This document shows positions 1-35,601 of a DNA stretch of 35,601 bases, one piece after another. This DNA is from Firmicutes bacterium ADurb.Bin193 (GTDB lineage Bacteria; Bacillota; Clostridia; Monoglobales; Firm-18). Made by a program: the position numbers and the translations under genes. How positions within the stretch are numbered: position 1 is the first letter of the stretch; each line of letters starts with the position of its first letter. Under the pieces are notes generated by a model. The model saw only the letters and a program-made list of their open reading frames with translations, searched no databases and had not been told where the DNA came from. The DNA is taken from contig MWCQ01000022.1 of NCBI GenBank assembly GCA_002070105.1, positions 1-35,601 on the forward strand, in the 5' to 3' direction.

Positions 1-63
1 CCCCCGCCTCTATAGGCGGTGTTATAATCTCATTTTAAACAATTTGAAATATCTGCGCTTTTA

Positions 64-92
64 TTGATATTTTGGAATAAACGTGCTATAAT
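64..92 (+). promoter_or_regulatory. Promoter of the VbhA/Fic pair
   Basis: TTGATA (64-69) and TATAAT (87-92) are separated by 17 bp, and a TG lies just before the -10 box. This is a near-consensus housekeeping sigma promoter ending about 16 bases before the antitoxin start. A 6-bp stem hairpin at 4-19 just upstream may be the end of a preceding terminator, but it has no T run. Confidence 0.7.
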
Positions 93-108
93 AAATGCAA
101 CAAGGTAG

Positions 109-294
109 GTGAGTGAAATGACCGGTAAACAAAAAGAATTATTAGACGAGGTTGTTTTTTCATGGCACGCAGAAGGTTTGGATTTAACCGAAGATGAAAA
201 GAATACACTAATTGATGTTTTAGAGGGTAAACGTTCCTATCAGGAGGTTTTAGATGGTTATCTTGCGGAGGCAAAGTCGTATGCAAGATTATAA
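109..294 (+). CDS. VbhA-like antitoxin of a Fic toxin
   Basis: This 61-residue protein resembles the VbhA family of small antitoxins that block Fic AMP-transferases. It carries the inhibitory-helix motif [ST]xxxE[GN] as S18-W-H-A-E22-G23. In known class I Fic systems the Glu of this motif reaches the ATP site of the toxin and stops AMPylation. The rest is helical and acidic. The start used is GTG at 109; an in-frame ATG at 118 with GGTGAG just upstream is an equally possible start and keeps the motif. The gene overlaps the Fic gene by 14 bases, the usual arrangement for translationally coupled toxin-antitoxin pairs. Family assignment rests on the motif, the size and the neighbour. Confidence 0.85.
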   Translation: MSEMTGKQKELLDEVVFSWHAEGLDLTEDEKNTLIDVLEGKRSYQEVLDGYLAEAKSYARL

Positions 295-886
295 GTACTA
301 TTATGAGGGCGCAATTTTTTATTGTTATCCTGACACAAATATTTTAATAAATAAGTTCCATATAAAAGATGAGGCAGAGTTGGATAAAATTGAGAGCAGA
401 ATCAGTTCGCTCAAAGCTATTGAACTTAGGAATAAGATTTGTGAGAACAAATTTGACTTTAAGCATTTTTGTGCTATACATCATTATTTGTTTTGCGATA
501 TTTATGAATGGGCAGGACAAGCGCGCAAGGGTGGTTTTATGTCTAAGGGCAGTACGATTTTTGCTAATTCTGATTTTATCGAAAGTCTTTTTAATGATTT
601 CTATGAGAAGTTGCAGAATGAAAACTTTCTAAAAGGATTAGGAAAACAAGACTTTTGCGAAAAATTAGCGGTTTATATGGGAGAAGTAAATTATATACAC
701 CCATTCCGCGAAGGAAACGGCAGAACATCACGGTTATATTTTGCGCAGTTAGCTGAAAATGCAGGCTATAAATTGCTTTTTAACAAGATTGATAAAGACG
801 AATTATTACTTGCAGATGTTTTGGCATACCAAGGAAATTATCGCCTCCTGATTGATATATTAAATCAAATTACTACGTCAATATAA
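281..886 (+). CDS. Fic family protein (AMP-transferase toxin)
   Basis: The 201-residue protein is a Fic-domain enzyme. These enzymes move AMP, or another phosphate-containing group, from a nucleotide onto a hydroxyl of a target protein, and many act as bacterial toxins on topoisomerases or translation factors. The complete active-site motif HPFREGNGR is at about residues 140-148, with the catalytic His140 and the phosphate-binding GNGR loop, followed by the helix typical of the family. Nothing essential is missing, so it should be active. I chose ATG 281 because GCGGAGG lies 9 bases upstream; an in-frame ATG at 254 has no such site. The inhibitory motif is absent here and lies in the preceding VbhA-like protein, which makes this a class I Fic toxin-antitoxin pair. 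The target is unknown. Confidence 0.9.
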   Translation: MQDYKYYYEGAIFYCYPDTNILINKFHIKDEAELDKIESRISSLKAIELRNKICENKFDFKHFCAIHHYLFCDIYEWAGQARKGGFMSKGSTIFANSDFIESLFNDFYEKLQNENFLKGLGKQDFCEKLAVYMGEVNYIHPFREGNGRTSRLYFAQLAENAGYKLLFNKIDKDELLLADVLAYQGNYRLLIDILNQITTSI

Positions 887-888
887 AA

Positions 889-923
889 AAATTCTATGAC
901 CACTGCGGTTATAGGATTTTTTT
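889..923 (+). terminator. Rho-independent terminator after fic
   Basis: A stem of about 12 bp (arms around 891-902 and 908-919, with G-U pairs) closes on a 5-base loop and runs into seven T. It starts three bases after the Fic stop codon. Confidence 0.8.
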
Positions 924-1272
924 GACTATTGTTAGCTTGTTGGACAAAATTGTTTCCCATCACTAAAAGTTCTGTCTGTAATAACTCTCCGGCGCTAAGT
1001 CCGGATGGGCTTGCACGTCTTGCGTTATGAGGAATTTCCTGATTTCAAAGCAGAAGTCATATTTGGAAAATAACCATCGGATTCAAGCCGGAAACCCAAA
1101 TCCTGACGGCGGTTGCCTCGTCCATATATCCCGGCTGTGCGTTGAAGGAACGGTTGCTCATACTATTGATTATATTTATTAGGCGTGGTAGTTACGCCAT
1201 GTAAAAATCAGCCCTTAAAATTGTAGAGAACAACCTCCGTGTCATTCCAGTATTTGGTTTTCAATGTACCAA
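924..1272. other. Gene-free stretch, nothing recognised
   Basis: No reading frame here looks real. The longest pieces are about 20-37 codons and match nothing I know. Two small hairpins are present (CCGG-based near 990-1005 and GGCGT/ACGCC near 1183-1199) without T runs. It may be decayed sequence like the neighbouring pseudogenes. Confidence 0.5.
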
Positions 1273-1703
1273 CTATAATCCAAAAGGAGGACGCTCTATA
1301 TTTGGTATACCGTCATGCAAAGCAATCTTCATTGTAACTCCAATTGAGTAGTAAATATCTGCACTGAGAGAGTTCCCATCAATATCAACTATGTTAATAA
1401 AAAGCGGAAACATTGGTATGTTCGATGAATAAACACCTCCATAATATCGAATGACGTCACGCTTCATATCTCTTGTGAGTGAGCCTTGATACTGTTTCGG
1501 GCAATAGATGAATGGATTGTTAGCAACATAAAAAATGCTTAACCATAATATGAGCATTGATATAGCGGTAGAATTTAAAAAAAAAATAACTTTTTCGGCT
1601 TTTTCTTTACTATTTTTGCTATAACTACAATAATCGCAGAAATGACAATAGATAATAACAACGTAATACCTATATGCCATAACCATATATAAATGACCTC
1701 CAT
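1273..1703 (-). pseudogene. Two-helix membrane protein, frameshifted at a T10 run
   Basis: An excellent ribosome site, GGAGG at 1709-1713, precedes ATG at 1703. The frame from that ATG encodes a convincing N-terminal membrane helix (about residues 6-32) followed by a Lys-rich stretch, then reaches TAA directly after ten T (plus-strand A run 1577-1586). The next frame carries on at once with a second hydrophobic segment and about 85 more residues to the stop at 1273. One extra T, or two fewer, would join them into a protein of about 143 residues with two membrane segments. The 137-residue open frame that begins at 1686 has no ribosome site and garbles the N-terminus. The function is unknown. 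The break may be a fixed mutation, a sequencing error or a switchable homopolymer. Confidence 0.65.
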
Positions 1704-1748
1704 ACTAACCTCCGCAAATATAAATAATCTACATTGCACACTCTTACG

Positions 1749-1990
1749 CTACTCCAACAACAACCGCAACATCTTCTCCGAATGATTCAAAAATTTCTTA
1801 GTTATCTTATAATGCTCGGTGTCCTGGTAGTGATCAGCTTAATCGTATCATCCTTGATCTCATAAATCTCAGCGTCAGGATACGCCATCAAAATCAGCAA
1901 GTGGGTGGATATAATAAACTACGAGTTCGCCGCCACAATACGGTCTATCTCAATTATCATATAAAATTCTTTGATATAGAGTTTATTCAT
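1749..1990 (-). pseudogene. C-terminal remnant of an AAA/ABC-type ATPase
   Basis: The minus strand encodes a piece typical of the end of predicted AAA family ATPases. It has IVAANS, then FIISTH (the switch-His region), then MAYPDAEIYEIKDD. After a shift of one frame it continues DTEHYKITKKFLNHSEKMLR and ends at TAG (1749-1751). A TAG codon at 1919-1921 sits where the family usually has Gln before FIISTH. The remnant therefore has one nonsense codon and one frameshift, and lacks the whole N-terminal nucleotide-binding part. A short open stretch begins at ATG 1990, but I see no evidence that it is a native start. The intact parent was probably one of the overcoming-lysogenization-type or abortive-infection ATPases common in mobile elements, which is inference. 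Confidence 0.7.
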
Positions 1991-2011
1991 GTTCTATCTT
2001 TCTGCGAAAGT

Positions 2012-3058
2012 TTACTTTAACCTCCGCCATAAATCTTCCATTTCCCTCATTGTATGAAACAGCCCCTCTTGGCTTTCGCGTATACTGTCAATCATATATT
2101 CAGGCGAAAAATAGGAAATGTCCAGAAGCTTATTAATTTCGGCAGACTTGCTTTGAGCCGTGCTTTTTGATAATCCGAAGCCGTCCGCAATCTCCTGTGC
2201 CGTCATAAAATATGGCTGGGACTTGTCAAAAACAAAGTTGTTGGAAGCAATTGCGTACACAATCCCGCAAGCCCAGGTGTTAGCTTTCCCTTTAAGCAGC
2301 GGTGACGTACGCTTTCGGCGAATCTTTTCCAGAGCGAAAAGACATACCCCTGTAAACTCAGCACCCAGTTTTTCCTCACAGAACTTTGTGATAAGCGGCG
2401 CGATTGCATCGGCTTTTTCGCGGGACTCACCCGGAGCTGCTTTAACAGGCTTTTTGGGCGCAGGGCTTGGGACTTCTTTCGGATTAGAATCATCAAACGG
2501 CAACTTACCTATAATTCCGAATTTCGCCTTTGAGATGTTGTATAACTCCGTGAAGCTACTGCGTATTCCGGAACCAAACCCAATATTGTGCGTCGAAAAC
2601 AGACCGTCATAGATTATTTTATTCCTAAATGGCAGAATCATTGCGTCCACCATCACAGGCAAGTCCGACTTGGCAAAGAAGTCGGCGAAGGGATGATTGA
2701 GTCCTGTAATGCCGTATAACCGGGTTGTATCCTCGTCTCCAAAGGTCATAAATACAGAATATTTTGCCAAATGCCGCATAACGACAAACTTATCCATAAC
2801 AAAATAATGCCGCCACGAGAGAAGGATTCCCCTCTCATCCTCGGTCAATTCGGCTCCATATTTTTGTATGTAATCCTCAATCCACGCAGGGTTCTCGAAC
2901 AGCTTTACCCTCACTTGATAAGCCTTTTGTGAATCCACACTTTTCGGATGTCTTTCGCTGCCAAATCCACGAACAATTTTATGCTCCTTGTTCACGCAAT
3001 AGAGCAAGTCGAAGAACAACTTAAAAAAAGTTGCTCTTTCCTGGTCGTTTAAGTACAT
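2012..3058 (-). CDS. DUF6398 domain-containing protein
   Basis: This is a 348-residue soluble protein. The last 130 residues (about 215-315, from ADAIAPLITKFCEEKLGAEF to a predicted helix-turn-helix around AQEIADGFGLSKSTAQSKS) match the DUF6398 family as I recall it. That family is uncharacterised; the helix-turn-helix-like segment suggests nucleic acid or regulatory contacts. Residues 190-215 form a Pro/Ala/Lys-rich linker. The N-terminal 190 residues are mixed helical and unrecognised. The start ATG 3058 follows GGGAGGGAG with good spacing. It lies 26 bases after the sfsA stop on the same strand, so the two may be cotranscribed. The function is unknown. Confidence 0.75.
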   Translation of the reverse strand: MYLNDQERATFFKLFFDLLYCVNKEHKIVRGFGSERHPKSVDSQKAYQVRVKLFENPAWIEDYIQKYGAELTEDERGILLSWRHYFVMDKFVVMRHLAKYSVFMTFGDEDTTRLYGITGLNHPFADFFAKSDLPVMVDAMILPFRNKIIYDGLFSTHNIGFGSGIRSSFTELYNISKAKFGIIGKLPFDDSNPKEVPSPAPKKPVKAAPGESREKADAIAPLITKFCEEKLGAEFTGVCLFALEKIRRKRTSPLLKGKANTWACGIVYAIASNNFVFDKSQPYFMTAQEIADGFGLSKSTAQSKSAEINKLLDISYFSPEYMIDSIRESQEGLFHTMREMEDLWRRLK

Positions 3059-3084
3059 TTTGCTCCCTCCCTGTTCAGATAAAT

Positions 3085-3765
3085 TTATAACCGAACTTCC
3101 ACCGCATTCCTAATTTCCAAGCTATCCTCATCAACTTCGCAGTCAAACGCCGCCACCGCAACGCCCGCTTGCTTTGCGGCAACTAACGCCGCGCCAAATG
3201 CTGGATGAGTGTGGTTGTTGGGGATAAAATATTTAACGTCGCTCATTTGTATTACAAACACCACATGAGCCTCATATCCCTCAGAGACACACCGCGCCAA
3301 CTCATTCAGGTGCTTTACGCCACGCTCGGTAGGCGCATCCGGGAACATAACCACGCCGTTTTCCTCCAGAGTTACGCCTTTGACCTCGATAAAAATCCTG
3401 CGTCCTCCCGCCTCAACGTAAAAATCGAACCGAGACGCGCCATATCGCGCTTCCGGTTTAATCAGCGTAACATCTTTTATGTACGTACCCTTTTGCAGAT
3501 ATTCAAGAAACACCTTATTAGGGGCGCTTGAGTCCATATTAATCAGCCGTTCACCTTTGCGGACGGCAATCAAATCATATTTTGTGGTGCGGTTTGGGTT
3601 GTCCGCCCTCTGCACATAAACCGTTACACCGGGAATCAGCAGTTCCTTGCACCTTCCAGTATTTTTAACGTGGCATATTTCAATATTACCCTCAATCTCA
3701 ACCTCTGCAATAAAGCGGTTCGGACGGGATATAAATATGCCGAGGATAATGTTTTTATAAGTCAT
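3085..3765 (-). CDS. sfsA: DNA/RNA nuclease SfsA
   Basis: The 226-residue protein is the sugar fermentation stimulation protein A family, shown elsewhere to be a nuclease with an OB-like N-terminal domain and a PD-(D/E)xK-type C-terminal domain. Visible signatures are HVKNTGRCKELL near residue 34, the Arg/Asp segment YGASRFDFY, and IEVKGVTL, which provides the E-x-K of the nuclease site. FPDAPTERGVKHL follows. Length and motifs are complete. I prefer ATG 3765 over an in-frame TTG at 3771; neither has an ideal ribosome site (GGAG about 19 and 13 bases upstream). It is normally a single-copy housekeeping-type gene, so its presence among mobile-element genes is unusual and may mark captured host DNA. 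Confidence 0.92.
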   Translation of the reverse strand: MTYKNIILGIFISRPNRFIAEVEIEGNIEICHVKNTGRCKELLIPGVTVYVQRADNPNRTTKYDLIAVRKGERLINMDSSAPNKVFLEYLQKGTYIKDVTLIKPEARYGASRFDFYVEAGGRRIFIEVKGVTLEENGVVMFPDAPTERGVKHLNELARCVSEGYEAHVVFVIQMSDVKYFIPNNHTHPAFGAALVAAKQAGVAVAAFDCEVDEDSLEIRNAVEVRL

Positions 3766-3814
3766 AATCAATTACTATAAATCTTGCTCCTTTACTGTAT
3801 TTTACACCTCGCAA

Positions 3815-5071
3815 TTATATCTCCGTATAAACGATTTGCATTTTCAATCCCTTGTTATCCACTTCCGGTGCGTCGGGGATGGAGCGAAACCCATTGCACA
3901 TTCCAAGCCTCCCGATAACCGCAAGACAGATTGCATCAACTATATCATCAAGACGGCGTTTCATCCCTGCTTTACTGGTTATTCCACCAAGAAATGCATC
4001 CAAATTGTGTATGTATCTCCGTAATAAATTAATCCGAATATTAATACCATCAAGTGTTTTCTTACTTTCCAAAACAGGTTTGCCGAAGTTTAATATAGCA
4101 AAAATATACTCCGGGTGACTTTCTAAAAGCCTGTTTTTCCACGCCGGATTACATTGCAGAAACTTATCCACTTCTTTGATTTTATCACAAATAGAGAAGG
4201 ATTGTTTGCTCAACCCCTTACTCAATATCTTATTATTTATAGTATTGGCGTTTTCGTAATTATCAGTATAAACCGCCTGTCTGCATGGTGTATTAAACAC
4301 ACTTGACGCTTTACCTTTAAGCTTTTTTCTCAGATCAGCGTCAGGGCGCATATTATTGTCGTTTTCCGGCAATCCGATTGGAATATCTATAAGGATGCAA
4401 TCAACATCGTTACATTCGGCAATAATCTCACTAATAGAATCATACAACGTGATGTTTAGACTATTTCCTTCCAAACAAGCCGATATCCAACCGCCCTTCG
4501 TTGCGTCAATGCCTACACATTTATAGTTGCTGTTTTTGCCTGTCAGAGAGGTAAATAATCGCAAAAATTCATGTTCAACCTCAGCAAACTTACGTTCGGA
4601 AAAATCTGGATTGCTACACAAAACAGGATTGGGTTCATTAAGACGTTCGTCCATTAATTCCATAAATTCATGCCATAATAAAGAATCGTCAATATTTTCG
4701 ACAACGGCATATTCGTCCGTTGTTAATTCAATGCCAAAGGTTTTATATATTAAACTTTGAAGCTTTTCCTCAATTTCCCGATATGCTGGAAGGTTTTTCT
4801 TAACGGGACGCGTTATATCGGAGATATATGCTTCGCTTGCATCATGCAAAAGACATGCAAGCTGTATTTTTTCACCATACCCCATCGCCATCGCTTCAAG
4901 CGCACAATTTATGCAATGCTGGGCAACCGAATAAAAGTGCTTAAAGTGTCCGTTTGCTCGTGTCATTAAAGACAGGGCGTGGGCAATATCGCCTATTTTT
5001 ATATCATCCGGATTGGGGTCAAGCGGCGTAAAATGAACTTTTGTAAAAGTTGTTATATAATCTTTTTTCAT
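3815..5071 (-). CDS. HD phosphohydrolase fused to a DUF429 domain
   Basis: This is a 418-residue two-domain protein. Residues 1-175 are an HD-domain hydrolase of the YfbR-like nucleotidase group, with metal-ligand candidates in GHFKHFYSVAQHC (about 41-53), LLHDASEAY (74-82) and a following Asp. Enzymes of this group remove phosphate from (deoxy)nucleoside monophosphates. Residues 183-405 are a DUF429 domain with an RNase H-like fold, beginning VGIDATKGGW and containing IDIPIGLP. DUF429 proteins are suspected nucleic acid or nucleotide enzymes. I chose ATG 5071 because AGGGAG lies six bases upstream and the HD family usually begins here; the in-frame ATG at 5092 adds seven residues. The fusion suggests both domains act on one nucleotide pathway, which is inference. 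Confidence 0.85.
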   Translation of the reverse strand: MKKDYITTFTKVHFTPLDPNPDDIKIGDIAHALSLMTRANGHFKHFYSVAQHCINCALEAMAMGYGEKIQLACLLHDASEAYISDITRPVKKNLPAYREIEEKLQSLIYKTFGIELTTDEYAVVENIDDSLLWHEFMELMDERLNEPNPVLCSNPDFSERKFAEVEHEFLRLFTSLTGKNSNYKCVGIDATKGGWISACLEGNSLNITLYDSISEIIAECNDVDCILIDIPIGLPENDNNMRPDADLRKKLKGKASSVFNTPCRQAVYTDNYENANTINNKILSKGLSKQSFSICDKIKEVDKFLQCNPAWKNRLLESHPEYIFAILNFGKPVLESKKTLDGINIRINLLRRYIHNLDAFLGGITSKAGMKRRLDDIVDAICLAVIGRLGMCNGFRSIPDAPEVDNKGLKMQIVYTEI

Positions 5072-5140
5072 ACCATTCTCCCTTGCCTTCATTTGATATA
5101 TATTTTATCACAAAATGCGCCATAACTCAAGATTAAGCAT

Positions 5141-5184
5141 GAAAATAATCCCAGCAAGATAACCTGACGGCTATTTACCGGGAT
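5141..5184 (-). terminator. Weak terminator after the Cys/His-rich gene
   Basis: On the minus strand an 11-bp stem (5174-5184 with 5146-5156, two G-U pairs) is followed by ATTTT. It lies about 45 bases after the stop at 5228, before the HD-DUF429 gene. Confidence 0.45.
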
Positions 5185-5227
5185 TTTAAATATCTTATAA
5201 ACAAAATAAATGGTGTGGTTGTCAACT

Positions 5228-5875
5228 TCATTCAAGATATGTGTATGGTATATTACGATCATAACCATCAACACCGAAATCGCTCAAAGCGCCCAGACAT
5301 TTTAGTAAGACCATTTCACGTCTAAGGAGCGTTTTGATATCATCATAATAGTAAACTTCATCTGTGATGTTTTTCGGCGTTTCATAGGGATTAGCGCGGC
5401 GCACAGCGATATCCACGTTGCGCTCCCAAATAGGCTCTTTATAATAATTGAACAAAATCTCCCGACCGTCGCCGCACATCCACTTCCCATATGAGAACCA
5501 CAGCTTGAATATCCCTTCTTTTTTCAAAGCGTGTGATATTTTACGACTTCTGTTTACAATCGGAGCCGCTTTTTTACATGTAAGCGTCATGTGGAAATGC
5601 TCATAATTTCCGTCGTTGCTTTCAGACTTTCCATATGGATGACGCAACACGTGATCTCTTATCATCCACTTCGGCGCCCTGCCCATATCAACAAGTATGT
5701 ATCCTGTATCTTTATAAGGACTGCCATTATCACAATGCGCTATTCTATGCCCTTCGGCGCTACCGTGCAGATGATATCTGTGGCAATACCCACACCATGC
5801 CATTGCGTTCCCTTCATCGTTATATTGATACGCCTGTAGTTCCGGGAACGGCACTCCCCATTTGCTAACCTGCAT
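5228..5875 (-). CDS. Cys/His-rich phage-type hypothetical protein
   Basis: A 215-residue protein that I do not recognise by function. Near the N-terminus it has a dense Cys/His block, CGYCHRYHLHG followed by GHRIAHC, which looks like a zinc site. Similar blocks followed by SPYxDTGY occur in uncharacterised phage and actinobacterial proteins, and the same order is seen here (SPYKDTGYIL). The C-terminal half is basic and aromatic. ATG 5875 is chosen because GAGGAGGAG lies six bases upstream; ATG 5902 would place that ribosome site inside the gene. It is 39 bases downstream of the virulence-associated-type gene on the same strand. Confidence 0.7.
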   Translation of the reverse strand: MQVSKWGVPFPELQAYQYNDEGNAMAWCGYCHRYHLHGSAEGHRIAHCDNGSPYKDTGYILVDMGRAPKWMIRDHVLRHPYGKSESNDGNYEHFHMTLTCKKAAPIVNRSRKISHALKKEGIFKLWFSYGKWMCGDGREILFNYYKEPIWERNVDIAVRRANPYETPKNITDEVYYYDDIKTLLRREMVLLKCLGALSDFGVDGYDRNIPYTYLE

Positions 5876-5914
5876 ATTAGTCTCCTCCTCAAAAAATATC
5901 ATTGACGTATATTT

Positions 5915-6997
5915 TTACTCGCCTTCTGGGGTGAATTCGGTGCCCTCTGTGCTTTCTGGTTCCTCCGGAGCGGCAAGGCTTTCAGCGTCAACAAATCGCT
6001 CGACGATTTGCTCTATCAGCTTATTACGGCTCAAGCCTTCGTAAGTCTGGGCGATGGCGTTCAGCTTTGCCAGCGTATCCGGGGTCAGCCGTATAGATAT
6101 TGCATCGCGGTGGATACTATCCCGGCGCGGTGATGTGGCTTTATTGGGACTGCCATGCCTGTGACCGCTATTGCCTGACAACCCACACATTAACAATTTT
6201 CTGCAAAGGTCAAATTCTTTTCCTACTAACCCCAAACTAATCAGCCAAATCCTCATGCTAAATCGTGGATTTTCAAAGCTATCCTGCGGTTTTGCCACCA
6301 CACGCTTTTTGTTTTTAGCAGTATCGCAGAGGGCGGATATAAATTGGGCATAAGCATTTACCGCCTCACCCTCGCTGTCAGCAGGAAACCAAGGGAAACG
6401 CAGAGAATTTTCAGTTTCCTCAATAAGCAGCTCGTCAATTTCGAGTGCTTGCTTTATGAGAATATCCTTGGACTCCACCAGTTTTTCAAGGTTTATGCGG
6501 CTTTCCGGCGTAAATCCCTCAAGTGGGTATTCTATCGTTAGGCGGTCGGTTTCTGCCGCTTCCGGCGCGTTTGGTGCGGTTTCCGGTTCATCTATCGCCT
6601 CGAACATATCGCCGACCATCGCAAAGATGGTACTGTGTTCGCTTTCACCGCGCTTGGTATAAATATCGCGTCCCTTGTGCGTAAAGTACATACCGTATCC
6701 GGCTTGTCGCGCTTGTTCTTCGGTATCGAAACGCTCTTGAATCAGCAGGGTTCCTCGTGGGGTAATCAGGTGAAAGATCTCGCTTTTTTCAACCTCATAC
6801 CCACGTTCTTCCAATGCCACCATCAACCCAAGGTTATCTTCCCCTGTGACCGTGCCGTCTCGGTCTATCTCATATCCGCCGACTGTGTATTTACAGCTTG
6901 GCACTCCGGCATATTCTGTCGGTTGATTAAGTATCTCGCTAATTGCCGACACCAATAATTTTCTTTCCTTGCCTTTTACGTTGTATTTTAATTCCAT
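5915..6997 (-). CDS. Virulence-associated-type protein with C-terminal ribbon-helix-helix
   Basis: This 360-residue protein begins MELKYNVKGKERK, the hallmark of a family found in phages and conjugative elements of gut Firmicutes and usually labelled virulence protein without experimental support. The N-terminal 70 residues hold that domain, followed by a conserved middle region (about 90-130). Residues 305-345 (ISIRLTPDTLAKLNAIA, then RNKLIEQIVERFV) have the strand-helix-helix pattern of MetJ/Arc DNA-binding domains. The acidic C-terminal tail is low-complexity. ATG 6997 follows GGAGG with good spacing; an upstream in-frame start at 7030 would include that site. It may be a DNA-binding regulator or adaptor of the phage block. 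Confidence 0.75.
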   Translation of the reverse strand: MELKYNVKGKERKLLVSAISEILNQPTEYAGVPSCKYTVGGYEIDRDGTVTGEDNLGLMVALEERGYEVEKSEIFHLITPRGTLLIQERFDTEEQARQAGYGMYFTHKGRDIYTKRGESEHSTIFAMVGDMFEAIDEPETAPNAPEAAETDRLTIEYPLEGFTPESRINLEKLVESKDILIKQALEIDELLIEETENSLRFPWFPADSEGEAVNAYAQFISALCDTAKNKKRVVAKPQDSFENPRFSMRIWLISLGLVGKEFDLCRKLLMCGLSGNSGHRHGSPNKATSPRRDSIHRDAISIRLTPDTLAKLNAIAQTYEGLSRNKLIEQIVERFVDAESLAAPEEPESTEGTEFTPEGE

Positions 6998-7118
6998 GTG
7001 AGTGTTCCTCCTTTGAATTCGGGGTTTCATATCTCCGCCGTACTCACATGATAACTCTGATTAGAGATGAAATCAACCAACAGATAATGGACGGAAATCG
7101 TTGATATCGCTGAAATTA

Positions 7119-8381
7119 TCAGAGTTCGTTATAAGCCGTTTTTACTCCGTCACGGAGCAGAAAAACCTCGGCATCTGTCTGAATCTGATTGATGAACCTT
7201 TTTACAATTACATCACAGTAGGCACAATCAAGCTCCATCATATATCCTACGCGCCCGGTCTGCTCGCACGCAAGGAGCGTGGTGCCGGAACCACCAAATA
7301 AATCTAAAATTGCATCACAAGCATGGGAAGAATTATTGATCGCCTTACCCGCCAGCGCAATTGGCTTCATCGTCGGATGCTCCACACTTTTCTTGGGACG
7401 GTCAATTTCCCAAACATCGGACTGTTGGCGGTCTTGCAGGGGGCAGAGTCGTTTATCTCCCTCCAACCAGCCGTACCAGATAGGCTCATACTGCGTATGG
7501 TAATCTTTGCGTGATAATACCAATGAGTCCTTATACCAAATAATTGTACTACTCCAATGGAAGCCGCACTCTGCCAGTGCATTCATAATATTTCCCCATT
7601 CTTGTGCGGACATCACTACATAAATCATTGCGCCGGGCTCGCAGACTGAAGCCACCGCGCGAAAGGTTTTCCGTAAAAATTCTCCGAATTCCTCTGTTGA
7701 CATATTGTCATTCAGAATTTTCCGCTGTTTCCATGAAGGGTGACCGTTGCCGCCATAATCAACGTTCCATGGTGGGTCGGTAAAGACGCATTGCGTCTTT
7801 TTCCCATCCATCAACCGCGCCACCTCGCCAATATCAGTGGAATCACCGCACATTAGTCGGTGCTTGCCAAGTAGCCAAATATCACCCAGCGTTGTTATGG
7901 GTTCGGTAATTTCCTCCGTTGCCTTATCAACGTCAAAATCGTCCTCTGCAAGCTGTCCCTTCAGCCGCGCCATTTTTTGGCTAAGCTTATCAACTTCATC
8001 GTCCTCAAATCCGGTCAGCGTAAAATCAAACCCACCCAATTTCAGCTCCTGCAATACTTCCGACAGCTTTGGCAAATCAAATTCACCGGAGATTTTATTC
8101 AGCGCAATATTTAACGCCTTTTCCCGAACCTCGTCAAGATTGACAACCACACAATCTATGTATTCTGTACCTAACTGTTTCAAAATCTTAAGCCGCTGGT
8201 GACCGCCCACGATGTTGCCCGTGCGTTCGTTCCAGACGATAGGCTCGACATAGCCGAATTCCTCCATCGAACGCAGCAATTTCTCATATTCAATATCTCC
8301 CGGCTTTAAATCTTTACGCGGATTATATTCTGCCGGGTTTAGCTCCGAAAGATGTATTTGCCGGATATCCAACTGTTCCAT
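7119..8381 (-). CDS. ParB-N domain fused to DNA methyltransferase
   Basis: The 420-residue protein has a ParB/Srx-like N-terminal domain (about 1-95, with GGHQR at 59-63) and an N6-adenine or N4-cytosine methyltransferase domain. The catalytic DPPW is at 202-205 and the SAM-binding FGGSGTT is at 362-368. The catalytic motif precedes the SAM motif, which is the beta-class order. Such fusions are typical of phages and prophages, where they modify the phage genome against host restriction or regulate expression. No restriction partner is adjacent. It starts four bases after the terminase large-subunit stop, so it belongs to the packaging transcript. The target sequence cannot be read from the protein. 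Confidence 0.92.
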   Translation of the reverse strand: MEQLDIRQIHLSELNPAEYNPRKDLKPGDIEYEKLLRSMEEFGYVEPIVWNERTGNIVGGHQRLKILKQLGTEYIDCVVVNLDEVREKALNIALNKISGEFDLPKLSEVLQELKLGGFDFTLTGFEDDEVDKLSQKMARLKGQLAEDDFDVDKATEEITEPITTLGDIWLLGKHRLMCGDSTDIGEVARLMDGKKTQCVFTDPPWNVDYGGNGHPSWKQRKILNDNMSTEEFGEFLRKTFRAVASVCEPGAMIYVVMSAQEWGNIMNALAECGFHWSSTIIWYKDSLVLSRKDYHTQYEPIWYGWLEGDKRLCPLQDRQQSDVWEIDRPKKSVEHPTMKPIALAGKAINNSSHACDAILDLFGGSGTTLLACEQTGRVGYMMELDCAYCDVIVKRFINQIQTDAEVFLLRDGVKTAYNEL

Positions 8382-8385
8382 AATA

Positions 8386-10047
8386 TCACCGCCCCAAATG
8401 TTTTTCAGACTCCGGATCGCCGGAGTAATAGTACCCTTTCGGATGATTAAGGTCTACAATCAGCGCACCGCGCTTGTCATAAATCGAACCGTGATCCTCT
8501 TTGAAAACCGCCCGATACACCGCCATAATGGTGGCAACAGCACCATCTATCTTTTCACGCGATTTTTTCTTTGACGGCTTAATATTCCCTGCCGCATCGC
8601 TCTCGGCATATACATTTTCAAACATCCAACGCAGGACGGGATTGCCTCCATGAATTAGCTTTTCATCCAAAACCAACCGCATAAGTTCCTTACTTGCTGG
8701 GGACATATCCTTGTAACCCTGACCAAATTCAATCATCTCAAAGCCTTCTTTATCAAGGTTTTGCGATAGCTGAACAGCGCCCCAACGGTCATAGGCGATT
8801 TCCTCAATTTTATAGATTTTGCTTAGTTCCTCAATCTTTTTCTCAATAAAATCATAATAGATGATGTTGCCTTCAGTCGCTTCCAAAAACCCTTCTCGCA
8901 CCCACTTATCATAGGGAACATGGTCTTTTTTAACGCGTCTCTCCATGTTGTCTCGGGGAATCCAAAAGTAGGGCAGAACATAATAGAATCCGTTTTCATC
9001 ATCCGGCGGGAACGCCAGCACCAAAGCGGCAATATCGTCTGTGGAAGCCAAATCCAGCCCGGCGTAGCAGGGATTCCCGCGCAAATCATCGGAATTAAAC
9101 GGTGTGGAGCCTTTATCATATTTATCCATGGGCAGCCATTTGACAACTGTATTCGTCCATTGACAGAGGAAAAACTGGCGAAACTGCGGCTCCTCCGACG
9201 GATTTTGTTTCGCGGAATTACAGGCGTTTTGATAATATTCCTCTCCGACAATATGCCCGAACGAGGGGTTCACCCGCCGCCATACCTCCGGATCAGTCCA
9301 GTCGGCATCATCCGGCGCGGAAAATACCACAGGATAATAAGTGGGATCAATCTTTCGCCCCTCTAAAATATCAATTGCCTTGCAGTGTTCTTCATAGCAA
9401 ATGCTATTCCGATCATTCCCTGCAGTGGTAATGACAAAATTTAATGGTTGCCTCCGTGCCGCGCCGGCTCCGCGCACCATTGTATCATATAGCTTACGGT
9501 CAGGCTGACCGAGCAGTTCGTCAAAGATGCAACCATGGGTATTCAGCCCGTATTTTGTGGACACTTCGCTGGACATAGCGGAGTAAAAGCTGTTTGTTGG
9601 CTTAAAGACAATCCGCTTCTGCGACTCTACGATTTTGCATAAACTGCTTAGTGTTGGCTGGCGCTTGACCATTTGTAATGCCACATCAAACACAATCCCA
9701 GCTTGCTTTCGGTCATTTGCCATGCCGTAGATTTCCGCGCCCTCCTCACCATCAGCGCACAAAAGATATAATGCGATTGCCGCTGCCAATTCTGATTTGC
9801 CTGACTTTTTACAAATCTCAACAAAACAGTGGTTAAACTGCCTTGCGCCGTTTGGCTTGATTACGCCGAATAAGTCACGAATAATTGTTTCCTGCCATGG
9901 CAGAAGGTAGAATGGTTTTCCAGCCCACTCTCCCTTGGTGTGCTGGAGTTGTTCGATAAACGCAACGGCGTGGTCGGCACGTCTTTTGTCATAATACGAA
10001 TCCTCCGCCATGAATTGCGTTGGAGAATATATGTATTTTTCAGCCAT
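8386..10047 (-). CDS. terL: Phage terminase large subunit (TerL)
   Basis: The 553-residue protein is the ATPase-nuclease motor that packages phage DNA. The N-terminal ATPase has a Walker A-like CKKSGKSEL (about 79-87) and Walker B CIFDELL (about 173-179). The C-terminal nuclease begins near residue 327 with GLDLAST, whose Asp is the first metal ligand of the RNase H-like site; further acidic residues follow (AYDRW, and KIDGAVA near the end). Length is normal for the Terminase_1 family and no break is seen. Its ATG overlaps the HNH gene by eight bases. A portal gene would normally follow, but a methyltransferase does instead, and no portal, protease or capsid gene is present to the left. Confidence 0.93.
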   Translation of the reverse strand: MAEKYIYSPTQFMAEDSYYDKRRADHAVAFIEQLQHTKGEWAGKPFYLLPWQETIIRDLFGVIKPNGARQFNHCFVEICKKSGKSELAAAIALYLLCADGEEGAEIYGMANDRKQAGIVFDVALQMVKRQPTLSSLCKIVESQKRIVFKPTNSFYSAMSSEVSTKYGLNTHGCIFDELLGQPDRKLYDTMVRGAGAARRQPLNFVITTAGNDRNSICYEEHCKAIDILEGRKIDPTYYPVVFSAPDDADWTDPEVWRRVNPSFGHIVGEEYYQNACNSAKQNPSEEPQFRQFFLCQWTNTVVKWLPMDKYDKGSTPFNSDDLRGNPCYAGLDLASTDDIAALVLAFPPDDENGFYYVLPYFWIPRDNMERRVKKDHVPYDKWVREGFLEATEGNIIYYDFIEKKIEELSKIYKIEEIAYDRWGAVQLSQNLDKEGFEMIEFGQGYKDMSPASKELMRLVLDEKLIHGGNPVLRWMFENVYAESDAAGNIKPSKKKSREKIDGAVATIMAVYRAVFKEDHGSIYDKRGALIVDLNHPKGYYYSGDPESEKHLGR

Positions 10048-10372
10048 TTCTTATCTCCTCCAATGAAATCCGTGAATGGCAGGACTTGCAAAGTGCCATT
10101 AAGTTTTCCTCCGCATCCGAACCGCCCGCCGATACCGGAATAATGTGGTGCGTTTCAGTTGCCGGAGTCAACCGCCCGGCACGCTGGCACTTAGCGCATA
10201 GGGGATTCTTCGCAAGATACAGCTTGCTTATTTTACGCCAGCGGCGGTCGTAGTGGTCTGCATTGTCGCGGCGATTATATTGCCGCCGATGCTCCGGGCA
10301 GCAGCGAGTTCCTGCCTCCACCAACGCGGGACAGCCCGGATGACCGCATTGACGGCGAGCTTTATATGGCAT
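10040..10372 (-). CDS. Phage HNH endonuclease
   Basis: This 110-residue protein has the HNH layout. CPALVEAGTRCCPEH forms the first Cys pairs, and CAKCQRAGR, ETHHIIPVSAGG (catalytic His), ENLMALCKSCH (Asn, zinc knuckle and final His) follow. Small HNH nucleases next to terminase genes cooperate with TerL at cos-type ends in phages such as HK97. Here it lies between the small and large terminase genes, overlapping terL by eight bases and starting three bases after the small-subunit stop. GGGAGGGG precedes ATG 10372. It looks intact. Confidence 0.92.
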   Translation of the reverse strand: MPYKARRQCGHPGCPALVEAGTRCCPEHRRQYNRRDNADHYDRRWRKISKLYLAKNPLCAKCQRAGRLTPATETHHIIPVSAGGSDAEENLMALCKSCHSRISLEEIRNG

Positions 10373-10375
10373 ACG

Positions 10376-10909
10376 CTACCCCTCCCGGTTAAATTTTAAT
10401 AAGTTTTTCATCAAATCATCGTGAGGTGTTGCTCCATAAGATTTTTCGCTGTTTTGGCTGACAACATCCCAAATTTTCATCCAAGCCAAATCAGCCAGAC
10501 GGTAATATTTTACGACCGCATCAATCCCGGGATTTACCGCCACGCCGCCTTTCTTTTCATCGTCATATATCAGTGCTGTTGTGCTAATTGCCCGCTCAAC
10601 CTCATAAAACCGAGACTTAAGCAAGGCATATTCCTCGATAAACGCCGGATTTATCATGTGCAGACAGCCTGTTTTCTCAAGGAACGCAACAGTTTCCTGC
10701 CAAATATCCTGCGAAGTCGGTTCGGTTGATCGCCGCATTTGATAATACGCCAGCCTCTCTGGATATTCCGGCACAGGTGCAGATGAGTCTGCTGCAATAT
10801 CCAAAACTTTTGGCTTGCGCTTGCCGGGATTTCCTTCTAAAAGCTTTTCTGCCAGCGGTTTTCGCGGTCGTCCCGCGCCCGGTCTCTTGCCGCCATGTCC
10901 GTTAGCCAC
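10376..10909 (-). CDS. terS: Phage terminase small subunit, P27 family
   Basis: The 177-residue protein opens with GGKRPGAGRPRKPLAEKLLEGNPGKRKPK, cut here as GGKRPGAGRPRK and LLEGNPGKRKPK, the basic N-terminus characteristic of P27-family small terminase subunits. The helical centre (DIWQETVAFLEKTG, then FIEEYALLKSRF) fits the DNA-recognition and oligomerisation regions. It recognises the phage packaging site and recruits TerL. The start is GTG 10909 with GGAGG about 10 bases upstream. It is the first gene of a tightly packed packaging transcript, followed by HNH, terL and the methyltransferase. Confidence 0.88.
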   Translation of the reverse strand: MANGHGGKRPGAGRPRKPLAEKLLEGNPGKRKPKVLDIAADSSAPVPEYPERLAYYQMRRSTEPTSQDIWQETVAFLEKTGCLHMINPAFIEEYALLKSRFYEVERAISTTALIYDDEKKGGVAVNPGIDAVVKYYRLADLAWMKIWDVVSQNSEKSYGATPHDDLMKNLLKFNREG

Positions 10910-11107
10910 GTCGCCATCACCTCCATCTCTCTCTTGATAATATATGCAAAAATATGCTTGTCTGATTACGATTTCAAGTTAAAACTCGCCGAAAGCCCTG
11001 TCATAGCGGATTTTGCGGCGACAAACCCCGCGCCCCAAATTTACTACAATTCCTCAGACGGCTTGAAAAAAGAGCGTAAAAAACAAGAAATCAAGATAAG
11101 ACAATAA

Positions 11108-11153
11108 ACAAGCCCCAAAAAGCCCAGCAATCATGCGGGTTTTGAAGGCTTGT
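11108..11153. repeat. Nested stem-loop, possible minus-strand terminator
   Basis: A perfect 7-bp outer stem (11108-11114 with 11147-11153) encloses a second stem (11119-11128 with 11135-11143, one bulged A). On the minus strand the inner stem is followed by five T, so it could end transcripts from the primase block before terS. The rest of 10910-11107 holds no credible gene. Confidence 0.45.
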
Positions 11154-11288
11154 ATCAATACCTTGATAAATAATCGACTTGAAATTGCGGAATATTACGC
11201 ATCCCCCATGGGCGTTGTACGAAGGCAAAAGCCGTAGAGATTGAGACCGCCCCTCCGGGGTATCCACACAATTTTTTTCATCAAAGCA

Positions 11289-11415
11289 GTAACCGGTAAC
11301 CCGGTAACTGTGTTTTTAGAGGGTCACTGTATTTACACACGCACACGCTCGCGTAGGAAGGTGACAACTCTTTCGCACGTACCTCTAAATTTTCGGTTAC
11401 CGGGTTACCGGTTAC
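11289..11415. repeat. Long inverted repeat with GGTAACC units
   Basis: Bases 11289-11310 pair with 11394-11415 over 22 bp with a single G-U pair. Each arm holds overlapping copies of the palindrome GGTAACC. The symmetry continues inward: TTTAGAGG (11315-11322) pairs with CCTCTAAA (11382-11389), and GTCAC (11323-11327) with GTGAC (11361-11365), leaving a loop of about 33 bases. The repeat sits directly after the primase-helicase stop. It could be an iteron-type replication origin, a regulatory hairpin or a long-stem terminator. An AT-rich stretch of about 30 bases follows at 11417-11447. Confidence 0.75.
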
Positions 11416-11444
11416 CTTATATATATTGTTTATATTGTTATATA

Positions 11445-12518
11445 TTAAGAGACATCGTCCTCCTCGTACTCAGCGAAACCGCCCACATCGCAGCGCCCGG
11501 AGAGCTTGCTGTAGTCCACCACCCACACCTTCCGGTTCTTGCCGCCGAACTTCTTTTGCCTGTTCTTGGCGACAAAAAACTCGCTATGCTCCAGTTGTTT
11601 CATAAACTGGTGATACGGCAGCACCTCGCCGACGATAGCACAGTCCTTGCGGTAACGGGTGTAGCGGTCATAAATAGCATAAATGTTAATGAAAAGGTAT
11701 TGATTGTTATTTTCAAAAACATAGTCCACACCATGTTTTAACCGCATCCGGGACATGACCTCAAAGGACTGCTCCACGATGGATTTGTTGTTTAACCCGC
11801 CGTCTAAAAGATATTCGCGGGCGGCATATTCGATATGCTTGGCACATTCCTCGTTATCGTACGGGAACGCATCCACCCAGCCTGTTCCAAGTGTCCTGCA
11901 CAGCTTGCCCAGCAAACAGATTCCGGCATACAAACAACATAGGTTGTCATGCACACGAGTCGGCAGCCCACTGTTAAAATGCTCCTTGCCTTCGTCAAAC
12001 CACTTTTCAACCTCCGCAACTGTTGTATCAAGGGCAGTGTCCAGTAGACTTCGCCCCAGTAAGTTTAGTAACCTTTTGTTCGCCGTAAGACTTTCAAAGT
12101 TAGCTTTACATTCAGGGTTGTTAATGTCACGTTTTGAAAATAGCAGTTCCACGGCTCGCTCCCGGATGGATGCTTCGTCAGCAGATTCCTCTCCCGATAC
12201 CGCAATCGGTGCCAGCAAATCATATGTCACCGTTGATTGATCGGCGCGACCGCGAATGCCCTCATGACAGTCGTAGCTGTCACGAAAATGGTTATATAGC
12301 GCGTTCAACCGCACTTTATCCAGCTTTGACGGTTTGAATTCATCGAAGGCTTGGGGGAATATATTAGAGGAACAGGACTCCTTCATCAACGTAAACGCCG
12401 TTATTTGGCTGCTGGCAGTTACCTTTGAACGCGAGAATATTGGTAATACTACCTTTTCCAACGTGTTGGACTTGCCGCTCCCGGATTCGCCAATTAGAAA
12501 TAAGTGAGGAAACTTCAC
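11445..12518 (-). CDS. ATPase half of the split phage primase-helicase
   Basis: These 357 codons carry Walker A GESGSGKSNT (residues 10-19) and a RecA/AAA-like body with two Cys/aromatic-rich helical segments, ending in a basic winged-helix-like region (about 290-345). They lie in exactly the same frame as the upstream primase half. The 15 codons between (12519-12563) are open and encode WIAACFIKPHLRRSEV, so a single TGA at 12564-12566 is all that separates them. The ORF start at 12518 has no ribosome site and the Walker region is too close to the N-terminus for a complete protein. I therefore read this as the C-terminal part of an 851-residue primase-polymerase/helicase, expressed only if the TGA is read through or translation restarts. 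Confidence 0.75.
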   Translation of the reverse strand: MKFPHLFLIGESGSGKSNTLEKVVLPIFSRSKVTASSQITAFTLMKESCSSNIFPQAFDEFKPSKLDKVRLNALYNHFRDSYDCHEGIRGRADQSTVTYDLLAPIAVSGEESADEASIRERAVELLFSKRDINNPECKANFESLTANKRLLNLLGRSLLDTALDTTVAEVEKWFDEGKEHFNSGLPTRVHDNLCCLYAGICLLGKLCRTLGTGWVDAFPYDNEECAKHIEYAAREYLLDGGLNNKSIVEQSFEVMSRMRLKHGVDYVFENNNQYLFINIYAIYDRYTRYRKDCAIVGEVLPYHQFMKQLEHSEFFVAKNRQKKFGGKNRKVWVVDYSKLSGRCDVGGFAEYEEDDVS

Positions 12519-12563
12519 TTCACTGCGGCGCAGATGCGGTTTAATAAAGCACGCCGCTATCCA

Positions 12564-14000
12564 TCAAAGAATGGGCACCGTCTTAGCTGGTTCGTTGTAC
12601 GACATAATGTGCTTAGCGACCAGAAGTAACCCGGCTTTATCGATAAGAGGAGCCGAAAGAATTTTGCTCTCAAGGCTTTTATATTTTTCCATCTGCACCA
12701 TGTCTTTCACAATCGTGCCGCCTGCGCTCACCGCGCCATTGGTATCCACGAACACCAACTTCTTTTTGCGTGGATAGATACCCAATGCCTTCACGCCTCG
12801 CTTTTTCAGCCATTTCAACTTGTATATATGCATTTTAAACATTTCCAAATCGCCTTCGCTACCAAGAAAAGAAAGGGCTATGGTCTTTTTGTTGAGAACA
12901 CCTTTAAATTTCTGAACGGTGGTCATATCGCTTGCCGTCAGGTTTTGTCGGAATCGCTCGCCGCTGTCGGTGACCAAATCGCATGTCAACTGCGCCTCAT
13001 CCTCAGCGGTTATCATTTCAATGGGATCGACAATAAAGTTGGTGATTTGATAAAACTTGTCGCCTCGCCGACGATAATAACAGCCATACTGCTCGAATAT
13101 TTCAGGCTCTTTGGCTTGCTGTGGTGGTGTGTAAACTTGGGTGGTATTGGCGCAAGCGTTCTTGACAGTCTGCTCTCCGTAAGTCGTGCCATCGGCAGAG
13201 TGCCGGGCATCCCATTTGTCGCGATATAGCCCTGATTTGCGAAATAGGCGGTCAATCTGAACATCACTGCGCCCCGACCAAAACGCAAGCTTGCAACATA
13301 GCGCAAAATCAGCCTCCGATTGGGATTTATATTTGCCCTGCCATTCGCCTGAATAAAGCTTACCGAATGCCTCACCGTCTTTGGAGGCGTGCGCCAACTT
13401 CAACAATTCAGCATCCGTTAATACCGCTATCATTGACTTGGAAACCGCGCGGCTACTACGTTTTAGAGGTGTGATAAACGTCTTATGTATCCAATCAATC
13501 GCTCCGTTATCATCAGCAATTGTATCCGCACAGTCCTTCCAACGCATTCCGGTCATAGTAAAATATCTGCTTGACGAGTACATCTCCACACCATATTTGC
13601 TGTTGCGGTTTCCACTGGATGGCAACTTGCCTTTGAGGAAGATGTGCAGCCCAGTTCCCGATGGACTAATTTCAATGTACGTTGGCGGCAACCTCGACAA
13701 AATATCCGTTGCTACCTCGTTTGGATGACCGTCGGTAAGGCAGTGGTCAATGTCTATTCCGACAATACCGCAATCTTCTGTAAAAACAAAGCCAATCCCA
13801 CTGAACGAATATTTATCTTCAGCATCTATAGCTTCATCTAAGGTACCCCACGTTGACGGATTACTTGCCGACGCCCTATATCCCGTCCCCGGTGAATACG
13901 GCACCTTTGTATCTTTTCCGGACTTTTTATCAGGCTCTAACCGCCAACATACCCATTGTTTTAGGGCAGTCAATTCTTTTGGGAATGTATTCTTGTCCAA
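12564..14000 (-). CDS. Phage primase-polymerase, N-terminal half, ends at an in-frame TGA
   Basis: The 478-residue half is a primase-polymerase like that of phage NrS-1. Metal-binding IDIDH lies at about 82-86 and SPSGTGLHIFLKG at about 112-124, the two hallmarks of AEP-type prim-pol catalytic sites. A helix-bundle domain (about 215-285, FALCCKLAFWSGR then LFRKSGLYRDKW) follows. The region after 300 links to the ATPase. Start is TTG 14000, six bases after GGGGTGA. The frame ends in VPIL followed by TGA, yet remains open for the ATPase beyond; a Gly codon (GGA) is the likely ancestral state. The protein primes and extends phage DNA; separated from its helicase, replication would probably fail. 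Confidence 0.85.
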   Translation of the reverse strand: MDKNTFPKELTALKQWVCWRLEPDKKSGKDTKVPYSPGTGYRASASNPSTWGTLDEAIDAEDKYSFSGIGFVFTEDCGIVGIDIDHCLTDGHPNEVATDILSRLPPTYIEISPSGTGLHIFLKGKLPSSGNRNSKYGVEMYSSSRYFTMTGMRWKDCADTIADDNGAIDWIHKTFITPLKRSSRAVSKSMIAVLTDAELLKLAHASKDGEAFGKLYSGEWQGKYKSQSEADFALCCKLAFWSGRSDVQIDRLFRKSGLYRDKWDARHSADGTTYGEQTVKNACANTTQVYTPPQQAKEPEIFEQYGCYYRRRGDKFYQITNFIVDPIEMITAEDEAQLTCDLVTDSGERFRQNLTASDMTTVQKFKGVLNKKTIALSFLGSEGDLEMFKMHIYKLKWLKKRGVKALGIYPRKKKLVFVDTNGAVSAGGTIVKDMVQMEKYKSLESKILSAPLIDKAGLLLVAKHIMSYNEPAKTVPIL

Positions 14001-14139
14001 TTATATCACCCCATAATACAAATTGTCACATTATATGATTATGAAGGGAGCGATTGTCCATATGTGGGTTGTTATTTATATCATTAACCAAGCGTTAGTT
14101 AATTACGCCTACGGTTTTTCCATTTTTCCACAAATAAAG

Positions 14140-14168
14140 TTGAATTATTTGACAATATATGATATAAT
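14140..14168 (+). promoter_or_regulatory. Promoter of the defence operon
   Basis: TTGAAT (14140-14145) and TATAAT (14163-14168) are 17 bp apart. A second -35-like TTGACA at 14149-14154 could pair with the weaker TATACG at 14171-14176 (16 bp). An ATTAAC/GTTAAT dyad at 14083-14103 in the same divergent region is a possible operator. The helicase start is 43 bases downstream. Confidence 0.65.
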
Positions 14169-14210
14169 GCTATACGGATTATTGTAACTTTCGACAGAAA
14201 AGGATAGGAT

Positions 14211-16844
14211 GTGAATACCTTGCTGGAAAGCCCGTTCCACATTATGTACAAAGCAAAGAAGTTGTCGTCCTATGCCTTTGGGCACGACAAGTTGATTCCG
14301 GCATTTGCATCTTCAAATATAGCGGTGTATCCATACCAGGTAGCGGCGGCAATGTTCGCCCTTCGCTCGCCATTTCAGAGAGGTGTCATTGAATGCTCGG
14401 AGGGCGGACTCGGAAAATCCTATGTTTCGCTTTTAATTATACTCCAGCAATGGTACATTGGAAAACGCAGATTTCTTTTGGTTATACCCGCACACTTACG
14501 TCATCAATGGCGGTCAGCATTGGATGAGAAAATCAGCATCCCCGCCGTTTTTTTGGATAATAATGCTGATATAAAAGAATACGAGGATGGTAATCCTTTC
14601 GAGCAGGACGCGCTGGTTATAACAACTTACGAACTGGCGGCGCAAAACTCCGAGCGCATATCACAAATCAAATGGGATATTGTGATGTTTGATGAAGCTC
14701 ATCGACTTTGCAAGTCTCACATCGTGGACGCGAAAGAGGCGCGGACGCTGAAAGCCGCCGTGGACGAGGCATTCAAAATATTATTGACCGCCACGCCAAT
14801 ACAGCTAAACATCATGGATTTATATGGACTGATCCATTTTATAGACGAAACCGCTCTGCCGGATGCAGGTGATTTTTATAAACGCTACTTCCGCAAGCCG
14901 GAAAACTATCCGGAACTGACGGAACGCGTGAGCGGATATTGTTTTCGCACATTGCGATCGCAAGCGAAACAATATGCCGGAATCACTAATCGGCTAAATA
15001 TAACGGTCGAATTTGACTATACCACCAAAGAAAAAGAACTCTATACGCTGATTGAAAAATACCTAAAACGCCCAACGAAAGCGGCGTTTCCTAAAATGGA
15101 ACGATATGACCTCGCGCTTATGCTGTACAGTACCTTTTCTTCCTCCGCAGAGGCGTTGGCGCAGACTTTAGACGGTGTGGTTAAACGGTTGGAAAAAGAG
15201 CCGGATGCTACAGCGGAATTGAACGAAGTTAAGCAAATGCTTGAAATTACACATGGTATCGCCACTACTGCCAAATACAAGGCACTTATTAAAAGTCTTG
15301 ATATTTGTTTCCGCGAATTAAAGAGGCGCGGCGCGAATAAAAAGGCGTTGATTTTTACCGCCAGCCGTGCTACACAAAAATTTTTAAAAGAATTGCTTGT
15401 CAAAAAGTGGACTGTTGCTACATATAGCGGAGATAACAGCGGTGACGATATAATCGCAAAATTCCGTGACGAGGCTGAAATCCTCATTACCACCGACCTT
15501 GCTTCGGACGGCTTGAACTTTGAATTTTGCTCGTTAGTGGTAAATTATGATATAGCGTATAACACATTGAAATTAGAACAGCGCATCGACCGCTGTCATA
15601 GATTGCGCCAGCAGAACGACGTAATCGTCCTCTCGCTCATCAACCGTAACAATTTTGCGGATGTTCGAATGCTGGAGTTGGTGGGCAAGCGTACCCTATT
15701 AATGGACGGCGTGTTTGGCTTGACGGACGATGTTATCGGCGGCTTTATCAGTGACATTGAGACAGAACTTCCCACCGCCTTTGAAAAGGCGCGGACAAAG
15801 CAGGAAGTTGCTGTGGCGTTCGCGGACACGCTTACAACTAACGAGGGTAAAAATAGAGAGGCTGTGAAATCTGCCGAAGAGATGCTGTTCACTACCTTTA
15901 GCGGCGCGCTGGCAGATAATATTCATATCACGCCACAATATATTGAGAGCAAAACAAAAGAAATTAATGAAGATTTATGGTGCGTGGTGCGCTGGTTTTT
16001 CGGACGCCATCGCGATTTTATGATAGATGATGAAAACCGTTCCATTCGAACATTCCACAATCCTGCACCTCATGTGTTTACCGGAACACGGATGGGACGT
16101 GATGAATATAGTATGCTGGACAAAACCCTTCCGAAATCCGGATGGATTACCATAACAAGCAACATCGCGCAAAATGTACTTCAGGAGATATTTTGGCAAG
16201 GTCTGGAGAGTGAAGGCAGTATTATAGTTGATGGTAATGTATCAAATTGTACGATTGGATTTTACGAAGTGACCGTGTCTAACGGATATTTTGGCGGCGC
16301 GGTTTACAGGACATTCACCGGGCAGACACAAAAGGGCAAGAGTCTCTCCGACCGAGAATGCCGCAAGATTATGGAAATGCCTGTACTTAGCTTTTCCGCA
16401 CACGACAACCGAATCGGGCGCAAGGACGGCATGAAATTTGACGAGTATAAATATCACGAACTGGATGATTTAATTGATACCGCCGCCTATACATCCCGCT
16501 GTGCCGAGAATACTGATCCGGCTATTGCGGAAGAAATATCTAAGCTGAAACATCAAACTGAGGACAAGAAAATCGCTCTTAACCGTGATTTGGAAGGCTT
16601 AAAAGCGCAGCTCACCGCGCCGCAGAATGTGGATAGCATTGCAGAAAAGCTACTTGCTGAAAAACGCAGAAGCGTACTGGATCGGGAGTATAAGCAAAAA
16701 GAACAGAGCCTGTTTATGGATGGCTTGAAGCTGGATGTGGAGCTGGAAGAGCAAATCAAGAAATTAGCGGACGGCGCGAAATTGACCGCGAAAGTGCGGA
16801 GGCTGTTTTTGATAAATGTGGAGGGAGGGCAAGAGAATGGGTAG
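14211..16844 (+). CDS. SNF2/DEAD-box helicase of the defence operon
   Basis: An 877-residue superfamily 2 helicase with SNF2-like character. Walker A EGGLGKS is at 64-70, DEAH at 161-164, TATP at 193-196, motif V LASDGLNFE at about 430-438 and motif VI QRIDRCHRLRQ at about 457-467, all intact. Residues 540-800 are an unassigned C-terminal region; 775-870 is highly charged and probably coiled-coil. Such enzymes translocate on double-stranded DNA and remodel bound proteins, as in DISARM DrmD and RapA. The start is GTG 14211 with AGGA seven bases upstream. Its end overlaps the next gene by eight bases. I recall similar helicases upstream of type III Mod genes in other genomes, with a small protein between, so a role in that system is likely. 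Confidence 0.88.
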   Translation: MNTLLESPFHIMYKAKKLSSYAFGHDKLIPAFASSNIAVYPYQVAAAMFALRSPFQRGVIECSEGGLGKSYVSLLIILQQWYIGKRRFLLVIPAHLRHQWRSALDEKISIPAVFLDNNADIKEYEDGNPFEQDALVITTYELAAQNSERISQIKWDIVMFDEAHRLCKSHIVDAKEARTLKAAVDEAFKILLTATPIQLNIMDLYGLIHFIDETALPDAGDFYKRYFRKPENYPELTERVSGYCFRTLRSQAKQYAGITNRLNITVEFDYTTKEKELYTLIEKYLKRPTKAAFPKMERYDLALMLYSTFSSSAEALAQTLDGVVKRLEKEPDATAELNEVKQMLEITHGIATTAKYKALIKSLDICFRELKRRGANKKALIFTASRATQKFLKELLVKKWTVATYSGDNSGDDIIAKFRDEAEILITTDLASDGLNFEFCSLVVNYDIAYNTLKLEQRIDRCHRLRQQNDVIVLSLINRNNFADVRMLELVGKRTLLMDGVFGLTDDVIGGFISDIETELPTAFEKARTKQEVAVAFADTLTTNEGKNREAVKSAEEMLFTTFSGALADNIHITPQYIESKTKEINEDLWCVVRWFFGRHRDFMIDDENRSIRTFHNPAPHVFTGTRMGRDEYSMLDKTLPKSGWITITSNIAQNVLQEIFWQGLESEGSIIVDGNVSNCTIGFYEVTVSNGYFGGAVYRTFTGQTQKGKSLSDRECRKIMEMPVLSFSAHDNRIGRKDGMKFDEYKYHELDDLIDTAAYTSRCAENTDPAIAEEISKLKHQTEDKKIALNRDLEGLKAQLTAPQNVDSIAEKLLAEKRRSVLDREYKQKEQSLFMDGLKLDVELEEQIKKLADGAKLTAKVRRLFLINVEGGQENG

Positions 16845-17535
16845 GCTCACCGAAACCGTTAGTATTATAACCACTTTGGGAGTGTTGGGAACTTTGGTTC
16901 TTGGATTTATGAACTGGTCATCCTTGAAAAAGAGCGGACGCCAATCTCGTGAGCATAGTTTAAAGATGGCTGACTATGAAAAAATAAGGGATTTTCTTTT
17001 AATACAAATATCCGAATATATTTCCTTGCTTGATGCGCACAAACTTTCCTATATGGCTTTGTCGGACAAAGAGTATAAAGGGAAGGATATGGAAACATAC
17101 AGCCATTATTTTAAACTTGAAACTTGTTTTTATAGAATCAAGCTGTTTCTCAATTCTGATAATTCGTATTTTAATGAACTTTCATCCATTTTGGATATGT
17201 CTTTGAAAACAGCAAGAAAATTACAAAGTGCTAATTCATTTGCAGAAATGCTTTCACACGGATTACGCCACCCTAAAGAATATGCAGCTGCTTACAGCCG
17301 CGCCTTAAATGAGTTAGAACGTTCCGAAAAAACAGAATCACATACCATAGTTATTGATAATGATGCAGACAAGGAAAACACTCTGAAATTTGTTGAGGAA
17401 GTTGTGAAAATGCGGGATGAACATTTAAAAAAATATCTCTCAGCGACAGAGGAATCTTTAAAACACAAAAAAATGATTGTTGATATTGCCCGCAAGTATT
17501 TGACTTGCGAAAAGAAACAAGTCACAGGAGGATGA
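16837..17535 (+). CDS. Membrane-anchored coiled-coil protein
   Basis: This 232-residue protein is unknown to me. Residues 7-28 (IITTLGVLGTLVLGFMNW) form a single N-terminal membrane helix. The remainder is almost wholly helical and charged, with likely coiled-coil at 30-60 and 140-215, facing the cytoplasm if the Lys/Arg-rich segment after the helix follows the positive-inside rule. ATG 16837 is preferred because GAGGGAGGG lies six bases upstream; the open frame at 16816 begins inside the helicase. It overlaps the helicase gene by eight bases and ends five bases before the Mod start. Its conserved place inside the operon suggests a sensor or membrane effector, which is inference. DUF4391-type proteins often occupy this slot, but I see no DUF4391 motif. 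Confidence 0.75.
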   Translation: MGRLTETVSIITTLGVLGTLVLGFMNWSSLKKSGRQSREHSLKMADYEKIRDFLLIQISEYISLLDAHKLSYMALSDKEYKGKDMETYSHYFKLETCFYRIKLFLNSDNSYFNELSSILDMSLKTARKLQSANSFAEMLSHGLRHPKEYAAAYSRALNELERSEKTESHTIVIDNDADKENTLKFVEEVVKMRDEHLKKYLSATEESLKHKKMIVDIARKYLTCEKKQVTGG

Positions 17536-17540
17536 GAACA

Positions 17541-19409
17541 ATGACTGATAAAATGGATGGGTACAGCATGGATATAGAATTGGATGCGCGTGAAAAGTTA
17601 CGCGCTATATTCCCGGAGTGCTTTGTGGAAGGCAAGTTGGATTTGGTTAAGCTGGAGTCTCTTTGCGGCGAATTTCCAACTATTGACGAAAACGACCGGG
17701 AACGGTACGAATTTCGCTGGAAGGGCAAAACGGATGCGCTTAAATTGGCGCAACAGCGGTCATTGGGGTGCTTACGTCCGGCGAAGAGTGAAAGCGTGGA
17801 ATGGGACACCACAAAGAACGTCTATATAGAGGGCGATAACCTTGAGGTGTTGAAACTCCTGCAACGGTCTTATTTTCGCAAGGTTAAAATGATATATATT
17901 GATCCGCCCTATAATACTGGGAATGACTTTGTTTATGAGGATGATTTTTCAGATAATATTGGAAATTATAAAAAGATTACATCACAAGGCACAACCTCAA
18001 ATCCCGAAACAGCCGGACGTTATCACACCAACTGGTTGAATATGATGTACCCTCGTCTTCGGTTGGCAAAAAATCTTCTCCGTGATGATGGTGTTATATT
18101 TATTAGTATTGATGATAATGAGGTTCATAATTTACGCAAGCTTTGTGATGAGGTGTTTGGGGAAGAAAATTTTATTAGTGAGTTGATATGGCAACGCGCT
18201 TTTTCGCCGAAAAATGATGCACGCTACATATCCAACAGCCATGATTATGTTTTAATGTATGCAAGAAGTCTTACCGAGTTTACAATCGGAAGGTTAGAAA
18301 GAACCGAAGAGGCAAACGCAAGATATTCCAATCCCGACAATGATCCACGTGGCGTTTGGATGTCAAGTGATATTTCCGTAAAGACATATAATGCGGAGTA
18401 CGATTATCCAATAACTTTGCCATCGGGTAGAATTGTCGAGCCTCCAAGTGGACGATGTTGGAGGCAACCTAAAGAAGCATTTTTACAAAATGTTGCAGAT
18501 AACAGAATTTGGTTCGGTCCGGATGGCGATGGTACACCACGAATCAAGCGTTTTTTATCAGATTTAAAATTTGATGGAATGGCTCCAACATCAATTATGT
18601 TACACAAAGATGTCGGGCATAGTCAAGAAGGGTCGCAAGAGGTTACAAAGTTACTAAATGCTGGAGTTTTCGACGGACCGAAACCCGTACGATTATTACG
18701 CCGATTGCTAACACTTGCCAATACATCCGAAAACGATATTATCCTCGACTTCTTTTCCGGTTCTGCTACCACTGCCCATGCAGTTATGCAACTGAACGCT
18801 GAAGATGGCGGTAACCGCCGTTTTATTATGGTTCAGTTGCCGGAGTTATTGGATGAAAAATCCGAAGCATATAAGTCAGGATATCGTACTATTTGTGATA
18901 TCGGCAAGACACGCATTTTCAAAGCTGGAATAAAAATCAAATCCGAACAGGACGGTCAAATCAAACTGGGCGAGGAGGAAAAACTGCCACTGGACATTGG
19001 GTATCGCGTGTTTAAACTTGATACTTCAAACCTCAAAGTTTGGGATAATACTCCAACCAGCGATGAAGAAGAGGCGTTCCAGCGCATGATGAATATGTTG
19101 GATGTTTTGAAACCCGACCGTTCCGAAGAGGACGTTGTTTACGAAGTTCTGCTAAAATTAGGACAGGAACTCACCGAGGATGTAGTCCCACTGGATATAA
19201 ACGGCAAAGTAGGCGTGTATGCTATTCATAAAGACGTTTTGTTTATTGTTTGCCTTGCCCGTGGCGTTACTGCCGAAGATGCCGAAAAAATGGCAGAATA
19301 TATGCCGGGACGGATTATCTTTGCCGATGAGTGTTTCAGCAATAGCGTGGGAAAAGCGAATGTCTATCATACGCTGAAAAATCATGGAATTACGATAAAG
19401 GTATTATGA
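17541..19409 (+). CDS. Type III restriction-modification methyltransferase (Mod)
   Basis: The 622-residue protein is a site-specific adenine methyltransferase of the beta class. Motif IV DPPYNTGND is at 121-129 and the SAM-binding DFFSGSATTAHA at about 402-413, the standard Mod order. The segment of about 170-390 between them contains the target-recognition domain. NVYIEGDNLEVLKLL (about 93-107) is the familiar lead-in of type III and type II DNA adenine methylases. ATG 17541 lies 10 bases after AGGAGG; the frame upstream of it overlaps the previous gene and lacks a site. Mod both protects host DNA and recruits Res. It ends 49 bases before the metallopeptidase gene. It appears complete. Confidence 0.93.
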   Translation: MTDKMDGYSMDIELDAREKLRAIFPECFVEGKLDLVKLESLCGEFPTIDENDRERYEFRWKGKTDALKLAQQRSLGCLRPAKSESVEWDTTKNVYIEGDNLEVLKLLQRSYFRKVKMIYIDPPYNTGNDFVYEDDFSDNIGNYKKITSQGTTSNPETAGRYHTNWLNMMYPRLRLAKNLLRDDGVIFISIDDNEVHNLRKLCDEVFGEENFISELIWQRAFSPKNDARYISNSHDYVLMYARSLTEFTIGRLERTEEANARYSNPDNDPRGVWMSSDISVKTYNAEYDYPITLPSGRIVEPPSGRCWRQPKEAFLQNVADNRIWFGPDGDGTPRIKRFLSDLKFDGMAPTSIMLHKDVGHSQEGSQEVTKLLNAGVFDGPKPVRLLRRLLTLANTSENDIILDFFSGSATTAHAVMQLNAEDGGNRRFIMVQLPELLDEKSEAYKSGYRTICDIGKTRIFKAGIKIKSEQDGQIKLGEEEKLPLDIGYRVFKLDTSNLKVWDNTPTSDEEEAFQRMMNMLDVLKPDRSEEDVVYEVLLKLGQELTEDVVPLDINGKVGVYAIHKDVLFIVCLARGVTAEDAEKMAEYMPGRIIFADECFSNSVGKANVYHTLKNHGITIKVL

Positions 19410-19458
19410 AATATAAAAACCGTTCAAGAATACTATATATAGAGAGGTGGCGATAGGC

Positions 19459-20628
19459 ATGGCAGAATCGATAACTCATATTAATCCGAAAATGTTCATT
19501 TGGGCGCGTGAAGTGAGCGGAACAACTGAAATAGAGGCTATTGATAAATTTGGGAAAGAAAAGCTATATGGCTGGGAAAATGGTACGGTTTTCCCAACGT
19601 ATGCAGAGCTTAAGGTTATTGGAAAGTACTATAGAAAACCCATAGCTGTGTTCTTTTTTCCAGAGCCACCAAATATGAAAGATATTCCAGCATCATGTCG
19701 CACATTCCCAATTGAAGAACGTGGGGTTTTTGACCGTTCCTTAACTAAAATGGTGGATTGGGCGCGTTCGATGCAAATAAACTTATTTGAGTTAAATGGT
19801 GGAGTAAATAACGTAACCAGAAAAATTACTGATATTACATTCGATACATCTGACTTATCTTCGGTTGCAAAACAATTAAGGACATTAATGAACATTGATA
19901 TTTCAAAACAAAAAAGTTTTCGTACCAGAGATGAGGCATTTGAACAGTGGCGCCATTGCTTTTTCGAATTAGGAGTATATGTATTTAAAAACTCATTCTC
20001 AGGAAACGATGTTTCAGGTTTTTGTATTTACGATAAGGAATTTCCTGTAATATGTATAAACAATGGGTTGGCACACTCAAGGCAAATATTTACATTGTTT
20101 CATGAAATGTATCATCTTATTTGTGCAACCAGCGGTGTTGACTTATTGGATGACGATACTCTTATAAGTCAAGTTGACCGCTTTGATATATCTGTTGAAT
20201 TGGCGTGCAACAAATTCGCAGGAACTTTTCTCGTCCCAGATGACGATTTTGCAAAGGTTTCCAGAGGTAAGGCGTTTAATGATACAGCTATCCAAAGATG
20301 GGCAGATTTGTATTCCGTAAGCCGCGATGTCATTTTGTATAAGCTATATGAAAAAGACCGGATTACTTTTGACACTTTGATCGAAAAAAGAAGAGAGTAT
20401 ACAGAAGATTATTTTAGAAAATTTCAAGTTGATGAGTCGGGTAAGAAAAAAGGAGGAGGGAATTACTACAGTACACAAGCCGCTTATAAAGGACGGCAAT
20501 ATTTGGAATTGGCATATAGACGTTACTATGAGAAAAAGATTTCTCTTCCGCAACTGTCACAGTATCTCAATATGAAAGTTCATAATGTTAAAGAATTAGC
20601 ATCTCAGAAAGGATGGGGTGCCGTATGA
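19459..20628 (+). CDS. XRE-family regulator with ImmA/IrrE metallopeptidase domain
   Basis: The 389-residue protein starts with a helix-turn-helix-like region (about 10-60, IEAIDKFGKEKLYGWENGTVFPTY region) and continues into an ImmA/IrrE zinc peptidase domain with HEMYH at 215-219, then ELACNKFAGTFLVP, which supplies the third ligand region. Proteins of this kind cleave or relieve a repressor, as ImmA does in ICEBs1, or act as antitoxins fused to XRE domains. The C-terminal 60 residues (from about 330) are basic. Start is ATG 19459 after GAGAGGTGG; the open frame from GTG 19447 would consume the site. It overlaps the DUF4411 gene by four bases (ATGA), the pattern of a linked antitoxin-toxin pair. 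Confidence 0.88.
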   Translation: MAESITHINPKMFIWAREVSGTTEIEAIDKFGKEKLYGWENGTVFPTYAELKVIGKYYRKPIAVFFFPEPPNMKDIPASCRTFPIEERGVFDRSLTKMVDWARSMQINLFELNGGVNNVTRKITDITFDTSDLSSVAKQLRTLMNIDISKQKSFRTRDEAFEQWRHCFFELGVYVFKNSFSGNDVSGFCIYDKEFPVICINNGLAHSRQIFTLFHEMYHLICATSGVDLLDDDTLISQVDRFDISVELACNKFAGTFLVPDDDFAKVSRGKAFNDTAIQRWADLYSVSRDVILYKLYEKDRITFDTLIEKRREYTEDYFRKFQVDESGKKKGGGNYYSTQAAYKGRQYLELAYRRYYEKKISLPQLSQYLNMKVHNVKELASQKGWGAV

Positions 20629-21191
20629 TTTATGTTGTTGATACTAATGTGTTTTCGCGTTCGCTGAATAACTTGAGTCTGGATGTTTTTGGTGAGGACA
20701 TATATGTGCCCTGGTCTGATGGGATGAATAACGGACAGATAATTTCGGTTGATGAGGTATATAATGAATTAGATAATCATTGGGGAGCGAGTGTGGCGAA
20801 GAACAAAAGAACAAAAGAAGGCGCATGGCTTCATGACCATAAATCTGCTTTTAAGAATCTTACTAATGAAGAATGCAAGATTGTTGCTGATATATTCAAA
20901 AGCAAGAAATTTCGAGAGGGTGTTAAAGAAAAGAGTTTGCGTAATGGCACTCCCGAAGCTGACGCGTTTTTAGTTGCAAAAGCAAAAATTGTCAGTGGAA
21001 TTATTGTAACAGATGAAAGTAATACGAAACCAAACGCTGAGAAAATTCCCAATATATGCGTTGCTTTTGAAGTGCCATATATTACAAAAGACGATTTTTA
21101 TCGCGTATTAAAAAACATTTCAAAGGGACAAGCTGAATTAGATAGTGTAACTGTTTATCGTAAATTAAAGTGCAAGGAGAATACAGCATGA
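20625..21191 (+). CDS. DUF4411 family protein (PIN-like)
   Basis: This 188-residue protein opens with MIYVVDTNVFSRSL, the first acidic residue (Asp6) and Asn of a PIN-type nuclease. GTPEADAFLVAKA (about 113-125) and GIIVTDES (about 131-138) supply further acidic positions. DUF4411 proteins are predicted PIN-domain nucleases, and I recall them repeatedly paired with XRE-ImmA proteins, which suggests a toxin-antitoxin function. ATG 20625 overlaps the preceding stop (ATGA), and its own end overlaps the Res start the same way. Translation of peptidase, PIN protein and Res therefore looks coupled. The substrate, presumably RNA, is unknown. Confidence 0.85.
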   Translation: MIYVVDTNVFSRSLNNLSLDVFGEDIYVPWSDGMNNGQIISVDEVYNELDNHWGASVAKNKRTKEGAWLHDHKSAFKNLTNEECKIVADIFKSKKFREGVKEKSLRNGTPEADAFLVAKAKIVSGIIVTDESNTKPNAEKIPNICVAFEVPYITKDDFYRVLKNISKGQAELDSVTVYRKLKCKENTA

Positions 21192-24100
21192 AACTCCAAT
21201 TTAAAATACAACAATATCAAACCGATGCGGTGAACGCTGTGGTGGACTTATTCAAAGGGCAGGAAAAGCAAAGTACCACATTTACTTTAGCGCAGGATGA
21301 TACGCAAATGACAATGCTTGAAAACGAACTCGGCGTGGGCAACTCACTGCTTATTTCGGATGATGTCATGCTCCAAAACATGCGTGATATCCAACATCGG
21401 AATCGCCTCGAAATGTCGGATGATTTACATAACCGCCAATTCGGTGTGGACATGGAAACCGGAACAGGAAAATCCTATGTTTTTACAAAAACCATCTTTG
21501 AACTGAATAAACAATATGGATTTACTAAGTTTATTATTGTTGTTCCAAGCGTGGCAATCCGCGAGGGCATATATAAATCATTCCAAATTACAGCAGACCA
21601 TTTTGCGGAGCAATACGATAATGTGCCGTGCCACTATTTTATTTACGATCCCAAAAAGCTGAACCAAGTGAAGGATTTTGCCGCTAACACCGACATTGAG
21701 ATCATGATTATAAATATAGACGCATTCCGCAAATCCGAAAATATAATTAACCAAGAGCATGACAGACTGAACGGAATCCCAGCAATGCGATATATTCAAG
21801 ATACCAACCCTATTGTCATCATTGACGAACCGCAGTCTGTGGATTCCACCGATAAGGCGAAGTCCGCAATTGCCAGTTTGAACCCGCTTTGTGTCTTCCG
21901 TTACAGTGCGACTCATAAAGAAAAAATCAACATAATGTATAGATTAACGCCTGTAGATGCGTATCAAATGGGATTGGTAAAACAAATCAGCGTTTCCAGT
22001 AATTCGGTGGTTGGTGACTTCAACAAACCTTATGTACGGCTTATTTCAGTCAGCCACGAAAATGGTTTCTCAGCACGTATAGAGATTGATAAAGCGCATA
22101 AAAGCGGCAAAGTGGAGCGCAAACCCGTCACCGTTAAAAACAACTCTGAACTGTTTATGCTCTCCGGCGAACGTGATCTATATGAAGGTTACACTATCGC
22201 CGGGATCGAATGTGCCTCTGGACGGGAGTATATAGAATTTACCAACGGTGATCGTTTACCGCTGGGTAAAAGCATGGGCGATATAGACGAAAACGTCCTC
22301 AAACGCGCTCAAATCCGCCGAACCATTGAAACCCATCTCGACAAAGAAATAATGTTCTTGGAAAAGGGCATAAAGGTGTTGTCCTTGTTCTTTATAGATG
22401 AAGTTGCCAAATACCGCACTGTTGAAGGTGAGAAGGGCATATACGCCGAGATGTTCGAGGAATGCTATGCCGAACTCATCGCCATGCCGCGCTATGCGCC
22501 CATCCGTGAGCGTTTCTCGGATAACTGTCACAATGGATATTTTTCGCAAGACCGCAAGGGTAATTTGAAAAATACAAGGGGTGACACTTTGGACGATTAC
22601 GATACTTATAACACAATCATGAAAGATAAAGAATGGCTGTTATCGTTTGATTGTCCCTTGCGTTTTATCTTCTCGCATTCTGCGCTGAAGGAAGGCTGGG
22701 ATAACCCAAACGTGTTCCAAGTCTGCACACTAATAGAACAAAAATCAAATTTTACTTGCCGACAAAAAATCGGGCGCGGTTTGCGCTTGTGTGTGAATCA
22801 AAACGGCGAGCGTATTGATGATAGAGAAATTAACACACTCCATGTTATGGCAAACGAGAGTTTTGCTGAGTTTGCCGACACGCTCCAAAAGGAAATCGAG
22901 CAGGAAACAGGCATGAAGTTTGGCGTTTTAGATATTGGACTTTTTGCAGATCTGACCATACCGGAAACGAAAGTTGTGGAGGCTACAGTTACCGAAACCC
23001 AAGCGGCACAAGTGGTTGAGGCATTAAAATCCGTAGGCGCGATTGACAAAAGTGGCGCGGTTGTTGATACCCTCAAGCCAGAGGAAATAAAACTTCCGGA
23101 GGAATTGGAACCTGTCAAGGAGGCGGTCATCGCTGTTGCAAAAAAAGCTGAAACCGTCAGCGCGGCATCCCTTGCCAATGTATCCGTGGCTCAAACTGTA
23201 GCGGTGGAACGCGAAGCCACACAGGAGGAAAAGAAAGAACTAATACAACATTTTGTGGAACAGGGTTATGCCGACAAGAAAACTCACAAGAAAAAAGATA
23301 CGCTGAAAAATGCGCTGGAATCCGGAACGCTGAATCTGCCGGAACGATACGAGGCGGCGCGGGAACGCGTGGAAAATATACTCAAGAAAGACGAACCGCG
23401 TGTCCCGGTTCGCGATGCCTCACGCGATGTTGTCGTGAGGCTTAATAAACAAGTTGTTATATCGCCTGAATTCCAAGCATTGTGGGATAAGATTAAATAT
23501 AAGACTCGATATTGTGTGGATTTTGACGAGAATGAACTCATTCGTAAATCCGCAGACGAACTGCGCCGTCTTCCTGCTATTCCGAAGGCGCGAGTTGTTA
23601 CCACCACTGCTGAAATTGATGTAAAACGCTCCGGCATTGGATATACCGAAACCTCCACGCGCACAATTGATATTGAGGATGTGCAGAATAAACTGCCCGA
23701 CTTCCTGCGTATGACAGATGAGGAGTGCTTTATTTCACGCAAGGCATACATCCAAATTTTGCGTGAGAGCGGTCGGATGCGCGACTTTTTGAATAATCCG
23801 CAGAAATTTATGGAGCTATTTATAGAAACAGTAAAAACCGTTCTGCATGATATGGAAATTGAGGGTATTCGCTATACAAAGCTGGAGGGTGAGGAATATT
23901 ACTTCCTTGAGGTTTTTGATAACGAGGAGCTTCCCGCCAATCTTGACGTGAACGCCGTGGCGGTCAAAAATAGTGCATATGATTATATCATTTACGACAG
24001 CACCAGCGTGGAACGCCCATTTGCCGTTGCGCTGGACAACGATCCGGATGTAAAAATGTTCTTTAAGATACCTAAAAAGTTTAAAATTGAAACGCCAATC

Positions 24101-24316
24101 GGCACATACAATCCCGATTGGGCGGTTTATATGGATAAAGATGGAGTCGAGAAATTATACTTTGTCATTGAAACTAAAGGCACAACGAAACGGCACGAAC
24201 TCCGAACGCCGGAACAACAAAAAATTCATTGCGGCGAACGCCACTTTGAGGCTATTTCCGATGGCGCAGAATTTAGAGAGGCGAAAAGCTGGAGGGAGTT
24301 TAAGATTGGAGTGTGA
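21188..24316 (+). CDS. Type III restriction enzyme, Res subunit
   Basis: The 1042-residue protein is a DEAD-type helicase-nuclease. Walker A METGTGKSYV is at 89-98, motif II IIDEPQS at about 211-217, and motif VI QKIGRGLRL at about 525-533. The C-terminal nuclease site is NPDWAVY near 976-982 with VIETKGT near 993-999, together giving PD...ExK. Res binds Mod, moves or diffuses along DNA after recognising unmodified sites, and cuts beside them. AAGGAG lies seven bases before ATG 21188. All motifs are present, so an active system is expected. A charged Ala/Glu/Val-rich stretch at about 600-720 links helicase and nuclease parts. Confidence 0.94.
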   Translation: MKLQFKIQQYQTDAVNAVVDLFKGQEKQSTTFTLAQDDTQMTMLENELGVGNSLLISDDVMLQNMRDIQHRNRLEMSDDLHNRQFGVDMETGTGKSYVFTKTIFELNKQYGFTKFIIVVPSVAIREGIYKSFQITADHFAEQYDNVPCHYFIYDPKKLNQVKDFAANTDIEIMIINIDAFRKSENIINQEHDRLNGIPAMRYIQDTNPIVIIDEPQSVDSTDKAKSAIASLNPLCVFRYSATHKEKINIMYRLTPVDAYQMGLVKQISVSSNSVVGDFNKPYVRLISVSHENGFSARIEIDKAHKSGKVERKPVTVKNNSELFMLSGERDLYEGYTIAGIECASGREYIEFTNGDRLPLGKSMGDIDENVLKRAQIRRTIETHLDKEIMFLEKGIKVLSLFFIDEVAKYRTVEGEKGIYAEMFEECYAELIAMPRYAPIRERFSDNCHNGYFSQDRKGNLKNTRGDTLDDYDTYNTIMKDKEWLLSFDCPLRFIFSHSALKEGWDNPNVFQVCTLIEQKSNFTCRQKIGRGLRLCVNQNGERIDDREINTLHVMANESFAEFADTLQKEIEQETGMKFGVLDIGLFADLTIPETKVVEATVTETQAAQVVEALKSVGAIDKSGAVVDTLKPEEIKLPEELEPVKEAVIAVAKKAETVSAASLANVSVAQTVAVEREATQEEKKELIQHFVEQGYADKKTHKKKDTLKNALESGTLNLPERYEAARERVENILKKDEPRVPVRDASRDVVVRLNKQVVISPEFQALWDKIKYKTRYCVDFDENELIRKSADELRRLPAIPKARVVTTTAEIDVKRSGIGYTETSTRTIDIEDVQNKLPDFLRMTDEECFISRKAYIQILRESGRMRDFLNNPQKFMELFIETVKTVLHDMEIEGIRYTKLEGEEYYFLEVFDNEELPANLDVNAVAVKNSAYDYIIYDSTSVERPFAVALDNDPDVKMFFKIPKKFKIETPIGTYNPDWAVYMDKDGVEKLYFVIETKGTTKRHELRTPEQQKIHCGERHFEAISDGAEFREAKSWREFKIGV

Positions 24317-24320
24317 CATA

Positions 24321-24348
24321 TTGATATACACGAGCTTTGATTTAAAAT
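24321..24348 (+). promoter_or_regulatory. Possible internal promoter after res
   Basis: TTGATA (24321-24326) and TAAAAT (24343-24348) are 16 bp apart, in the 57-base gap before the next gene. No terminator separates the two genes, so this would be a secondary promoter if real. Confidence 0.35.
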
Positions 24349-24373
24349 GAGTGTATGAGGGGTGAACACAGCA

Positions 24374-25504
24374 ATGGGAGAATTCGCGCATGGAATACAT
24401 GTTTACAAGAAAAATAAGGATCAGATTCTGCAGGCTATCCTTGAGATTTTTCAAGGAAGTAATTACGTTCCTTGTGAAAGCGACGACGTTGACCGCGCTG
24501 TCGCCATTATTGACTCAGGTCAGTGGGTGAGTGTTTTTGACTCTGATATTTACGACAATTCATTTAACAAGGCTCTGTCGCTTCAAACCGACGCCCATAG
24601 CGTCGCGTTTGATTTGCTGGACGGCGATTGCCTTCAAGCGGTTCTTTGGAAAAACGGACGGCGAGTGAACGTCCACATTTCCGAACCTGAATACATTGAG
24701 CTTCGGCGCACCAAGTCAAACTGCGGCAACGCTCAAAGGTGGAACGCGGTTACAAAGGATATTAACACGATGCAATCCGTATTTGAAAGCGACGATGACG
24801 CAACCTCTAAATTGTTCGAGCTATCGAAGGTTTTGGAGATTCCATATCAACTTACACAAATGCAGTATGACTATTTGGAAGAAATTGATGGTGTGGATAT
24901 TGCATATTTATATTTTCGAGATATAAGAAGTAAGCCGCCTATACCTGAAACACCGGTATTCAGATGGGACGGAGGCGTTTGTCCTGTGCCGTTGAATCGC
25001 GAAGTGGAATCAGTACAATTGAAAAAAGGGATGCCTCCAAAAAACATTCTCCATATTGGCGAAATATTTGTGACAGTTACCGATTTTGTGAATGTGGGCA
25101 TGGACGGCAAGGGTGTAACGGTATATTTTATTGGAAAGAGTATGGAAAGTGAAAGTGTTGTCTTTGAGCGGGTTCAGATATTTGATTGTATTGCGTTCGA
25201 AGGCAATAAACTTGTAGCCGAAGCTGAGTTTGAGAAAATAACCTTTCAGGATGATCGGAAAGGTTATTACGCAAAATTAGATGGGGTTGAAATTTTCCAC
25301 AGCATAACCTTTTCTGACTACTGCATAGCAAGCAGGACTAACAAGTCGAAGGAAAAGAAGTATCATCCATTCAGCATAAAAGTTTTCGGTAAGGCTCTAA
25401 ACATGGCGAACGAATATGAGGCAGCTCTGTTTGTTCACCCGAACGAGAACTATACCGAAGGGTATTTTTATAGAGAAATACTCGGTGATGTTGTGTTTAG
25501 GTGA
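24374..25504 (+). CDS. Unknown protein after res
   Basis: This 376-residue protein is not recognised. It is acidic and soluble, with mixed strands and helices. An N-terminal region (about 1-115) ends at RVNVHISEPEY, and a C-terminal beta-rich region (about 215-370) follows. I see no catalytic motif, membrane segment or nucleic-acid motif. ATG 24374 is chosen over GTG 24362 because GAGGGG falls immediately next to the GTG but at normal distance from the ATG. It lies 57 bases after res and 31 bases before the UPF0158-HD gene with no terminator on either side, so it probably belongs to the same transcript. It could be an accessory or cargo protein. Confidence 0.65.
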   Translation: MGEFAHGIHVYKKNKDQILQAILEIFQGSNYVPCESDDVDRAVAIIDSGQWVSVFDSDIYDNSFNKALSLQTDAHSVAFDLLDGDCLQAVLWKNGRRVNVHISEPEYIELRRTKSNCGNAQRWNAVTKDINTMQSVFESDDDATSKLFELSKVLEIPYQLTQMQYDYLEEIDGVDIAYLYFRDIRSKPPIPETPVFRWDGGVCPVPLNREVESVQLKKGMPPKNILHIGEIFVTVTDFVNVGMDGKGVTVYFIGKSMESESVVFERVQIFDCIAFEGNKLVAEAEFEKITFQDDRKGYYAKLDGVEIFHSITFSDYCIASRTNKSKEKKYHPFSIKVFGKALNMANEYEAALFVHPNENYTEGYFYREILGDVVFR

Positions 25505-25535
25505 TAAGCTGATTCATAGATTGTGAGGGATGAAA

Positions 25536-26609
25536 ATGAATAAATTCGTATATTTAGAAGATGTTGCTGAAGAAATGCAGATGACAAACGATGAAAGTTC
25601 CATCTATTACAACACCGAAACAGGAGAATTTGTGTATTACAGCGAATACTATTCCGATGACGATATTGACCCCGTGGAATTCGAAGAGGACAAATACATA
25701 TCCCTGCCATCTCAGCACGACATAGGGGAATATGATATGATGGAGCACTTTGCTGATAATGTACGCGACAACCGAAAGCGTGAACTGCTTTTGGTTGCGT
25801 TGGAAGGAAAGGGTGCGTTTCGCCGGTTTAAAGATACGCTGGATCGTGTGGACTTGCGAGAAGAATGGTATCATCACAGGGATAAAGCGTATATTGAGGT
25901 TGCGCGGGAATGGTGCGTAAAAAACGAGATTTCCTACAAAATGAAAAAAGAAAGCGAGTGCAGAACCGGAATAACGGCAGATGCTCAGCGAAAACAGACT
26001 GCGGTACACGAATCTGGAAACTGTATGTTAAGCAAAGCTATTGAAATTGCTTCCAAGGCACATGCCGGACAAGTAGATAAAGGCGGCAGTCCTTATATAT
26101 TGCATCCAATTCGTGTAATGATGAATTGCGAAAGTGAGTCAGCGAAAATTTGCGCTATTCTGCATGATGTGATCGAAGATACAAACATTACGTTTGATGA
26201 TTTGAGAAAAGACGGATTTACCGATGAAATTATAACAGCCCTTGAGTGTCTGACAAAGCTGGACAGCGAGCACTATGATGATTTTATCAGTCGTGTTATA
26301 ACGAATGAGATTGCTTGCCTTGTTAAGCTTGCAGACCTTGCTGACAATATGGATCTGACGCGAATACAAAATCCAAGCGCCAAAGACGAAGGACGCATCA
26401 AAAAATATGGTCAAGCCGCTGACCGTATTTCAAAGGCGTTGCCATATGCCGATGAAATCCCCGATTGCCGCTTGACAGAAATAAGCGGAGTTGTGGAAAC
26501 TTATTCTAATATCTCAAGTGATCAGTTTTGTGATATGTTCATTCGTTTTATAGAGTCACATGGTTGGTTCTTTGGCGGTGGATTTAAAGATATTACTGAT
26601 GAAAACTAA
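25536..26609 (+). CDS. UPF0158 domain fused to SpoT-like HD hydrolase
   Basis: The 357-residue protein has three parts. Residues 1-140 match the UPF0158 family (acidic start, then ALEGKGAFRRFKDTL and WYHHRDKAYIEVAREW). Residues 160-285 are an HD domain of the SpoT/MESH1 type: AHAGQVDKGGSPYILHP, the HD pair in AILHDVIEDT at about 210-211, and LADLADNMD. Enzymes of this type hydrolyse (p)ppGpp or related nucleotides. The last 40 residues contain SHGWFFGGGF, reminiscent of the YggL/DUF469 family. GAGGG precedes ATG 25536; ATG 25530 is the alternative. No synthetase domain is present, so it is hydrolase-only. The substrate is inferred, not shown. Confidence 0.8.
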   Translation: MNKFVYLEDVAEEMQMTNDESSIYYNTETGEFVYYSEYYSDDDIDPVEFEEDKYISLPSQHDIGEYDMMEHFADNVRDNRKRELLLVALEGKGAFRRFKDTLDRVDLREEWYHHRDKAYIEVAREWCVKNEISYKMKKESECRTGITADAQRKQTAVHESGNCMLSKAIEIASKAHAGQVDKGGSPYILHPIRVMMNCESESAKICAILHDVIEDTNITFDDLRKDGFTDEIITALECLTKLDSEHYDDFISRVITNEIACLVKLADLADNMDLTRIQNPSAKDEGRIKKYGQAADRISKALPYADEIPDCRLTEISGVVETYSNISSDQFCDMFIRFIESHGWFFGGGFKDITDEN

Positions 26610-26624
26610 GTAAGGAGGACGAGA

Positions 26625-26798
26625 GTGTATATCTGTAATGACTCCGTTTGCGATCCTGTTTGTGATTTTTGTTGGTTTTGTAAGCATGACGAAAATGGTG
26701 TTCCTAAACATTGTGCCAAGGGCAGAGATGCAGATTTTAGTGATGGCATAGGTTACTGTGAAGAATTTAGGTGCAGCCTGCATGAACAGCAACCATAA
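26625..26798 (+). CDS. 57-residue Cys-rich protein
   Basis: A GTG start at 26625 follows AAGGAGG by six bases, among the best ribosome sites in the window. The product has eight Cys in 57 residues: CxxxxCxxxCxxCxxC in the first 19, then single Cys at 30, 45 and 50. WFCKHDENG and DGIGYCEEF look like a treble-clef or rubredoxin-like zinc or iron site. It starts 15 bases after the HD gene and shares its transcript, which ends at 26890. It is too short for a usual ORF cut-off. The function is unknown; a metal-binding partner of the HD protein is possible. Confidence 0.75.
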   Translation: MYICNDSVCDPVCDFCWFCKHDENGVPKHCAKGRDADFSDGIGYCEEFRCSLHEQQP

Positions 26799-26889
26799 CA
26801 TCGCTTTTAAGCGACCGTTTTTACGGTGTGGAGTTTGACGAAATTGGCTGCATTTCTCGAATGTCTAATAACGCCAATGTATAAATCAT

Positions 26890-26934
26890 AAAAGCCCCAA
26901 TGCTGTATAGAGCTATGCAGCGTTGGGGCTTTTT
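26890..26934 (+). terminator. Strong terminator of the defence operon
   Basis: An A-rich, GCCCCAA/TTGGGGC stem (about 11 bp, extended by an imperfect inner stem TGCTGTATAG/CTATGCAGCG) runs into five T. It is also flanked by A on the other side, so it can work in both directions. It is the first strong terminator downstream of 14211. Confidence 0.9.
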
Positions 26935-27074
26935 CTGCATTTATGAGTAATTTGTGTGCTATGCAGGATTCACAGACAAATTACAATCGTATGTGAATTT
27001 TTAATAAATCTACGAATGGGGGGTGAAACGCATATGCTTATTTTGAAAAATTACATGTGGGGAAGGAGGTGGCA

Positions 27075-27140
27075 ATGTGCTTTGGTATGCAAAAAGCAGG
27101 AGTAAGACGGGAGATGAGCAGCGATGCCGAGGAAACTTAA
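27075..27140 (+). CDS. Possible 21-residue leader peptide
   Basis: ATG 27075 lies five bases after GGAAGGAGG and opens a 21-codon frame that overlaps the recombinase start by 17 bases. The ribosome site is better than that of the recombinase itself, so this could couple translation. The region from 26935 to here shows nothing else. Confidence 0.35.
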   Translation: MCFGMQKAGVRREMSSDAEET

Positions 27141-28335
27141 CGCCAAGCTGATTGAGGCAAAACGGGCGAAACGAAAAGCGGAAAGTGTTGTTGCGGTGAC
27201 AGAAATTTTCAATGTGCATGAAACTGTGGCGTTAGAAACTACACCAAAACGTCCGCGGGAAATTATGCCGGAACCGCCACCCGTGACTGTGGGTGCGGCA
27301 ATTCAAAAACTCCGCGCCGCCGCCTATGCACGGGTTTCGACCGCCGAGGAACAACAGTTGGGAAGCTACGAGGCGCAAGTTCAGTATTTCACCGATGCAA
27401 TCAACAACAATCCCGAGTATGAATTAGTAAAAGTTTATGGAGACCACGGTGTTAGCGGCACTCTGCTCAAACAGCGCAAGGGATTCCAAGAGATGATGGA
27501 AGCTGCCCTGCGAGGCGAGATTGACATTATTTTAGTCAAGAGCATTTCGCGATTCGGGCGCAATTCGGCGGATATTTTAAACAATTTGCAAATATTGCGA
27601 ACCCTGAATCCGCCTGTGACCGTGTGCTTCGAGGGCGAACATCTGCTAACTTCGGACAGCCGAAATGATTTGCTGATTTCAATCCTTGCCGCCATCGCCC
27701 AACTGGAGTCGCAGCAGAAAAGCGAGGCGATCAAATTTGGCATTCGTTTCCGTATGTCGCAGGGGACATTCAAATTTTCAGTGAAATACACCCTTGGTTA
27801 TTACCGTGACCACTTTGGGAATATCAAGGTGGATCAAGCCGAAGCGGAGATTGTCCGGTACATCTATGAGAGTTATTTAGAAGGCGCGACCATCGCCGAA
27901 ATTGCGGGATCGCTTACAGAAATGGAGATTTGTACTCCCAAAGGGCATATGAAATGGAGTAACAGCACTATTCGCAGCATTTTGTCAAACGAAAAGTACA
28001 ATGGCACCGTGCTTTTTCAAAAGACCCGAACGGAAGACTACCGCACCCATAAGTCCGTCAAAAATCGGCTGATTTCCATGTGGGAGGTAGAGAATCACCA
28101 CACACCTATTATCCCGATGGCAGAGTGGCAAAAGGTTCAGGCTGAACTTTTGGTACGGAAGGATAGCCGCAAAAAGGGCGGCGGTATTGGGATTATGAAA
28201 AAATTCACTGCCCCGCGCATCAAAAGCGGTCATCTCAAGGGATACTACCTGCTCGACGGCAACTGGACTCGCCAAGAACGGGAAACGGTTTTACAAATTA
28301 TTGAGTCCATAAATAATTTAGATGAGGAAGGATGA
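27124..28335 (+). CDS. Large serine recombinase 1
   Basis: The 403-residue protein is a serine site-specific recombinase. After a 60-residue Lys/Pro-rich extension comes the resolvase domain, with AAAYARVS at 65-72 and Ser72 as the predicted nucleophile, and ISRFGRNSADIL and AQLESQQKSEAI further on. A recombinase domain (about 215-330, YTLGYYRD to SNEKYNGT) follows. It ends without the zinc-ribbon Cys pairs or long coiled coil that the second recombinase has, so it is the short type found in tandem recombinase modules. ATG 27124 follows GGGAG at 10 bases. It is followed five bases later by a small unknown gene and then by recombinase 2, an arrangement seen in many Firmicute elements. Confidence 0.9.
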   Translation: MPRKLNAKLIEAKRAKRKAESVVAVTEIFNVHETVALETTPKRPREIMPEPPPVTVGAAIQKLRAAAYARVSTAEEQQLGSYEAQVQYFTDAINNNPEYELVKVYGDHGVSGTLLKQRKGFQEMMEAALRGEIDIILVKSISRFGRNSADILNNLQILRTLNPPVTVCFEGEHLLTSDSRNDLLISILAAIAQLESQQKSEAIKFGIRFRMSQGTFKFSVKYTLGYYRDHFGNIKVDQAEAEIVRYIYESYLEGATIAEIAGSLTEMEICTPKGHMKWSNSTIRSILSNEKYNGTVLFQKTRTEDYRTHKSVKNRLISMWEVENHHTPIIPMAEWQKVQAELLVRKDSRKKGGGIGIMKKFTAPRIKSGHLKGYYLLDGNWTRQERETVLQIIESINNLDEEG

Positions 28336-28340
28336 TTTTT

Positions 28341-28781
28341 ATGTCAATAAATTTTGAAACACTTAATCTGGAGATTTTAGATGCAAATTTAAACGCCACA
28401 CCCGATATTTATATCAACGCCAAAGGCATTACATTTAGTAAGCGTGCGGTAGAGGAATTGGGCTACCCTGCCCACGTCCAATATTCCATTGATCCAAAGC
28501 AAAAGGTGTTTGCTGTGAAAGCGATACGCCTTGACGGAGCGAAAGCAACACCGTTTTCTAAACCGCGCAACGAGCAGAAAAGCGCGGTAAGCACAGGCAA
28601 TCGCAATATTTGGGAACCCGTCCGTAAAATGATGGACGGCGCGTGGAATCCGACCAGCAGATATAGGGTGACGGGTATACTTGTCGATGACAAGAAAACG
28701 CTGATGTTTTATTTACCTGACGGCGTAGAGGAAGAATTTCGGATTGATAAAACCATGAAAAGGTACAATGCAACGGAATAG
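28341..28781 (+). CDS. Small unknown protein between recombinases
   Basis: A 146-residue protein with a beta-rich N-terminal part (KGITFSKRAVEELGYPAHV) and a basic Pro/Lys stretch (about 70-90), ending in an acidic-then-basic tail. I do not recognise it. Proteins of this size commonly sit between tandem serine recombinases; a DNA-binding helper or excision factor is possible but unproven. ATG 28341 is preferred, with AGGAAGG about 10 bases upstream; ATG 28332 overlaps the recombinase stop and has its site too close. Confidence 0.7.
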   Translation: MSINFETLNLEILDANLNATPDIYINAKGITFSKRAVEELGYPAHVQYSIDPKQKVFAVKAIRLDGAKATPFSKPRNEQKSAVSTGNRNIWEPVRKMMDGAWNPTSRYRVTGILVDDKKTLMFYLPDGVEEEFRIDKTMKRYNATE

Positions 28782-28819
28782 TATGGTCTAAAAAATTAAC
28801 TGGCGTAGGATAGGATTGA

Positions 28820-28850
28820 GGAATTTGGGCGTATATTTCGCCCAAATTCC
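28820..28850. repeat. Perfect 12-bp inverted repeat
   Basis: GGAATTTGGGCG and CGCCCAAATTCC flank a 7-base loop TATATTT. There is no T run on either strand, so it is not a typical terminator. It lies after the small unknown gene. It may be a protein-binding site or an RNA structure. Confidence 0.6.
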
Positions 28851-28900
28851 CCACTAATCTTAAAAATTATTCCAATCCCCAAAATTGACTTGACTTTTGG

Positions 28901-28948
28901 GCGGTTAAGAGCGTTAATGGTACTATACCCGCTCTTAACCGCTTTTTT
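28901..28948 (+). terminator. Rho-independent terminator
   Basis: A perfect 13-bp stem (28901-28913 with 28930-28942), loop of 16 bases and six T. It ends the transcript of recombinase 1 and the small gene. Its right arm overlaps the last codons of the opposing 60-residue gene. Confidence 0.88.
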
Positions 28949-29117
28949 GCGCCGTGAACAGCGACGTAACATGCTCCAGCACACGTCGTTTATCCCCGTA
29001 GGAAAGATTCAGGTTGTTTATGTATGTTAAAAGAATATCGCTGTAAAAGCATCTTATGTTATTTTGCAAATCCTTTTTCGGTGGGTAAATAAAGTTAATT
29101 TTTATTTTTTTACTCAT
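28935..29117 (-). CDS. 60-residue basic protein opposite the recombinase
   Basis: The frame opens at ATG 29117, with AGGTGA about four bases upstream, and encodes a 60-residue protein with a basic N-terminus (MSKKIKINFIYPP) and an amphipathic helical C-terminal half (LNLSYGDKRRVLEHVTSLF). The amino-acid make-up looks like a real protein, and the gene is read away from recombinase 2 across a shared control region. I do not recognise a family. Small basic proteins beside serine integrases are often recombination directionality factors (SprB, the excision factor of SPbeta, has a similar size), so that role is worth testing. The alternative is that it is a chance frame. Confidence 0.5.
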   Translation of the reverse strand: MSKKIKINFIYPPKKDLQNNIRCFYSDILLTYINNLNLSYGDKRRVLEHVTSLFTAQKSG

Positions 29118-29125
29118 TCAATCAC

Positions 29126-29148
29126 CTATTGACAAATATATTCAATAG
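29126..29148. promoter_or_regulatory. Operator-like dyad in the divergent region
   Basis: CTATTGA and TCAATAG flank nine AT-rich bases. The left arm overlaps TTGACA (29129-29134), a perfect -35 sequence pointing to the recombinase, but the nearest -10-like TAATAT is 20 bp away, so the promoter is uncertain. The dyad lies 9 bases from the start of the minus-strand gene. Confidence 0.45.
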
Positions 29149-29206
29149 TGAGGGTAATATTGTTTGTCCGCAGAAAATAATTTTAAATTGAGGTGAGTAA
29201 CAGGGC

Positions 29207-29232
29207 TCCCAAAAATGTAAACATTTTTGGGA
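29207..29232. repeat. Perfect 12-bp palindrome upstream of recombinase 2
   Basis: TCCCAAAAATGT and ACATTTTTGGGA surround an AA spacer. A second small hairpin, GCCCC/GGGGC, lies at 29261-29280 just before the ribosome site. In the mRNA leader these would form stable stems. They could control recombinase translation, or the palindrome could be a repressor or recombinase site. Confidence 0.6.
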
Positions 29233-29304
29233 AAGAGGACGAACAACGAAACGGACGCACGCCCCGAACCTGTGAGGGGCTAAGGGAGAGGAGTTTGTGA
29301 GGAC

Positions 29305-30933
29305 GTGATTGCTATATATTCGAGAAAGTCAAAATATACAGGAAAGGGCGAAAGTGTTGAAAATCAAATACAATTGTGCCGCGAGTATGCGATAAAGCAT
29401 CTGGGCGTGGGTGAAAGCGATATAGTCGTTTATGAGGATGAGGGGTTTTCCGGCGGCAATATCAAACGCCCGGAATTTCAAAAGCTGCTACAAGACATTG
29501 GACACAAAAAAATTTCGATACTGATATGTTATCGGTTAGACCGCATAAGCCGCAATGTGGCGGACTTTTCGGGCATCTTGGAATTGCTAATACAAAACAA
29601 TGTGGACTTTGTATCCATTCGCGAGAGCTTTGACACGTCCACCCCTATGGGTAAGGCGATGGTGTATATTTCCTCCGTATTCGCGCAGTTAGAGCGCGAA
29701 ACCATTGCGGAGCGTATCCGAGACAATATGTATGAGCTTGCCAAAACAGGGCGGTGGCTCGGCGGGGCGGCTCCGTTGGGCTTCGAGTCAAAGCAGATGG
29801 ATTTCACCGACGAGGACGGCAAGGACAGGCGGTATAATATTCTCTCTGCACTTCAAGAGGAAAAGACAATTGTTCAAACGCTTTTCAAAGAGTTTTTGAA
29901 GTTAGGCTCTATCAGCAAGTTGCAGAAATTTACCTATACACACGGCTTAAAATCCCGTAACGACAAGGACTTCCATATAAATACCCTTAAAACTCTGCTT
30001 GCTAACCCCGTTTATTGCGTCGCGGACAAAAACGTTTATAAATACTTATCCGATAAAGGAGTTGAAATATTTTCGCCCAAAAGCGAATTCAAGGGCAAGT
30101 ATGGGCTGTCCTGCTATAATAAAACGTCGAAGGATAACAAGAAAATTACGCGCCCGAAGGATTATTCCGAATGGATTGTTGCCGTTGCCAAGCACGAAGG
30201 GATTATTTCAAGCAATGATTGGATCAAAGCTCAAAATATCATCGCTAACAACAAAGACAAAGCAATCCGGCAAGTGCGCAATCCAAAGGCACTCCTTTCG
30301 GGCTTGTTGTTCTGCAAGCATTGCGGATCGCACCTGCGTCCGAAATATCACAATAGAAAAGGCACAAGCGATGACGACAGGATTTTTTACTACATCTGCG
30401 AAATGAAGGAACGGAGCAGAAAAATGCGCTGTGATGTCCCTAACATAAGCGGCAACTATTTAGATAAGTTATTTCTTGAACAATTAAGACAAATGACGAT
30501 TGACAACTTTGACTTCGCACAGGCTTTTGATGTAAGCGCAAACGGCATAAGTAGCAGCGTGAGCGGGATTGACGCACTGATTGATGGTTTAAATGAGAAG
30601 CTGCGGGAAACCGACAAGGCGATAGCCGCATTAGTCGCCAATTTAGCACAGGGGAGTTATGAAAAATCCGTTGTGGACGTTATTATGGAGCAAGCGAACG
30701 CATTAACCGCAAAAAAGAAAGGGATAGAGAAAGAGATTGCCGATTTAAAAGCGCAACAGGCAAACAGCGAGGAAATTATGAAATCGGTCATTAGCGTAAA
30801 GGATGCATTATCCGTAATTAATTCAGCCTTTGACAGTCTGACCGTATTTCAGCAACGCGACAAGCTGAAAATTATAATAGATAAAATTTTATGGGACGGT
30901 GAAAACATTGATATACTACTACGAGGGACTTGA
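29305..30933 (+). CDS. Large serine recombinase 2 (element integrase)
   Basis: The 542-residue protein is a complete large serine recombinase. The resolvase domain begins IAIYSRKSKYTGKGES, with Ser9 of YSRKS the predicted nucleophile. SRNVADF and AQLERETIAERI follow, then the recombinase domain (about 155-280). A zinc ribbon comes next (CKHCGSHLRPKYH near 332-344, then the Cys of YYICEM and RCD). A long coiled coil (about 425-510) ends it. GTG 29305 has GGGAGAGGAG 11 bases upstream. Such enzymes integrate and excise elements between attP and attB. It is the last recombinase before the dpaB junction, and its last 12 codons are repeated next to dpaB, so it is the likely integrase of the element. 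Confidence 0.95.
   Translation: MIAIYSRKSKYTGKGESVENQIQLCREYAIKHLGVGESDIVVYEDEGFSGGNIKRPEFQKLLQDIGHKKISILICYRLDRISRNVADFSGILELLIQNNVDFVSIRESFDTSTPMGKAMVYISSVFAQLERETIAERIRDNMYELAKTGRWLGGAAPLGFESKQMDFTDEDGKDRRYNILSALQEEKTIVQTLFKEFLKLGSISKLQKFTYTHGLKSRNDKDFHINTLKTLLANPVYCVADKNVYKYLSDKGVEIFSPKSEFKGKYGLSCYNKTSKDNKKITRPKDYSEWIVAVAKHEGIISSNDWIKAQNIIANNKDKAIRQVRNPKALLSGLLFCKHCGSHLRPKYHNRKGTSDDDRIFYYICEMKERSRKMRCDVPNISGNYLDKLFLEQLRQMTIDNFDFAQAFDVSANGISSSVSGIDALIDGLNEKLRETDKAIAALVANLAQGSYEKSVVDVIMEQANALTAKKKGIEKEIADLKAQQANSEEIMKSVISVKDALSVINSAFDSLTVFQQRDKLKIIIDKILWDGENIDILLRGT
30894..30931 (+). repeat. 38-bp direct repeat, copy 1 (recombinase 3' end)
   Basis: This copy is the last 12 codons of recombinase 2 and matches 31572-31609 at 36 of 38 positions (differences at 30897 and 30928). 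The two copies flank the toxin-antitoxin pair, 678 bases apart. Confidence 0.92.
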
Positions 30934-30958
30934 CGTGGTGTTATAATATTGATATAAT
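30930..30958 (+). promoter_or_regulatory. Promoter and operator of the toxin-antitoxin pair
   Basis: TTGACG (30930-30935), which overlaps the recombinase stop codon, and TATAAT (30953-30958) are 17 bp apart. ATAATATT (30943-30950) and AATATTAT (30967-30974) form a dyad around the start site, the usual place for autoregulation by a Phd/YefM antitoxin. Confidence 0.75.
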
Positions 30959-30992
30959 ATGTATAGAATATTATCAAAAGGAGTGAGCACTT

Positions 30993-31262
30993 ATGATTAT
31001 AAAACCGTCAACCGCATTAAGGAATGAATATGGCTTGATTTCTGATTTGTGCAAAGAGAAGAATGAGCCGATTTTTTTAACGAAGAACGGCGAGGGTGAT
31101 TTAGTTGTCATGAGTATTGAAGCGTATAAAATGCGTGAGGAATTATTGGATTTGCGCGAAAAACTGCTGGCTGCAGAAGCGAACCGCATATCAGGGGCAA
31201 AAACCTACTCCATAGATGAAGTTTCAGCCCGTATGCAGGAGGTTATCCATGCCCATAAGTAA
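30993..31262 (+). CDS. Phd/YefM family antitoxin
   Basis: The 89-residue protein begins IIKPSTALRNEYGLISDLCKE, cut here as MIIKPSTALRNEY, and contains PIFLTKNGEGDLVVMSIEAY, the DNA-binding fold shared by Phd and YefM antitoxins. The C-terminal 40 residues are helical and would wrap the toxin. It binds its own promoter dyad and neutralises the RelE-type toxin encoded next. AAGGAG precedes ATG 30993. It overlaps the toxin gene by 14 bases. Confidence 0.9.
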   Translation: MIIKPSTALRNEYGLISDLCKEKNEPIFLTKNGEGDLVVMSIEAYKMREELLDLREKLLAAEANRISGAKTYSIDEVSARMQEVIHAHK

Positions 31263-31566
31263 GGTAGAATTTCTGCAAGATGCTGTTGACGATTTAGAGG
31301 AGCTTGTCGAGTACATTGCAAAAGACAATGTAACCGAAGCGGAAAAAATGTATAAACGTGTGATTGATCATGCACAGGAACTAAAAGACTTTCCGCGGCG
31401 GGGTATGCCGGTGCCTGATGAAAAGATGAAAAAATCAGGATGGCGAATGTTATTTGTTCCTCCATATGTACTGTTCTACCGCATCATTGACGACTGCGTT
31501 GTGATTTATCGCATACTTCATGGAGCAAGCAATTATCCGGCATTATACGACAAATTCAATCAATAA
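31249..31566 (+). CDS. RelE/ParE family toxin
   Basis: The 105-residue protein has the RelE/ParE fold pattern: an N-terminal strand (KVEFLQDAVDDLEEL), a long helical hairpin, then GWRMLFVPPYVLFYRI and VVIYRILHG, the closing strands. RelE-type toxins cut mRNA on the ribosome, while ParE-type toxins poison gyrase; the sequence does not decide clearly. ATG 31249 follows AGGAGG by seven bases. It forms a pair with the antitoxin in front and ends five bases before the second direct repeat. Confidence 0.9.
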   Translation: MPISKVEFLQDAVDDLEELVEYIAKDNVTEAEKMYKRVIDHAQELKDFPRRGMPVPDEKMKKSGWRMLFVPPYVLFYRIIDDCVVIYRILHGASNYPALYDKFNQ

Positions 31567-31571
31567 AAACA

Positions 31572-31609
31572 GGATGGTGAAAACATTGATATACTACTAC
31601 GAGGGGCTT
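31572..31609 (+). repeat. 38-bp direct repeat, copy 2 beside the dpaB junction
   Basis: In the recombinase frame this copy reads DGENIDILLRGA and then TAA, against DGENIDILLRGT and TGA in copy 1. It therefore looks like the original 3' end of an integrase gene lying about 25 bases from the element/dpaB junction. A short GTG frame (31578-31694) crossing into dpaB out of frame is not considered a gene. Confidence 0.9.
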
Positions 31610-31610
31610 A

Positions 31611-31880
31611 ATGGGGAATTGTTGCCGCTGGCGGAGTACCGCAAAATCGCATTTGAGAAACGGAAGACCGCTAATCCTCGCCATATCGACCAATGACGGT
31701 CTTGGCGCAAACGCTAAGAATATAGGACTTTTGCTCAACAGCAAGCATATCTATTTCGTACCGTTTTGTCAGGACGATGCGTTTAAAAAGATAAACTCCC
31801 TGATTGCAAAAATGGATATGCTGGTCCCTGCGGTCTCCGCTGCGCTGGATGGCGTCCAGCTTCAGCCCGTATTGGTGTGA
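31611..31880 (+). pseudogene. dpaB: Dipicolinate synthase subunit B, 3' fragment, interrupted by the element
   Basis: The frame encodes the C-terminal 80 residues of DpaB (SpoVFB), the flavoprotein-like subunit that with DpaA makes dipicolinic acid in the mother cell for spore heat resistance. AKSHLRNGRPLILAISTND, GANAKNIGLLL, YFVPFCQDDAFKK and QLQPVLV all line up with the end of Bacillus SpoVFB as I remember it. Homology begins at about 31638; the first nine codons come from the element, and the ATG at 31611 is not native. The N-terminal two thirds is absent from the window. The fragment has no internal stop, so excision of the element could restore the gene. No ribosome site suits expression of the fragment alone. 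Confidence 0.88.
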
Positions 31881-31910
31881 TATACTGAAAAAGCCCTTAA
31901 AAACAAATGC

Positions 31911-31939
31911 TTGATTTTTGTCAAAAAAACAGATATAAT
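31911..31939 (+). promoter_or_regulatory. Promoter of the pilin-like gene
   Basis: TTGATT (31911-31916) and TATAAT (31934-31939) are 17 bp apart, 39 bases before the ATG. A close match to the housekeeping consensus. Confidence 0.7.
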
Positions 31940-31977
31940 AACTTTAATATATGATATCTGGTATCAGGAGCGTGCTT

Positions 31978-32799
31978 ATGAAAAAAATTCTGCAAAATCA
32001 TAAGGGTTTTTCTTTGATTGAACTGATCGTCGTCATCGCCATTTTGGGTGTGCTGGTTGGTGTTGCGGCTCCTTCATATATCGGAAATGTTAAAAGGGCA
32101 AAGGCGCGTGTCTGCGCGAGCAACATTGATACGATCACACGGGCGTACCGCTATCAGAGGGCGGAAAATCCATCCACCACCTTGCAGGCGGTGGTCCAAG
32201 GCACAACGCCGGTGGACGTCAGCGGCATGAAATGTCCCGAGGGCGGCACATATTCCGTGGCTGACGGCAAGATTGTTTGCAGCATCCACGGTGAGGCGCA
32301 GCCAAGCCCCACTCCGGGTGAGAGCGCTACACCTACGCCCAGCAGCGGTCCGCAATCAGGTTATACCGTTGGTGATTTGGCATTTATCAGTCCGAATGGC
32401 GTTTCGGTCTATGTTTCAGGCGACTGGGCGGCGTTAAAAGAGGAGGCAGCCTCAAATTACGGTAAGTCGCTCACAGACGGCACTGTTTTAAGGGATGAAA
32501 CAGGTACTTATGTTGTCAGGTGGTCTCCGTATCTGTCCGAATCCGATGGTGCAAACGATATTCCTCTTTCGCAGATGAGCGGCGTTGTCAAGCTGGATGA
32601 AAATGCCTCAGTTCTGACGGGCGACGATTTGAAAGCAGCAGGCGACTGGACGGGTAACTGGGAGACCTCGCCAAGTGTCGGCAGCCTGTATACGCATAAC
32701 GGCGAAACCTATATGTGCGTATCCTCGTCGGGTACTTGGACATCCACGAATGTCGATTCGGGCGTATGGATAAAGCTGACGGGTCAGGACGTCGATTAA
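31978..32799 (+). CDS. Type IV pilin-like secreted protein
   Basis: The 273-residue protein has a class III signal: basic MKKILQNHKG, cleavage before Phe, then FSLIELIVVIAILGVLVGVA with Glu at +5, as needed for prepilin peptidase and pilus assembly. A short pilin-like globular part with two Cys pairs follows (about 35-105), then a Pro/Ser/Thr linker (about 108-130). A C-terminal domain of repeated Trp/Tyr motifs comes last. Its tail YTHNGETYMCVSSSGTW followed by GVWIKL resembles chitin-binding CBM5/12 modules, which is tentative. GGAG precedes ATG 31978 by seven bases. It lies between its own promoter and a terminator, so it is monocistronic. Confidence 0.85.
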   Translation: MKKILQNHKGFSLIELIVVIAILGVLVGVAAPSYIGNVKRAKARVCASNIDTITRAYRYQRAENPSTTLQAVVQGTTPVDVSGMKCPEGGTYSVADGKIVCSIHGEAQPSPTPGESATPTPSSGPQSGYTVGDLAFISPNGVSVYVSGDWAALKEEAASNYGKSLTDGTVLRDETGTYVVRWSPYLSESDGANDIPLSQMSGVVKLDENASVLTGDDLKAAGDWTGNWETSPSVGSLYTHNGETYMCVSSSGTWTSTNVDSGVWIKLTGQDVD

Positions 32800-32810
32800 C
32801 CGTTGTTATC

Positions 32811-32847
32811 AAAGTTCCTCTTTCGCAATGCGAAAGAGGAACTTTTT
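32811..32847 (+). terminator. Strong terminator after the pilin-like gene
   Basis: A perfect 16-bp stem (32811-32826 with 32830-32845), a 3-base loop and a run of five T that overlaps the end of the stem. The long A/T-flanked stem may work in both directions. Confidence 0.93.
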
Positions 32848-32874
32848 ACTGTATGCCCCCATTCAAATTGTTTA

Positions 32875-32903
32875 TTTACAACCCGCCCATTCTTTGGTAT
32901 AAT
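32875..32903 (+). promoter_or_regulatory. Promoter of the shikimate operon
   Basis: TTTACA (32875-32880) and TATAAT (32898-32903) are 17 bp apart, 20 bases before ATG 32923 and just after the preceding terminator. Confidence 0.75.
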
Positions 32904-32922
32904 AAGCCAAGGTGATGATTTT

Positions 32923-34230
32923 ATGAAACTGCTTTCCCCGACAAAGTATGCAAACAGCATATTTGACATAGACCTGCAAGCCTTAAAGGATGGCGGCGTC
33001 AGGGTGCTTGCGCTCGATATCGACAACACGCTTGTCGCGACCAGCACAAAAGCGCCGACCGACGAGGTTCTGCAATGGATCGAAAAGGTCAAAGACCACG
33101 GGCTGGAACTCATTTTAGTATCGAATAATTCAAAAAACAGGGTCGCCGCCTTCAATGAGGCGTTAAAGCTTAGCGCTGTACACAGGGCGTTAAAGCCACT
33201 GCCCCATGCGTTTGCCCAAATATCAAAACGCCTGGGTGTTGCCAAAAGCGAGATCTGCATGATCGGCGACCAGATTTTCACCGACATCGTCGGCGCCAAT
33301 CTGGCGGGCGTTATATCCGTACTGGTGTTGCCGCTCTCGACGGACGAGGGTGCGGGCGTGCGGTTCAAGCGCCTGATTGAGCGTGCCGTCATCCGCCGCA
33401 GCAAGGCGGATACCTACTGTCTCATCGGCAACCCCGTGGCGCACAGCAGGTCGCCGCTGCTGCACGGCATCGTCTATGACTACCACCGCATCAACGCGCT
33501 GTATATGCTGTGCCACACAAGGCATGAAAGCCTCGGGCACATCGTATCGCAGTTTAAGCACACGGGTGTAAGGGGATTTAACATTACAGTCCCGTTCAAG
33601 CAGGACATCATCCCGTTTTTGGACGAGCTGACGGAGGACGCAAGGCAAATCGGCTCGGTAAACACCGTAAAGATCGAAAATGGCAGGTGTAAGGGCTATA
33701 ATACCGACGGCGACGGCTTTGCGATGCAGCTTTTGTCGGACAGCACAGTGATAGAAGGCAGCAAAGTCAAGCTTATTGGTGCGGGTGGCTCCGCACCCGC
33801 CATCGTGTATGCGCTGCTCAAAAACGGCGCGGCAAGCATCACCGTCTATAACCGCACCGCCGAAAAAGCACAGGCGATCGCCGACAGATTTGACCGTGTC
33901 GCCGCCATGCCGCTTGCGGATTTCAACCCGACAGACTGCGATATCCTGATCAACACCACCTCGGTGGGTCTGCACCCGAATGATGACGCATCGCCCGTCA
34001 GCAGCTTAGACGGCATCTCACCGCAGGCAAGGGTGTATGACATCATATACAGCCCGCCCGAAACCGCGTTCATGAAACTGGCAAAGGCGCAGGGCTGCTT
34101 TGCGCAAAACGGCTGTAAGCTGCTAATTTATCAGGGGCTGCTGGCGGACGAGGTTTGGTTCGGGCGCAAGATTACCGAGGACGCATTGGTGCGGCGTATC
34201 TTAAAAGAAATGGGTGTGCCGGATGAATAA
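32923..34230 (+). CDS. aroE: YqeG-type HAD phosphatase fused to shikimate dehydrogenase
   Basis: The 435-residue protein joins two enzymes. Residues 1-160 are a YqeG-family HAD phosphatase: DIDNT at 32-36 (nucleophile Asp), VSNNS as motif II, and IGDQIFTDIVGAN as motif IV. Residues 164-435 are AroE, which reduces 3-dehydroshikimate with NADPH. It shows NPVAHSRSPLLH, NITVPFKQD with the catalytic Lys, GYNTDGDGF with the catalytic Asp, GAGGSAPAI for NADPH, and NTTSVGLHP. Both active sites are intact. ATG 32923 follows AAGGTGATGA. In Bacillus yqeG and aroE are separate genes near each other (yqeG-yqeH-aroE), so this is a natural fusion. It overlaps the next gene by eight bases. Confidence 0.93.
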   Translation: MKLLSPTKYANSIFDIDLQALKDGGVRVLALDIDNTLVATSTKAPTDEVLQWIEKVKDHGLELILVSNNSKNRVAAFNEALKLSAVHRALKPLPHAFAQISKRLGVAKSEICMIGDQIFTDIVGANLAGVISVLVLPLSTDEGAGVRFKRLIERAVIRRSKADTYCLIGNPVAHSRSPLLHGIVYDYHRINALYMLCHTRHESLGHIVSQFKHTGVRGFNITVPFKQDIIPFLDELTEDARQIGSVNTVKIENGRCKGYNTDGDGFAMQLLSDSTVIEGSKVKLIGAGGSAPAIVYALLKNGAASITVYNRTAEKAQAIADRFDRVAAMPLADFNPTDCDILINTTSVGLHPNDDASPVSSLDGISPQARVYDIIYSPPETAFMKLAKAQGCFAQNGCKLLIYQGLLADEVWFGRKITEDALVRRILKEMGVPDE

Positions 34231-35095
34231 GACGCGCTTTGGCACGGCAGGCATATCCGACAGCTTTTACGTACAGGGCGGCAAGTCGTCGCTGGAAGTG
34301 CCGAAATGGCTTTTCAAGCTCGGGCTGGACGCTTTTGAGTACCAGTGCGGCAGGGGTGTCAAAATATCGGAGGACGCCGCAAAAAAGCTCGGCGAAAACG
34401 CCCGTGCGAACGGCGTCACCCTCAGCGTGCACGCCCCTTATTTTATCAATATATCTTCCGCCGAGCCGGAGAAAATCGACAAGTCCATCGGCTATATCCT
34501 GCAAACCGCCGCTGCCGCACACCACATGGGCGCTAAGCGGGTCGTGGTGCATATGGGCGCAGCAGGCGGCGCTACAAGGCGTGAGGCGATGGCAATATCC
34601 AAACGCACCGTTGTCCGTGCGCTTGCCGAAATGGCGGACAGACAGCTCGGCGGCGTTACGCTGTGTATGGAGACCATGGGCAAGGTCAACCAGATGGGGA
34701 CCCTTGACGAGGTGCTGGAAATCTGTACAACAGATGAGCGGCTTTTGCCTACGCTGGACTTCGGACACCTTAACAGCCGGGGCTTTGGCAGCTTAAAGCT
34801 TGAAACGGATTTTGAACACGTCATCGACCGTATGATTGCGGTTTTGGGTGAGGAGCGGGGCAGGGTCTTCCATAGCCATTTCAGCAAGATTGAATACACC
34901 AAAGGCGGTGAGCGCAAGCACTTGACCTTTGAGGATACCGAATACGGCCCCGAGTTTTCGCCGCTTGCGGCGGTGATTGTGAAGCGGGGACTTTCGCCGA
35001 CTATTATCTGCGAGTCGGCGGGCACGCAGGCGGAGGATGCGCTTGTGATGAAAAGAATCTATGAAGAAACGCAAAAAGGGGGACTTCCGATATGA
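34223..35095 (+). CDS. Endonuclease IV-like TIM-barrel protein
   Basis: The 290-residue protein belongs to the AP endonuclease family 2/xylose isomerase-like TIM barrels. Metal-ligand candidates follow the endonuclease IV order: SVHAPYFINIS, VVVHMGA, CMETMGK, LDFGHLN, FHSHFSK and ICESAG. Endonuclease IV cuts DNA at abasic sites using three zinc ions; this version is a divergent family member common in Clostridia, so the substrate is not certain. Its ATG 34223 overlaps the end of aroE, and its stop overlaps the aroQ start (ATGA), placing it in the shikimate operon. A small extra in-frame start at 34214 is not preferred. Confidence 0.85.
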   Translation: MNKTRFGTAGISDSFYVQGGKSSLEVPKWLFKLGLDAFEYQCGRGVKISEDAAKKLGENARANGVTLSVHAPYFINISSAEPEKIDKSIGYILQTAAAAHHMGAKRVVVHMGAAGGATRREAMAISKRTVVRALAEMADRQLGGVTLCMETMGKVNQMGTLDEVLEICTTDERLLPTLDFGHLNSRGFGSLKLETDFEHVIDRMIAVLGEERGRVFHSHFSKIEYTKGGERKHLTFEDTEYGPEFSPLAAVIVKRGLSPTIICESAGTQAEDALVMKRIYEETQKGGLPI

Positions 35096-35523
35096 AGGTT
35101 TTGGTGATTAACGGTCCGAATTTGAATATGCTCGGCACAAGGGAGCCGCATATTTACGGCGGCGAAACCCTCGGCAGCTTAAACGAGCGGCTTTCGAGGT
35201 ATGCCGAAACGCATGGGGTCGACATGGAATTTTTCCAGTCCAACCACGAGGGTGCAATTGTTGACAAAATTCAAAGCAGCAGGGGCGTTTTTGACGGCAT
35301 CATCCTCAATGCCGGAGCGCTGACCCATTACAGCTACGCCATCCGTGACGTTATTTCGGCGGCGGAGCTGCCGGTAGTCGAGGTACATTTGTCGAATGTC
35401 CACGCAAGGGAGGCGTTCCGCCACATTTCGGTCATTTCGGCGGTCTGCAAGGGAGTCATCTGCGGTTTCGGCGCAAAGAGCTACTTCCTTGCCCTTGATG
35501 CGCTGGTGAAGGATATGCTATGA
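35092..35523 (+). CDS. aroQ: Type II 3-dehydroquinate dehydratase
   Basis: The 143-residue protein is a complete type II dehydroquinase, which removes water from 3-dehydroquinate to give 3-dehydroshikimate, the step before AroE. INGPNLNMLGTREPHIYG holds the catalytic Tyr and Arg, FQSNHEG is the conserved loop, NAGALTHYSYAIRD binds substrate, and VHLSNVHAREAFRH holds the catalytic His. Length is typical. ATG 35092 overlaps the previous stop, and the gene overlaps the next start, so the operon is tightly coupled. Confidence 0.96.
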   Translation: MKVLVINGPNLNMLGTREPHIYGGETLGSLNERLSRYAETHGVDMEFFQSNHEGAIVDKIQSSRGVFDGIILNAGALTHYSYAIRDVISAAELPVVEVHLSNVHAREAFRHISVISAVCKGVICGFGAKSYFLALDALVKDML

Positions 35524-35601
35524 GGGTCGAAGCCATCCAGCAGGTGCTTGCGGCGCATGAGTCCGACGGCATCCTGATCACCTCATACGAAAACCGCCGC
35601 T
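35520..35601 (+). CDS. Start of an M24 aminopeptidase P family protein (partial)
   Basis: ATG 35520 overlaps the aroQ stop (ATGA). The 27 visible codons read DGILITSYENRR in the second half, the usual start of creatinase-N/Xaa-Pro aminopeptidase proteins (pattern D-x-hydrophobic-L-I-T-x-x-E-N-R-x). The gene runs off the window. Xaa-Pro peptidase genes commonly follow aroQ in Firmicutes. The catalytic domain is not visible. Confidence 0.7.
   Translation, partial: MRVEAIQQVLAAHESDGILITSYENRR

Follow-up and report, generated by a model that had tools for sequence, protein, structure and literature searches.

A complete toxin-antitoxin pair, very probably of the VapBC52 type to judge by its homology, lies between the methyltransferase (mod) and helicase-endonuclease (res) genes of a type III restriction-modification (R-M) operon in the window, the whole stretch of 35,601 nucleotides that was analysed. 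We propose that it may form an embedded abortive-infection back-up for type III restriction, a VapBC52-type module triggered by DNA damage, and we assign this reading a probability of about 0.52; the claim that the pair backs up type III restriction is, taken by itself, about as likely as not. The reading is based on end-to-end homology, intact catalytic residues, gene order and recurrent placement beside type III genes. The initial annotation had placed a peptidase-PIN pair between the two subunits of one restriction system, and this arrangement was borne out: with type III mod upstream and res downstream, the plus strand encodes an XRE/M78 protein of 389 aa (HEMYH motif) and a DUF4411 protein of 188 aa (Asp6) (Table 1).

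Table 1. Features of the type III operon and of its nested gene pair in the window.
Feature	Position	Strand	Evidence
Sigma70-like promoter TTGAAT-17-TATAAT (predicted), ahead of the operon	14140-14168	+	consensus scan
SNF2-family helicase, DrmD-like; first gene of the inferred operon	14211-16844	+	PF00176, 87.7 bits
~233-aa protein with hydrophobic N-terminal stretch; overlaps the SNF2 gene	16837-17535	+	
Mod, type III N6-adenine methyltransferase	17541-19409	+	PF01555, 125 bits; PADLOC MTase_III, 705 bits
mod/ImmA gap, 49 nt; palindrome CTATATATAG and AGAGAGG ribosome-binding site	19410-19458	+	
XRE-ImmA antitoxin (probable), 389 aa, XRE/Peptidase_M78	19459-20628	+	PF06114, 59.7 bits
ATGA overlap, ImmA stop / DUF4411 start	20625-20628	+	
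DUF4411 PIN nuclease toxin (predicted), 188 aa	20625-21191	+	PF14367, 70.6 bits (cut-off 23.5)
ATGA overlap, DUF4411 stop / Res start	21188-21191	+	
Res, type III helicase-endonuclease	21188-24316	+	PF04851; PF19778, 126 bits; PADLOC REase_III, 1009 bits
380-aa protein, same strand as Res; possible operon member	24362-25504	+	

The pair belongs to a closely packed plus-strand run consisting of SNF2, the ~233-aa protein, Mod, XRE-ImmA, DUF4411, Res and two more genes, and ending at position 26609. Both enzymes identify the system as type III, Mod being homologous to EcoP15I Mod (4zcf_A; 2e-59) and carrying the DPPY and DFFSGSATT motifs, and Res, with a helicase and a C-terminal endonuclease, matching EcoP15I Res (4zcf_C; 4e-62). 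The SNF2 helicase scored 344 bits with PADLOC DrmD and fell below the NCBIfam DrmD cut-off, and the position of the ~233-aa protein is held by DUF4391 in relatives. As in the window, several Bacillota type III loci (L162, L163, L165, L172 and L176) have, immediately upstream of mod-res, a DrmD-like SNF2 gene together with a gene for a ~220-250-aa protein, which is DUF4391 in L162 and L172; the two genes and mod-res possibly make up an extended type III system. At the other end of the run, the 380-aa protein gave no match in a Pfam search, and the last protein (25530-26609) joins a UPF0158 N-terminus to a RelA/SpoT-like HD domain (TIGR00691, 62 bits, under the cut-off) and is a possible (p)ppGpp hydrolase. 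The surroundings include phage-like genes on the minus strand (7119-14000), among them a ParB_N plus N6_N4 methylase gene (7119-8381), TerL (8386-10047) and an NrS-1-type primase (12564-14000), and, on the opposite side of the locus, two large serine recombinases (27124-28335 and 29305-30933). The same genome holds a second type III system (L158, contig C13, 9000-26000; Res 62-63% identical), where the order is SNF2, DUF4238, prokaryotic Argonaute, SIR2 (PADLOC Aga_SIR2), Mod, a 188-aa PIN-like protein (PF01850, 20 bits, under the cut-off) and Res; the interval from SNF2 to mod thus accommodates an entire Argonaute-SIR2 system.

The assignment of the two proteins as toxin and ImmA antitoxin, also part of the initial annotation, is strengthened by a proven homologue, VapBC52 of M. 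tuberculosis (Rv2514c-Rv2515c; PDB 9vzy/9vzz), in which VapC52 cuts tRNA and arrests growth, VapB52 neutralises it by binding the toxin 1:2, single-stranded DNA (ssDNA) leads to self-cleavage of VapB52 between its N-terminal and middle domains, and cells that overexpress VapC52 resist phage D29 (PMC13273310). DUF4411 gave a profile match of 4e-28 to VapC52 (9vzy_D), and its catalytic acids D6, E48, D113 and E131, the equivalents of VapC52 D6, E48, D99 and E117, are all intact, each being kept in 99-100 of 101 relatives. On the antitoxin side, residues 11-382 matched VapB52 (9vzy_A) at 1e-23 (phmmer), and the family profile matched the 9vzy antitoxin at 5e-74. This protein is built of an XRE domain (~1-66), a linker with the motif CRTF (80-83), an M78 peptidase and a C-terminal cap, and its zinc/peptidase site, made up of H215-E216-H219 within HEMYH and E247, is intact and invariant in its alignment. 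The AlphaFold models had mean pLDDT values of 89.3 (DUF4411) and 87.9 (XRE-ImmA, with residues 74-88 of the linker below 50); in a fold library extending to April 2026, where 9vzy was not among the returns, they matched other PIN and ImmA proteins, namely VapC4 for the PIN fold of DUF4411 (Z 13.1, rmsd 3.1, 136 aligned) and CapP, IrrE and PprI-ssDNA for XRE-ImmA (Foldseek). As in VapBC52, the large XRE-M78 antitoxin gene stands immediately upstream of the toxin gene on the same strand. A search of the DUF4411 protein in PADLOC and NCBIfam returned no match, so that the toxin would escape defence callers based on these collections.

The likeness to VapBC52 has its limits. Where VapB52 has its zinc-capping Cys, this protein carries Asp, as do 55 of 102 relatives; Cys occupies the column in 11 of 102, and the capping Cys is therefore not a family-wide feature; the FR cleavage motif of VapB52 is replaced here by CRT(F), in a linker predicted to be flexible, with R kept in 95 and F in 86 of the 102 relatives. 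With Asp for Cys and CR for FR, gating may differ from that of VapB52, and the antitoxin gate is likely akin to the VapB52 cysteine switch, yet not identical to it. Moreover, DUF4411 carries here a C-terminal extension of ~20 residues, and the pair sits within a type III operon, unlike VapBC52, which was described as a toxin-antitoxin locus and not inside an R-M operon.

The initial annotation had rested largely on four-base overlaps, through which Res translation was held to depend on that of the PIN-like protein. ATGA overlaps do occur at the ImmA/DUF4411 and DUF4411/Res junctions, but mod and the ImmA gene are separated by a 49-nt gap, in which a scan relying on consensus matches for both kinds of signal detected no sigma70-like promoter and no terminator. 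The proposed dependence was not supported, as Res is preceded by its own AAGGAG ~8 nt 5' of the ATG and both overlap junctions fold no better than shuffled sequences (z of -0.87 and -0.04). Nor was support found for the overlaps as the link to restriction: the ImmA/DUF4411 overlap is a family trait, the pairs being on the same strand in 106 of 106 cases, with a four-base overlap in 53 and a one-base overlap in 16, and the DUF4411-to-Res spacing, -4 nt here, is 0, 12 or 53 nt in relatives and ~0.5-1.5 kb where additional guests are present. Translational coupling was consequently dropped as the chief argument.

A link between the pair and restriction was supported, in that nesting beside type III genes recurs independently. 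We scanned one genome per species (84,980 species) with a context-blind query, the DUF4411 alignment, and obtained 80 loci; when others fetched are included, both genes are present in 106 of 114 loci. A type III mod or res adjoins the pair in 12 of the 80 loci (L036, L037, L055, L059, L060, L076, L080, L098, L100, L102, L106 and L108, Mod being assigned from its methylase domain in L080 and L102), and 68 of the 80 have the pair without an adjacent type III gene; in L039 mod lies two genes from the pair, and in L082 the pair lies 7 bp upstream of a type I hsdR. Type III genes occupied 16 of 245 positions within two genes of the pair as against 6 of 540 positions farther away in the same loci (6.2-fold enrichment; p = 6e-5). 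This estimate is conservative, since every one of the distant type III genes comes from a locus in which the R-M cluster extends to the pair as well. The nested order Mod-ImmA-DUF4411-Res was found in L055 (Neomarinimicrobiota), L059 (Dehalococcoidia), L060 (Deltaproteobacteria), L076 (Calditrichota) and L108 (Methanophagales). An archaeal locus of a third Res lineage (L234), reached with Res rather than the toxin as query, carries a 23S-IVP protein, ImmA and DUF4411, in this order, between Mod and Res, the DUF4411/Res spacing being 0 nt. In the nearest relative of the window (L036) the pair follows res, the DUF4411 frame is broken and RhuM stands between mod and res. Only two relatives were on viral contigs, neither adjoining R-M genes, and tblastn with the Mod and Res of the window found no type III gene in the ~1.5 kb flanks of Bacillota DUF4411 loci L006-L034.

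Eight of these loci (L055, L059, L060, L076, L098, L100, L106 and L108) share one Mod/Res family, with full-length Mod proteins 65-90% and Res proteins 68-87% identical, in hosts from Neomarinimicrobiota, Chloroflexota, Deltaproteobacteria, Calditrichota and methanogen-related archaea; such a host span at 65-90% Mod identity indicates that this second R-M family is transferred across the domains of life. Between L055 and L108 the identity is 81% for Mod and 78% for Res, and 51% for ImmA and 54% for DUF4411, and in the tree the pairs of this family are scattered among solitary ones. A single insertion followed by descent within the family was rejected, as the pairs forming one clade gave a p-AU of 5.2e-5 (AU test, 37-row tree). 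Type III loci thus appear to have acquired pairs repeatedly, in several events, and the lineage of the window is a further case. Most of the loci concerned are metagenome assemblies.

The chief rival of the back-up reading is that such pairs are passengers or addiction modules, mobile toxin-antitoxin cassettes that sit in a permissive gap and stabilise the locus, whose loss would kill or arrest daughter cells, with no mechanistic link to restriction; we consider this explanation somewhat unlikely. The pair is mostly solitary elsewhere, which speaks against the back-up reading since the module evidently does not need R-M. Its GC3 of 30-31% is lower than that of Mod (40%) and of Res (47%), which fits a recent insertion, and the phage genes and serine recombinases lie on either side of the locus; these features, together with the persistence of the pair after decay of mod in L100 and L106 and the use of the same slot by unrelated guests, are what a passenger would predict. 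On the other hand, independent recurrence in three Res lineages and before hsdR exceeds what is expected of random passengers, the mod/ImmA gap is promoterless by the scan, so that the pair seems to depend on the R-M transcript, and in the second R-M family the Mod/ImmA junction is a conserved ATGA overlap (-4 nt in seven loci: L055, L059, L076, L098, L100, L106 and L108).

The slot itself was surveyed in 34 type III loci reached via Res, where our count on this convenience sample gave 20 empty, 11 filled and 3 unclear mod-res gaps, and the ImmA-DUF4411 pair in one. Its guests comprise the different PIN-like protein of L158, RhuM, HepT/MNT, SIR2-HerA plus MNT, AAA plus Schlafen-like proteins, Bro-N, an IS200-like ORF, two unknowns and ImmA-DUF4411, and YhcG and HEPN are present in L076 and L108. 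RhuM proteins were seen in the gap of L036 (5050-6102; PADLOC PDC-S05), L060 (10969-12000), L167 and L176, and L222 (5662-8728) has a SIR2-HerA pair and a nucleotidyltransferase gene between mod and res. Within the R-M family of L108, the Res of L223 is 95% identical to that of L108, with MNT-HepT in place of ImmA-DUF4411, and the gap of L219 is empty. The picture is of a socket with exchange of guests, and it could be that the mod-res slot merely tolerates insertions.

Going by EcoP15I, a type III Res that lacks its Mod partner should be unable to cut. The initial annotation had proposed a built-in guard, with the pair acting once Mod, and so protection, is lost. We observed two archaeal loci in which mod is cut to an in-frame remnant of ~97 residues, that of L100 (3286-3582) keeping about the first 95 residues and that of L106 (834-1127) the first 42 and last 63. 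In both, the catalytic region of Mod is gone and the remnant runs into an intact ImmA-DUF4411 pair, which makes a trigger by Mod loss unlikely; the kept reading frame would fit a tie between antitoxin translation and the upstream frame. In L098, likewise, Res is reduced to 54 matching residues. A guard in which the R-M enzyme restrains the toxin has precedents in PrrC, silenced by type I EcoprrI and active when restriction is inhibited (PMC3506569), and in CreTA, which guards CRISPR-Cas; we regard it as very improbable here, as a dedicated antitoxin is encoded within the pair itself, unlike PrrC, intact pairs outlive most of Mod in L100 and L106, Res is largely gone in L098, and the DUF4411/Res coupling is not conserved. 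ssDNA or DNA damage is the better-supported candidate trigger.

An ImmA protein with an XRE domain might instead serve mainly to regulate the operon in the manner of type II C proteins, delaying Res until the genome has been protected by Mod and derepressing when cleaved upon damage. The XRE domain of the model does resemble the DNA-binding domain of ImmR (TM 0.80) and C.BclI (TM 0.67), the N-terminal domain of VapB52 resembles the R-M controller C.Csp231I (PMC13273310), and the palindrome CTATATATAG lies immediately 5' of the ImmA gene. This role nevertheless seems improbable: the gap has no detected promoter to control, the catalytic residues of the toxin, which a pure regulator would not need, are intact in essentially all relatives, and the XRE-like domain of VapB52 binds the toxin.

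Returning to the back-up reading, we infer that the pair would behave like VapBC52, with its trigger tied to the restriction reaction. In a healthy cell, the DUF4411 dimer would be bound by XRE-ImmA with its active site blocked, and placement in the operon would ensure that toxin and antitoxin are produced along with the restriction enzyme. Escape of a phage from restriction, or ssDNA left by restriction cuts and end-processing, would switch on the ImmA peptidase, which would cut its own linker at about residues 74-88 (motif CRTF), and the freed DUF4411 would cleave tRNA, stop translation and abort the infection. A stronger version, in which ends or ssDNA produced by Res on unmodified DNA directly trigger antitoxin self-cleavage and the pair is an integral, repeatedly acquired second stage, is in our view unlikely; if true, restriction itself would license tRNA cleavage and abortive infection, and bacteria and archaea alike would use the interval between mod and res as a general socket for stages of this kind.

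Several elements of this arrangement are already known, namely the pair (PMC13273310; PMC2701414), the presence of toxins within R-M operons, as for PrrC and for HEPN proteins (PMC3710099), and the hypothesis that immunity and suicide are coupled (PMC3506569). The XRE-COG2856 plus PIN class (Makarova 2009, PMC2701414) likewise has a fused XRE/Zn-peptidase gene and a PIN toxin gene in one operon; unlike the present locus, it was predicted to be free-standing and mobile, the part consulted describing no R-M nesting. As with PrrC in EcoprrI (type IC R-M), a toxin predicted to cut tRNA is embedded in an R-M operon as a putative back-up, but PrrC, of the ABC-HEPN type, is restrained by the Hsd complex and lacks an antitoxin gene, and the locus described here combines a PIN toxin and an antitoxin gene with a type III system; identity with PrrC-type anticodon nucleases was accordingly discarded, and PrrC is a functional analogue only. 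HEPN toxins linked to R-M operons are also embedded RNases, for which multi-pronged defence was proposed (PMC3710099), and the hypothesis that restriction is coupled to suicide dates from 2012 and drew mainly on PrrC, with the statement that typical antitoxins are not encoded by immunity loci (Makarova 2012, PMC3506569); the present locus does encode an antitoxin, and a peptidase is part of it. CapP/CapH and PprI(IrrE)/DdrO share an ImmA-type peptidase, for which ssDNA activation is expected; these cut a separate repressor of other genes, whereas VapB52 cuts itself and frees the toxin. In our literature searches we met no description of an ImmA-DUF4411 pair nested in a type III mod-res gap, of the recurrence of such nesting or of whole toxin-antitoxin pair exchange in that gap, which is weak evidence since subscription papers and preprints were mostly outside their reach.

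Overall, the repeated placement of the pair in unrelated bacteria and archaea suggests a two-step antiviral defence. A complete and structurally understood toxin-antitoxin system recurring inside type III R-M loci of bacteria and archaea makes the coupling idea directly testable, and the mod-res gap is a place to seek new toxins and defence genes.
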